Below, piece by piece: positions 1 through 64,000 of a DNA stretch of 64,000 bases. Each line of letters opens with the position of its first letter. The first letter of the stretch is position 1. The stretch is from assembly GCA_014871385.1 (NCBI GenBank), contig CM026431.1, positions 1,176,137 through 1,240,136 of the forward strand, read 5' to 3'. The notes beneath the pieces are model-generated. The model was given only the letters and a program-made list of their open reading frames with translations. It was not told the DNA's origin and ran no database searches. Position numbers and translations under genes: made by a program. The stretch is from Ceratodon purpureus (Eukaryota; Streptophyta; Bryopsida; Pseudoditrichales; Ditrichaceae).

Positions 1-740
1 ACTGACCAGAGCTGGAGCCCTCAGCAACTGTCCTCGGCACCGAGGCATTATGCCAAGGGCTGCGAGGTTGCTTCAGTGGGCCCCAGAGCAGCAAGAAGAA
101 CATGATGCACTCATCACAGTTGGAGCCCTCAGCAGGAGCCCTCGGCACCGAGGCGTTTTGCCAGGGGCTGGGAGGTTGCTTCACAGGGCTCTAAAATAAA
201 CATGAAGAACTACATGCACTGACCAGAGCTGGAGCCCTCAGCAACGGTCCTCGGCACCGAGGCATTATGCCAAGGGCTGCGAGGTTGCTTCAGTGGGCCC
301 CAGAGCAGCAAGAAGAACATGATGCACTCATCACAGTTGGAGCCCTCAGCAGGAGCCCTCGGCACCGAGGCATTATGCCAGGGGCTGCGAGGTTGCTTCA
401 CAGGGCTCTAGAATAAACATGAAGAACTACATGCACTGTCCAGAGCTGGAGCCCTCAGCAACTGTCCTCGGCACCGAGGCATTATGCCAAGGGCTGCGAG
501 GTTGCTTCAGTGGGCCCCAGAGCAGCAAGAAGAACATGATGCACTCATCACAGTTGGAGCCCTCAGCAGGAGCCCTCGGCACCGAGGCATTATGCCAGGG
601 GCTGCGAGGTTGCTTCACAGGGCTCTAGAATAAACATGAAGAACTACATGCACTGTCCAGAGCTGGAGCCCTCAGCAACTGTCCTCGGCACCGAGGCATT
701 ATGCCAAGGGCTGCGAGGTTGCTTCAAGAGGATGCTCATA
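1..740 (-). repeat. Intronic tandem repeat, 108/109-bp monomers forming a 217-bp dimer
   Basis: About 3.4 copies of a 217-bp higher-order unit. The core CTCGGCACCGAGG recurs at about 33, 141, 250, 358, 467, 575 and 684, so spacing alternates 108 and 109 bp. Each monomer contains a 6-bp inverted repeat CCTCGG-CA-CCGAGG followed by a GCCAAGGGCTGCGAGG motif. The array abuts the splice donor at 768 of the minus-strand ParB-like gene and therefore lies in its next intron. Strand is given as that of the host gene. Confidence 0.9.
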
Positions 741-768
741 GTAAACTAAGTGATGATAAGAGAATTAC

Positions 769-3700
769 CTGTAAAGGACTCTTCGAACCACTAAGTCGGA
801 CCCCTTGAAATCCTTGAAGTCGGTTGACTTGGTGAAGGCGTCAGTACCTTTGAAGTACGACAAGAAGGCATGGTCAAATAGCTTCATTCTGCAATCCTCT
901 ACGTACGTCTCCAAACCCATGGGCTCTGTTGAGACGTTCATGTTGATTGGAGGTCGGTCCGAGCGGAGAATGTCGTCCAGAGAAGTGGATGCTTCCTCAC
1001 TCAACTGAAAGATCGACCAGGCATACGTAATTAAATTAAGTAAGCAGAAGTTAACAATAGGATCGAAACAGAAATACAGCATAGCATTACAGTGTAGTGG
1101 AGAGATATGACTCACTGCTGCCCAGAAGCATGCCCTTCCCAGCCAATGGGTGAGCCTCTGCTCGTTGCATGGTTTAGGTGGTAGGCACCGGGCCTCTCTT
1201 GTGGCTATAGAGGAGTTGAATAACTCGAGCCATCTGATCTTCGCGGTTGAAGAAGCCTTCGCTGTTGCTATCAGTTGCAGCTTTTCAAGATTCAACTCGG
1301 CGCCCGTGGAGCCGTTCAACGAGTAGTGCCGCTCAATCTGAATTGGCAGACCCTGAACCAAGATCAGTATGGCATAATCAGTGGTGTTCTTATTCGATAG
1401 ATCGGTGGAGCATGATGTATGGTAGTCCAGAGAAATGGAAACAATACCTCTTTCAAGAAACCTGGTGTTAGGTCCGGGTTAGCGACCGCTGTTAACTTGT
1501 TCATTTTCTTTATCAAGTTCTCGGTCTTCTTTGCAGCCGCCAACTTCATTGCAGCTGCTTTATCTTTCTCGGCGACGTCACCCTCAGCATTCTCGAGGTA
1601 AGCACGTAGCCCCTCGTCTGCTGCTCTGCTGATCTCATGCTGCACCAAGCGAGAAACATGTCAAATTATGATAGAACGAATCATAGCGAGAAGTGGGGAT
1701 TTGACAATACTCACCAAAAAAAACGGAATGCAGTAATCAGAGGTAGTGCCCCAAGCATTAGTCCTCGGCAACAACGCATTATGGCAAGGGCTGCCAGGCA
1801 TGAAGCCAAGGGCTCTAGAACTGAGGAAACGACATACATGCAGTGACCAGCATTGGAGCCCCGAGCATTTGACCTCGGCACCGAGGCATTAAGCCAAGGG
1901 CTGCGAGGTTGCTTCAAAGGGCTCGAGTACTGAGAAGACAGAAGACATGCACTGAGCAGAGTTGGTACCCCCAGCATAAGTCCTCCGCACCGAGGCAATA
2001 GGCCATGGGATGCGAGGCTGCTTCACAGGGCTCTAACAGTGAGAGTAAACACGATATGCTGTGAGCACAGTTGGAGCCCCCAGCATTGCTTGACGGCACC
2101 GAGGCAATAAGCCAAGGGCTGCGAGGCTGCTTCACAGGGCTCTAACAGTGAGAGTAAAAACGACATGCTGTGACCACAGTTGGAGCCCCCAGCATTGCTC
2201 GTCGGCACCGAGGCGTTAAGCCAAGGGCTGTGAGGCTGCTTCACAGGGCTCTAACACTGAGAGTAAAAACGACATGCTGTGACCACAGTTGGAGCCCCCA
2301 GCATTGCTCGTCGGCACATACGGAGGGAAATTTATAAATCAATTAGAGATGTTGAATCTCATGGTGTACCTGGTAAATGAAACTAGTGAATACATTCACA
2401 GGTAATGTGTACCACGTTCCGTGCTTTGTTTTCCTGCATCTCTTTACATCCGAGGGGGACAACAGCTCCTTAAATTGCTCGAAGGGCATGAGGCCGTACT
2501 TTTGAACTCTGAAAAGGGTGTGAACATCGTTCGTCTTCACATGACTGTCCTCGGTATGCCTGGCACAGGTACAACAGAACCAGATTGAATGTACTGACAT
2601 GAAATACAGCTGGAATTGTAATAATGGAAAGATAACCACGATTAAGACTTTAGGAAACTTACTTGTTGATGTTGTGCATGACCTGCATGACTAACCCGAT
2701 TCTACCCTTTGTGTCCAGAAGGATAGAGTCCACAAGGTAATGCCACGATTCATCGGCCTTGTGTAGGCGCTCAATATGGTTTAACCATGCTTGACAACGA
2801 TGATTACCGTCACAAACAAAGAACATTAGATCTGCATATCCTGCAAGCTCCGGGATCGATTGCAAGAAATCATTAAACTGATCGTTCTTCTTGTTCCAGA
2901 TAGGGCCCCATCTGGCCTTATCAGCAGCCGAAACTTCCCTAGTCCTACCTCCTTCATCTGTAATGGACACGTAAAACACAGATGCCCCCTCCCGGTACCC
3001 GTGCGAGAACTCCTCTTCCAGTTTCGACAGGTCGCACTGCATCATCGGGCGCACAATAGGCATTGGCTGCATTCTGCACAGAGGAATGTCTATACGTGAA
3101 TAAGCAAAAGGCTTCACTCTCAGACTCGAAATAGTAGTGACAGAGTTAAGCTTCTGGCGAGATCGAATCTCGTCTAGATCTCCAGTGAAAGCGTCGTCAT
3201 CATCAACCGAGTCCTCGTCCTTTTCGGTGTTTCCTGGCGTGTCCTCTTCAAACTGGGGAGCATCCATCCCGCCATCAGCCTGGAAAATGGAGACCATGTA
3301 CACAATAAAACTTTAAAACGATGGAGACCACAGACACAATGCACCTTTAAAACGAACATAAGAGGACCAAAACTGGAGGCCCCAGCCGGAGTCCTCGGCA
3401 CCGAGGCATTACGCCAAGGGCTGCGAGGCTGCTCAAGGGGCATACAATGCAACTTACAAATCAACATAACAAGACCAAAATTGGAGCCCCCAGCATAAGT
3501 CCTCGGCACCGAGGCTTCATGCCAAGGGCTGCGAGGCTGCTGAAGGGGCACACAATGCAACTTACAAATCAACAAAAAAGGACCAAAATTGGAGCCCCCA
3601 GCATAAGTCCTCGGCACCGAGGCTTCATGCCAAGGGCTGCGAGGCTGCTAGGCTAGGGGGGCACACAACGCAACTTACAAATCAACATAACAGACCAAGC

Positions 3701-6700
3701 TGGAGCCCCCAGCATAAGTCCTCGGCACAGAGGCATGAAGCCAAGGGCTGCGAGGCTGCTAGAGGGGCACAGAATGCAACCTTAAAATGTAAAAAAAAGG
3801 ACCAAAAATGGAGCCCCCAGCATAAGTCCTCGGCACAGAGGCTTCATGCCAAGGGCTGCGAGGCTGCTAGGGGGGCACACAATGCAACTTACAAATCACC
3901 ATAACAAGACGATGGTCGTACCTGATTGTTGCTTGGTGTTGCGTCGACGTCATCCTCTCCTCCGCTCATGGTTACTGGACCACCTTTTCGTGGCACCTGT
4001 TCCAAAAGAGAAACAACATATATTGGTCAGTCTTAGTTCCCTAAGGAGGACTGATCAACACTAAAAGACCAGAGGAGGAGCCCACAGCGTAAGTCCTCGG
4101 CACCGAGGCTTCATACCAAGGGCTGCGAGGCTGCTCAAGGGGCACACAATGCAACTTACAAATCAACATAAAAAGACCAAAATTGGAGCCCCCAGCATAA
4201 GTCCTCGGCACCGAGGCTTCATGCCAAGGGCTGCGAGGCTGCTCAAGGGGCACACAATGCAACTTACAAATCAACATAACAAGACCAGAGCAGGAGCCCC
4301 CAGCATAAGTCCTCGGCACCGAGGCATGAAGCCAAGGGCTGCGAGGCTGCTAGGGGGGCACACAATGCAACTTACAAATCAACATAACAAGACCAGAGCT
4401 GGAGCCCCCAGCATAAGTCCTCGGCACAGAGGCATGAAGCCAAGGGCTGCGAGGCTGCTAGAGGGGCACAGAATGCAACCTTAAAATGTAAAAAAAAGGA
4501 CCAAAAATGGAGCCCCCAGCATAAGTCCTCGGCACCGAGGCTTCATGCCAAGGGCTGCGAGGCTGCTGAAGGGGCACACAATGCAACTTACAAATCAACA
4601 TAACATGACCAAAATTGGAGCCCCCAGCATAAGTCCTCGGCACCGAGGCTTCATGCCAAGGGCTGCGAGGCTGCTCAAGGGGCACACAATGCAACTTACA
4701 AATCACCATAACAAGACCAGAGCAGGAGCCCTCAGCATAAGTCCTCGGCACCGAGGCATGAAGCCAAGGGCTGCGAGGCTGCTAGAGGGGCACAGAATGC
4801 AACCTTAAAATGTAAAAAAAAGGACCAAAAATGGAGCCCCCAGCATAAGTCCTCGGCACCGAGGCTTCATGCCAAGGGCTGCGAGGCTGCTGAAGGGGCA
4901 CACAATGCAACTTACAAATCAACATAACATGACCAAAATTGGAGCCCCCAGCATAAGTCCTCGGCACCGAGGCATGAAGCCAAGGGCTGCGAGGCTGCTA
5001 GAGGGGCACAGAATGCAACTTACAAATCAACATAACAAGACCAAAAATGGAGCCCCCAGCATAAGTCCTCGGCACCGAGGCTTCATGCCAAGGGCTGCGA
5101 GGCTGCTAGGGGGGCACACAATGCAACTTACAAATCAACATAAAAAGACCAAAATTGGAGCCCCCAGCATAAGTCCTCGGCACCGAGGCTTCATGCCAAG
5201 GGCTGCGAGGCTGCTCAAGGGGCACACAATGCAACTTACAAATCAACATAACAAGACCAGAGCAGGAGCCCCCAGCATAAGTCCTCGGCACCGAGGCATG
5301 AAGCCAAGGGCTGCGAGGCTGCAAGAGGGGCACAGAATGCAACCTTAAAATGTAAAAAAAAGGACCAAAAATGGAGCCCCCAGCATAAGTCCTCGGCACC
5401 GAGGCTTCATGCCAAGGGCTGCGAGGCTGCTGAAGGGGCACACAATGCAACTTACAAATCAACATAACATGACCAAAATTGGAGCCCCCAGCATAAGTCC
5501 TCGGCACCGAGGCATGAAGCCAAGGGCTGCAAGGCTGCTAGAGGGGCACACAATGCAACTTACAAATCAACATAACAAGACCAAAATTGGAGCCCCCAGC
5601 ATAAGTCCTCGGCACCGAGGCTTCATGCCAAGGGCTGCGAGGCTGCTGAAGGGGCACACAATGCAACTTACAAATCAACAAAAAAGGACCAAAATTGGAG
5701 CCCCCAGCATAAGTCCTCGGCACCGAGGCTTCATGCCAAGGGCTGCGAGGCTGCTAGGGGGGCACACAACGCAACTTACAAATCAACATAACAAGACCAG
5801 AGCTGGAGCCCCCAGCATAAGTCCTCGGCACAGAGGCATGAAGCCAAGGGCTGCGAGGCTGCTAGAGGGGCACAGAATGCAACCTTAAAATGTAAAAAAA
5901 AGGACCAAAAATGGAGCCCCCAGCATAAGTCCTCGGCACAGAGGCTTCATGCCAAGGGCTGCGAGGCTGCTAGGGGGGCACACAATGCAACTTACAAATC
6001 ACCATAACAAGACGATGGTCGTACCTGATTGTTGCTTGGTGTTGCGTCGACGTCATCCTCTCCTCCGCTCATGGTTACTGGACCACCTTTTCGTGGCACC
6101 TGTTCCAAAGAGAAACAACATATATTGGTCAGTCTTAGTTCCCTAAGGAGGACTGATCAACACTAAAAGACCAGAGGAGGAGCCCACAGCGTAAGTCCTC
6201 GGCACCGAGGCTTCATACCAAGGGCTGCGAGGCTGCTCAAGGGGCACACAATGCAACTTACAAATCAACATAAAAAGACCAAAATTGGAGCCCCCAGCAT
6301 AAGTCCTCGGCACCGAGGCTTCATGCCAAGGGCTGCGAGGCTGCTCAAGGGGCACACAATGCAACTTACAAATCAACATAACAAGACCAGAGCAGGAGCC
6401 CCCAGCATAAGTCCTCGGCACCGAGGCATGAAGCCAAGGGCTGCGAGGCTGCTAGGGGGGCACACAATGCAACTTACAAATCAACATAACAAGACCAGAG
6501 CTGGAGCCCCCAGCATAAGTCCTCGGCACAGAGGCATGAAGCCAAGGGCTGCGAGGCTGCTAGAGGGGCACAGAATGCAACCTTAAAATGTAAAAAAAAG
6601 GACCAAAAATGGAGCCCCCAGCATAAGTCCTCGGCACCGAGGCTTCATGCCAAGGGCTGCGAGGCTGCTGAAGGGGCACACAATGCAACTTACAAATCAA

Positions 6701-9700
6701 CATAACATGACCAAAATTGGAGCCCCCAGCATAAGTCCTCGGCACCGAGGCTTCATGCCAAGGGCTGCGAGGCTGCTCAAGGGGCACACAATGCAACTTA
6801 CAAATCACCATAACAAGACCAGAGCAGGAGCCCCCAGCATAAGTCCTCGGCACCGAGGCATGAAGCCAAGGGCTGCGAGGCTGCTAGAGGGGCACAGAAT
6901 GCAACCTTAAAATGTAAAAAAAAGGACCAAAAATGGAGCCCCCAGCATAAGTCCTCGGCACCGAGGCTTCATGCCAAGGGCTGCGAGGCTGCTGAAGGGG
7001 CACACAATGCAACTTACAAATCAACATAACATGACCAAAATTGGAGCCCCCAGCATAAGTCCTCGGCACCGAGGCATGAAGCCAAGGGCTGCAAGGCTGC
7101 TAGAGGGGCACACAATGCAACTTACAAATCAACATAACAAGACCAAAATTGGAGCCCCCAGCATAAGTCCTCGGCACCGAGGCTTCATGCCAAGGGCTGC
7201 GAGGCTGCTAGGGGGGCACACAATGCAACTTACAAATCAACATAAAAAGACCAAAATTGGAGCCCCCAGCATAAGTCCTCGGCACCGAGGCTTCATGCCA
7301 AGGGCTGCGAGGCTGCTCAAGGGGCACACAATGCAACTTACAAATCAACATAACAAGACCAGAGCAGGAGCCCCCAGCATAAGTCCTCGGCACCGAGGCA
7401 TGAAGCCAAGGGCTGCGAGGCTGCTAGAGGGGCACAGAATGCAACCTTAAAATGTAAAAAAAAGGACCAAAAATGGAGCCCCCAGCATAAGTCCTCGGCA
7501 CCGAGGCTTCATGCCAAGGGCTGCGAGGCTGCTGAAGGGGCACACAATGCAACTTACAAATCAACATAACATGACCAAAATTGGAGCCCCCAGCATAAGT
7601 CCTCGGCACCGAGGCTTCATGCCAAGGGCTGCGAGGCTGCTCAAGGGGCACACAATGCAACTTACAAATCAACATAACAAGACCAGAGCAGGAGCCCCCA
7701 GCATAAGTCCTCGGCACCGAGGCTTCATGCCAAGGGCTGCGAGGCTGCTAGGGGGGCACACAATGCAACTTACAAATCACCATAACAAGACGATGGTCGT
7801 ACCTGATTGTTGCTTGGTGTTGCGTCGACGTCATCCTCTCCTCCGCTCATGGTTACTGGACCACCTTTTCGTGGCACCTGTTCCAAAAGAGAAACAACAT
7901 ATATTGGTCAGTCTTAGTTCCCTAAGGAGGACTGATCAACACTAAAAGACCAGAGGAGGAGCCCACAGCGTAAGTCCTCGGCACCGAGGCTTCATGCCAA
8001 GGGCTGCGAGGCTGCTCAAGGGGCACACAATGCAACTTACAAATCAACATAACAAGACCAAAATTGGAGCCCCCAGCATAAGTCCTCGGCACCGAGGCTT
8101 CATGCCAAGGGCTGCGAGGCTGCTAGGGGGGCACACAATGCAACTTACAAATCAACCTAACAAGACCAGAGCAGGAGCCCCCAGCATAAGTCCTCGGCAC
8201 CGAGGCTTCATGCCAAGGGCTGCGAGGCTGCTCAAGGGGCACACAATGCAACTTACAAATCAACATAACAAGACCAAAATTGGAGCCCCCAGCATAAGTC
8301 CTCGGCACCGAGGCTTCATGCCAAGGGCTGCGAGGCTGCTAGGGGGGCACACAATGCAACTTACAAATCAACCTAACAAGACCAGAGCAGGAGCCCCCAG
8401 CATAAGTCCTCGGCACCGAGGCTTCATGCCAAGGGCTGCGAGGCTGCTCAAGGGGCACACAATGCAACTTACAAATCAACATAACAAGACCAAAATTGGA
8501 GCCCCCAGCATAAGTCCTCGGCACCGAGGCTTCATGCCAAGGGCTGCGAGGCTGCTAGGGGGGCACACAATGCAACTTACAAATCAACCTAACAAGACCA
8601 GAGCAGGAGCCCCCAGCATAAGTCCTCGGCACCGAGGCTTCATGCCAAGGGCTGCGAGGCTGCTCAAGGGGCACACAATGCAACTTACAAATCAACATAA
8701 CAAGACCAAAATTGGAGCCCCCAGCATAAGTCCTCGGCACCGAGGCTTCATGCCAAGGGCTGCGAGGCTGCTAGGGGGGCTCACAATGCAACTTACAAAT
8801 CAACCTAACAAGACCAGAGCAGGAGCCCCCAGCATAAGTCCTCGGCACCGAGGCTTCATGCCAAGGGCTGCGAGGCTGCTGAAGGAGCACACAATGCAAC
8901 TTACAAATCAACAGAAGAAGCCTACACTTGGAGCCTCCGGCACAAGTCCAGGGCGCCGAGGCAGTATGCCGAGGGCTGCGGGGATGCGAGAAGGGAACAC
9001 AATACAACTTACAAATCAACAATAAACCACCAGACTGGGAGCCGCAGCGGGTGTACCCTAAACCGAGGGCTACGACGCTGCTTGAAATGGAGTGATATTA
9101 CGACATGACCTGATCGGAGTTGGAGCCCAAGCATTAGCTCATACCTGATTGTTTGAGGGTGTTGCGATCATGACGTTGCCTCCTCTGGTCGCGATGAAAG
9201 GACCACCGCTGTCGCTGGTACTGCTTCCCGCACCGGTTTGAGGCTGCGACATCGAAATTTGTATTCTTTTAGAAAACCCTGGATATTAGGTATCCTCGCG
9301 AGACCTAATGCTGTACTAACCAGAAGCTCCAATTACTCGAAATGGATGGCATCAACAAGCTAAAGGAAGACGTATATAATGCAGAACATAATAACATATG
9401 AAGTCGTCACCTGAATATGGTTGCTTGGCTTCAGCTTTACTGGTGCTCGCATACTCCGGTCGACTGATTCTTCCTCCATGTCGTCCTCGACTTCGATCTG
9501 CTCCAGGAGCTGTAGTAATAACTAAATGCTCAATGAGGTCTGCAGTGCAGGGGAATGGAAGACAAACAGAAGGGACACCAAAATCACAAGGAACGCAGAA
9601 TACTACGTAGGATGTCGTTGCGAGGCTGCATGCGCCCCCTCTCTCTTAACCTAGACCCGTCCCTCGTATATGATGCGGTCTGAATCGGCCCCCTAGGCTA

Positions 9701-10341
9701 TTGCAACGAGAACTTGCCTCAGTCGGTGCCGACCCCGATATTACCGCCAACGAACAATTATTAAGGATTCGCTCTTTGCAATTTGTCAGTACGTAAATAA
9801 TATGACAAGAACGCAAAAAATGAATTCATACGGCTCAAACATCGTTCAATCTGTCACCATTTTAATCACATGAGTAATAGGCCTTATCGTCCGCAGGAAA
9901 CGTCCCGCACTAAACCCTCAATTCCTAAACTACAGCCTACTCGATGACTATGTACTTGACAACTCTGAAGTAACCCATACTCATGAGGACAGTGGTTTTT
10001 ATTGTCTACCAGAGAACGAAGTTGACAAGCGTATGCATGGTTCCCATTGAATTGGAGCATACCTTACTGCGAGGATTCTGGATGGGCGTTCCGTCCTCTT
10101 CCACATAGTTCAGAGTTCGCGGTGAAACATCGTCTCGTCCAATCGAAGCGCCAGGCCGTCTAGTTTGTCCTCCGACGGCCTGACTAGAATTCCCTCCCTT
10201 CTTCCCCATCGCTGAACGCAAATTGTACGGGGATTCAGTGACCTCCGGAGCCGCTAACCTCCTCTTCCTCCGAAGACGCCTCCGTTTCTGTACAGACCTG
10301 GATAACTCTGCCTGCGCCTTCGAAGCAGATCGTGTGATCAT
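769..10341 (-). CDS. ParB/sulfiredoxin-like split gene, 3' end beyond window
   Basis: Eleven exons fit one reading frame with GT-AG junctions: 10341-10063, 9509-9411, 9243-9145, 7877-7803, 6099-6025, 3996-3922, 3279-2663, 2559-2370, 1639-1448, 1352-1116 and 1004-769 (about 724 residues so far). The start ATG at 10341 opens a basic N-terminus containing KRRRLRRKRR, a likely nuclear signal. Acidic linker exons and three copies of a 25-residue microexon follow. The 617-bp exon carries VCDGNHRCQAW, resembling the D-G-x-x-R box of ParB/Srx-fold proteins. The next exons are conserved in the copy at 60-62 kb (AANPDLTP-like, LEKLQLIA). The last exon (LFDHAF, VVRRVLYR) matches the first exon of the copy at 20687, which continues into a methyltransferase-like domain, so the missing 3' part probably encodes one. 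The ParB assignment is inferred from motif and layout; function is unknown. No in-frame stop is present, so this copy may be functional. Confidence 0.82.
1740..2325 (-). repeat. Intronic tandem repeat, 109-bp variant
   Basis: Six monomers with the (c)tcggcaccgaggc core near 1764, 1874, 1983, 2092, 2201 and 2310, spaced 109-110 bp. They lie between the exons at 1448-1639 and 2370-2559 of the ParB-like gene. The sequence is clearly related to, but distinct from, the arrays in the neighbouring introns, which indicates homogenisation within each intron. Confidence 0.9.
3350..9130 (-). repeat. Large intronic tandem repeat array, 108-bp monomer, with embedded microexons
   Basis: Roughly 48-50 monomers of 108 bp between the exons at 2663-3279 and 9145-9243 of the ParB-like gene, interrupted only by three identical microexons. 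Monomers fall into subtypes (..gaccaaaattggag.. and ..gaccagagcaggag..). From about 7990 to 8880 these alternate as a regular 216-bp dimer. A segment of about 2.1 kb, including one microexon, is duplicated with an offset of 2102-2103 bp (around 3.6-5.3 kb versus 5.7-7.4 kb). A third, shorter unit starts at the microexon at 7803. Confidence 0.93.
3922..7877 (-). other. Three identical 75-bp microexons (3922-3996, 6025-6099, 7803-7877)
   Basis: Each copy is 75 bp, flanked on the minus strand by an acceptor ending GGAACAG and a donor CAG/GTACGACC, and encodes 25 residues starting VPRKGGPV and ending ATPSNNQ. Both boundaries are phase 0, so any number of copies keeps the frame. The neighbouring 99-bp exon at 9145-9243 encodes a diverged relative containing GGPF and ending ATPSNNQ. 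The coding bases of the three copies are identical. The middle copy differs by one missing A in the intronic polypyrimidine tract (near 6107). Confidence 0.85.
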
Positions 10342-10864
10342 CTCTGATTCTAATGGGCCATCCGAAGCATTACGTAATGGCTTGAAAAAATAGCTGACGA
10401 GGGATCTATGAACCCCATAATATGTTGATTCTTTAAAATGTCTTAAAGCGTGTCATTATGAGCTAGACCTCGATTTCTAGTTCTCACTGACATTTGGGCC
10501 CTCCATAAGATATTTGGACGCTAATAGTTGTCTTAATGAATGAGCCGCCGTTGGCTGTACGTGGAATACATGAATTTAGTTACCTGATAATATTCCAATA
10601 TCTACTCACCAGGACGTAGCATTTGTTCTGCAGCACAAGTTAGTTCACCTTTCATACTGTCACGTATTAACTGCATGTAAACAAGCATGCGAAGACTGCG
10701 CCGTCCCTGATTCATTCTTTGCATTAATATAGCCCTCCTAGACACGTGTTTTAACATGAGCCGAGGCTGCGTTCAGTGTACTCCTATATAAGAAATGTCA
10801 CTGGCTCCTCCATTCCCAGACGCATTTCCACACTGAGATTATCTTAGTAGAGGCTTCACTGGAG
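10342..10864. promoter_or_regulatory. Divergent intergenic promoter region with G-box and TATA box
   Basis: A 523-bp gap separates the minus-strand start at 10341 from the plus-strand start at 10865. On the plus strand a G-box CACGTG at 10743-10748 and a TATA box TATATAAG at 10785-10792 lie 117 and 73 bp before the ATG. No equally clear TATA box is visible for the minus-strand gene. Confidence 0.6.
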
Positions 10865-11320
10865 ATGGAGGCAGAACCGCTCATGTCCCCTTCTCGTATA
10901 TTTCTAGATTCACAGGTAGTGGGAGAGTATGAGGTGTCCTTAGACGATTTTCAGGGTCCCTTTGATCCAGTTCCAGATTGCAGCTTGCCAGACTCCAAGG
11001 AGCCACCCACCCAAGTTGCTTCCATTCATGTCATGATTGTGGACGCCGAGGGCTGTGTCCAATCGGCCACAGCAACCACGGTAGAAGGAGAACGGGCTGT
11101 GTGCGACGTTATTAGTGCAGCCCATGCGTACGCCAAAGTTGGAAACATCAAACCGGGGACCTACTCCAGATGTCTTTTAAGAAGCACCCCTCGTCCGAAA
11201 GGACGTAAGCTCCAAAGTAGAGGCTGCTGGACTGCAATTAGCACTCATGGGCTTCTTGAAGACAGTATCAAAGACTACGATGCGAGGGAGCCATCCAGAA
11301 AACACATTCGTCGAGTTTAA
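10865..11320 (+). CDS. Unknown 151-residue protein
   Basis: An uninterrupted ORF starting MEAEPLMSPS, preceded by a well-placed TATA box (10785-10792) and G-box. I recognise no domain. It is moderately acidic at first and basic at the C-terminus (KHIRRV). The stretch DAEGCVQSATATT ... IKPGTYSR weakly recalls the N-terminal part of the MULE-like protein just downstream (GVDGCAMISSTT ... LKPGKYRVYG), so it could be a detached or duplicated N-terminal module of that family. It could also be a first exon whose donor I cannot identify. Coding status rests on the open frame and promoter signals only. Confidence 0.5.
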   Translation: MEAEPLMSPSRIFLDSQVVGEYEVSLDDFQGPFDPVPDCSLPDSKEPPTQVASIHVMIVDAEGCVQSATATTVEGERAVCDVISAAHAYAKVGNIKPGTYSRCLLRSTPRPKGRKLQSRGCWTAISTHGLLEDSIKDYDAREPSRKHIRRV

Positions 11321-11628
11321 CAGAGTAGTGGGATTAAAGACCTTGGAGTACGTGTACCTGAATGTGATCGGAATGGTTCTGCTGTAATGAAAGCGTTTCA
11401 TTGTAATAAAAAATCTATTAGTACTAAAAGTGGCCGTCATCTTCCACTCATGCCTGTAATATCCCAGCCTATATGACAATGAATATTAGGGCGGGCATGT
11501 TCTCTGGACCTGTACTAATCCATGATTAATTAGTTCATATAAGTTTATTCGCTCCAGAAATTATCCTAACTATACGTCTTAATGTTAACCGTCTCCTGAT
11601 TCATGTACTCTTGTGTGAGTTTAGAAGA

Positions 11629-14600
11629 ATGTCGCAGCGAGAAGGGTACGTAATATTCTGTGATCATCTCCTCCGCCGTGTTTGCTTTTTTCACATCTCG
11701 CTCTTCGTGTTCACAGTATGGCTTACCTTCGTGCAGATTCGCATTCTGTTCCGATTACGTTTCCTTTGGGTGTAGATGGGTGTGCTATGATCAGTTCTAC
11801 CACTCTGAGTCTTCGCTTCCAGTACAGAGAGGAATCACTTCATGTAGAGGAGGAGATATTTGACGACATCAGTGGCGAACTCTCGCATGCAGTGGGTCAG
11901 TTATCTACCCAGAAGGAGTTTGGGACGTTTTGGTTCCTTAAACCAGGGAAGTACAGAGTCTACGGAATTACGGAGTCTGTCTTAGGTGCTTCTACTGAAT
12001 TGCTTACCCCCCGATCGTCCACAACAGTTTGCATCAATTCTGATCCGCCGTTGAGGAAAGTGAAGACCGAGCCAGGACTTCAAACCATCTTTGAGTTGAG
12101 TGATTCTGATAGTGAAAACGTACTTGAGGCGACAGTAATCCCTGAGGTGAAGGACACGACATTGCCAACTGCAGATGAGATTCCTGCAATAGTAGTAACC
12201 TCCCTGAAGTCATCCGTTCCATGTACCCCTGCAGTCTCCCCTCCGTCTATCCCGGCAGTCTCCCCTTCAAACAGTGTCGTCCAGTGCCTCATGAAGCTTA
12301 GCGCTCGTAAAAGGTCAAAGAGTGTTCTGTCTCGCATCAATTTTGATGCAATTAGAATGCAGGAAGTTGAGTACCTTCCTCCTCAGTACAATGGCGATGT
12401 CATTTTTGAGTTCCCACCCCTAGGTGCTCACGGCCATCACTCCGGCGCAAAGCAGTTACGGGGAATGGATAGGAAATACGACGGACACCCTTGGACTCGA
12501 ACAGCGACTTCGAATATTCAGAACGACCTCAAGCTGACATTCCGTTCTTCGTCGTGCCTTGGCCATCTGCGCTGTGACAATGTCAAATGTGAGTATCTTA
12601 CACGTGATAATAGGACTTCGGTACTGAACGAGACTGAATGGGATGGGAAATCTGAGAAACTGTTTGAAGTTGGATCGAAGCCGCCGCAGAGTTCCACCGT
12701 GGTCTGTAAATCTTGCAGTACGCCGCCTACCTGCGTTGCACTTTGTCCTGCAAAGATTTACTATGTCACTGCAGGACCTCACATGACGAGAGCGTGCGTT
12801 CACTTCGGAACTCACAATCATCCAGTGAAGTCCGGCGAGAACCGTGACTTCGTCGAACACACGGAGAATTTGATCAGGGAGCAGGTGGAGCGCACTCCCT
12901 CCGCCACACCCTCCGCAATCGTCCTCGAAACTGCGAAGGAGCTGCTGGGCCCGTTACTTCTGGCCAAGGAAGGTGAACCGCAGAAGATTCTTGAATTGGA
13001 GGAGCTCGAACCAATATTCGACCGCTGTAAGCACCTCTCTTCTCCAAACATCCGAAATTGCATTACGTCGTTCAAGAATGTTAGGCGCTTTGGGACTATG
13101 GATGGCATCAGGATGCTGCGGGGGTTCAGCAACTGGAAGTTTATCCAGAATAACATGTTCCCGGGGCAAGGCGATGATGCGGCGAAGGTGTATGTCTTCA
13201 AGATGTCTGAGGTAGGGCCGGGTTCTGGGGTCGATCTAGTTAAGCGTATGCAGACAGGCGGTGACTTGGAGGATGCGTGGATCATGTTTGACCACGTGAG
13301 GCGAGTAAGGGACTGGGTAACGATGGCCTGCCACGTCTACGACCCAACTTACTGTCGGATAATGACAATCGCTGCGTGCGACATGCAGTCGGAGGACACG
13401 GCAGCCCAGTCCGTGCTGTGGAAGAATTTGAATGCCATCATGGAGACTCACGGGGTCGCGAGAGTTAACTTTAAGGGCTTCATGGCAGACGGTGCCCAAG
13501 CGAATTGGAACGCAGTTCGAATTATCTATGGGAGCGGTAACGCCTCCGAGAGGATGGTTGACAGGGAGAGGACATGCCTATTTCATTGGAGGCAGTCTTT
13601 GGAGCAACATACAAACGCAAACATTCGACAGGACCTCCGAGCACAACATATCAAACTCTGCCAACAGTACAAGAATGCGACGACACTGGCCGAAGCTGAA
13701 ACAAAATTCTTGGCAATCCGAGCATGGTGGATGTCATCCGGCGCTGCAACTGGAAAAGGGCTCTCCAACATGGAGACGTGGCTCTCGTTCTGGCACCATC
13801 GCTATCGCCAGTGGGGAGGCTTCATGGAACTGGTAAGCTATCTCTCGGCCTTTCAGGTGTCTATCGCATCTTAGGTAACTTGGTGAAGGTAAAGAATCTG
13901 CTCTCTCGTGATGCTCCTTCCGATGCCCTAGCGTCCAGTGCAGCACCCTTTCAGCCCTCGGTGCCGAGTACTCCAGGTGGGAGTACAGAATCTGCTCATT
14001 TCTGATCCTCCGAGGCATGACCTACCGCCGAATCCAGCAGCCTTGCAGCCCTTGGCTATTGGCCTCGGTGCCGAGGACTCTTGCTGGGGGTACTGAGTCT
14101 GGTCTTTCAAGATGCTCCATGCCTTGACTAAGCGCCCAATGCAGCAGCCTTGCAGCCCTTGGCAATTTGCCTCGGTGCCGAGGACTCTTGCTGGGGGTAC
14201 TGAGTCTGGTCTTTCATGATGCTCCATGCCTTGTCTAAGCGCCCAATGCAGCAGCCTTGCAGCCCTTGGCAATTTGCCTCGGTGCCGAGGACTCTTGCTG
14301 GGGGTACTCAGTCTGGTCTTTCATGTTGCTCCATGCCTTGAGTTAGCGCCCAATGCAGCAGCCTTGCAGCGCTTGGCAATTGGCCTCGGTGACGAGGACT
14401 CTTGCTGGTGGCACTGTTTTTGCTTCGCAGTCAGTAATTGGACCGTAAACCCTAACCTAACCCCTAATGTGCGCAGAATCACACTGAGGAAGAGCTGGCG
14501 GAAATGCCGTCGTGCAATCTTGCTGAATCAATTCACAACAGGTGGAAGCAGCAGTCTGGAGATCGGGGCAGCGACTTGTACGTTGCAGCTGTCGACGACT

Positions 14601-15928
14601 TTGTAAGGGCGTTCATGCAATGCGTTGCCTACTTCCAGTTCTTGAAGGGGGAGCGTCCCGGGAAAGGTCCGTCAAAAGAAGAGCTCAGCCTCCGACGTGC
14701 ACAGAGATCTGCAGCAAGGACAGGGAACCCGAAGGTCCTACATGAAGCGATTATGAACATGCCAGGAGCGGGCGAGTGGTGCACAAGGGACCCGCATCTC
14801 GAAGGGGAGGAGGTCTGTGTCTCACTAAAACGAAAACCTGATGTTGCCTTCGGAGATGAACGAGAGTCTCATAGGCCAGACAAGATCACCGTGTCAAGAC
14901 CTCGTGTCCAGACTAGAGCTGCACGTCTGGAGAGCGACTACCCTCCGACGGTGGTAATAGCAGACTCTCCTACAAGCACTGAAGCGGACGAAGCCGACCT
15001 CCACCCTGAGCACTGTCCACCTCCAGTCGAGTACCATCACGTCACTTCAGTTGAAGAGACCGCCTGCAACCCTTCCGAGTGGCACATTGCACGACTTCCT
15101 AAGACGTCCGCTAAGGCTTGCTTCGCCCAACACGCTGTGACTAAGAAGAAATGCGTGGCACGAATTGTGCAGCACGGGAAGAGCACGGCTGCGCCGACAT
15201 ACACAGGCCCCATGAAGAACTACCAGAAGGACAGAATAGAGACTCATCAGTTCTTTTTCTGCAATGACGACATTGACAGGTGCGTCAAGGGTAGCAAGCG
15301 GAAGTGGGTACTATCGGTGCCAAAGGTACCTGAGGTCTGGCCTGTGAAGATTGGGACGAAGTTGACGAAGAAAGAGATCCTCTCTCTAGAGAATGCCGGC
15401 TTCAGACTCCCTCAACTGAAGGAGATGTCACCAAGAAGACTCTTCCAAGACCGGGCCGCGGCAGTGGACCTCTCCGCCTACCCTACGCCGGCATACCCGG
15501 ATGAGTTCCCTACCCGGCGATCAGGGAAGCTCATCCGACGGAACAAGAAGGCCCCGTCGACCAAGCATAGCAATAATTGTGCCTCTGCCTTATCGTTGAA
15601 CGCGAAGGTCAGCAAGCTTTGCATGCTGCCTGCCCCAGCCCTGGGATGCATTGTCACATTGGATTCTGGGAAGCCTCCAAAGGTACAACAATACTACCTG
15701 ACCATTTCGCAGCACCCTGCCTGCACTTGCCCAAACTTCAAGGAGATGGCAATGACGGCACTTGGGAAGCGGGGTCAATGGGCTAATTGTAAGCATTTGT
15801 ACTACCTTCTCAGTGTAGTTTGCGGTCTTGATTCGGAGTCGGATACATTCATTCATGCAGCTAGTTTTAGCTTCAACGAAGTCAAGCGAGTCCTAGAGAG
15901 TGGCCTTTTGAAGCACCTGGAGAAGTAG
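11629..15928 (+). CDS. MULE-like transposase with GCM/WRKY-type zinc finger and SWIM domain
   Basis: Proposed exons 11629-11645 (five codons plus two bases), 11717-13832 and 14477-15928, giving about 1194 residues; the splice phases agree. If the tiny first exon is wrong, translation can start at the ATG at 11718. The N-terminal third is low-complexity Ser/Pro-rich. Next comes a Cys/His cluster (SCLGHLRCDNVKCEYL, CKSCSTPPTC, HFGTHNHPV) like GCM/WRKY/FLYWCH DNA-binding folds. A MULE DDE-type core follows, with FMADGAQANWN and RTCLFHWRQS. Exon 2 opens with CNLAESIHNRW, typical of MULE transposases, and ends with a SWIM zinc finger (CTCPNF ... ANCKHLYYLL). The frame is intact and stops with TAG-TGA. 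It may be an autonomous Mutator-like transposase or a domesticated FAR1-type regulator; I could not delimit terminal inverted repeats. Confidence 0.82.
13900..14440 (+). repeat. Intronic tandem repeat, 107-bp variant of the same family
   Basis: Five cores CTCGGTG(C/A)CGAG at about 13957, 14064, 14171, 14278 and 14385 (spacing 107 bp) fill the single large intron of the MULE-like gene. The reverse complement matches the repeats of the ParB-like gene across AGTCCTCGGCACCGAGGC and GCCAAGGGCTGC. Relative to transcription, the repeat therefore has the same orientation in both genes. Confidence 0.92.
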
Positions 15929-17320
15929 TGATATCTGATTCGTTATTCACACATGTATCGCCTGAATTCATCTGGATGACGAAGTAGTGAGACTAAAAGG
16001 GCCACTACCACAAATTTGCACTTGCACTGTAAACCGTTGTTCCCATTCTTGTGAATCACGCCCTTATTTTTCTTAAGCGCTGTTAAGAACCATTTTGCAA
16101 GTCATTTAAAGAACTGTGTAGTTCCTGAAGAGGTCCATGTAAAAGGGTCTGGGAGGAAGTCACATATGTGTGCCTAGGCCCGAACAATCCTTTTCCAGAC
16201 TCCCTAAACCGAGAGAACTCTTACTGAAGGGGAGGTGTACTACTGACCCGCCTTTGTCATAGGTCCATGAATGGGATAAACTACCACTTGTTCTGTTGTA
16301 CTTTGCAGAACGTGCATACTTTTGTATGATATGTTGCACATGTATGGTCTAATCTTTTTGTTCGTGCGCAAAGTGAGAATTCATTGTCCTCCAGTTTTCG
16401 ACGCTTGCTTGGGTTGGAATCATCGGCAGTGGCTGTTGGCTGACGTTCATCCCCTACCTCCGTGGCTCACGACACACTGAAGAGAAATTCAGCGCTACAG
16501 TGTTACCTCACGGCCTGGCCTTATAAAAAGACCCGGCTGACCAGTCTCTATAACAGGAATCCACGAGTGGAGGCCACTAACGCACCCGAAAACCGTAATA
16601 CAATAATTTCCACGGCCATAGATCAGGCCAAGTATTAATTTTGCTGAGACTGTCCACGGTAATAGGTCCCATTACGAACTAAATTTAGAAATTTCAAAAC
16701 CCAAAAAATTGTTAATCCATAAAATACCATAACCATATCGCTCTAAATTCCCAAATACATCAAAATATCCGCAAAGTTACCGCTCACCGCTCTCCGCTCA
16801 CCGCTCAAGGCTCGCACTTTAGTGACGTCCTCTTCTATTCTATCATCTTGTTATTTTTAACTTCATTATTATTCCATTCTATCTTCTTGTTTTCTTTTTC
16901 TTCCATTCTTAGTCTATCATGTATTTATTTATTTGTTTATTCTTCCATTAGTCACACATTCCATCTTTTATTTTTATTTATTTTTCTAATTGTCTTGTAT
17001 TCTATCATCTTGTTATTTTGAAGTTCATTACTATTCCATTCTATCTTCTTGTTTTCTTTTTCTTCCATTCTTAGTCTATCATGTATTTATTTTATCATTC
17101 CAAGTCTATGATGTATTTTTTTTCCTATATTTGTTATGTAAACTTATTATATGAACCAATTGAATGAAACATGATAAATAAATTTAAGAATAACATGAAA
17201 TATAAGTTATTTACATATTTAATTAATGAATGCAATCATGAACAAAATATAAAACTATATTTAACAAGAATAACTTTAATAGTACAAAAATTAGGATTCA
17301 AATCATACAAGAACATATCT
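15929..17320. other. Gene-poor AT-rich stretch with a 162-bp tandem duplication
   Basis: No coding region is supported. A TATA-like TTATAAAAAG lies near 16521. The segment beginning ctattctatcatcttg near 16837 recurs near 16998, giving two copies offset by about 162 bp. A short ccgctcaccgctc-type repeat lies near 16795. Confidence 0.5.
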
Positions 17321-17406
17321 ACATGAGTTTTGGGAGTTCGGTTTCATTTCATTTTTGTGCTAGTTTTTTCTACGCACACCGACATGCACGTACCCAACCT
17401 CCACCA

Positions 17407-17512
17407 AGAAGTTGTTCATTTCATTTTGGTGCTTTATTTTTTCCTATGTACATGCCTACATGTACATGCCCAAAGGATGAACTATCACCAAAATGAAATG
17501 AACAATTTCTTT
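17407..17512. repeat. Short foldback (inverted repeat)
   Basis: The arms at about 17407-17431 and 17486-17512 are reverse complements over more than 20 bp (ttgttcatttcattttggtg and its complement). The loop itself contains tgtacatgcctacatgtaca, another small palindrome. Confidence 0.85.
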
Positions 17513-17532
17513 GTGAAAATCTCGCGCCTGAA

Positions 17533-17577
17533 TGCTCGCGCCCGTAGGCACGCGCACGAGCACTCTGGCGCGCCAAC

Positions 17578-17642
<65 letters not shown>

Positions 17643-17702
17643 TTTTTTTTTTTTTTTGCGCGCGCCCGCGTGCTCGCGCGTGTGCCTACGGGCGCGAGCA
17701 AA
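17533..17702. repeat. GC-rich inverted repeat enclosing A60T19
   Basis: The left arm at about 17533-17562 (gctcgcgcccgtaggcac...) is the near-perfect complement of the right arm at about 17669-17702 (...gtgcctacgggcgcgagc). Between them lies a run of 60 A (17579-17638) joined directly to 19 T (17639-17657), itself able to pair. The arms share the word GCTCGCGCCC with the minisatellites inside the hAT element. Confidence 0.85.
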
Positions 17703-17821
17703 CGCGACGACGGGCGCCACCCATGGTAAACAGTAGTAAACTGTGAGGACAGTAATTTTGCTCGCGCGGGGGAGCCTGTCCGATAAGCGTCCGTCCGATA
17801 ACCGTCCGTCACGTCCGTCAC

Positions 17822-19767
17822 GTGACTACACGACAATTTTATGGCCCGTCCGTCTATTATGACAACCCTGACCAAGACCAGCAGAACAAGACAAGAGGGG
17901 ACCAGGGAGAAGACCAAGACCAGCAGAACAAGACAAGAGAGGACCTGGAGGCAGACCAAGACAGTGCAGGCCTTAAGGACCAGGACCAAGACCAGGACAA
18001 CAATTTTTTTAAGGATCAGGAAGCAGACCAAGATGAGCGGAGCAGGAATAGACATGACCAGGACAGCAAAAATGAAGAGGGACAGAACAAAGATCAGAAG
18101 CAGCAGAACATGAGGGAAGAGGGCCAGAGTTCAGAAAAAAGATATGAGGGCGAAATACAGGAAAAAATAATAGAAAAAATAGAAAAAAAAGATGAAGTAA
18201 TCAAAAAAGGGGCAGGAGAGAAAGAAAGGAAGCAGCTAGCAGTATTGTGCGGGGTAGTGGGAATCAGCTCTCTAAAACATGAACAACATATAGGATAGCA
18301 GGAGGAGCTCTGTGAGCCAAGAGGAGGAGGCAGCCAAGGTTACAGTAGGAGCAGTTGCCAAGGCAGAGAACAGCAAGAGCTTAGAGACCAGGAGCAAGAG
18401 CTTGAAGACCAGAAGAAAGAGGTTGGAGACCAAGAAGATGAGGCAGCAGCCAAGATAGAGGACCAGAAGAACGGGAGTCTGGAGAAGGACGAGCAGGACA
18501 CCAGTCCAAATGACCAGGAAAAGAGAGTGGATAGGTTGGACCAGGAAAACAGGGACCAGCCAAGGTGGACCAAAGATGGAGGAGGTGAGAAAAATAAAAA
18601 AGAGAAAAATGAAGGAACTGACCAAGAGAAATGGGACCAGCAAGAAGTAGAACAAGAGCAGCAAAGATCCAAAGACCAGGCTAGGATGCCACAGGAATCT
18701 AGAAGAGGACATCAGGGAAAAGGATGTGGGGCCAGGTGAGCAGTCCAGTACTGATCTCCAATAGTCCAGAGTTGGTGTTAGTATCGACACCCTCCAGGCA
18801 GCAGCCAATTTCAGAGGGCCAGCACCAGGACCAGCCCCGGGAGCAGTCTCAGGAGCTGCCCCCGGATCAGGATGTCGAGGACCAGGTACAGGGGCAGGAT
18901 CCCATGGACCACCAGGATGAGCCAGTTGTGGATTTTCCCACAAGCTCGGTAGGGACCAGGATTCAGCCAGGACCAGCAGGGATGGGGGACCAGGAGGATG
19001 TCACCAAGGAAGTGGACCAGTTGGTCCAGCAGTTGCAGGTGGCATTGGCCCAAGCATCTCGGGTGCAGATGTTACAGGGGCAGGAGGACAGGTCTGGACC
19101 GACTTACCAAGTGTTGTTGACCACCAGACAGGCCCAGGAGGAGCAGATTCGGCAGTTCACTGACCAGCTGCAGCAGGCTCAGCACCAGCTGGTAGTACTC
19201 CAGGAGGACCAGGACAGGGAGAGGCAAACTTGGGTGGATCAGGGGGTCCAGGCAGAGGCAGTCAAGGCCCGGAGATTGGAGTTGGAGGCCAGGACCAGTG
19301 CCAGGTTCAGGGACTTTGATCGGCTGGCCAGGGAGAACCAGCAGCTCAGGCAGAGGGTGGAGTTGGCTAAGGCCAGTTCTACTCAGGCTTCCAGGGGGTT
19401 GACCAGGCATCTGTTGTCTACCTCCAAGAAGCAGGTACTGGACGTGATTCAGGCCTACTCAGAGGACCAGGCCAGGTACTCTAGGTATTTGATGAGGTTT
19501 GCTGAGGCTTATCCATCTTTTGTGTACTAGTCTGAGGATGACCAGGATGAGGGGGACCCGGAGATGCCTGATGGGGGGCAGTTTGCGGAGGATGGAGGGG
19601 CTTCCAGCAGTGGCCTGGGGACCACTTCTGTTATTGGATCTCAGTCAGGTGATGGACCAGCAGGTACCGCTCTTGCTGTACCACCATTACCAGCACCACC
19701 AGGACCAGAGGCAGCACCAGGGGGACCAGCATCAGCAGCAGGAGGGGCGGCACCAGTTAGTGGCTAG
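17822..19767 (+). pseudogene. Asp/Gln-rich, gag-like coiled-coil coding relic
   Basis: Open stretches at 17822-18298 and 18724-19530 are dominated by the hexamer GACCAG/CAGGAC read as Asp-Gln. The second (268 residues) looks like a coiled coil (LVQQLQVALAQ, QIRQFTDQLQQAQ, LARENQQLRQRVELA) of the kind found in plant retroelement gag regions. It ends at a TAG at 19528-19530. The same frame then stays open to 19767 through acidic and Gly/Pro/Ala-rich sequence, so the stop is either a lesion or a readthrough site. The frame is broken near 18299. No protease, reverse transcriptase or zinc knuckle is visible, and LTRs were not found. The gag assignment is by resemblance only. Confidence 0.4.
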
Positions 19768-20686
19768 ATAGTAGATGTAGGCCAGATTACTGGTAGGACC
19801 AGTAGTACTTCTTTTTTGATTTTTTTGATATCTTCGTTTTTTTTGGTTAATCCCATAAAACTTAAAACCGAGCATCTGAGGGCAAATGCAGACTAAAAAG
19901 GGGATAATGTTAACTGGGGATTTAAGGTAGTAGAATAGAGGGGCAGTAAAACTGTAGGGGAGCAGTAAAACTGCAGTTACTGGGGGGGCCAATAAACTGT
20001 TAAGTTACTGTCCTGCCCTGTAGTAACTCTGTTGGATGAAAACTGCCTGTTTTGGATGAAAACTGTTAGATGGATGAAAACTGTCAGATGGATGAAATCT
20101 GGTGGTTGGATGAAATCTGGTGGTCGGATGAAAACTGTTGGCAGTTAGGGTTTTGGGGGTGGCGGCTAGGGTTTTGGATGGGGTTGTGGGAGAGGGGGCT
20201 GAGAGGCTCATTCTCTCTCTCTCTCTTAGTTCAGAGCTCTCAGATGGTAGTTTGTGTGTAGGACATGTTGTAGGACTGTAGGAGGATGCTGGTAGAGCAG
20301 TTTTCAGCACCCTGGGGGGTCCAGATAGTGATTTCAGTAGAGAGCAGAATCATGTACGGAATTACAGTGAGTAAAGGGAAGGAATTGATTACATTGGGTG
20401 TAAATGTCTGAAATTGCAGTTATGAGTGCTTGAGGGACCAGGTTAGTGGATTCACCTGGTGGGTCCAGTAGATCTGGTGTTTAAGTGAGTGGGTATTGTA
20501 GATCAGACCAAGGAGAGTAGAAAAATGTATGGGATCTAGGAAAATACCACCAGGATTTGAGTAGATCTAAGTTGGCAGTTTCAGATCTAGGATTAGGATT
20601 TTGGGCAGTTTCAGGGCAGTTTCAGGGGCAGTATAGAATTTTTGGCAGGATTTCAGAGAGCTTTAGGACAGTATTCATTTTTGAAG
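19768..20686. other. Non-coding stretch with short GGATGAAA repeats
   Basis: Between 20032 and 20145 the words TGGATGAAAACTG and TGGATGAAATCTGGTGGT recur five to six times, followed by agggttttgg motifs and a (CT)n tract near 20213. It may be the untranslated tail or leader of the adjacent gag-like relic. No ORF is convincing. Confidence 0.45.
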
Positions 20687-22146
20687 GAGTAAGAAAAATA
20701 TTCCTTTCACATCCTTCCCGGGAGTTATACGGCCGGACGCATATGTGGAGAGTTGGCGTATTCTCCTTTGGGACAAGGCCTTCCCCTCATTTCTTGGTAT
20801 CCGCGGAGAGAAGGCTTTTGATAAGAAATCTGATTTTTTCACTTTTCCGGGAGCTGCAAATGTTGTCAAGCGTGTGACATACCGGTATGACACTTATGAA
20901 CCACGTCTTCCTATCTGATTTTCTTTTTGCTTTTATACCATGTCTATCACATGATTCTGATCAATGGCAAGTGAACTTCATTAGGTACTTCAAGAGAGAG
21001 CTGCTTCCAAAAGGTGCAATTACACTGGAGAAGTTCCCCCGATACTTTTCAGCGTGGATTGAGAAAGGCTCAGATCAGTGTATCTATACTCCTCTGCAGT
21101 TGAAGAGGTACAAATCGCCCCACTTATGTGCTGGTTGTTGGTACGTGGATTGCATTCGAGGTCTTGTTATTGAGTCCGAAGCAGAGCTCAAATCTGAGCT
21201 TGACGGGGGATCATCAGCCATCGACAATTTTGGAGACGGTTCGGATGAGGCCGAAGGCCTGCAGGATCAATCATCTGCACCTCCACCGAAGAAAGGAAGA
21301 GCGCGGAGACTGCGAAAATTGGGTGCTAAGTCCCAGGGCTCTTAGGAGACTGGTGCGGAGTCCTCCGCACCGGAGAAGGGGGCTGCCGTGCCCTCTCCTG
21401 TTATTGTCGTTTCCAATCTGTCCCCTACTTCTACGACTGCGCCTTCATCGGTCAGTGCATCTGCTATTACCAGAGGTCTTCTGGAGCAAAGGAAGGCTAG
21501 ACTTCTCCCGGCAAGCACCTCCTCCGCAGGAACTCCCCATTCCACTGGTGTTTCCATCATCAAATCATCTGTGACCTCGTTACAGGTTCGTAACATGGAG
21601 CTCAAAGACAAGGGTGGCCATCCAGATTGGGTGAAAACTCTAGAGTTTGTGCGCAAGGTATGATTCTCTTCTTACATAATATGATATTACATACACTACA
21701 ATTAATTTCATATAGTCTAACCCTATTTTCTTCTTTCTGCAGTTTGGACGTGGCCGCCAGAACCAAGTTCCTGAGCAGTGCTGTGGGATCCGAGAAACTC
21801 AAAATAACCCGGAAGAGCCCCATCCGGCGTAAGTATTCCATTAATTTTTCATTTTTTTTGGTTAATTAGGTAAAAACTAGCTAGACACTAGCAGTATTAG
21901 GAGTTAACACAAACCGGATACTCCAGAAACGTTAAAACAGTTAACGCAGGAAGCATTCCCGGAACCTGGATTCCGAAACTCGGAAGATAAAACACGGAAC
22001 GGGTGGACGATCCGAGTACTGACCGTTACTGTAACCGCGTAAAGGATCCGAAGCGATGCGGAAGTCATCATGACCTGGATAGGCGTTTAACCCGGTACTT
22101 TGGCGGCTGCAATTACGGGCCGCCACAGCGTTTATTATGCCTGGGG

Positions 22147-22154
22147 TATATAAG
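22147..22154 (+). promoter_or_regulatory. TATA box of nested gag-like gene
   Basis: TATATAAG, 152 bp upstream of the ATG at 22306, preceded by a GC-rich region. It gives the nested gene its own promoter inside the host intron. Confidence 0.6.
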
Positions 22155-22305
22155 CGAGGGTGTTAGGGTTTGGAGTTCCTTTTTGCGAACTGGAAGTAGA
22201 CAGTGAAAGAGCGGTGAGGTGTTTTTGTCTTTTCCGATTCACCGGCAGTTGGATTGCCGGGTTTCTTGCTGTAGGATTGTAGAGGGAGAGACGTAAGGCG
22301 TAGAG

Positions 22306-24474
22306 ATGGCGCACGTGCAGTGTTGCGTCCTTAGCCCCGGAACTCCGGTGAGGAAATCGGATATGGAGGAACTGATCACCGACCTCACCCGGATGAGGTG
22401 TGAGGGATTGTTGGCACGGCCGTGGTTACTGAAGAGTGAGGTGATGGTGAGGGAGGTCCTGGAAGGGCCGGACAATCGGTGGGATAATACGATCCGAGGC
22501 AAACCCACGCTGTGGAATGCGGAACAGTGGGCAGCAGCTTACGGTTTTGAGCAGACCGGTCTCCTTTGGGCGACCCGGACGGATAAATACGTGCAGGATA
22601 GGTTCCATGGGAAGATCCATAGGAATAATGGATACGAGATAGACGCCTGCAAGGATAGGAGGCAGAGGCAGGTCTTAGCTTTCCTCGTTCCGATCCTGTA
22701 TCCGCAAAAACCGGCACAGGTCACCATTACGGTCGGGAACACCATCCTCGGAGCGTACTCAGGAGAACGTCCGGTGAATTGGGCCGCACTCATGGCGGAA
22801 GTAGTGCAGAAGATGATTCCGGGGATCGGAAAGAAGCCGACCCCGATCTCCCCTTTCCTCTTTCACCTTTACCATGCGTATGAGTTGCTGAGCGATAAGG
22901 AGGACGAGACGTATACGCACGCGAAGAACTGCCTCAAATTTTCGGAGATTCCGCCCGGAATGGAACCCGATCCGCGAGGTGAGACCTCGGATACAACGTC
23001 CTCGGAAGATGAGGACGATACGAAGGAGGTTCCGAACCCTGGCGCTACTAGGGCTCACTCGAGATCACGATCGGAGCAACACGCGGAGCCCTCTACGGCC
23101 CGGGGAGATACGGAACGGAGAGAGGTCAGTTCCGAGCAGGGATTTCCGGTGGAACTATTTCGGGGGATTCGGGAGGAGACTCACCGGGCGCAAGCTTCTT
23201 ACGACCGGATCGAAACACTGTTCCGGAGGGTCTGTACATCGCTGGGAGGATGCTTACCGAAGGAGGTGATCCGAGAAGTGGAATTGTTGAAGGACGCCCC
23301 AAATCTTCGGAGTGAGAAGAAGCGGCTAGAGCTTCAGTTACAGGAGCTGACGAAGGAACTGGCAGCAAAGAGTGATGAGATCCGTAAGTTCCACGCCAAG
23401 CAGGAGGAGACCTTGGGGGAGCTTCGGAAGTTGGTGGGAAGTTCGGGTGCGGTAATCAACAAGGCCCGGCTGTTTGATGAGAACGTATTGCAGCCGGCCG
23501 ATTTCGAGGACAAGCAGAGGATCATCATGATCCTCTCCAAATGCGAGCACTCGATGAACCTGATCTTGAAGAAGGTCCGGCAGCTGCTCAATCCGAGTAC
23601 CGGAAGTCCTAGTTTCGGAGTCGCCGGTCGGAGTCTTCCGCTCCCCGGATCGCGTTCTCGGGCCGTTGTAGGAGAATCTCGCGGAGTAGGGTTCCGAACC
23701 CCGATAGGGAGTAACCTCCAAGTTGAGGAGCGGATGACAGTCGAAGAGGCCGCCATGACGAATCGGACGATCGCGGAGGTGATCCGGGAGCACCAAGCAC
23801 ATGTGGCGTCACCCGGAACCAGTACGGTCCAGCAAAGCTGCGCGATTCCCACAGGTCAGGTGGAGGTGACCGGAACGACAGTCACCGAGAGGCGGATCGA
23901 GGAGAGGACGGTTATGGAGCAGGTGACTCGGTCCGGGCCGCCGGATGTTCTTCCACGACTCGGAGATGAGGTGATCGTTGCGAATTACCGAGGGGAGATA
24001 GCGGGACCGGAATGGGGACGAGCTAGTTCACCACCCGGACGGACCCGAGTGACTCAGGAGGGGGGACTGACCCCTTCACCCACAGCCAAGACCGGAACGG
24101 TGACGCCTACTCCCACCGGAACGCCAGCAGCGGATTCCCCTTCGGACAGTGTCGGTGCTCGGAGGACTTTGCGGAAAAGGAAGGAGCCGACGGAGAAGGC
24201 CCCCATTACGATTTCAGAGTCCGACTCGGAGACGTACGAGAGCTCTCCGGTTGGGACAACCGGAACTGAAACTCGGACTCCTACGTCCGGAACCCCTCCC
24301 GCACATATGATCCCGAAGTCGCCCAAGTCTCCCAAGACCCGGATCGTTACCCGGTTGTCCTTGGAAGCTCAGGCGAGGGAGTCAAAGGCGGAACGGAGTG
24401 CTAGGCGCAAGGCGGCACGAGCAGCAGGGGCGGGCGGATCAGAGCCGCGGGTGACCAGGTCGAAGGATCGCTAG
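22306..24474 (+). CDS. Retroelement gag-like protein, nested in an intron
   Basis: An uninterrupted 722-residue ORF lying in the 3.6-kb intron (21829-25441) of the methyltransferase-like copy; the other introns there are mostly about 85-115 bp. The N-terminal 220 residues form a compact, Trp-rich, mostly helical domain (WNAEQWAAAYGFEQTGLLWATRTDKY) that I know from gag-like plant ORFs only by general resemblance. A Ser/Arg-rich linker and a coiled coil (LELQLQELTKELAAKSDEI, about residues 345-400) follow, then a long Thr/Pro/Ser-rich tail ending in a basic cluster (AERSARRKAARAAGAG). No zinc knuckle, protease, integrase or reverse transcriptase is seen, nor recognisable LTRs. Codons are rich in CGG/CCG/GGA, unlike the host exons, which supports an inserted origin. 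It is either a non-autonomous retroelement or a captured gag gene. Confidence 0.6.
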   Translation: MAHVQCCVLSPGTPVRKSDMEELITDLTRMRCEGLLARPWLLKSEVMVREVLEGPDNRWDNTIRGKPTLWNAEQWAAAYGFEQTGLLWATRTDKYVQDRFHGKIHRNNGYEIDACKDRRQRQVLAFLVPILYPQKPAQVTITVGNTILGAYSGERPVNWAALMAEVVQKMIPGIGKKPTPISPFLFHLYHAYELLSDKEDETYTHAKNCLKFSEIPPGMEPDPRGETSDTTSSEDEDDTKEVPNPGATRAHSRSRSEQHAEPSTARGDTERREVSSEQGFPVELFRGIREETHRAQASYDRIETLFRRVCTSLGGCLPKEVIREVELLKDAPNLRSEKKRLELQLQELTKELAAKSDEIRKFHAKQEETLGELRKLVGSSGAVINKARLFDENVLQPADFEDKQRIIMILSKCEHSMNLILKKVRQLLNPSTGSPSFGVAGRSLPLPGSRSRAVVGESRGVGFRTPIGSNLQVEERMTVEEAAMTNRTIAEVIREHQAHVASPGTSTVQQSCAIPTGQVEVTGTTVTERRIEERTVMEQVTRSGPPDVLPRLGDEVIVANYRGEIAGPEWGRASSPPGRTRVTQEGGLTPSPTAKTGTVTPTPTGTPAADSPSDSVGARRTLRKRKEPTEKAPITISESDSETYESSPVGTTGTETRTPTSGTPPAHMIPKSPKSPKTRIVTRLSLEAQARESKAERSARRKAARAAGAGGSEPRVTRSKDR

Positions 24475-25441
24475 CAGGAGAGCCACAAGAAGACAAAGAA
24501 GGGATAGATTCCTCTCGCTGCCACTTGCCGTAACTTTCCGGATTTATAGGAGTAGATTTCGGATCGGGAGATCCGTTCTAATCGTAAAGTAGAATTCTAG
24601 GTAGATGGTTAGGGATTAGGGTTTTGATTGAACTACCGGCGCCGCCGCTTTTGTGAAAGCCCCTGCTTACTTAAACGGGGAAGGCGATGCAGTCCGGGTC
24701 TTCGTTTTGCATGTTTTCTCCCTATATTCCTTATCAGTAAAGTATTCGTGTTTTGCAAGTACTGTGCGTGATTTCCCGCTAAGTGTGAATGATCCGGGAA
24801 GGATATGAGAGTTCCGCTGTAGCTCGAATAGGAAGGTGATGGGAGTTGTGACGAGACCCGAACCGGAAAGGAAATGGGATTGAGCGGAAAGATTTAGCGG
24901 ATTGTCGTAGGAGTGAAGCCTCACTGTTCCGTCCCCAAACCAACCTCATACGGAATAGCCGTCGCTAGGGTCGAAGCGGATCAAGGATTACTTGGTCGGG
25001 CTCCCTGAACTTCTGAAGAGGTTCCGTGCACAGTGAGAGGGGGAGTCGGAACGTGGTATGGGTCGCCTAGGGATAATCGGATCCTGGTTCTCCCTGATCC
25101 GGATTGGTTTGTCGTTGTAGTCTCACGGATCGGAGAGGATCGTTTGTGTGACCTGCTGGCCAGAGTACTCTAGGAGAGTTGTGAGACGGTAACTGATCCG
25201 AGACGTTGGGGTTTGTGGACGAAACACCTGATGAGAGAGAAGGAGAGAGAGAAGAATAGTTAAGGAGTTACGTTCGGAAGACACTATCCGAGCAGTGGCA
25301 AGGCTCGGAACGATTAGAAGTAACTACTTGGTGAAACACTATTGAATCCCTGGACGATACTCGGAACCTAGTGACGATACGGAGGTTTACGCTCAATTAG
25401 AGTGTTATCCGGATGTTAGTTACGTTTCCGTGTTCTGACAG
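24475..25441. other. Remainder of the host intron, downstream of the gag-like gene
   Basis: No ORF is supported. The sequence is rich in tccgga/cggaac words like the gag-like gene, so it probably belongs to the same insertion. It ends at the acceptor CTGACAG at 25435-25441. Confidence 0.5.
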
Positions 25442-26766
25442 GTGCCACGATGAGAATCATCTGGGAGTCGACTTGATCATTGTAGACATCCCTGAGAATC
25501 TTCTTGTCCCTCTCGTTTCCGATCCCCCTACAGTGATTCCTCCTTGGAACTCCCGTGAAAAGGATTATGTGTACGACATTTTCTATTTTGCAAGTCTTTA
25601 CTTGCAGAATGATGGCGCTCTGTGCATCATCTACAACAATGATCAAGCGTTGGCTACGGAGATTCTCGAAGAAGCTAGCGCCACTAAATTCGTCCTTTAC
25701 AAAGACTAGTGGGTCTTCAATGTGCTCGGCCTGACTTCTCCTACGAACCCCGGCAACCTAGTAATTTCATCCTTTCCTTTCGTTCTCTTTACTTAGTACT
25801 ATCCCTTCCGTTTATTCATATTGACATAATTTTGGTTGATTGCAGACTAATCGGTTCTGGATCCGCGTCATCGTTCGCGGTGGCGAGCCGCCATCTAAGT
25901 TCTCCTTTCAAACGAAGAAATCCGATGTCATACATGGCGACCTCAACATTACCGAGAGTGATGCGATTTTCAACTTTATTGACGTAGATTCTCAGCAAAT
26001 GAATGGGGATGTTCCATGGAGAGGGCCAAGAGAGAAAGCCCCTGAGGTGATGGAGAGCATAATTGGAGAGCTCTCGAAGCCTGGCGACATAGTCCTCGAC
26101 TGGAAGACAAGAACAGGTAACCATTTTTACATGTCTCTACATAATTAGTCCTCTCATTCCTTCCTCAGTTTCTCACTTCTTCACCATGCTATGAGTTGCA
26201 GGGGCCTCAGTCAAGGCTTGCCAGGCTATTGGTCGTCATATTATAGCTTTCGAGGATGACGAAGCCATATTCAACGCCATTCTCAAACCGTATATGGCTG
26301 CAAAATCTCCCATGGGCCCCTCTAAACATCCTAGACCGGCAGCAGCAGAGGAAGCACCAGCGAAGAAACAAAGACCCACTAAGTATTGTAAGTCTTACTC
26401 TAGAATTTGTATGTTTCGTGCAATTAATCTAGTATTATTTTTGTACGCAAATTTACCTATTCGATCTAACCACTTGTGGCTTTGCATTGCAGAGTAGTTG
26501 TGACAACACCGCCAAGTGGGCATAGAGCCGTGTCCACTCCATCGTGGCGTCTTCATTCCAGCCCAATTCAGCCTTTTAGACTTTCGGACTATGCAGAGGG
26601 CTTAACACAAGCGCTTCAATCTGGTGCACTTAGATATGTTCCTAGTCGGCCCACTAGTTTTGATCCCAGGGCCCTTCTATTTGTCGATGAAGAGGCTATA
26701 GAAGGAGATTCTGAGTCATCGGGTTCTGAGAGTGGAAGTAGCGATTGTAGCATGTTCTCAGTTTGA

Positions 26767-27111
26767 AAGAGGCCTCGGTCTATCATTGTTTTCATTTGAT
26801 TTGATTTGATTTCAGTGAACTTGATTACATACTCCATCGTCTACTCTATTGCAAACCACTTAAAGTATTCATGATTCTCATTTCCAGTTTATATTCATGT
26901 ATGTAAAGGTCTACAATTGCAAGTCTTTTTAGCTCTCAATTCTCATATGCTTGAAGGGAAAACCACTTCAGTGCTGAAGTTATTTTAGACTGTAAATTCT
27001 GTTCAGTACACTAGACAGTACTAACATGACCAACTACAATGCTCAGAATATATAGAGTACTCTAAATTTTTCCTTTATCAATGAACAAAATCTCACATTT
27101 CCATAGCCATG
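26767..27111. other. Intergenic, between convergent genes
   Basis: AT-rich 3' flank of the methyltransferase-like copy, running into the stop of the minus-strand gene at 27112. I see a tttgatttgatttgattt microsatellite near 26797 and nothing else. Confidence 0.5.
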
Positions 27112-27576
27112 TTACCTATTCTTGGGAGAGATCCAGATACCATCTCTCGGAGAAAGTTTCTCTCCTTCCGGCACATCCAAGACCTCATTCCCATTGGCCC
27201 ATAGCAATGTCCTCAACTGATCTAACTCAACGCAACTAAGTTCTCCAAGGGACGCTGTCTCTAACCTCTCGTTGTAAATTGGAGTTGCGAGTTTCCAAGA
27301 CCTCCTAAAAACACTCCAGCTGATGTTGAACCGATTAACTTCGTATTCATCCTTCGGACTCCAAAGGCGACCCTCGTTCGAAAAGTAATCCCACCTCGCT
27401 AGCCGAAGGCATGCGTATTCAGGACTGTTGTCAATCTCACGGTTCCACCTCTTCGACACAGCACGAGCGTTCTCGACGTCTTCAAACGTGATTACCGTCG
27501 GAGGAGTCCAACCCTGCGTGGCACTACTACCTATATGATCCCAGGGGTTAGGCCCATCCGCCATCCGCTTAAGCAA
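27112..27576 (-). CDS. Small protein with F-box-like sequence pattern
   Basis: A 154-residue intact ORF with a TATA box 134 bp upstream. The segment AVSKRWNREIDNSPEYACLR, with following Trp residues (RLWSP, SWKLATP), has the spacing of the second half of an F-box (VcKrWr..i...p.f..L), but no full motif is present and the assignment is tentative. It has no obvious partner nearby. It shares a short C-terminal pattern (L-C-x-x-E-L) with the protein encoded at 28000-28398, so the two could be relatives. Confidence 0.5.
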   Translation of the reverse strand: MLKRMADGPNPWDHIGSSATQGWTPPTVITFEDVENARAVSKRWNREIDNSPEYACLRLARWDYFSNEGRLWSPKDEYEVNRFNISWSVFRRSWKLATPIYNERLETASLGELSCVELDQLRTLLWANGNEVLDVPEGEKLSPRDGIWISPKNR

Positions 27577-27999
27577 ATCCTATAAAACCGTTTCACAGGC
27601 AACGACCTCAAATGAATCGCCCATACCTTCAAACACCTCCCTAGCAAGTACACGCTTGAGTTCTACAGAAATGATTGAGCTTATACAACTTCAAGGACGT
27701 CTGCTAATGCTTATATAGATTCTTGCTTGACACTTAAGCTAGGAATGCTCTTATCTAAAGACGGAGAATTCTTCGACGAAGACAAGCAGTGTGACATGGT
27801 ATACATCTTGGTTTCAGCAGCTCCATTATTGTACACGAACTCTGAAATATTCCACGAACTTTTAAGACCATTTCTTTTTGGTGGTTTCGAGTTCTCTTAT
27901 TCCTAGAATTATCTATATTATCTAAAAACATCATGCTGGAATACTCATATCTATATCCAATAAGGGACCAGATCTAAAGGAATGTATTCGAACACCCCA
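27577..27999 (-). promoter_or_regulatory. Promoter region with TATA box at 27710-27717
   Basis: On the minus strand TATATAAG (preceded by C) occupies 27710-27717, well placed for the start at 27576. The remainder is AT-rich with no ORF. Confidence 0.55.
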
Positions 28000-28398
28000 C
28001 TAGTCTTCACAGTAATAATCCTTCGGGGGATATACAGTCCAAGTCTTGTCGATATCAAACCAGCTGGTTTCGCCATCCGATATGATCACTTCGGGCAGCT
28101 GAACAACTGGATTCTCATCGATGGTGGATGGCAAGGGATACGGGATTAGGGACAACTCCATAATACGGAGAAGCTCATTCGTACAAAGCACTGTCCAACT
28201 CCATTCACCTTCACCAACATGGAGCCTTCCGATGTGCCTAAACGGTGGCAGGTCCATGCCTCGTTCCCTGGCGCGCTCCACCTCCAGCAGCCACGGCCGC
28301 AGCTCCTCATAACTCGCCGGTGCCTTTGGGGGCAAACCTACAGCCGCTCTCGTCCTCCTCGATCTCGCATTACACACCTTCGGCATCGCGCAACACAC
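28000..28398 (-). CDS. Unknown 132-residue protein
   Basis: An intact ORF beginning MCCAMPKVCNARSRRTRAAV and ending in an acidic tail. No domain is recognised. The central WTVLCTNELLRIMELS pattern is loosely like the C-terminal part of the gene at 27112. No TATA box is evident upstream, and the giant hAT element inserted 398 bp upstream of the start, so its promoter may have been displaced. Could be a remnant. Confidence 0.35.
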   Translation of the reverse strand: MCCAMPKVCNARSRRTRAAVGLPPKAPASYEELRPWLLEVERARERGMDLPPFRHIGRLHVGEGEWSWTVLCTNELLRIMELSLIPYPLPSTIDENPVVQLPEVIISDGETSWFDIDKTWTVYPPKDYYCED

Positions 28399-28803
28399 TA
28401 AATTGTTGTAGTCTTAAAACGTTCCACGCAAGCCTACAGATTGACCCCCCCGAACTCCTACGCTACCTTCGCATACAGCACAGAATGCCAACGACTGTGT
28501 CACTATCCAAATACGCCACGTAGAAACAAGCTCAAGAAACCAAGTGTGGCCTCCTTCTGTGGAACCCAGCTTACCAAGTGTTGTTTCATGATGAGAAACT
28601 CTTACTTGTATCACTCAAATGAAGAAGCTTCGCTGCCTAGGAAGAAAGAGAGCAGTTAAGATATTATACACAAATTTTGAAATATTCCTGGAAGTTTTCA
28701 AACCTTGCCTCCTTTATGTTCTGTGAAATTTGTTTTTTCCCTTGTGCATTTACATAATCCTAGGAAAGAATTATTTGTTTGATCTAAAACTCAACGCCTG
28801 ATC
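28399..28803. other. Intergenic flank of the hAT insertion
   Basis: No gene or repeat is seen apart from the left copy of the hAT target duplication, GCCTGATC at 28796-28803. Confidence 0.5.
28796..28803. repeat. hAT target-site duplication, left copy
   Basis: GCCTGATC, identical to 41017-41024 and immediately outside the CAGGGTTGT terminus. Confidence 0.92.
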
Positions 28804-29019
28804 CAGGGTTGTCTATTCGGACGGACATGGGCAAAATTTCCGGACATAGACGGACGGACGGACGGACGGACCGGTCGGTCCCCGGACATACTCGGACATT
28901 GAGGGGAGGAGGAAAATTACTAAGTTAGTTTTTTTTTTTACAACTTACCTATAGGGGAAACATATTGATGACATGGACAACGAACGATGACGGGGAATTC
29001 CACATATGCAAAAGGGGTG

Positions 29020-29272
29020 CCAGCATGTGTAGGGGGCGAGAGCGGGTTCAGGGGGGCGCGAGCGGGTTCAGGGGGGGGCGCGAGCGGGTTCAGGGGGGGC
29101 GCGAGCGGGTTCAGTGGGGGGGGCGCGAGCGGGTTCAGGGGGGGGGGCGCGAGCGGGTTCAGGGGGGGGCGCGAGCGGGTTCAGGGGGGGCGCGAGCGGG
29201 TTCAGGGGGGGGCGCGAGCGGGTTCAGGGGGGGGGGCGCGAGCGGGTTCAGGGGGGTTCAGGTAGATAGTAA
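29020..29272. repeat. GC minisatellite block 1 (in hAT)
   Basis: About ten units of GGGGGGCGCGAGCGGGTTCA, with G runs of variable length, on the plus strand, about 220 bp inside the left terminus and downstream of the RING gene. Apparent ORFs through it are low-complexity artefacts. Confidence 0.92.
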
Positions 29273-29514
29273 ATTTTTGACAATGCAAAAAAACCTAACA
29301 TTTTCATCAGAATAATATATTGGGGCTAAGCGCAATGACAAAAGTGTAAATTCAGCATAGAAAAAATGAGATACTCGTGAGCCAAAATACATGGACTTTG
29401 CAAAGTTGTATACATTTATGAAAGTAAAAGCATTTCATTACCAATTCAAACCAAAACATTACAAAAACTGTAGTATATGAAAACTAGTCACTTAGTACTA
29501 AGTTGTAACTATTC

Positions 29515-31893
29515 CTATTCATCTGCATCTACTCCCGCTATGCCACTTGGTCCCGCTCCATCGTCCAGCGTCAAGCTGCGCCTGGCTCTCGTCCGTGTTC
29601 GCCGGAATGGGCCATCACTTTCACTGAGAGAACGCAAAATTTGCGAGTTCCTCAATTCTCTCAATGTACGCAATGTCTGTGGAGAGTGTTCCTCCAGAAG
29701 AAAGTCAACAGCCTCATGTTTGAAAATTAACTTCCACTCCGAAAGAGACATTTGGACTGCATCACGGGCGGTCAAAGACATGAATTGACCTTCGAGGTCT
29801 GTAACCAATTCCCCGTCCTTGTTCCATATGAGGCCTTTTGGGTGATTACCAAGTTGGAACTTCCTATGCTTCGGATCCCAGTATCCATTCAAAGTCTGAT
29901 AGAAGAAATTTCGTTTTCCTTGGTCCTCCTTCTTTGATCCAATTATCTTCTTTGCCACCCTCACAATCTGATTGGGGTCATCCTCCCATCCCAACTCGTC
30001 ACTTACATTGCTCTTGAAGACCGAGTGAGTCTGGGCCCGCCAACTCCAAATCAAATCTTCCCCCCACATGTTGCGGTACTGTTCACCTGGTGTGTTTTCG
30101 GGATTTTTCTCATGGCTTGGTGGCATGTATGGAGTGAGTCCAAAAACCTCGTACAAGCGTTCATGGAACGGGGATTTGCACACCGGGCAAAATCTCCTTA
30201 CCAAAAAAATGTTAATTAAACACATAGGATGGAACATGTGGGTACATGATCCAACTGCCCATCCACCCTCAGGACCAAATGGATTTATACACACAGGGCA
30301 TTCTTTTGAACCATCCATCACCCACGGTTGAGGATTTGGCCAAAGCTTTCTGCTATTAACTCCTTCCTTCATTTGAAGATCATGGCACGAAGTTGCGTTT
30401 ACATCGAAATTCAACTTGGCCCAATCTATGAGTTCAGGATTCGATTCTTGCTTTGCCATGGTATCTGGATACATATCATCTGCGTTAGTCCATGAAGTGA
30501 GGCCAAAATTCCTTCGTTTGTTGTGTTGCAAGTACGATTCGTCGATCTTCTTGAACTCTAATGCAATTTGGCGACCGCGATCAACGCTGAGAATGGTTGC
30601 CACTTTCCACTCGTAGTATGCTTTAGCAAACTTAGAAACAAGGAGCCGCAAATCATTATTGGCTCTCTTCAATGTCTCCACTTCTCCCGTTAGAGCATCG
30701 GGTGGAAATGACAAGGAATCTTGACTTAATGGTCCATCGATGTCCACATAGGGTCGCGGGTATGGGGCTGGTGGAGGCAATATCACTCCAACTCGTCGTC
30801 GTTTTGCTGGAGTGGAAATATTCTCCAACACACCGGCCGTTGCAACATCAACCGTGTTGTTGATGTAAGATTCATCCACCAACATTGGATCTTGAACTAC
30901 AGGTATATCATTGGCTTGAGAAGACTGAGGTCTTTCTCGTTCTTGCAATTGATTGCGCAAATCTGATATTACTGCATCTTTTGCTGCTGATTCCAATCGT
31001 AGTTTTCGGATGGTCTCTTGTAACTCTGCAATGAAGCCATCCTTTTCTATTAGCTGTAATTGTAACTCCCCGACCTCCTCGGTCTGGTTAGACTGGTCAT
31101 TTCTAACTAGAACCGGCATGCCAAGAACCATCGTAGGTTCAGTTCCGACCACGTCCAAATTAGCTGCCGTATTTGGATCGTTTTCCACGAAGATGTTGTT
31201 CGCATCGTCGTGAGGTTCTATGACGTCCGCTGGATGGTTCACTGGAGGCTCTACAGCCATATTTGCTGGTGCTGCAATTCTACGTGGTGGACGTTCTCCA
31301 CGACGACCATCGGAATCAGAATCTGGTTCAGACTCTGCTGTATCAGGCTCCCGCACTTGTGTTTTTTCCTTCATTTTTTTCCCCAGGCCACCATCTGCGT
31401 ATTTCCTTTGTTTGGGAATGTCACGCTCTGTCGGCGCCCTAACACTCGGCGTGGATTTGATGGTGGACCAATCCACCACTTTGTGAAGCACCACCTCAGC
31501 ATACACCATTCTGCAAATGAACAATGGTACTTCATTGCGTTCAACACATCGTTGCTTGTATAGATGCTGGTAAACTTGTATAGAACGTTCAACAAACTCC
31601 GCATTCAAGCAATAATAGAGGTTAGCCTTGTCTGAGATCCTGTGTTTTCTGTGCCGATCATGTGGAAATATTTTTGTGATGTGGCACCACTCAATGAATT
31701 CCTCGCATGTGGAATATTTCCACGGTTCCGGCTCATCTTGCCAACCTCTAAATGCCAACTTTGTGGGGTTGTTCAGCACATGGAGCCGCTTCTTCATCTT
31801 CTTGCCACCACGCTTCCGTTCACGATCTCTGATTTTCTTCTTTTCGGCCTTGGTGAGTGGCCTTTCCTCCGCCGGATCTGGGTTTCCCTCCAT
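29515..31893 (-). CDS. RING-finger protein carried by the hAT element
   Basis: A single-exon 792-residue ORF. The N-terminus is strongly basic (KAEKKKIRDRERKR, GGKKMKKR), followed by a conserved-looking globular region to about residue 150 and an acidic Ser/Asp patch (ESEPDSDSD). A short coiled coil (LQLIEKDGFIAELQETIRKL) and a nuclear-signal-like AKRRRVG precede the RING. The RING domain spans about residues 532-572: CPVC at 532-535, then CTHMFHPMC, then CPVC at 569-572, giving a plausible zinc-binding set. About 220 further residues have Trp-rich motifs (WGEDLIWSWRAQ, LNGYWDPKHRKF). RING domains usually mark E3 ubiquitin ligases, so a role in protein turnover or in host-transposon interaction is possible but only inferred. 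Its promoter is at 32228-32235, next to a GC minisatellite. Confidence 0.8.
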   Translation of the reverse strand: MEGNPDPAEERPLTKAEKKKIRDRERKRGGKKMKKRLHVLNNPTKLAFRGWQDEPEPWKYSTCEEFIEWCHITKIFPHDRHRKHRISDKANLYYCLNAEFVERSIQVYQHLYKQRCVERNEVPLFICRMVYAEVVLHKVVDWSTIKSTPSVRAPTERDIPKQRKYADGGLGKKMKEKTQVREPDTAESEPDSDSDGRRGERPPRRIAAPANMAVEPPVNHPADVIEPHDDANNIFVENDPNTAANLDVVGTEPTMVLGMPVLVRNDQSNQTEEVGELQLQLIEKDGFIAELQETIRKLRLESAAKDAVISDLRNQLQERERPQSSQANDIPVVQDPMLVDESYINNTVDVATAGVLENISTPAKRRRVGVILPPPAPYPRPYVDIDGPLSQDSLSFPPDALTGEVETLKRANNDLRLLVSKFAKAYYEWKVATILSVDRGRQIALEFKKIDESYLQHNKRRNFGLTSWTNADDMYPDTMAKQESNPELIDWAKLNFDVNATSCHDLQMKEGVNSRKLWPNPQPWVMDGSKECPVCINPFGPEGGWAVGSCTHMFHPMCLINIFLVRRFCPVCKSPFHERLYEVFGLTPYMPPSHEKNPENTPGEQYRNMWGEDLIWSWRAQTHSVFKSNVSDELGWEDDPNQIVRVAKKIIGSKKEDQGKRNFFYQTLNGYWDPKHRKFQLGNHPKGLIWNKDGELVTDLEGQFMSLTARDAVQMSLSEWKLIFKHEAVDFLLEEHSPQTLRTLRELRNSQILRSLSESDGPFRRTRTRARRSLTLDDGAGPSGIAGVDADE

Positions 31894-32227
31894 CGTGGTG
31901 TACTGGTAAAGTTTTCTGTGTTAAAAAACACACCAACTCCTCAAAACTTCCCCCAATTGATTTTAAAATTTTCCTCGGTGGTTGATTATGGTATTGTAAC
32001 TATACTTTGTGGCCCACCCAAGTATTCAGCAATAAGCCACCATGAGGTAGTTTAGGGCCCGAATTCCCGGATGAGCGTACAAAATAAGGCTGAAAGCTGG
32101 TACGTGGCGTTGTCAAAATACTGAAGACCCCACCCAAGTACTCAGCAATAAGCCACCGTGAGGTAGTTCAAGGCCTGAGTGCCAAGGTGGAGCTAAAAAA
32201 AGTGGGGGGGGGAGGGCGCCCCCTTCA

Positions 32228-32235
32228 CTTATATA
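32228..32235 (-). promoter_or_regulatory. TATA box of the RING gene
   Basis: TATATAAG on the minus strand, within ACTATATAAG, about 335 bp before the ATG at 31893. A GC minisatellite abuts it on the upstream side. The kinase gene has the same ACTATATAAG context. Confidence 0.65.
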
Positions 32236-32530
32236 GTCGGGGGGGGGGGGGGGGGGGGCGCGAGCGGGGTCGGGGGGGCGCGACCGGGGTCGGGGGGGCG
32301 CGAGCGGCTGAGGGGGGGCGCGAGCGGGATTAAGGGGGGGCGCGCGCGGGTTTAGGGGGGGGCGCGAGCGGGTCTCGGGGGGGGGGGCGCGAGCGAGGCA
32401 GGGGGCGCGAGCGGGTATGGGGGGCGCGAGCGGGTATGGGGGGGGGCGCGAGCGGGTTCAGGGGAGGTGCGCAAGCCGGTATGGGGGGGCGCGAGCGGGA
32501 TCAAGGGGGGGCGCGAGAGGGTCCCCCCAT
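32236..32530. repeat. GC minisatellite block 2 (in hAT), upstream of RING gene
   Basis: About twelve units built on GGGGGGCGCGAGCGGG on the plus strand, with interspersed variants (gcgcgaccgggg, gcgcaagccgg). Confidence 0.92.
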
Positions 32531-32894
32531 AAAACAAACTCTCATTTCCTTAGGAGTATCATTGAAGAAGGTTGGAAGACAATAATAAAAACAAATGCAA
32601 TGGATTTTTTCACCACTTCTCTCTAAAATAAAATTAAAAATTAAAAATTAAAATGGGATATGAAAATAAGGAATACTGATTTGAATAATTTGGGGATGAG
32701 AAATCAAATTATAGAAAAACAATCATGACTATAATAAGGGACTCGGGATAAAAAGGGATGAATAACATGGGATGAAAGAAGTTATCAAGATGAATAAATG
32801 TCATGGTGGTTAGAAACTGAAATATCCCATAACGGAATACTGATCTAATGCACCATGAATAATATAAAGTTGACTACAAGAAAATTAGTGTATT
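32531..32894. other. AT-rich spacer in hAT
   Basis: No gene is supported. The sequence is an AT-rich lead-in to the 214-bp repeats. Confidence 0.5.
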
Positions 32895-33960
32895 AATATT
32901 AGAATAAAATAAAAAGAATAGCATGGTGTGGAAGAGAGTTCGATTAGAGTTTTAAAAAATAAAAAATATAATGCATTGAACATATGGATCCTACAATGCT
33001 CTAACATATAAAAAAAAAAAAGAATCATAAAGAAGGGCTCGATGCAATTGGTTTGGCATATAAACGGAAAAAAATTAAATCAATAGCATGGAGTGGAAGA
33101 GATAAAAGGAATAAAATAAAAAGAATAGCATGGTGTGGAAGAGAGTTCGATTAGAGTTTAAAAAAAATAAAGAATATGAAGCATTGAACATATGGATCCT
33201 ACAATGCTCTAACATATAATTAAAAATATAAAGAATCATAAAGAAGGGCTCGATGCAATTGGTTTGGCATATAAACGGAAAAAATAAAATTAAATCAATA
33301 GCATGGAGTGGAAGAGATAAAGGGATTAAAATAAAAAGAATAGCATGGTGTAGAAGAGAGTTCGATTAGAGTTTAAAAAAATAAAGAATATGAAGCATTG
33401 AACATATGGATCCTACAATGCTCTAACATATAATTAAAAATATAAAGAATCATAAAGAAGGGCTCGATGCAATTGGTTTGGCATATAAACGGAAAAAATA
33501 AAATTAAATCAATAGCATGGAGTGGAAGAGATAAAGGGATTAAAATAAAAAGAATAGCATGGTGTGGAAGAGAGTTCCATTAGAGTTTAAAAAAATAAAG
33601 AATATGAAGCATTGAACATATGGATCCTACAATGCTCTAACATATAATTAAAAATATAAAGAATCATAAAGAAGGGCTCGATGCAATTGGTTTGGCATAT
33701 AAACGGAAAAAATAAAATTAAATCAATAGCATGGAGTGGAAGAGATAAAGGGATTAAAATAAAAAGAATAGCATGGTGTGGAAGAGAGTTCCATTAGAGT
33801 TTAAAAAAATAAAAAATATGAAGCATTGAACATATGGATCCTACAATACTCTAACATATAATTAAAAATATAAAGAATCATAAATAAGGGATCGACGCAA
33901 TTGGTTTGGGAGATAGACGTTTTACAATTAAATCAATAGCATGGAGTGGAAGAGAGGCTA
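32895..33960. repeat. 214-bp AT-rich tandem repeat, about five units
   Basis: The word gcatggtgtgg recurs at 32921, 33128, 33343 (as gcatggtgtag), 33557 and 33771, spacing 207, 215, 214 and 214 bp. Each unit also contains a related half-unit gcatggagtggaagaga, suggesting an older dimer. It lies between the divergent RING and kinase promoters inside the hAT element. Confidence 0.9.
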
Positions 33961-34113
33961 GAGCTGCATGAGAGGTTGTGCAAGAATAAAATCCCAATAC
34001 TTTGTATTTTTTAATTTGTTTTATTTTATTTTTTTCTCTTAGAAAGTAGTGTAGAGATTTCACTATTTCCAGAAGAGAAATAGAAAATAAAAAATGAGAT
34101 CTAAAACAAATGG

Positions 34114-34328
34114 AAGGGGGGGGGCGCGAGCGTGTCTGAGGGGGCGCGAACGGGTTGGGGGGGGGCGCGGACGGGTATGGGCGCGAGCGGGTACAGGGGC
34201 GCGAGCGGGTGGGGGGGCGCGAGCGGGTACGGGGGGGGGGGGCGCGAACGGGTATAGGGGGGGCGCGAACGGGTATAGGGGGGGCGCGAGCGGGTTCAGG
34301 GGGGGGGCGCGAGCGGGTCCGTGGGGAC
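34114..34328. repeat. GC minisatellite block 3 (in hAT), upstream of kinase gene
   Basis: About nine units of GGGGGGCGCGAGCGGGT on the plus strand, ending directly at the kinase TATA box. Confidence 0.92.
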
Positions 34329-34336
34329 TATATAAG
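34329..34336 (+). promoter_or_regulatory. TATA box of the kinase-like gene
   Basis: TATATAAG in the context GGGACTATATAAGG, 158 bp before the ATG at 34494 and touching the minisatellite. Confidence 0.7.
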
Positions 34337-34493
34337 GTGGGGAGAAGCTCTCGCCCCCCTCACTCCTTCCCACTGCGGCTCCTTGTCCTGACGTGTGAAA
34401 ACACGCCTTGCTTGGAACTGCTTATGTGGGAAGTCTTCATTGGGGCGGGGGGGGGGAAGTTGTTGAATTTTTTTTTCAGGGATTTACTTTGCG

Positions 34494-36074
34494 ATGTCTT
34501 CTAGACAAGGCTCCGGCAAGCGGCCTATGTATGTGGACTTGGATGCTCCAGATGCGGTGGACCCTATGAGTTGCGTAACACCTCATGGTTCTAGTGGTTC
34601 TACTCCTTCATCTAGCTCGAAGGGTAAAAAGAAGAAGAGTATACCAGCGCACGAGAAGGATGACGGTTATCCACCATTGGAGTATACGCATTTCATCAGG
34701 AAGGTGGCCGTCGAGTACTACAAGGCCCGTACCATACGAATGTTGAAGGCAATGTACCTTGATCATGGAGAGAATGGTATCTACAACCTCCAACGTGATT
34801 TGGAAAGGGAATTTTGGAGCGCATTGGAAGGATCAGAGATGTACATGGATTGCAAGACGAAGTATTTTCACAGCCCGAAGTGGTTGACACAACAAGTGAG
34901 TAGTGCTACGACAAATGTCATTCATGTGTTTGAATCACATGTCAAGAAACCACAAGGCGAAGAATGGAGCAACCAAGACAAAGTGTTTATTCAAAAACTG
35001 ACAACGGTTCAGGAGGCATGTCAGAGATGTTCTAAGGGGAAAACAAAGATTATGCCTTGGAATGAGCAAGCATTGAACTCAGCATTGGAAGCACACATGT
35101 ATGGTGCATTGATATGGATTCCGGTTACGGCCAAGGTTGTGCCATTATCTGGCTTCAATGCCGAGGGGGGGTATGGCAAAGTGCGAAAAGTGCGAATAGC
35201 CAATATGAAGAAAATTCCAATTCACATAGAATTTGCGGGAAAACTTTCCAAGGCTAAAACCGAAGTGAAGAAGCGAGAGGAACGGGCGATTGAGGCCACG
35301 GTTAACCCCGTAGAGCATCCGGGTGTGATAAAATTTTGGGCCATTCACGCTAAGACCATGGAAGCTTATACCCTGTGGTGGAATGGAGATTGTCTCCGCA
35401 ACTTCCTCAAGATAAATGAGAAGGCATCCGAGGCAATAGATTACAAAGAAATTTTGAAGTCGAGGGATATGCCCATGGAAGAGTGCCAAAGAATTGTTGC
35501 CTACCGAAAGAACCGGGGAATGTTGGCGTGGAGTCTCATCTACGTTATGGACATAGTCCATAAGGCTGAAATCCTCCACAACGACTTAACGCCATCCAAC
35601 ATTCTACTCCACTTTCCACCTCATGACAAGAATAAAGTATATATTGGTGTGTGCGATTGGGGTGTGGCAAGCAGAGTCATTGAGAACAAGGCCTCCCCTT
35701 ATGGTGTGATGGACCCCGATGAACTTGTACAAGTAAAGAAGAGGAGGGTAGGAGTTGCACCGGAGTTGTTCTTTTTATATGGCAAAAAAGATGATGAGGA
35801 ACGGAATTTGGAGCGCATGAAGAGGATGCATCCATGTACGACGCTATCTGATGCATTTTCGGTAGGCCATTTGGCAAAGACAATATGGAGAGAAGAAGAT
35901 TGCCCGGAACTCTTCAAGGATTCAATCTCAAAGATTGTATTCTCATCAAAGTTGGATGGCTTGCTTAACGAAGATCCTACAAAGAGGCTTTCACTTGCAA
36001 AAGTTGTGAATGATTTGATGAGCCCCCCTTACAACTTCCAAGCTCCCAATGGTTGTTTTAGATACACATTGTAG
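34494..36074 (+). CDS. Protein-kinase-like protein carried by the hAT element
   Basis: A single-exon 526-residue ORF. Residues about 60-215 form an unknown N-terminal domain (YTHFIRKVAVEYYKARTIRM, PKWLTQQVSSATTNVIHVFE). A kinase fold follows: glycine loop AEGGYGKV near residue 223, the usual VAIK lysine in FAGKLSK near 249, catalytic loop HNDLTPSN at 362-369 (HRD altered to HND, but the aspartate and the downstream asparagine are kept), metal-binding DWG at 388-390 in place of DFG, and APE at 422-424. A C-terminal ARG-like segment reads DPTKRLSL. The key catalytic residues are present, so activity is possible. The substrate is unknown. It lies co-directionally 0.8 kb upstream of the transposase, which suggests stable cargo rather than chance capture. 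Confidence 0.82.
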   Translation: MSSRQGSGKRPMYVDLDAPDAVDPMSCVTPHGSSGSTPSSSSKGKKKKSIPAHEKDDGYPPLEYTHFIRKVAVEYYKARTIRMLKAMYLDHGENGIYNLQRDLEREFWSALEGSEMYMDCKTKYFHSPKWLTQQVSSATTNVIHVFESHVKKPQGEEWSNQDKVFIQKLTTVQEACQRCSKGKTKIMPWNEQALNSALEAHMYGALIWIPVTAKVVPLSGFNAEGGYGKVRKVRIANMKKIPIHIEFAGKLSKAKTEVKKREERAIEATVNPVEHPGVIKFWAIHAKTMEAYTLWWNGDCLRNFLKINEKASEAIDYKEILKSRDMPMEECQRIVAYRKNRGMLAWSLIYVMDIVHKAEILHNDLTPSNILLHFPPHDKNKVYIGVCDWGVASRVIENKASPYGVMDPDELVQVKKRRVGVAPELFFLYGKKDDEERNLERMKRMHPCTTLSDAFSVGHLAKTIWREEDCPELFKDSISKIVFSSKLDGLLNEDPTKRLSLAKVVNDLMSPPYNFQAPNGCFRYTL

Positions 36075-36289
36075 TTCCATAGTGAATTACGTTTGAAACA
36101 TTTTGATTGCCTATGTGGCCTTGTTTGCACATTTCGAATATTTTAATAAATCGTTTTTTCGGCGTATACATGCCTTGGTGGAACATGAAATGGTATTGTT
36201 GGTTTTGTAATGGAATGAAAAATTGTTTTTTAAAAAAAAATGAAAAAACTGTATGGCCCATTCACCGGGACTGCCCCTCGTGCAAGGGT

Positions 36290-36722
36290 GCCTCCCCCCT
36301 GAACCCGCTCGCGCCCCCCCCTCTGGAAGCTCGCGCCCCCCCCTTCCAGAAGCTCGCGCCCCCCCTCTGAGAAGCTCGCGCCCCCTTTGCAGTAGGTTGC
36401 GCCCCCCCCCTTGAAAGAGCTCGCGCCCCCCCTTGGAGAAGCTCGCGCCCCCCCCCCTTGGAGAAGCTCGCGCCCCCCCCCCCCCTTGGAGAAGCTCGCG
36501 CCCCCCCCCCCTCGGAGAAGCTCGCGCCCCCCCTGTTGGAGAAGCTCGCGCCCCCCTGGAGAAGCTCGCGCCCCCCCTGGAAAAGCTCGCGCCCCCCCCT
36601 GGAAAAGCTCGCGCCCCCCCCCCTGGAAAGAGAAGCTCGCGCCCCCCCACCTGGAGAAACTCGCGCCCCCTGCACACGCTCGCGCCCCCCCCGCCCGGAG
36701 AAACTCGCGCCCCCCCTCACAA
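36290..36722. repeat. GC minisatellite block 4 (in hAT), upstream of transposase gene
   Basis: About eighteen units of roughly 24 bp built on GGAGAAGCTCGCGCCCCCCC, now C-rich on the plus strand. It ends at a TATA-like TATAAATG (from 36724). Confidence 0.92.
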
Positions 36723-36927
36723 GTATAAATGCCACCAACTTAGCCCAAGCCCAATATCATTTGAAATCATGGCCTCTAGTCCCGGAACTCCTTGTGGGCT
36801 CCTTGCTTGAGACTATGTGCATCACATTGGCCTGTGGTTGATGTCTACACATACCATTTTTTTCTCACATGTGTCATACTAACACTTGCAGACAGGAGAT
36901 CATTGTACTTTTTCAGAGACACGGAGA
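36723..36927 (+). promoter_or_regulatory. Transposase leader with TATA-like box and intron acceptor
   Basis: TATAAATG begins at 36724. A textbook intron end (tactaac branch-like motif followed by acttgcag) lies at about 36876-36890, so the 5' leader is probably spliced before the ATG at 36928. The donor is not certain. Confidence 0.5.
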
Positions 36928-39900
36928 ATGGCAGGTCAACAGCGTCAGTCGACGGCTGAGTGGGCTCCGTGGTGGACGTTCATTGATAAGGACCATGTGA
37001 AATGTGTGTGGTGCAATTTCACCTTTCGTTATAAACGACAAAGAGCTTTCAAGCACTATGGATGGGGTGAAGGTTCAAGCAAGAGTCATTGTACCAAGGC
37101 CCCCGCCGCCGTATTTAGGCGCTTTGCCAATTGTGGTAATGTAATACCAAAAAGAATGACACATGCGGAGATATACGGCACTGATGGTGGTGATGGCGAG
37201 GCACACTTGGCACACTTGGCACCATGTTCTAGCCAGTCTATGCCTGCTGAGCAATCTACGGAAGTGCCTCAGAGAACGGAGGAGGTCCAAGAGGAGAGGA
37301 TTCCCCAAGTTCAACCGTCTCAGTCAACTCCGCCTATAAGCAGAGGCGATTCATGTACACCAAGATCTATGCGGCAACAAAGTTTTACCGAGGCCTATCA
37401 GATTGGGATGCGCAATGAATTGGATGAGAAATGGGCGTCCTATTTTTATGAAGCGAATGTGCCTTTCAATGTGGTTAGGCATCCATCTTTTATCGCTGCT
37501 GTGGAGGCAACATCGAAAGCGGGTTTTGTGTACCGTCCACCAGCATACAACGCAATGCGAACCAAGCACATCCAGCCAACAAAGCAGCTTCTCAAGTTGA
37601 GAATAGAGGAGAAAACGAAGCAGTGTATTAGCTTGTACGGGGCAACTATTTGCTCGGATGGATGGGACAACGTTGTTCATCGGCCGTTGATGAATGTCAT
37701 GCTTGTGTGTCTAGCAGGAGATATATTCCTGGGTTCCATTGATACAATGGGGTACAAGAAATCAAAGGCATACATAGCTGGGAAATTGAAAGAGTACATC
37801 AAAGAAGTTGGACCGCAGAATGTGGTACAGATTTGCTCCGACAATGCTAGTGCGATGTTGGGAGCCATGGACCAGGTGGTTGAAGCTTATCCTCACATTT
37901 ACAAGCAAGGTTGTGCAGCTCACATCATGGACCTCTTACTAGAAGATTGGGGGAAGGAAGCAACCTTCAAAGAGCTGATTGCCTTGGCAAAACGCATACC
38001 AAATTTTATACGTCGCCGTCATGTCACCATGGCTTTGTTTCGCCAATTCAGCCCGAAGTTGTCTCTGTTGTTACCAGCGGAGACAAGATTTGGATGCTCG
38101 TACTTGATGATTGTTCGATTGCTTGAACTGAGGGAGGCACTAATCCAGGTGGTAGCCAGTCCGAAATGGGACGAATATGTGGGTACTTTATTCAATCGGT
38201 CAAACGGGTATCGAGCTCACACCTTAGCATGTCAAGTACGGAGTACCATTCTCGATGAGACATTTTGGTTACGTTGTGAGAATCTTGTGCATGTTATGAA
38301 GCCGGCTGTTGTGACCTTGAAGACATTTGATGGACAAACACCGGCAATGGGGAGGGCATGGTTGGCCATGAATAATTTGAAGAAGCATGTGTTCCGTCTA
38401 CGGGGTGATCCTTTTTTCCTAGACCCCGCTATAGCAGATCGCTTTGAGAAACATTTTACGAAGAGATGGAAGATGATGTTGACAGATCTCCATTACGCAG
38501 GCGCCATTTTGAATCCCTACATTTTCCCGGAGAGCCACGAGCTATTGACTAACAGTGCTGCGAAGCGTGCACTCCTGCAAGTGCTAATTCATTTGAGTGA
38601 GTGCCTTAAACTGGACCACGATACTGTGTTGTTTGAGCTAACACAGTTTGAGGAACGCACCGGTCCATTCAGCCCTTTGGAGGCCCCAAACATTCGACAG
38701 ACTAAGATGCTACCTCATCAATGGTGGCAGCGGGTTGGGGGCGATGCGTTACCGTTGATAGCAAAGCGCATCCTTTCGTTAACATGCTCGGCATCATCAT
38801 GTGAGCGAAATTGGAGCATGTATTCCTTTGTTCACAGTAAGGTTCGCAACCGATTGGCCGTGAAGAAGGCAGAGGACTTGGTGTACATTTACACGAACAG
38901 TAAGCTCCTTCGAGAACGACGTGGAGCGGATCCTGTTCTTTGGTACGAGAACCAACCGTTCTCCGAAGACTCGGATGAAGAAGTGCCAGCCATGTACGAT
39001 GAAGACGAATGTGATGATGATGGAGATGAAGGATTCCACGACGGACTTGAAGTTAATGAAGGCGATGGTGATGACGGTGGAGTTCATTACACTCCTGCTA
39101 CTATGGATGATGAGTATCCAGAGTTACCCGTGGACAATGGTGATGGTGACATGCCACGCACTGAACCCGTTAACCAGCCGAATGGAGTTTTTGACTGGGC
39201 AGGATTTGATGAAGAGGCAGCTACTTCGCCTCACCACGTTGTCAATGAAATACAAGCTAGAGGCGAGGTCGCATACGATCGAGCAGACGATGATATTGAC
39301 GATGAATTTGAAGTCGAAATGACTCAGCATCAAAGCGACGATGGTGGCAATAATGATGACATTTACCCCGTTCGTAGCGTTTCGAACAATGACAATGAAG
39401 AAGGGGGTAACAACATAGGAGAGCAAATTCCAATTCCAGAAGACGTTGAGGGAGGAGAAGAAGTTGAACAACTCCAGGCCACTCTGCCAGTAAATGTTGA
39501 GGAAACAATCAGGTCTGGAGGTTTGGATGAAAGCCCTCCAATAAATGAACAATCAGAGACAGTCAGAAATGGACAAGAAGATGAAATTCCTATTGGCCGA
39601 TTGTTTCAAACACCCCTGCCCCAGAGTACACCTTCAATCGGAGCAGTACTTGCAGGGTTGGGTCGACCCCCCCCACCTCGTTCAAACACTTCTACTGGGC
39701 ATGGTTCATTAACTCCAACACCGAATACAAGCATTCCACTCACTTCTTCTGGACGAAGTCTACCAGCTGGACCTTCTACGACGCGTCATGGAGTGATACG
39801 GTCACGGAAAGGTCCAACAAACGTTCGCCCTTTTTTTTCAGGATATACTGTTGGAACTACCCCGTCTGTACCTGTGGCTTTGGGTAAACGTAGATTACCC

Positions 39901-40212
39901 GTAATGAATGTGGACGGAATCACCGATAAGACCAAAAGACGGAAGATCAAAAGAATTGTGACCACGGTGGTGGATGGTACAGTTGACCACGAAATTCGCA
40001 ACATTCATTCCACGGTGGAGGAGTATGTGCCTAATCAGGGGGGAGATGGAGATGACGAGGGGTCGAAATCCTCAGAAGGATATTACTCATCAGAAGAAAG
40101 CCGTGAAGAAGCACCTGATGATGAAGACATTGTTGTAAGAGTACCATTGGGTAAGCCCGGTACTCGAAGGAATCCAGAGCGGCGCACCGCCAAAAAAAAC
40201 AAAAAAAAGTGA
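36928..40212 (+). CDS. hAT transposase with BED zinc finger and DUF659-type core
   Basis: About 1094 residues from the ATG at 36928 (MAGQQRQSTAEWAPWW); an in-frame ATG at 36886 precedes the predicted acceptor and is less likely. A BED-like zinc finger starts at CVWC (residues 26-29) and continues with HYGWGEG and SHC. The DUF659/hAT core includes GATICSDGWDN (about residue 240) and VQICSDNASAM (about 300), which carry the expected acidic residues, then GCAAHIMDLLLED. The hAT dimerisation region is WWQRVGGDALPLIAKRILSL ... SSCERNWSMY ... VRNRL (about 598-650). An unusual acidic, low-complexity tail of about 430 residues follows, ending in basic KKNKKK. It is intact and is the likely mover of the surrounding element. 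Confidence 0.9.
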   Translation: MAGQQRQSTAEWAPWWTFIDKDHVKCVWCNFTFRYKRQRAFKHYGWGEGSSKSHCTKAPAAVFRRFANCGNVIPKRMTHAEIYGTDGGDGEAHLAHLAPCSSQSMPAEQSTEVPQRTEEVQEERIPQVQPSQSTPPISRGDSCTPRSMRQQSFTEAYQIGMRNELDEKWASYFYEANVPFNVVRHPSFIAAVEATSKAGFVYRPPAYNAMRTKHIQPTKQLLKLRIEEKTKQCISLYGATICSDGWDNVVHRPLMNVMLVCLAGDIFLGSIDTMGYKKSKAYIAGKLKEYIKEVGPQNVVQICSDNASAMLGAMDQVVEAYPHIYKQGCAAHIMDLLLEDWGKEATFKELIALAKRIPNFIRRRHVTMALFRQFSPKLSLLLPAETRFGCSYLMIVRLLELREALIQVVASPKWDEYVGTLFNRSNGYRAHTLACQVRSTILDETFWLRCENLVHVMKPAVVTLKTFDGQTPAMGRAWLAMNNLKKHVFRLRGDPFFLDPAIADRFEKHFTKRWKMMLTDLHYAGAILNPYIFPESHELLTNSAAKRALLQVLIHLSECLKLDHDTVLFELTQFEERTGPFSPLEAPNIRQTKMLPHQWWQRVGGDALPLIAKRILSLTCSASSCERNWSMYSFVHSKVRNRLAVKKAEDLVYIYTNSKLLRERRGADPVLWYENQPFSEDSDEEVPAMYDEDECDDDGDEGFHDGLEVNEGDGDDGGVHYTPATMDDEYPELPVDNGDGDMPRTEPVNQPNGVFDWAGFDEEAATSPHHVVNEIQARGEVAYDRADDDIDDEFEVEMTQHQSDDGGNNDDIYPVRSVSNNDNEEGGNNIGEQIPIPEDVEGGEEVEQLQATLPVNVEETIRSGGLDESPPINEQSETVRNGQEDEIPIGRLFQTPLPQSTPSIGAVLAGLGRPPPPRSNTSTGHGSLTPTPNTSIPLTSSGRSLPAGPSTTRHGVIRSRKGPTNVRPFFSGYTVGTTPSVPVALGKRRLPVMNVDGITDKTKRRKIKRIVTTVVDGTVDHEIRNIHSTVEEYVPNQGGDGDDEGSKSSEGYYSSEESREEAPDDEDIVVRVPLGKPGTRRNPERRTAKKNKKK

Positions 40213-40300
40213 TACATCTATTAGCATATTACATATAGAAGTTATATAGAGAAAGTATAATATATATGTCTCCAAAATAATTTTAAAAAAACACAAAAAA

Positions 40301-40331
<31 letters not shown>

Positions 40332-40504
40332 CTAAATTTTATACGTAGATACTTATATGTTAACCTTAGTCAATGTCCATAAAACATTAGCTAAGGCTAT
40401 TGAATGTAATTTTGTTTCGACATGAATTGAAACTTCTCTCATTTATGTCACTGTGAAAAATTCAGTAGTGTCTTAATTTCCTTCAGTGGTTGATTCTTGT
40501 TCCC
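40213..40504. other. AT-rich 3' flank of transposase with (TA)n
   Basis: An uninterrupted TA microsatellite lies at about 40303-40331. No gene. Confidence 0.6.
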
Positions 40505-40815
40505 AGCTCGCGCCCCCCCCTTCGCAGGCGCTCGCGCCCCCCTTTCGCAGGCGCTCGCGCCCCCCCTTCGCAGGCGCTCGCGCCCCCCCTTTGCAGGCGC
40601 TCGCGCCCCCCCTTCGCAGGCGCTCGCGCCCCCACCCCAAACCCCTTGCTCGCGCCCCCCTGCAATCGCAGGCGCTCGCGCCCCCCCCCCCTCGCAGGCG
40701 CCCGCGCCCCTCCCAGTCGCTCGCGCCCCCTCGCTCGCGCCCCCCTTCCCAAGACGCTCGCGCCCCCCCTCTCACGTGCTCGCGCCACCCTCACTCAAGG
40801 CGTTGGCGCCCTTCC
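40505..40815. repeat. GC minisatellite block 5 (in hAT)
   Basis: About twelve units of roughly 24 bp with core GCAGGCGCTCGCGCCCCCC, C-rich on the plus strand, ending about 200 bp inside the right terminus. Confidence 0.92.
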
Positions 40816-41016
40816 TCTTAGCCACGTCATCCCCCAAGTCAACAATATTTGGTGACATGTCAGACGCGTGGCATCCTAGGTGGCCAAGGTAACTCCCATT
40901 TCACCATTTGGGTGGTCAACCGTAAGTCCTGGTCAAACGGACCTCCCCTGACCCCTAACGGACGGACGAGCGGACCGGACGGACGGACAGGTCCTTTTGT
41001 CCCATGAACAACCCTG

Positions 41017-41024
41017 GCCTGATC
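41017..41024. repeat. hAT target-site duplication, right copy
   Basis: GCCTGATC directly after the terminal ACAACCCTG, matching the left copy exactly. Confidence 0.92.
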
Positions 41025-41250
41025 ATTGTATCTTGCTTAAACCCATGACAAATCTTACAAAATGTATGCATGACATCATCATGACATCAGCCCTAATTTG
41101 TATCTTTGAGAACAAACGTAATAAATTCTTACCAGAGATAACCCTAATTTCCACGGTAATATACTCTTTTCCTAAAAAAAGTGTCAAAATGAAGCCTTAA
41201 TTTAGTAATTTTCCACGGTTATAGGGTCTACTTTGCTTTTGAAAATTTGG

Positions 41251-41514
41251 CTACTTGTCATTTTTGTGCTCTCCATTCTGTGCTCTCCGCTCTCCGCTCA
41301 CATACGAACTTTCCCCTTCAGAAGGATGACCTTCAACATTTTCTCTACACTGTGCAACTGTGAGTGATGAAGCTGATTCCGAAAGCACAGACACTATACA
41401 AGAGAGAAGCCCTTTTTCCTCGAATGGAAGATAAGGAGGAAGGAGGCATTCTGGAACAAAGCACTCAACAATACCATCGTTCAGCACAGAAGCTGTTAAG
41501 GTATGTTCCCGCAC
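41251..41514 (-). CDS. Possible exon fragment, unknown
   Basis: An open minus-strand stretch of 87 codons, or part of it as an exon between an acceptor-like CTTAACAG and a donor-like TAT/GTGAGC. The text (VPECLLPPYLPFEEKGLLSC) looks protein-like, but no family is recognised. It could be a leftover 3' exon of the Tnp2-like gene to its right or a chance ORF. Confidence 0.25.
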   Translation of the reverse strand: MREHTLTASVLNDGIVECFVPECLLPPYLPFEEKGLLSCIVSVLSESASSLTVAQCRENVEGHPSEGESSYVSGERRAQNGEHKNDK

Positions 41515-41520
41515 GCTGAT

Positions 41521-42218
41521 ACGGAATTGAATTAGGAACCTAGGTGAGCTAAAACCTAGACCTACAAGGTCTGGATTCGCTAAAGTGAGGGAGATCCTTC
41601 ATATACGTGAGATTCCGAATACATGGCTTGGAGTTGACTGAAGGAGTCGCATGGTGAATCTGTTGAAATCATTAGTCTCAAAGGAGACCTATCTGTCTAG
41701 CTTGTACAGGCCTGAATGTGACTTGAAATCGTACCTGATTATGTATAGGGAACGTACTTGCCATATAATCCCACTTGCCGGGAGATGATATCAGTACATT
41801 GATGTGGATTTCTCACGGCGATGTATGCATGTGAGAAAATTGCATTCTTGACCTCTCACCGACTCTATAAACTTACGTAGGTTTGCATGCATATCCACGC
41901 AACAGTCAAATCTGTTTGGAAGTGCATCACGTACTTAGTGAAACAACTTACAAATAAATGCGGAAAAAAAAATTAAATAAATAAATTCTTTCTTGAATCA
42001 ATGCTGATGCGACATCAAGGGGAGTTTGCAGAGTGATACTTTCCTTCTTTTCGGGATGACATGTGCTCAAGGCTCACCATCTAACGCGTTGTACATTTCC
42101 TTATAGGCGTTGCTGTAAACTGATGACAATGTCAAGTGATGCAAGAGTACTGGTTATACTACACCGGCTCGAACTACCGTCCGTGTTACAACCTACTCCC
42201 AAGCCCCCAAATGAGGCA
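41521..42218. other. Intergenic, 3' side of the Tnp2-like gene
   Basis: No gene is supported. I looked for a CACTA-type terminus here and found only isolated CACT words without a matching right end. Confidence 0.5.
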
Positions 42219-44776
42219 TTATATTTGGCGAAAGCAGTTACCTACACGGATGATGGCGTTGCGAACATCCCTTTTCAGAATGTGTCGTATTGCAGCAGGT
42301 AATATATGCTGGATCAAAACATGATGATCGTGGCTTTTCATGCTAGCCAGTTTCTTCTCACCAATATGCTTGATGAGAATTGAGCTAAAACGAGAAGGGA
42401 CTTTGGTGTGTGATACCAAAGAAAGAAATGACTCCTTCTCAGCATCAGTGAAAACATAATGCGCTCTAGGTTTGATGTAACTTGTATTTGTTTCTCATAG
42501 CCATAATGACTTCCGGGGGTTGCTTTCGCTGTAGTGAGTGACTTCCTCCATGTCACGGCGTAGTGCAATTGTGTCTTTTTCACCAAATAAATGCCTAAGG
42601 ATGTTGTCAGAGATATTTCTCTCAATGTGCATTACGTCTAGCGTATTGCGAATGGGCAGAGCCTGCATTACATTATAAGACCACTTAATTTTAGTTACAA
42701 CATCCCTGCTAAAATCCATAGTCATGGTTCACTAAGGCATAGATATTTAAATGCTAGCATTGTCCATATCATGGACTCCTCCCGAATGACAAAAATGACA
42801 AAGACAGATAAAAAAGGCCTAAACCTGCCAATAAGGAAGCTTGAACAGAGAGCTGATTCTCTTCACTCCAAACCTGCGTGCTGGGTCATCGGACTTAGGT
42901 GCCGCCCCCCTGTCTACCCATCCCTGCCTCAAACTGCCCCAACGTAGGACTTCATCGGCCGTGACCTGTCGAGGCCTATCGCGCAGCTCAGCCCTTCCAT
43001 TGAACTTGTCCACATATGCTGTACGAAGTGGATGACCGGTGGGAAGAAACCTCCGAGCTTGACAGTCGTAGCAATTTTTTTTTAAAGCTCTGGATCCTCT
43101 GGAAATTGTGATTGGTCCACAAATTGGAGATGCTCAATATTCCTTTGTCACGCATCCACTCACGATCCCATAGGCAGGGAAATCGTGAATGGTCCACAAC
43201 ACACTTGCTCTCATCAAAAACGATTCCTGATCGTTATAGCGAGCAGCGTCCTGAACTTCTATCCCAATGTTCCACAGAGTAAGCAGCTCCTCAAGGAGAG
43301 GCTCTAGATAAGTATCGATATTCTCTCCTGTGACACTAGCCCGACCTGGTATAATGAGGGATAAGATGATGAAATGCCTTTTGGTCAACATCCAAGGGGC
43401 CAAATTGTAAATAGTAAGCATTACAGGCCAAGTGCTCCAGGTTGAACATTTAATAGAAAAGGGGTTGACCCCGTCAGTGGCAATACCTAGTCTCAGATTC
43501 CGATCTTCCGCAGCGAAAGCGGGATCAAAGTTGTCTAGTGCTCTCCACTGCGGGGAGTCAGTTGCGTGGCGCATGTATCCATCTTCGCTGCGATTGCGAC
43601 TATGCCAGGTCATTAACCATGCCTGCAGAGGCGTGCTGTACATACGCTCTAACCTGGGTATGAGAGGAAACCATCGTAAAACCTTCACGGGCACTGAACT
43701 CTTCCCCACATCCCGATACCTCTCTGCGCCACAGATTGAACATTGTTTCAATTGCTCGTTCACAGGGCCCCGGAACAACATGCACGTATTGGGTCCTGGA
43801 CATACATGTATTGTTTCGTACGCCAATCCGAGTTGTTTGAGAATTTTGGATGCCTCGTACTCTGATTTTGGTAGGGAATTAATACCTGGTAACATGCTCT
43901 TGTGCAGGAGAGCGAAGACCTCGTCCACGAGCTGATTGGATGCACGGTGTGTTCTCAGACATGTGAGTAACAGGAGGATGGCGCTGAGGGATGACAAAGA
44001 TGCACCCGCAAATAGAGGCGTTCTCGCAGTTTCCTCAAGAATCTCTTGCTCTGTCGCAGGGGGATCCTCCATGCCTCTTAGGTCGTCATTGTGAAATTGT
44101 TCCGGCCCGTTCTCAACGTCTGCAGCTGCTTCCACCGGAGATCCAGGTGCGTGCACTTCATCCACATACTCACTAGCAACAATGACCGGATCCTGCTCTC
44201 CGTCTGAATTAGTTCCATCGTCCATGTCTTCATCGGGCATGTCCATTCCTCCTAATCCCCCTCCTCCGATATTGTCATATATATGAAATGCATTCTGGAC
44301 CATACCAGCCATGTCCATGTCTGCGTCCAGCCTCGTAGCGTCTCCCTCCGTAAAAGCTGTTCCCCTCAAACCGTAACTCTCTCGGATTTTGGTATCCCAC
44401 TCAACATCAGAGTCGTGTCTTGGGAACCCCTACATCATGTCCATACTTAATTTGTTAGGGGCATCCTTTACAAAACCTAAAGGCGCAATGCAAGGTATAT
44501 TCCTGATTGAACAAACAAAGTAAGCTTGCATGATATTACTCACCTCGGTGCTCCCCCTGTGAAACGGGTGACGCCCATATGTTCTCAAGTGCCTTGTTAC
44601 CACACTTCGCAGTCGTAGGGAGTGGTTCTCTCCAACACAAATATTGCATTTGCACACTCTTCTCAGCCAATGTTCCCTATCTGCCAAGAGCTCCTCTCGT
44701 GCGTTCAGCTTCCTGTCTCTCTGAATTTGCCTCCTTCGATCATGCAACGGAAAACGCACATCCTGCTCCATGAGAT
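42219..44776 (-). pseudogene. CACTA-type Tnp2 transposase, broken by two in-frame TGA codons
   Basis: Three exons in one frame: 44776-44544 (start ATG at 44771; CNICVGEN ... HLRTYGRHPFHRGSTE), 44429-42825 and 42662-42219. The middle exon carries an acidic linker, LLHKSMLPGINSLPKSEYEA, the Cys pair CSICGAERYR, WHSRNRSEDGYMRHATDS, LGIATDGVNPF, WPVMLTIYNLAPW and TIHDFPAYG, then a zinc-cluster-like region (NCYDCQARRFLP) and KLPYWQ. The third has LDVMHIERNISDNILRHLFG and MKSHDHHVLIQHILP. These are the ordered landmarks of Tnp2 (PF02992-type) transposases. TGA codons at 43134-43136 and near 42495 interrupt the frame, and one zinc-cluster Cys appears as Ser (ASPIC). The C-terminus stops early at 42219. 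Probably inactive, although only two lesions separate it from an open frame. Confidence 0.83.
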
Positions 44777-47700
44777 CTGCAGAAGGTGCAATGTTAATCG
44801 GATAGAAGAGAGTACAAGACACCCGCCATAGCCCAGAAAAAGAAGGTGCTTCAAAAAATCAGCCGATTTAGGAGAGTGCTGTTGTGCCGTTGGAGAACAC
44901 ATCAAGGTCCTCAATTCATCCTAAATTGTGACAGATATCATCGACGTGCGTGGACCATATGAGGAAGCGCTGTCTACATGTTGACTTCAAGTGATAGAGC
45001 AGTAGTAGTTTGGGATTAGTTCTTCATCACGCTTTTTGTACTAGAAGCTTGGAACCGCTGCGATGTGGAGGAACATCTATGTATTTTCCATTTGGATGTC
45101 TGGGAAGTATCTGCACATCTCCTCCTCCATATACCGTCACACACTTGTATTCCTTGCAGTGACACAAGTTGTGGATGCACTCTTGTATCTCTGGTCGAAT
45201 GAGCAATAGTTTTGGCCGTGACGGCGACGGTGATCGCGATTCGCTCCGTGTTTTGGAATAAGCGGTTCTGTGCGGGATGCGTGAACGACACATCGGAAAT
45301 ATACTCATCGTTCATCGAAGGTACGCTGTCTGTTCTCCCTTCGTTTTATTAGCGCGTGTCTTACATCACGTGCATTGATTTTGGCAAAAAACGCAGATAT
45401 GTGGATACTGTGAGTCAAGAACTCCGATGATGATCTCAATAAACCCTTGTTCTGTCACGGAACGGGTTCTGGTACCCTCGTCAATTCAGTCTCGCCTCTC
45501 CCTTTTTTTTTTTGCAATACATCTCGAGGCTAGGATAGTAGTCTGGAATGAAAGAACACTCACACACTCTTATCGCTCAACTATCCCCACACCGACTTCC
45601 TCTCATCTCGATTCTCTCATATCCTCACCGTTCAATTTTTTTTTCTTTTGAAATAGTGTACATTCAGACCAGTTCTACATTGTCTGTGCTTAGAGAGCTT
45701 GCGTTTTTTTTATTTTGCAAGCCAAAATGGCATGCCCCCGGTAGAGAGCTTGGCTGGAATGATCGACACGGGTAAATTTGATCTGAGGACAACTTTGGGT
45801 CTTCAAGTATATGCATGTCTCGTTACTGATTTCCGCTTATTTCATCTATTCATTGCCAAATTCTAAACTCAGAGTATTGACAGATATCGCCGAAGAATCA
45901 CCATCTGCACTCGTCACGAACAAAGTCTGAAACACTTCCATTCCTGCGGCGACACAGGCATGGCGCGTTATTCTTGGTAGTTATTCGGGAGCGCATGACT
46001 TTTGGCCGCGATGGTGACGGGCCCGGATTTTTATGTCAACAGCCGACGTCACGACACGCTTATATGTTAATTCTCTTTCTCGTAGACTAGTGCCCACAGA
46101 AGCAGGTCATGGAGAATATCACTTAGCTTGTTCGTCTCAGATGTTTGTATTCAATGTTACCACGAAGTGGATTCATTTGAATTGAATATACAGACGAAGT
46201 TATTTGAAATACATCTTGGTTCACGTTCCGTAAATTATTGGAAGTATCCCCATGAATTTTCTCACTATGTCCACAATGTCGGGGCCTGTTAATATGTCAG
46301 GAACTTTCCCGTTGATGTATAGGCCGTGTATGCATAATTTGGGCCCTTCAACCTCCAACCTTGTACGCACTGTGTCACCTTCTTACACGACCGAAGAGCT
46401 GTTATTTATATATGACCGTCGGCCATATACATAATTATATGACCTCAGAACTTTGTCCCCATGAATTAAAAGCTTATATTAGGTGATTAGATGAATCATC
46501 GTTCTGTGGTTATCGCACTGTCAGATCAATTTTTGGCGGATAGTTATCTCAGTATGCGACAAGGGATCTTCTCCCAATGCCCGGATTATTAGAATACGCC
46601 ACATCAACTAGACGCCGTCATTTCCCAAGTAGCCGCATTGCCTTAATGATCATATGCCAATAATACGCCTATACTGACAGCGGTCGACCACTTCCCCCTG
46701 CAATAGAGAAGTAACATCAATCCTTAATCAGGAAAGCATCTTCTGCCACCATTACCGCGTCCATGCGGGGTGCCACCAGCATATCATAAGTGAGAGTGAG
46801 ACACTTCGTCGAATCAATTTTGTCTCCTGGAGTCTAGATTACCGATGTCCTCATGTCCAACAAAGGGATACTATGGTTAGAGTGGAATTGTCTGGTCACA
46901 TGGACGACTCTGTCAATGAGGCAAGCATGGTAGACCTTCTCCCACACGCTGATTGGGCTAACAGACGCCTTAGCATTTCCCCTTGGCTAATCGCTTGTTT
47001 GGAACTAGAGTATGCCGAAAACTTGCATGGCTTTCATTAAGCATGCTCATGCTTATGTGGTAGATGTTATCAGCTTAGCTGGTTAAGAAAGCCGGAACTA
47101 TGCACTTGCATGGCTATCAATAAGGACAGGTATATCGACCTAACTCACCGAGTTCGTAGTCGACGTTGGAACTGTCGTTGCAATCCATCAAAGAAGGTGA
47201 GATGGAGCGACTGGGATTGCGTCGGTTGCATGGTCTTCCCGGAGGTTGACCCGACACACGACTACGACTGAAGAAGACATTGCAGCGAGGAAATCCTGGA
47301 CGACTTACAAGCTCGAATTGAAGCAGGTCTCACATCAAGCAACAACTCCGAGTACTCAGCGGATGTAGTGGACACATCCTACTGTGGAAGTAGTTCTTGG
47401 GATGAATCAGACTCAGATTCAAGCGACGGCTTATATGCAGTTAGTGTCGATCAGTCGTTTTTGTTATGAGTACAGGATCTGGTCTATAGTGATTTTTCAT
47501 TGGCAATGCTTCTCACGACATCTTATATAATTAAGATGTTGAATTGTCACCGGGAATAATCAATAATATGAATAAAGGGACAATATTGTTCATATTGACT
47601 CATCGTCACTGTCGACGTCGATGTGCATAACATTCATTGAATTACAAGCACTCGCGGCAATAATCGTACTACTACAACAAACCTCAGATGCATCACCCAA

Positions 47701-48200
47701 ATAACATTCCAAATTGGCGACAAGAAATTTATTGCAGCATGAACAGTCAAAACACTAGGTTAGAATCCCTCGTCGACTCGGGCATGTCGTTATCAGACAC
47801 GTCAGCAACGTGCACTACATGTCCATCGTGCTTTCCTTGGACCACTTCTCTAGCACTTCGTAAATCATTTCACGGCAGCTGACCTTTTATACAACTCTCG
47901 AGGATGCTCTCCTCTACGGTTGGTTGCTGAACGTCTGAATTTCACCTTATAAATGACGAACTAGATATGCCACCGCAGGGGGGTGGTAGTTAATCGTCAC
48001 TCAGGCGGCGCTTTCTTTAGGCAAGGAGCCGGCGTACATTATTCAGATAGTTGCTTGAATCTTGACCTCTCCACTGTAGGCAATCTAATTGCAGATCCTC
48101 ACGTCCTTCCGATTAGTCTATTATGATCATAAAAATCTGTTGTTTTGGCACATCATAGGCCTAGTCATATTCCTCCTCCGTTGTTTCTTCTGGAGCCCTA
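44777..48200. other. 3.4-kb stretch between divergent transposon genes
   Basis: It lies between the start of the Tnp2-like pseudogene and the TnpA-like gene and could hold their promoters. The only coding candidate is a 93-codon minus-strand ORF at 45027-45308 (CHCKEYKCVTVYGGGDVQIL), which reads plausibly like protein but belongs to no family I know. Low-complexity T and TC tracts occur near 45500-45650. Nothing else is supported. Confidence 0.4.
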
Positions 48201-51200
48201 ATGGCGGCCGCCACGATCATATGTAGTGGCTCGTCGGATCGACTGCCTCGTTCCACTAGTAATTCGCGGCTAAGTTCCACTCCTAGCCACATCTCAGAAT
48301 CTGGTTCCTCTTCTACTCCCCCCGATTTCCAGTCGGTTCACTGCTCCAGCTTTCAAGTCCTCTTCACAATGTCTAACCGTTCTACGCAACGCCAAAACCT
48401 ATTTCCAGCTCGAATAGGGGACCCTGTTTTCTCGAATGTCCACGGAGAGTCTTCCATGCATACCGCCATTCAGAAGAATGCGTCGACGTCGTCTAACCAT
48501 CCAACTCCTAATAGTACTGGGACTCCAGAAGCATTTCGTTCTCCTAGGCCAGCGCAAGCTCCTCTCTATTGTCCCTCCAGTTTTTTGCCGGATCAGGTCA
48601 GCATGTGCAACCATTGGATTTGTTTGGGCATCAGTCCCGCACGTTCCAGGTACGTATTTTATCACCAATCCCGTGCTTCATAATTTCTGCATGAAGATCG
48701 ATATCTCTGTCAGTAACATTTGCTATGTTGAACTTAGTGTATGTTCAGACATACCGCGGAGTCTCTTACGTGCTAAGTTATTCTTCCATTCACGCAACTG
48801 TACTTTTAACACAGGCTCCGCATGATCAACATGCGAGCCCGCATGTCGGGGCAGTACCAACAACGCCAGCCCTGGACAGTTCAACACCTATCCGTCCACG
48901 TCCGAGAATGGTGCCGGCTAGGAGAAATGTCACTCCTCTGTACACCCCTTATGTTCAGCAGCTGGCAGGTCCGGAGCGAACACCTGAATTGCAACAAGAG
49001 AGAGAGCGCCTCACCTTAATCAGATATGAGGAAATGCGAGTGCAGGAGGAGAGGGAGGGATTGAACAAACGGCGGTGCTTGCAAAATAGCGCAAGAACTC
49101 CGTACCTCGCGGAAATGAAGTTGGCTCATGCTGAGCAAAGGCCATCCAGTGCGCTCATTCCGACCTCTGCAGAGGGGGAGGTAATAGGTCTAAAAACCGT
49201 TTTCCACAATGCTGTGCGTACTCTAGCTAGACGTTGTGTGAATTACTCATACCGTAGCTACAAAGGAAAAAAAGCAGAGTGGAAAGCTGTACTAGATGAG
49301 ATTATGATGTCTCTTGATTTAATCTACACGTTCACTTACCCACTTTCAAGGAAATATCTGTCGAAATTCTTGAAGGGGGCCCTAGCGGACGATAGAAAAA
49401 GTTACAAAGCCTATTACTTTCATACTAAGGGAGGGCAACATCCGGACATGCCGAACGAAGCATTTCAGGTGTGGAGTGAATGGTGGTCAAGTCCAGAGGG
49501 TCTACTGGAGACGGCGGAAATGAAGGCTCTAAATGCGAAGAGGAAAAAGAAGAGCAATATCGAGACAAATGCCATAGCACATGAACTTGGGTCGACCGAT
49601 TGCAGCCCCAACGATGCGTTTGTACAAGAATTGCATAGCCCGCACCGGCACACTCAGGTGCTGTACATGACACTCATATGATGCATGGTTATTATTTTCT
49701 TGATATATGTCTTATGTAGTATGATTAATGAAGTTCTCCATTAGAGGTTGCATTACATGTATGCAGCGACCTCCATGCTCTATTAAAATTGTTCAGTAAA
49801 ATTATCAAGTCAATTTACTCGTTAACGTATGTGTGGTTGCAGGAAGACGAGTACTTTATGGAATATAGAACTGCACCTCTACAAAGTACGAGCTCTATTC
49901 CGAGCTCACTGATTCCAGGATCCAGTGTTGAAGAGCCTACATTCACAACCACTACAACCACGGAACCAGGTTGTTATGCACCCACTTCTCATTCCGCTCA
50001 AGATCTAGGTGTACGAGGGGATGCCACTCCAGCCTTCCCGCAGGTGATATTTTTAAATTCATGTACCTTATGGAACTCCCTACATGCATATATATCATGA
50101 ATGCAAATCTCTTTTGAGTTTTAATACGTCGTACATGGTAATTGCAGCGTGCCTGTACTTCTGATTATTCCCGAAGGGACACCAATCAGAACATTATGCA
50201 TCGCAATGCAGAAATGCTGGCACTACGGATAGGCGCCATGGAAGCCCAAGTCACAGAAATGGCCTCTCAAGTCAACGTGAATGCTCAGGTAATTAATGAG
50301 GTTCTCCTAGCTCAACAGTCTATCAAGGAAATGATATCTTCATTATTGCCATTGAATCAGACAGGATTATCTCTGTCGACGAGGCAGCGAACGGAGAACT
50401 TGAGAGTGCAGCGAAGTACCTCCCAGGGCAACGAGCGCGCTTCCTTGTACGCCGCAAATGCAAGCATTGCGGTATCTGGTGTAGCTCAGCCATGCAGCCC
50501 GCGTGATCATCAGTCGCATGTCCCATCTCCCCCCTCTTGGATGACCGCAGACACCGTTCCGATTACTTCTACAGAGGACGACATTCATGACCCAGAGGTC
50601 AAGTGTACACAACTCTCATGCGGCGCTTCAGAAATAGCAGTCCCTAATGATATTGAGCGTGGTCAAGTAGCCTCTGACCATGTCGGCACTTCAGCAGAAT
50701 CTGCGGAGAATGCACCCTTGCCATGCAGCCCTAACATTAATCCAGGAGTTTCTACCCGGTCGCGGGTTGCTGTTGCCAAAACGGGTACGTTCCAGGGAAT
50801 GTCATGTTCATTGGGAAAAACCAAGTGTGCTCCGAAGGAGAAGGCCGAGGCTATTGCGTGTAACAGACCTTCCTGGATACTGCATCCGAATGCAGGGGAC
50901 GAAATAATAGAGGAAGGAAGAGCGGGGGGTTCATGGAAGAGTTCCACTCAGAAATTTGGACACCTATGTGCATATGGTGAGCAAATGGTTCAAATACATT
51001 AGGAGAAAAATGAGCTCAAAATAAGGCCGTGTAAGCCTGCCCTTTCTAGGTGAACTCCCTACTTTGGGCACCTCTGCCGCTGGCAGCGGATGCCAGAGTT
51101 GCTGCCCGCACAGAACTGCGTGGCGCACTCACAACAAAGGTCCTCGGAATATTAGGTGAGACATGAATGCCTCGGCTCGGGCTTTGGTCCCAAGTGGGCA

Positions 51201-51564
51201 GGTTGTGTCAGCCTGACACTGTAGATGTGCCCTCCACACGCCTCGCTCGGAGGTCATTGGTTCGAGCCCCCGTAGCGGTTGCTGGCACCACGGTGGCACC
51301 TCACATGCCATGTCAAAAAGTACGCGGGCAGCGCCCGTTTTTTTCTCTCACGTGCCGCTTACACGGCCTTTTTGTGACCTGATTTTTCTCCTAATGCATA
51401 AGGTATTCTCGTGTGATCATCCACTACTATATTGTGAAGAAAAAAATCCAGATTTTAAGTCTGTTAAAGACGCAGTGGTCAAGCCGAAATACTCAAATGT
51501 AAATATCAAGTGGGATAGCCGGTTCTTGATTGCTAAACCCTTGAAAAAAGTGGCTCCGAATTGA
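48201..51564 (+). CDS. Transposase_24/TnpA-like protein, five exons
   Basis: Exons 48201-48596, 48815-49657, 49843-50043, 50148-50976 and 51440-51564 splice in phase to about 797 residues with no lesion. The N-terminus is Ser/Thr/Pro-rich. A charged helix (ERERLTLIRYEEMRVQEERE) precedes a conserved-looking domain in exon 2: YSYRSYKGKKAEWKAVLDEI, then LKGALADDRKSYKAYYF, HPDMPNEAFQVWSEWWSSPE and NAKRKKKS. This resembles the plant Transposase_24 domain that accompanies Tnp2 in CACTA elements. Exon 4 has a heptad-like helix (IGAMEAQVTEMASQVNVNAQ). The gene is divergent from the Tnp2 pseudogene, fitting one decayed CACTA-like element. A 400-bp inverted-repeat element fills most of the last intron. 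The last acceptor (TTGTGAAG) is weak, so exon 5 is the least certain. Confidence 0.65.
50997..51396. mobile_element. 400-bp MITE-like element in the last intron of the TnpA-like gene
   Basis: The ends are inverted repeats of about 40 bp. The left arm at 50997-51036 (cattaggagaaaaat ... ggccgtgtaagc) matches the complement of the right arm at about 51356-51396 with a few mismatches. TA lies at both junctions (cattaGGAG / CTCCtaatg), compatible with a TA target site, but the exact boundary is ambiguous. It contains a Pol III B-box-like GGTTCGAGCCC near 51260 and a weaker A-box-like TGGTCCCAAGTGG near 51186. Confidence 0.75.
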
Positions 51565-52560
51565 CTCGTACAAACCACTGTCAGCAATGTTATATTCAAT
51601 TCTGTATGTGTAATAAAGTTTGGCAGTGCCTAAGCCTTTGAGAAATGCACATTCGATCACCCCCACTTGTACACTATACTCTCTGAATTGGTCCTATTAC
51701 TGTTATTTCCAAATGGGGAAGCTGTAGTTGGTTTTAATGCAAGTACAAGCATATTAAATGAAATGAGAATTCATTAATTCGACGCGCAATTTGTGTGAAC
51801 CAATAAACGGCGAATAATCAGGAAGGACGTCGTTCCAGATTCCCGTGCAAATCGCATGCCAGCAGATACCCGTAGAAAAATATAGATTGACGGGTATCAT
51901 CCCCGCGTGGATATTACCAGGGTATCAATAGTCTGTGGACGTCCGCGGCGGTACCGTAGCCGGTATACCCAGGATCACCAGATATCATCTCTAGCACCGG
52001 ATATCACAATAAAACTGGATATCAACTCTAGCACCGGATATCATGCACTGTCCCGTATACCCTCTTCAATGACGGACATCAATTCTGATACATGGGAAGC
52101 GAGGCAATGAGATTATATCAGGTTTCGGATACAGACTGACTTCATTTTCAACGGGTATCCTTGACCGCGAGTTACCGCGACCAGCGTCAAAGTAACTTCA
52201 CCATCAGGATGAAGGGGTGCTCATCCGCAGGAACTTCATCCACACGTTATGGCTCACGGTGAAACTGACGACGGCTGTGAAACTTTCGCAAATTAACCTA
52301 GGGCCCACGTCTGCCATGCGCGTGAACCACTTTACAGCTTTTGGAAAATCCATTCCAAGCCACCACTGCTCATTACCGATTCCTCACAACACGAATTTCC
52401 CCCCTCGGGCCTCGGACAAGGCGGTCCGGCAGCACCGAGGGCATTTTCGAGACCCATTGCGTGGGCAGCGACCATCTTCCTGCTAGTGATTATGAAGAGC
52501 ACCTAATTGAGTTTGTAATCTTTTTAGTATTTGTCTTCACGTGAATGAGAAGTAGGTAAA
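51565..52560. other. Gene-less flank with clustered GATATC words
   Basis: Between about 51890 and 52170 the words (c)cGGATATCA and GGGTATC recur about ten times (for example agcaccggatatca twice). This is the texture of transposon subterminal repeats and may belong to the CACTA-like element's right end. No matching terminal inverted repeat was found. Confidence 0.4.
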
Positions 52561-54050
52561 AGAATGGATGACAAAATTTGCTATTTCAATGTATTTTGCT
52601 CCTTGCTCTAAATCTGAAATTTCTCTTTGAAAATCACCTTTTTAAATTTTAAACCTAACTAACAAAATCAAGGCCATTTTTTCTAGTTTTTAATCCAATT
52701 GAATTTTTTGAAAAATTCATAATATTGATTAATTTATTGTATTTTGAATTTTGGATGTATTTTCAATGGCCACTGTATTCTAAGTATAGAAGGTTACAGA
52801 AAATGAGTTTACATTACGATATTTGTCACTATAATGTACACACATGGTGAAATTTTCAGATTTTTTGGAATAATTTTCTACTTGATGTGATTTTTTCTTT
52901 ATTTTTTGGTGAAGTACAAAAGACATGTAGCTTCATCTATGAAAAATAAATATAAAAATTTTCATACATATCTACTTCAAAAATGGCAACAATTTAAGTA
53001 ACAAGCATTGAGGCCTAAAACCAGTGGTAATAGGCCCGACAATTCAGGGTTAATCTCCCAAACTGTAAGTCCTCCATAATACTATGGATTGACCATGACT
53101 AAAATAAATTAAACCCTCAAGGCTAAGAGTATCCCCTCGGACCTTAGGAAGTGGCTTAGGAAGTGAGCTAACTTAGGGAATGGCCAGACCCAGGCAAATA
53201 AATTGCCCTATGGGGGTAACGGCCAAGCAAAAAGAAAGGCTGAGCCTGCCCAAATTTAAGGATGGCTCAGCCAGATGGAGAAAACTTAGCCGGTCTTGGT
53301 GTCCCTTTCTTTAAATTTTATTCTTCTTTTCAAGATACTTTACCATTGATGTAGTCTAATTTTTCTCTTTTTATAGAACTTTTTTGATTTTTTATGACAT
53401 TTCATACATTATTTATATATATATTAGAATTTTAGTGTAAAAGTAGCTTATAAATGCATTAAAGATCCAAAAAGTAAAAAGATACTTTAGTGAGTGGCCA
53501 CAAACTGGGCAAAAAGGCAAAGGAAAAGTTAAAATAAAAGTTCTAAAAAGATAAAAAGATAAAGATAAAGATAAACCTGAAGATAAAGAAAAAGGAAAAA
53601 ATTCTAAGATTACGGGAGATGCGAGGTGAAGCTGCATCGATCGCAACCTTACTGGCACCTCCTCCGATCACCCCCGGATTTCTAATTTAATCCCTCCTAC
53701 AGTATGACGAATTTTGAAGCATGAATGATCTTGTTAAAAAGATATTATAATTGTCTATATTGTGCCAAAATCATAGCTTCATCCTATTAAAATTGACTCG
53801 TGGGGAGCATGACCAAACTCTAAATCATACCATTTTTGTTGACTTAATGCTTTAGGGGTATATAAGCAACCTTTGTTACATTATGAGGTGGATCGCAATA
53901 AATAGATTTAGAAACAATTTTACCCATGCTCCAGACGCCAAGTTGGGTCCAAGGTGATCATACAACCAGGCCATTACATTGGATGAAGCAAGGAATAAAG
54001 GGGCGGAACCCTTGATTCTAGGGTGAGCAGCTAACCTGCTCTAGAAGGTT

Positions 54051-54160
54051 GTGAAGAAAATAAGAGCCTATGTGGTGAAGAAAATAAGAGCCCATGTGGT
54101 GAAGAAAATAAGAGCTCATGTGGTGAAGATAATAAGAGCCTATGTGGTGAAGAAAAGAAC
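54051..54160. repeat. 24-bp minisatellite
   Basis: gtgaagaaaataagagcc followed by (t/c)atgtg, units starting at 54051, 54075, 54099, 54123 and 54147; period exactly 24 bp. Confidence 0.9.
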
Positions 54161-54990
54161 ATCTTCAGAATAATGACTGACCCACAGTTGCATATCCACT
54201 TTGACCATTGAAAATTGGGCCACTCACCCAAAGGTGCAAATGAGAACTTGAGAATCATAGATAACTAACATTTGGTGTAAAACTATAAATTCACAAGAAA
54301 GAAACAAGCCGGTTTTGCAAAAGTTTGAGCTACACCTTGACTCCTGGACCCTGGATATGTTAATTATTTTGGCGCAAGATAGTAAGCATGTGCAGCATGT
54401 ATGCTGACTTATCATAAATCTATACTCAAGCTTGTTTGTCGGTTGATAGATGACAAGAAGACACAATAGTAGGCTGAGATGTCTCCTAGTTGTCTGTCCT
54501 GTTAGTTGTGGACTGTGCAGACACTTGATAGCTCGCACAGCGGTCACAGGTACATAGCCCAGCACCTACTACCCAGCTGGGCCAGCGGCCAGCCCCAACC
54601 CCAGCCCCTCTGTTGCTGAATTTGCAAATTGATCAAAAGAGGTGCAAAAGGGGGGGCCAGTTAAGGAGGACTGGTGTAGTACACAAAATTCAGTCAATGA
54701 TGGTGACATTGCAGAAACCTATGACTAGTATTTTACTCATCAAGTGACTCCTCCAGGCTGCTTTCACCTGTGAGTCCAGTTTCCATTCAATCTTGTCACT
54801 TCATCACACTGTATATCCTCCAGCAGAAACCAAGATTTGAGCCTAGTTAATCCTAAGTATGGCAGCCAGGTGATGATTATGCGTCCAGCCTCATCATGGA
54901 TTTCAGCACAGTCCAACTTCTATCATCTGTAAGTTGGATGGCATACTTGGAAAGCCTTCAGGCCCAAGGAAACTCCCGGAGCAAATTATT

Positions 54991-55130
54991 TTTGAATATC
55001 TGGAGGGATCTGCCTTGCCATGGGAATAGAGTACCATCACTGTGTTGATGTGCAAGAGGGTTTGAATATCTGGAGGGATCTGCCTTGCCATGGGAATAGA
55101 GTACCATCACTGTGTTGATGTGCAAGAGCG
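54991..55130. repeat. 70-bp tandem duplication
   Basis: Two essentially identical copies starting tttgaatatctggaggg at 54991 and 55061. Confidence 0.93.
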
Positions 55131-58100
55131 GAGAAGGGTGATAATTGCACAGTAAGGTAGCACCAGCAGAAATAGACACTTTCGAAGCCTCCTCTCTGAT
55201 AGTTATATGGGTGTGGAAAGAAATGCGCCAATGTCAGGTAAATATAGAGAATACGAACAACTTAAAGTTCAACTTTTTTGGTAATATTGTATTTAATTTT
55301 TTTTTGTAGATTTTCAAACCTCAAAAAACTAGAGTACGGAAAGGTGCTTACACGAACCAATATTAGTAAGCTATTAAAAGAAGGAGCGTTGAATTAATAA
55401 GTGGACCAATGAGGAGCCACTAATGCAATTTGAGAATGGTGTCATTATGAATTATTAACCCTTGAACAACAAACTTGCTCCACAAGCTTGGTTTTTGGCC
55501 ATTTTCAAATTACTTTGACCATGAATTGTATACACCAGAAGACAAGTTTTATGAATTTTTATCTTTCAAGCATCGTCACTAATAAGAATAGCATCTGTAT
55601 GTGTTTTTAGAATATTAAATTACTCTATATATTGATGATAAAACTCAAATTTCTCTAATCTGGAAATGACGTTTAAAGATTAGTGTAGGTCCAAAAAATA
55701 CACAATTATTGGTCCCATACTATTACTGATGCTCCTACCTTAAGGTGCACTAGTTCTTGACATGGAGCCAAAATTTCAACCTTTCTTTAGTTATTTTTAA
55801 ATTTAGTTAAAGTTAAAATTTTAAAATTCAATCAAATAATATTTAAAAAATTGAATCAAAATTCTTTATTTTTGGAAAAAATATAGCACAAGATTTTCAA
55901 AAATATTGGAAGCATTTGATTACATTTTCACATGTTATAAAAACTAGTGAATATTAATCATTATGTAAGATCCTCTTGAAAATAAATATTAATCTATAGG
56001 AACTACTTCTATAAATTCTTCCTTAATCAATATAACATCTTTAACATTAACTTTCATCTAATGTTTGATGTTGCAATAAAAAACATTTAGAATCTTAAAG
56101 AAAATGTTATATACAAAATAGCCAAGTATACTTAAATTTTAAAAAATCTGAGTAACATTTGAAAAAGAATATATTTTGATTAGTTGCGTCAAACTCCTTG
56201 ATTTATGCTTTTTCATACTTACTAAGTTGAAAATTGAAGCTTCAAATATCATATTTGATGATAAATTAACAATAAGATCATTTCTATTGATCCAACAAGG
56301 ATACAAGTATTGACAAGGAAGTATGTCAAGATCAAAGACAATGATGTAGATTGATAATAATAGCGCTTCCAAAATTCAAGAACAAAGCAACACAATGGAT
56401 TGCTTTTACCAAATGTCTTGCAAATAGAGGGATGAATATACTCTTTCCTCCTATTTATATTATAAAGACTAAGTTCCCTGAAACCTTATATTATGGAAAG
56501 TCATAGAAACCTTTAGAAGGTTTTACATATCAATAGAAGAATCCTAGAAGTCTATAGAAACTTTCTTGAAGACTACAGTAAGTTCCAAAATTCTATGGAA
56601 GCTTCTAGAGTTGATTTTTATCTTATTTAATTGACATGATCCCTAGACAACGCATAGTCAATTCAATTCGAAACCCATATTTCAAACTTGTGGCTATATG
56701 GTAATTTAAATCTTACCTATGAAATGCTTTCAAAGATTATGGATTGTATTTTTTAATAAAACGATAAAAAAACATCAAACATTCTATTACCCTGAAACAA
56801 TGTCCAATAAACCCATTTGTATACGTGAAGTAATAAGAATAAGGTTATTTTCTACAATCAATGGTTGCTTTGCAATTATGATGCATTTCTTTTGTAATCC
56901 TTGATGGCTCATCATTAAAGAAGATTGGATAAGATCGTTTACTGACGTTATATTTGGAAATTGCAAACAACCTTCAGTTATAAAATAATTTTATTTTGCA
57001 GCTCCAGTGGCTCAATAAGGTTGTTTCCCATCACCAAAGGCTGCTTGCTTGCTCTTGCACATTATCAAGTCCTTTGTGGAATGAAGGGGCTAATGGAATA
57101 TTCACATAATTTCTTATATTATTTAATCCGTAATCAACAATAGTTCTGGAATAGACTTTTTAAGATTTTGGACAGGTTCCTCTATTGTTAATTTTGATAT
57201 AATTTTTTGATTTTTTAAAACAAAATAAAATGTAAGGAGTTGTAAGAGCTTTGCAAGGATATAATTATTTTACGGACATTGGGAAAAATAGTTATAGTGT
57301 CCAGTGTCCAAATCTGTTTTTCTACTTTTTGGGCAACTCTAAATGTCTTGCTACATTCCTCAATTGCCTTTGGAATTGTTTATAGAACTGACATGATTGC
57401 CTTTGAGATCATAAAAGAAAGGAAAAGAAAATTTCATAGTGGAAAAATTTCATTTAATGAAGAGTTGAAGTTCTTTCATCCAATTTGGTCAACATGCAAG
57501 GAACATTTTTCTTTGCGACATAAAAGCTAGTGATATTGTATTGTTTTGTTTTTTTTCTTTTTTCAAGAATGAATATAAACCTTTGTTTTGACTTCATGGG
57601 CTTTAAAAAAATAAAATGAGTATTAACAATATTGTAAAGCCATGTTTCTTTTACAATTTTACTCAATGTTAAGCTTTTTGTATCCTCTAAAAATTTGGTT
57701 CATAAGTAATTAACATCATGTATAACATACTAGTACAAAACCCCTAATTTGTGTAGTGCAAAAAATTTACACAATGAGAAGTCAAAGTTTGATGATCGTC
57801 TTTGGAAAGTATAGAACTATAACAATGTTCATAAATTCAAACTCTATAATCTTTTAATCCATGTAGTCAAATTTATTAAAATGTTTTATGCATGATCTTC
57901 TAAAAAATACTTGGTAAGATCCTATGATTGGAAATAGGAAGAATGCTTTAGTTTTGGTTCGTTCAATCTTGCTTTACAAATGACAATTTTTGAGTGTGTT
58001 TTTCATCTCACATCAACATGCCTCAAGGCATTGAAACAAATTCAATAGAGATTTGGAAATCGTTTTAAGGGATAATAGATATTGCAATAACAAGAATACA

Positions 58101-58289
58101 GTCATCACAAGTTGGTGAGCCCACCAAACAGTACGTGAACACAGACAACGTTTAGATTTATTCAAAAGTCTTCAAGGATATGCTTTCACTGATGAACAAA
58201 TAGGGGTGAGTAAGAAATCATGATAAACAGGTCTCTAAATTATGCTTTCACCTAATTTCAACAATTTAGTGGAGAAACGTTATCACGTA

Positions 58290-58688
58290 CTCCCTCCGTG
58301 CCAAAATGATCTTCCTGTTTGATAAAATGATCTCGATTAAGGTTGAAAATGACAATTTTGAAATCATTTTCGAGCTAGAAGTAGAGTTTAGTGCACTCTT
58401 TTATTCCTGAAAATTTGAGTTTAAAAATCCTTTTAAAAGTGTAGGTTTGGAGCATTGAAAAGTAGGATTTTTTGCCATTTTTTAGGAGCACCGGTAGCCA
58501 CTCATTTCCTTAGCTCTCTTGGTTCTTATTGGAACATTCATCCATGTTATAAAAAGGTTCATCCAAAATATTCCGATTTTCATCCAAAATTCTAGAAATC
58601 ATCCAATATATGTCATCCATCCTCCACGAAGATCATTTTGGGACAAGAAATGCAAGCCAACAGGAAGATCATTTTGGGACAGAGGGAG
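58290..58688. mobile_element. Stowaway-like MITE, 399 bp
   Basis: The left terminus CTCCCTCCGTGCCAAAATGA and the complement of the right terminus CTCCCTCTGTCCCAAAATGA match over about 30 bp (both continue tcttcctgtt). TA dinucleotides lie immediately outside at 58288-58289 and 58689-58690. CTCCCTCCGT termini with a TA target site are the Stowaway (Tc1/mariner) signature. There is no coding capacity. Confidence 0.88.
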
Positions 58689-58690
58689 TA

Positions 58691-60039
58691 TAACAGTTCT
58701 TTACAAGTAGACGCAATTCTCAACCCCCTCCCTCCCCCCCCCCCAACACCTCCGGTCAAACCAGACTTCGCACATCAACATCTATTTGTTGGGTTGTGAC
58801 TCTTGGCTCAATAATAATTGGCCTAGGCACCCTTCTTGATGACACCCTTATTTGATTAACGTTGATGGCCATAGTTAGTGCTACGTTGAGTGAGGTCAAG
58901 CATACTTGAGTCATATATATATGGTGACAAATCAATACTTGATACCACATCTCTTCGCACAAACCTTGTCCAAGGATGGATTGGAGTTGGCTTTTATGCT
59001 TGCATAGATCATTTTGGTCTCTTTCTTGGATAGCCTTGTTGTAGTACAGATTGTTTCTACTAGCAGTCAAATGAATGCCTTAGTTGTTGTTTAAGCTCTT
59101 GGGTCTCTTTATATTATAAGAAACCAACGTTTTTTTGTTATGTCTCCATTCATCTCAACGTGTTTTTTGCTGTCTTGGTGCTAACTAGTAATGTCCCTAC
59201 AAATTTGAGGATGTCCATGCGTTAATAAAGAATAGTAGAGATGGGAGGGTACTGAAACACGTGTGTAAAACAGAAAATGCGGCGATGTTTCCAGCAACGT
59301 ATTCCTCTCCAAGGACATCACCAAAGACATCCTCGGTGACGCAAAACTACCACACTCGCAACGGACTAGTATTTCACCTTAGATAAGAATGTGAAAGTTA
59401 GTGGTGTCCAAGGTAGAAAGCAACCCAATAGTTTAAAAAAAAAAAAAAAAAAAAACGGGGAGAGGTATGCAAGGAAAAAATAAAAAGGCGCTATCTTTTA
59501 AAAAATAAAAAATAAATTTGGAAATAAATTTTATAATATGAAAAAAAAATAAAAATTTGATTATATTCATTATCTTTGATCCTATGAATTTCAAATTTGT
59601 CTACTTTGCATAATACTTTTCAAACTTAAAATTAAAATTTCAAAATAGAATAAAATTAAAATTAATATTTTGATTAATATTTTCATAATTCTTAATAAAA
59701 ATTAATTATTCTCTAATATAACCAGACATATTGAATTCAAGAGTATTAAAATAAGATTTATTATTTAATATAATATTAGGATACCTCTTTTCTACCGAAA
59801 TCAAAATTATAAAAAAATTACAAAATTAAGGTAATTTTATAAAGTTCTTGGTGGCATACCCATGTGGACATATTATATATTTTGTAATTTACAACTCTTC
59901 ATCTATATGACAAGCACAATTCCATGTTCAACAAGTTGACGCATCATTCTCTGTTGAGTTCACTTAAGGAAAGTATGCACAAAACTTGCTGCTCATCGTC
60001 AACCGCAGATGCTGTAGGCAGGAGAGGAGAACCGTACTA
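58691..60039. other. AT-rich non-coding stretch
   Basis: C-run near 58734 and an A-run of about 22 near 59434. No supported gene. Confidence 0.5.
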
Positions 60040-61387
60040 TTGTGCATTGATTTGATTTTCTATTATGAAGATTCTCAGTGGACTGCGGCCAAGTGGTTCA
60101 AATTATGGCGCAAGGAGAATGAGGAATTTGAGTCTCGACTGAAGAATGATCCCGATTTGGGGAAGTTTTCAAACAAATATTTCTACATTTGGAATGGCAA
60201 CCATCATCACCTTGCATGGATGGAGATTATAAACTTGTTGCACAAGAACGATGCTTCATTTTATGTACGAGTGCGATCGGTTGTCATCAATGTCACTCAA
60301 GAAAACTGCAACATGCTTCTACATGCAATGACAAATTGGAACAAGTACAACAGTTTCTTTAGTGCTATGCATTGCGTTTTTCAATTGTATATTAGATGGC
60401 TTAATCATAGAATGAATGACAACCTTATGATTTTGTGACACATACATGAAGAACCAAGTCAATCATGTTGCCCAACATTTCACACACGAGTTTAAATGTG
60501 TTCAATAGTTAGAATTGCTGGACTTTGATTAGTTGAAAGGTCTTGTAAGTGACAATGACCTCCAAGCAAGCGTCATTGAGTACGGTCGGTCGAAGTCCGT
60601 AAAGTGGTACCATTTGACACAAGATACTTTCGTGAATTTCCTATATGAGGTAAATCTCTCTCAATCTTATTACAATTTTATATCACTTCCATTGAGGAGA
60701 TAAGCATGATTGCTAAGACTATTATTTATGAATGCAGTGTGAAATCTCAGCTGCACAAGAGGAGGCAATTGGAAACTATAAGGACAACCTAATTTCCGGT
60801 ACATGAAATGATAAATCTAGAAGTCCAAATAAATTGGAAGAAGTTGCATCAAAGGCAATTGAAGCAAAAAAGACCTCATTGTTGACAGATCTGTCTTGGT
60901 TCCTTGCAATTGCAAATCCAACAAATGGCCTAGGCTTCTTAAAAGAGGTACGCAACAATTGCTCTATTTTTTATTTATCCAAATATTATCTTTGGTTTTA
61001 GGCACTGAAGATGATTGAGAGTGTATTGCAGGTCTAGTGCTTGTGAACTATGTGTTAACTTAGAGTTCACTAGGAGTTCACTCACAGTTTACTTGGAGTT
61101 CAACTTATCTCAAGAATGTCGGGAGGATTCGGCATGGTACCAAATTTTTAAGCATTTTCATGTCTTTCGCAAGCCTTCCCCCTCAAGGATGGTCTCGGAT
61201 CCAAGAGGGGGAAGAGGGGAATTATTTTCAGTTTTTATTTTTTTATTTTATTATTACTTTTTATTTTTTATAAATCTCAGTTACACAATTCAGTTTTTTA
61301 GCTTTTAAAAAAATAAAATTTAATCCCCAATTCCCTCAAGATCCAAGAGGGGGGAAGAGGGGAATTATTTTCGGTTTAGTTTAGTTT

Positions 61388-61435
<48 letters not shown>

Positions 61436-62197
61436 AATTTTTTTTTTAAATTTAAAAAAATAATTTAAAATTTAAATCTCAGTTTTAAAAAATCAGTTAT
61501 TCAGTTTTAAAAAAATAATAATTTATCCCTGACCCCTCAAGGGGGGGGGGGGGGGGGGGGGGGGGGGGAGGAAATTATTTTCATTTTTTGTTTATTTTTT
61601 ATTTTTAAAATCCCAGTTTTAAAAATTCAGTTTCTTAACTTTATAAGCAAAATATTAACTCTCCAACCCCTTTAAGGAGGATCTCGGATCTGAGTGCGAG
61701 GTAAGGGGGATTTAATTTTCAGATTGTTTTATAATTTTTTAAAATCTCGATTTGAATATTTTGATTTTAAGGGCATTTAAGCTCATTGTTTTTTTATTAT
61801 GTTTTTGAATTAAATTATTGCTATATTCATGCTTCGTTAATTTGTTTTTTATTGATCAAATTATGGTATTCATTGTTATTTGCTTTACTCAGTACGTCAA
61901 CATGCTATGATGATTTTACTGTGTTTTTTGAATGACATCAATTGCATGTTTAGAAATTGTTTGGATGTTTGTGGATCTATTTACAATAGTATGGTTATAC
62001 TATAATTGTAGGTTATTCGGCATTTTGACATTTTCCAAATCAGGCCTAAAATGACTCCGGAGAAGCTACAACTCATTGCTATTGCAAAAGTCTCTGCGAA
62101 GCACAAGGAGAAGTGGTTAAGATGGTAGAACATGAGCAAAGAGAGTCGGCAAGAGTATAATTTTCCACCATCGCTTGCTTTTGATTTTCTTCTTCGT
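60040..62197 (+). pseudogene. Third, decayed copy of the ParB-like gene
   Basis: Collinear with the first copy: about 60040-60344 (WNGNHHHLAW where the first copy has DGNHRCQAW, then VTQENCNMLLHAM), about 60455-60649 (LTQDTFVNFLYE versus LPVNVFTSFIYQ), 60738-60947 (CEISAAQEEAI ... GLGFLKE versus HEISRAADEGL ... TPGFLKE) and 62012-62197 (PEKLQLIAIAKVS versus LEKLQLIATAKAS). Intron positions between the last three exons coincide, so this is a DNA-level duplicate. In-frame TAG codons in the second exon (two) and the fourth (one), a TGA in the third, and replacement of the D and R of the DGNHR box show decay. The intron at 60948-62011 holds its own, unrelated tandem repeats. Confidence 0.8.
61170..61720. 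repeat. Intronic tandem repeat with long homopolymers
   Basis: About four units of roughly 170 bp, each with a ccctcaag...gaggggaattattttc head followed by a T-rich tract, aaatctcagttt and attcagttttt. One unit has expanded to about 42 T (61390-61431) and another to 29 G (61540-61568). Confidence 0.8.
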
Positions 62198-62670
62198 GTA
62201 TGTATTGATTAACCCCTAACTATCCTTAAAACCCGAAATGGGTTTTGGCTGTTTTGGTCAGGTAAATTGACGAGGTAAAAATTAATATTTTTTCCTCATT
62301 TTTTTACTGGAGGTGAGTTTCTATGTAATGAAGTTGTGGTAAAAATTTCAAGTTCAAATTCCTTTTTTTACTCTTCATTTTGCATATTTTAGATTTCAGG
62401 CCCAAAAAGGGCAGAACGGGCGGCGGTTTAGGCCAATGAGAGGTGCTGTCAGAATTTGGGCAGTGCGGCGGGTACCCACTGAAATTTAGACTTGGGCAAA
62501 GGGTTTGGAATGGGGAATGTCTGACCCAACATTTCACTAAAAGAGGTGTTCACCTAACTTCCTAAATGCATGGAACGTTAGCAGCCATTTTCACATGACT
62601 GTTGTGAATAAACCCATATTCAAACTTCAAAAAAAAAACTTCAACATTCCATTGTGCTGAGACCAACACC
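62198..62670. other. Non-coding gap
   Basis: Nothing beyond a short A-run near 62630. Confidence 0.5.
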
Positions 62671-62887
62671 ATGGCATTTGTGCACAATTCGCCGACTTGC
62701 GGTTCTGAGAGAGAGATTAGCTGCGATGAGGGGAAAGAATTGGAGATGTTATCGGAGAATATAGAAGTGAAAAAACGCAGTACAGTCAGTGGGGTCGAAG
62801 TCTTCTCCGGAGACAGTGTTCACGTCGGACAGGGAGGTGTGCAGGGGCGGAGAGGCGGGGAGGAGGGGCTGCAGGAATTTGGGCGAT
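62671..62887 (+). CDS. Possible first exon, unknown protein
   Basis: ATG at 62671 opens a Glu/Gly-rich stretch (MAFVHNSPTCGSEREISC) that could end before GTAAGTTAC at about 62897, or run on to the stop at 62940. No domain is recognised and no downstream exon was identified. Weakly supported. Confidence 0.2.
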
Positions 62888-62940
62888 CCACTTCTGTAAG
62901 TTACTCCTATGCTTTGAAACTTATCATTGTATTCTCATGA

Positions 62941-64000
62941 ATACAGCCATACATCAATAGCCTAGTTTTCTAAACAAGGTATTAGTATGAAACAGTCCTT
63001 TGACAATAGCTAACTGTCAAATATAATTGCACATGGTGAAGCTTGTAGAATAGATGGGGGTCAAATGCAACTTCAAGAAGTTGAGCAGAAGGTATCTTTA
63101 TAAGTCATGTGAATACAAATCTAGTTGGCATCATGATGTGAGTATAATGAGATGGCTTAGTGGCATCAGTTGTAAAGCAGATTGGATTCAACAGACTTCA
63201 CCTTTTACAGTTCACCGTTTCTAGCAGTGAGTAGCAATTCTTTGAGTCTGACCACCCGAGCGTTAGAACTAGATGACAGAGAAACAACATCTGGTGAGTT
63301 GATAAGTATCAATACATGAGGTGACAGATGCCATTTGGAGCTGATTAAAGGAAACAAAGACAACCAGTTGCAGGCTTCATTCAACTAGTTCAGCGGTAGC
63401 TTCAGATCAGGACTGTCGTTTAGGAATCAGCATTCTGTTCGGGTGCGCCAGAAGTGTTCATATCAAAATGGATTACGTTGTAGCTTTTGACATCCCCAGA
63501 AAAAGACCATCACCTCGCTCTAGCACGTAGAACTAGACACAAAATGGTCAGATCTCGAACAGGCAGCCACCTCTCAAACTACAAGCGTTAGAACCAGATT
63601 ACACTGTACACCAATAGCAGCACTGTTAACCGGAGATCACTCTCCCCCTTTTTCCTTAGTTTCCTTTAGGTCCCCTCAGTTTTTACCTTGGCAGTCCCCT
63701 GACAGTCATCCAGTCATATGGATGAACTCTGTCCAGCCGACTGGATGAACTCTGTCCAGCCGTCTGGATGAATTCTGTCCAGCCGACTGGATGATAGTCG
63801 CCAGGTTCAATAGGGGTTTAAGAGGCAACTTTAGGGTTTCCTGTGATCATTCCAGACTAGAGCAGTTAGAGTTAGGGGAGTCTGAGAGCCATTTGAGGCT
63901 GCTGTACCATGATTATGGACTGTTTTGACTCATTAATTGCAGTTTTGACTGTTTTCTTCACTTGTATTGTATGTTTCTAGCTTGTTATGAGTGTTTGGAG
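62941..64000. other. Non-coding right edge with 23-bp repeats
   Basis: Three units of ggatgaactctgtccagccga at 63720-63795 (period 23 bp), followed by agggttt motifs. The texture resembles the GGATGAAAACTG repeats at 20.0-20.1 kb and could be the leader of a related retroelement starting near the right edge. Confidence 0.4.

Follow-up and report, generated by a model that had tools for sequence, protein, structure and literature searches.

A hAT transposon family of the moss Ceratodon purpureus with kinase and RING-H2 genes beside its transposase

Members of the hAT superfamily typically end in short terminal inverted repeats of the CAGGG type. In the Ac/Tam3-like elements of plants, such ends go together with 8-bp target-site duplications (TSDs), subterminal repeats and the DUF659 and hAT dimerisation domains. 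VANDAL elements belong to the MULE superfamily. Lanisha elements are, we presume, the ones reported earlier from the moss genome studied here. According to PMC12730594, Lanisha resembles EnSpm and falls in a clade whose TSDs measure 2-5 bp, and rust fungi harbour TET-bearing hAT7 elements as well as IS3EU elements bearing TET and alpha-kinase genes. For the VANDAL elements of Arabidopsis, PMC10398659 presents VANC as a sequence-specific anti-silencing protein.

Here we describe a 12,213-bp hAT element at positions 28804-41016 of the window, by which we mean a 64,000-nucleotide stretch of Ceratodon purpureus contig CM026431.1. It contains three open genes, for a RING-H2 protein, a kinase and a transposase (Table 1). 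With a probability of about 0.8, we regard it as an autonomous hAT that carries two accessory regulators maintained by selection.

Table 1 Features of the element in window coordinates
Feature	Position	Strand	Remarks
Left TSD GCCTGATC	28796..28803	.	8/8 identical to right copy
Left terminal inverted repeat CAGGGTTGT, 9 bp	28804..28812	+	23-base left end: 133 exact genome copies
Left subterminal GGACGGAC cluster	28819..28871	+	
Array A1 of GGCGCGAGCGGGTTCA units, subterminal	29032..29256	+	5-10 motifs, + strand only, in 30/30 copies
RING-H2 gene, 792 aa	29515..31893	-	Pfam zf-RING_2 2.8e-6; RNF24 in PDB 2.3e-6
TATA box of RING gene (CTATATAAG)	32228..32236	-	Seen in 28/30 copies; of the two without box, promoter not located in one
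Array A2 at RING promoter	32252..32522	+	7-12 motifs, + strand only, in 29/29 located (30 copies)
AT-rich tandem repeat between RING and kinase, 214-bp unit x 5	32905..33955	.	
Array A3 at kinase promoter	34118..34318	+	
TATA box of kinase gene (CTATATAAG)	34328..34336	+	
Protein kinase gene, 526 aa (HND, DWG, APE motifs)	34494..36074	+	Pfam Pkinase 2.1e-10
Array A4 at transposase promoter	36307..36716	-	
TATA box of transposase gene (TATAAA)	36724..36729	+	
hAT transposase gene, 1094 aa	36928..40212	+	Pfam DUF659 1.2e-31, Dimer_Tnp_hAT 1.4e-6; Hermes in PDB 2.1e-4
Array A5, subterminal, inverted relative to A1	40506..40790	-	
Right subterminal GGACGGAC cluster	40960..40988	+	
Right terminal inverted repeat CAGGGTTGT	41008..41016	-	37-base right end: 198 copies at <=2 mismatches
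Right TSD GCCTGATC	41017..41024	.	8/8 identical to left copy

Ends of the element and its assignment to hAT

The element belongs to the hAT superfamily: it is flanked by an 8-bp duplication, its short terminal inverted repeats match at 9 of 9 bases, and its transposase shows a hAT core and a C-terminal dimerisation domain, found through DUF659, Dimer_Tnp_hAT and Hermes. Of the residues that we take to be the catalytic D, D and E, the first D and the E align with Hermes; the second D is present as SDNAS, outside that alignment. The CAGGGTTGT ends by themselves are no proof, since matches with at most one mismatch are no commoner in the window than expected by chance (12 seen, 13.8 expected). 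Eight of the ten exact GGACGGAC matches in the window fall inside the element, five near its left end and three near its right. The sequence-only reading had described a hAT with terminal inverted repeats, an exact 8-bp duplication, subterminal clusters and three uninterrupted genes. All of this holds: the three genes are free of stops, and other copies (below) are likewise flanked by exact 8-bp duplications.

Neither Rfam nor tRNA scanning gave a match in the window. No relatives were confirmed in viral contigs and prokaryote genomes, which says little, as neither collection consists of plant genomes. A second, related family end, absent from the sequence-only reading, lies at 17846-17870 on the minus strand; its family does not extend the gene trio, because a comparison of the three proteins with the first 7 kb of one of its copies (L095) gave no homologue (best E 0.31).

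Recurrence of the gene trio in the genome

The element has inserted many times. In the 362-Mb genome that contains the window, 20 copies were fetched at both ends, and all 20 are flanked by exact 8-bp duplications that differ from copy to copy, which proves insertion; these are the copies with both the RING locus and the transposase listed, and none was discarded. Nested elements or an assembly artefact are ruled out by the 20 TSD pairs and lengths of 11,584-18,715.

Copies were scored among the best candidates (57 of 1754; 82 of 1418 for the kinase; 42 of 1547 for the transposase), in lists that are lower bounds and biased to good copies. The RING gene accompanies 41 of the 42 scored transposase copies, and kinase and RING are both there in the same order and orientation in 36; five have no adjoining kinase among the 82 listed, and one has no RING. 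The trio is thus a family with recurrent cargo and not a single capture. Such recurrence is what the sequence-only reading had suggested looking for; transposase copies everywhere devoid of the two genes, which it held to speak against its claim, are not what the genome contains. Among the 82 listed kinase copies, 59 also have RING beside them, whereas shifting the RING positions at random 500 times gave 2 at most (with an assumed, approximate size for contig C9). Several listed copies have identical or near-identical proteins and all genes open, which points to a family that is probably recent and may be active.

Cargo genes, arrays and promoters

The RING protein has the C3H2C3 zinc ligands (CPVC, CTHMFH, CPVC spacing) and, judged by its sequence, is probably a ubiquitin ligase. 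Five of 16 sampled left ends are without a full-length RING; among the other 11, four are free of stops and gaps. The kinase has the motif set of active protein kinases, and its activity is putative: the window copy shows the β3 lysine (FAGKLSK), HxD (HNDLTPSN), DxG (CDWGVAS) and APE (VAPELF), and 18 of 21 copies match each of the five tested motif strings exactly. Structure prediction without an alignment gave no usable model (mean pLDDT 32.8), and NCBIfam gave only weak kinase matches, far below the cut-off. The Pfam families on the two proteins are RING, coiled-coil-type and kinase only; none is VANC-like.

Both cargo genes look as if they are maintained by selection. Shared RING variants, in copies chosen by their left end, comprise 23 non-synonymous and 24 synonymous changes where neutrality gives 2.86:1, that is 0.34 of neutral (p = 2e-4); one RING variant count leaves out a copy whose start was not found (L014). 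For the kinase, 21 non-synonymous and 18 synonymous shared variants amount to 0.41 of neutral (p = 0.006), in a sample drawn from a protein-ranked list, a ranking that tends to select copies with few amino-acid changes. Older, decayed kinases read on C6 give an omega of 0.42-0.48 in four of four; in the three tested at 76-89% DNA identity, the transposase follows the kinase each time.

Five arrays of the GCGCGAGC motif, absent from the sequence-only reading, lie inside both ends of the element and beside all three TATA boxes, at distances of 14-38 bp. Of the 55 matches to the motif in the window, 51 fall within the element, on the plus strand in A1-A3 and on the minus strand in A4-A5. Among right-end stretches of 601 bp from 20 copies, A5 has the same orientation in 17 and the opposite one in a single copy (L062), and two are without the motif. 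The cargo promoters had been said to be built like that of the transposase. This stands for the array beside each TATA box and, as regards the box itself, for RING and kinase, which share CTATATAAG; the transposase box is TATAAA. In codon usage, the three genes correlate with one another at 0.59-0.75, compared with at most 0.49 with seven other open reading frames of the window (bootstrap medians 0.43-0.57). The kinase-transposase value of 0.59 is within a composition-only null (maximum 0.61), whereas the other two (0.74 and 0.75) exceed it (0.57 and 0.62).

Alternatives, proposed role and relation to known systems

An ancestral hAT may have gained the kinase and RING genes by chance and amplified them as neutral riders. 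The listed copies, at 97-100%, could indeed stem from one recent burst, and private RING changes look neutral in a small end-sampled set (12 non-synonymous, 3 synonymous); a larger one gives 0.65, which does not differ clearly from the value for shared changes (Fisher p 0.07). We find such a capture improbable, because shared variants are constrained in both genes and older decayed copies keep the kinase-transposase order, the two having already adjoined at a dS of 0.18-0.49; the promoter architecture common to all three genes also counts against it. The sequence-only reading, which took the two genes for accessory ones and not random captures, is thereby strengthened. Still less credible, to the point of being very improbable, is that kinase and RING serve the host, for instance in defence or stress, and that the element is tolerated for them: intact catalytic motifs and the high copy number would suit this, but at least 72 of the 82 listed kinase copies adjoin a listed element end, RING or transposase in the right orientation (a host copy being possible among the other 10), and the decay of older kinases on C6 does not suggest host upkeep.

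For the arrays, a role as chromatin insulators only deserves more weight, though we think it unlikely. GC-rich and CpG-rich, they would keep promoters unmethylated without binding any element protein, in line with their CpG observed/expected ratio of 0.79-1.44, compared with 0.69 for the remainder of the window, and with the reversed A5 of one copy. Against this, motif strand follows the element half in the window, and across 255 A1 units from 30 copies the GGGTTCA after the core shows 96-100% constancy while the preceding G-run varies in length (constancy of the 8-base core, our search word, proves nothing).

We favour an autonomous cut-and-paste hAT that would act through its three products, a RING-H2 protein, a kinase and a transposase. 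One of the element's proteins, with the transposase as the simplest candidate, may bind the GCGCGAGC arrays inside both ends and at the three promoters, and this binding would couple expression to transposition. Less surely, the kinase and the RING E3 might maintain expression of the element by phosphorylating and ubiquitinating either a silencing factor of the host or the transposase itself. We name these targets tentatively, as less probable than not. Just as tentative is the wider picture of a plant DNA transposon with its own signalling module, in which the two enzymes would form a phosphorylation-ubiquitination switch on host silencing or transposase, wired to three promoters and both ends via one element-specific repeat. 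If both enzymes do control silencing or the transposase, this would be an experimentally tractable example of a transposon that uses protein modification to regulate itself and its host; in a recent, perhaps active family, transposition and silencing are directly testable.

The element shares with Ac/Tam3-like elements the 8-bp TSD, short ends of the CAGGG type, subterminal repeats and a transposase with DUF659 and hAT dimerisation domains; it differs in being 12 kb long, in carrying two extra genes and promoter-linked GC arrays, and in the long C-terminal extension of its transposase. VANDAL elements are MULEs, unlike this hAT. In both, however, accessory protein accompanies the transposase and noncoding regions contain tandem repeats that change rapidly (PMC10398659 for VANDAL). 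Identity with Lanisha is ruled out by the hAT transposase and the 8-bp TSD, as against the EnSpm-like type with 2-5 bp described in PMC12730594. The same paper shows hAT7 and IS3EU, like our element, as DNA transposons with accessory enzyme genes, some conserved in order, and with a kinase gene in IS3EU; they differ in their fungal hosts, TSDs of 7 or 6 bp and cargo, which is TET dioxygenase and alpha-kinase where our element has RING and a protein kinase of the ordinary Pkinase type. Accessory enzymes in DNA transposons are thus already known (PMC12730594), and by comparison with that source, a hAT with kinase and RING is a new variant.

A hAT family with recurrent cargo

The 12.2-kb hAT element of the window ends in a 9-bp terminal repeat and carries three genes, all uninterrupted from ATG to stop. 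The closest PDB matches are RNF24 for the RING-H2 protein (2.3e-6), Hermes transposase for the transposase (2.1e-4) and, weakly, PRP4 kinase for the kinase (0.0016). In the transposase, the hAT dimerisation match stops at residue 657; a C-terminal extension of about 430 aa follows (window 38899-40212), with many acidic residues, and basic stretches at 987-1009.

Features of the hAT element and its neighbours in the window
Feature	Position	Strand	Size	Remarks
hAT element	28804-41016		12,213 bp	flanked on both sides by exact GCCTGATC
RING-H2 gene		minus	792 aa	Pfam zf-RING_2 2.8e-6
Kinase gene		plus	526 aa	Pfam Pkinase 2.1e-10
hAT transposase gene		plus	1094 aa	Pfam DUF659 1.2e-31, Dimer_Tnp_hAT 1.4e-6
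One end of a related second hAT-like family (CAGGGTTGTCATAAT...)	17846-17870 (body reaching about 16831)	minus		GGACGG and GCGCGAGC motifs
ORF matching Transposase_21 (tnp2, CACTA-type)	43134-44429	minus		Pfam 3.5e-52

Copies were searched in the window's own assembly (362,488,568 bases, 151 contigs). The left end (23 bases) has 133 exact copies, against 0 for a reversed control, and the right end (37 bases) has 198 at up to two mismatches; both totals include shortened copies, and they are not comparable because the match stringencies differ. All 20 copies fetched at both ends (11,584-18,715 bp) are flanked by identical 8-bp duplications, different for each copy.

The element is a family with recurrent cargo. 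Stop codons are absent from 53 of the best 57 RING copies (of 1754 candidates), 80 of the best 82 kinase copies (of 1418) and 38 of the best 42 transposase copies (of 1547), all full length or one or two end residues short; a RING codon pattern occurs at 75 genome places. RING lies upstream of the transposase in 41 of the 42 best-scored transposase copies, and kinase and RING together keep the window's order and orientation in 36; one copy is without RING, and five are without a kinase among the best 82. Conversely, RING stands beside 59 of these 82 kinase copies, a count that never exceeded 2 when positions were shifted at random 500 times, and one or more element features adjoin at least 72 of them among the matches listed. 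Samples taken from left ends, blind to protein score, reached RING from 7 of 8 ends and, in a larger sample, from 11 of 16; four of the 11 RING-bearing left-end copies are free of stops and gaps. One shortened derivative, L004, retains the left 453 bp followed by DNA resembling the kinase-transposase intergenic region, with no RING.

Apparent selection on RING and kinase, and the age of the kinase-transposase association

Neutral ratios were built from the observed mutation spectrum; since they ignore CpG context and the copies are related, the p-values below are approximate. Among 11 copies picked by left end plus the window, RING variants shared between copies number 23 nonsynonymous to 24 synonymous, against 2.86:1 expected (0.34 of neutral, p 2e-4), and private ones 69:37, with 8 stops (0.65, p 0.025), with no clear difference between the two classes (Fisher p 0.07). 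A smaller set (seven left ends and the window, C-terminal 270 codons) gave 5:6 shared (0.26, p 0.03) and 12:3 private (1.25). Counted over 29 of the 30 copies taken from the protein-ranked list, both ratios are low (private 31:33, shared 17:19), although the ranking itself favours low ratios. For the kinase, 20 of the 82 listed copies, drawn across a protein-ranked list, together with the window gave 21:18 shared (0.41, p 0.006) and 39:26 private (0.53, p 0.01).

A codon-variant pattern located six further kinase places, all on one contig, C6. Where they match, the four that were read are 76-89% identical at the DNA level; their dS is 0.18-0.49 and their omega 0.42-0.48, and every one is broken by stops and gaps. 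Transposase remnants (68-83% protein identity over the longer matches) lie downstream, in the same order, in all three examined; kinase and transposase are thus long-standing companions.

Repeat arrays, neighbouring repeats and a proposed mechanism

The window holds 55 GCGCGAGC motifs, 51 of them inside the element in five arrays: A1 and A5 are subterminal, left and right, with their outermost motifs 252 and 231 bp from the element ends; A2 lies 22 bp from the RING TATA box, A3 14 bp from that of the kinase and A4 38 bp from that of the transposase. Motifs are on the plus strand in A1-A3 and on the minus strand in A4-A5. Across 30 copies, A1 has 5-10 motifs, all plus; A2 could be placed in 29 of them, with 7-12 motifs each, and the RING TATA box was found in 28. 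Among 20 right-end stretches, 17 share the window's orientation, two contain no motif, and one (copy L062) has 10 motifs, all opposite to those 17. One repeat at both ends and in every promoter suggests a common binder.

The second-family end resembles the element's left end (similarity 68, where none of 775 random places exceeds 44). Such ends number 314 in the genome at up to two mismatches; 54 are exact, 37 of these on C6. Four at C6:31171910-31180565, spaced by exactly 2,877 bp, look like a tandem duplication. Within the window's second-family end region, an inverted repeat surrounds 60 consecutive A residues and the T run that comes after them (17533-17700). Window 1-9043 and 13956-14416 consist of long arrays in which 107-109-bp units with a CCTCGGCACCGAGG-like palindrome are repeated; near them are two large ORFs (11664-13874, 14468-15928) with no Pfam match.

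Most likely, the transposase would bind the arrays and ends, and the targets modulated by kinase and RING would be either a host silencing factor or the transposase itself. Our literature search turned up no publication describing a hAT element that carries both kinase and RING, though the main genome paper or Repbase may mention one; in the main text of a 2026 review on plant gene capture (PMC13317346), hAT, kinase and RING are absent as whole words. Precedents for accessory enzymes are described in PMC12730594, namely TET genes in rust hAT7 DNA transposons and TET with an alpha-kinase in IS3EU, and VANC proteins offer a precedent with tandem-repeat targets (PMC10398659).
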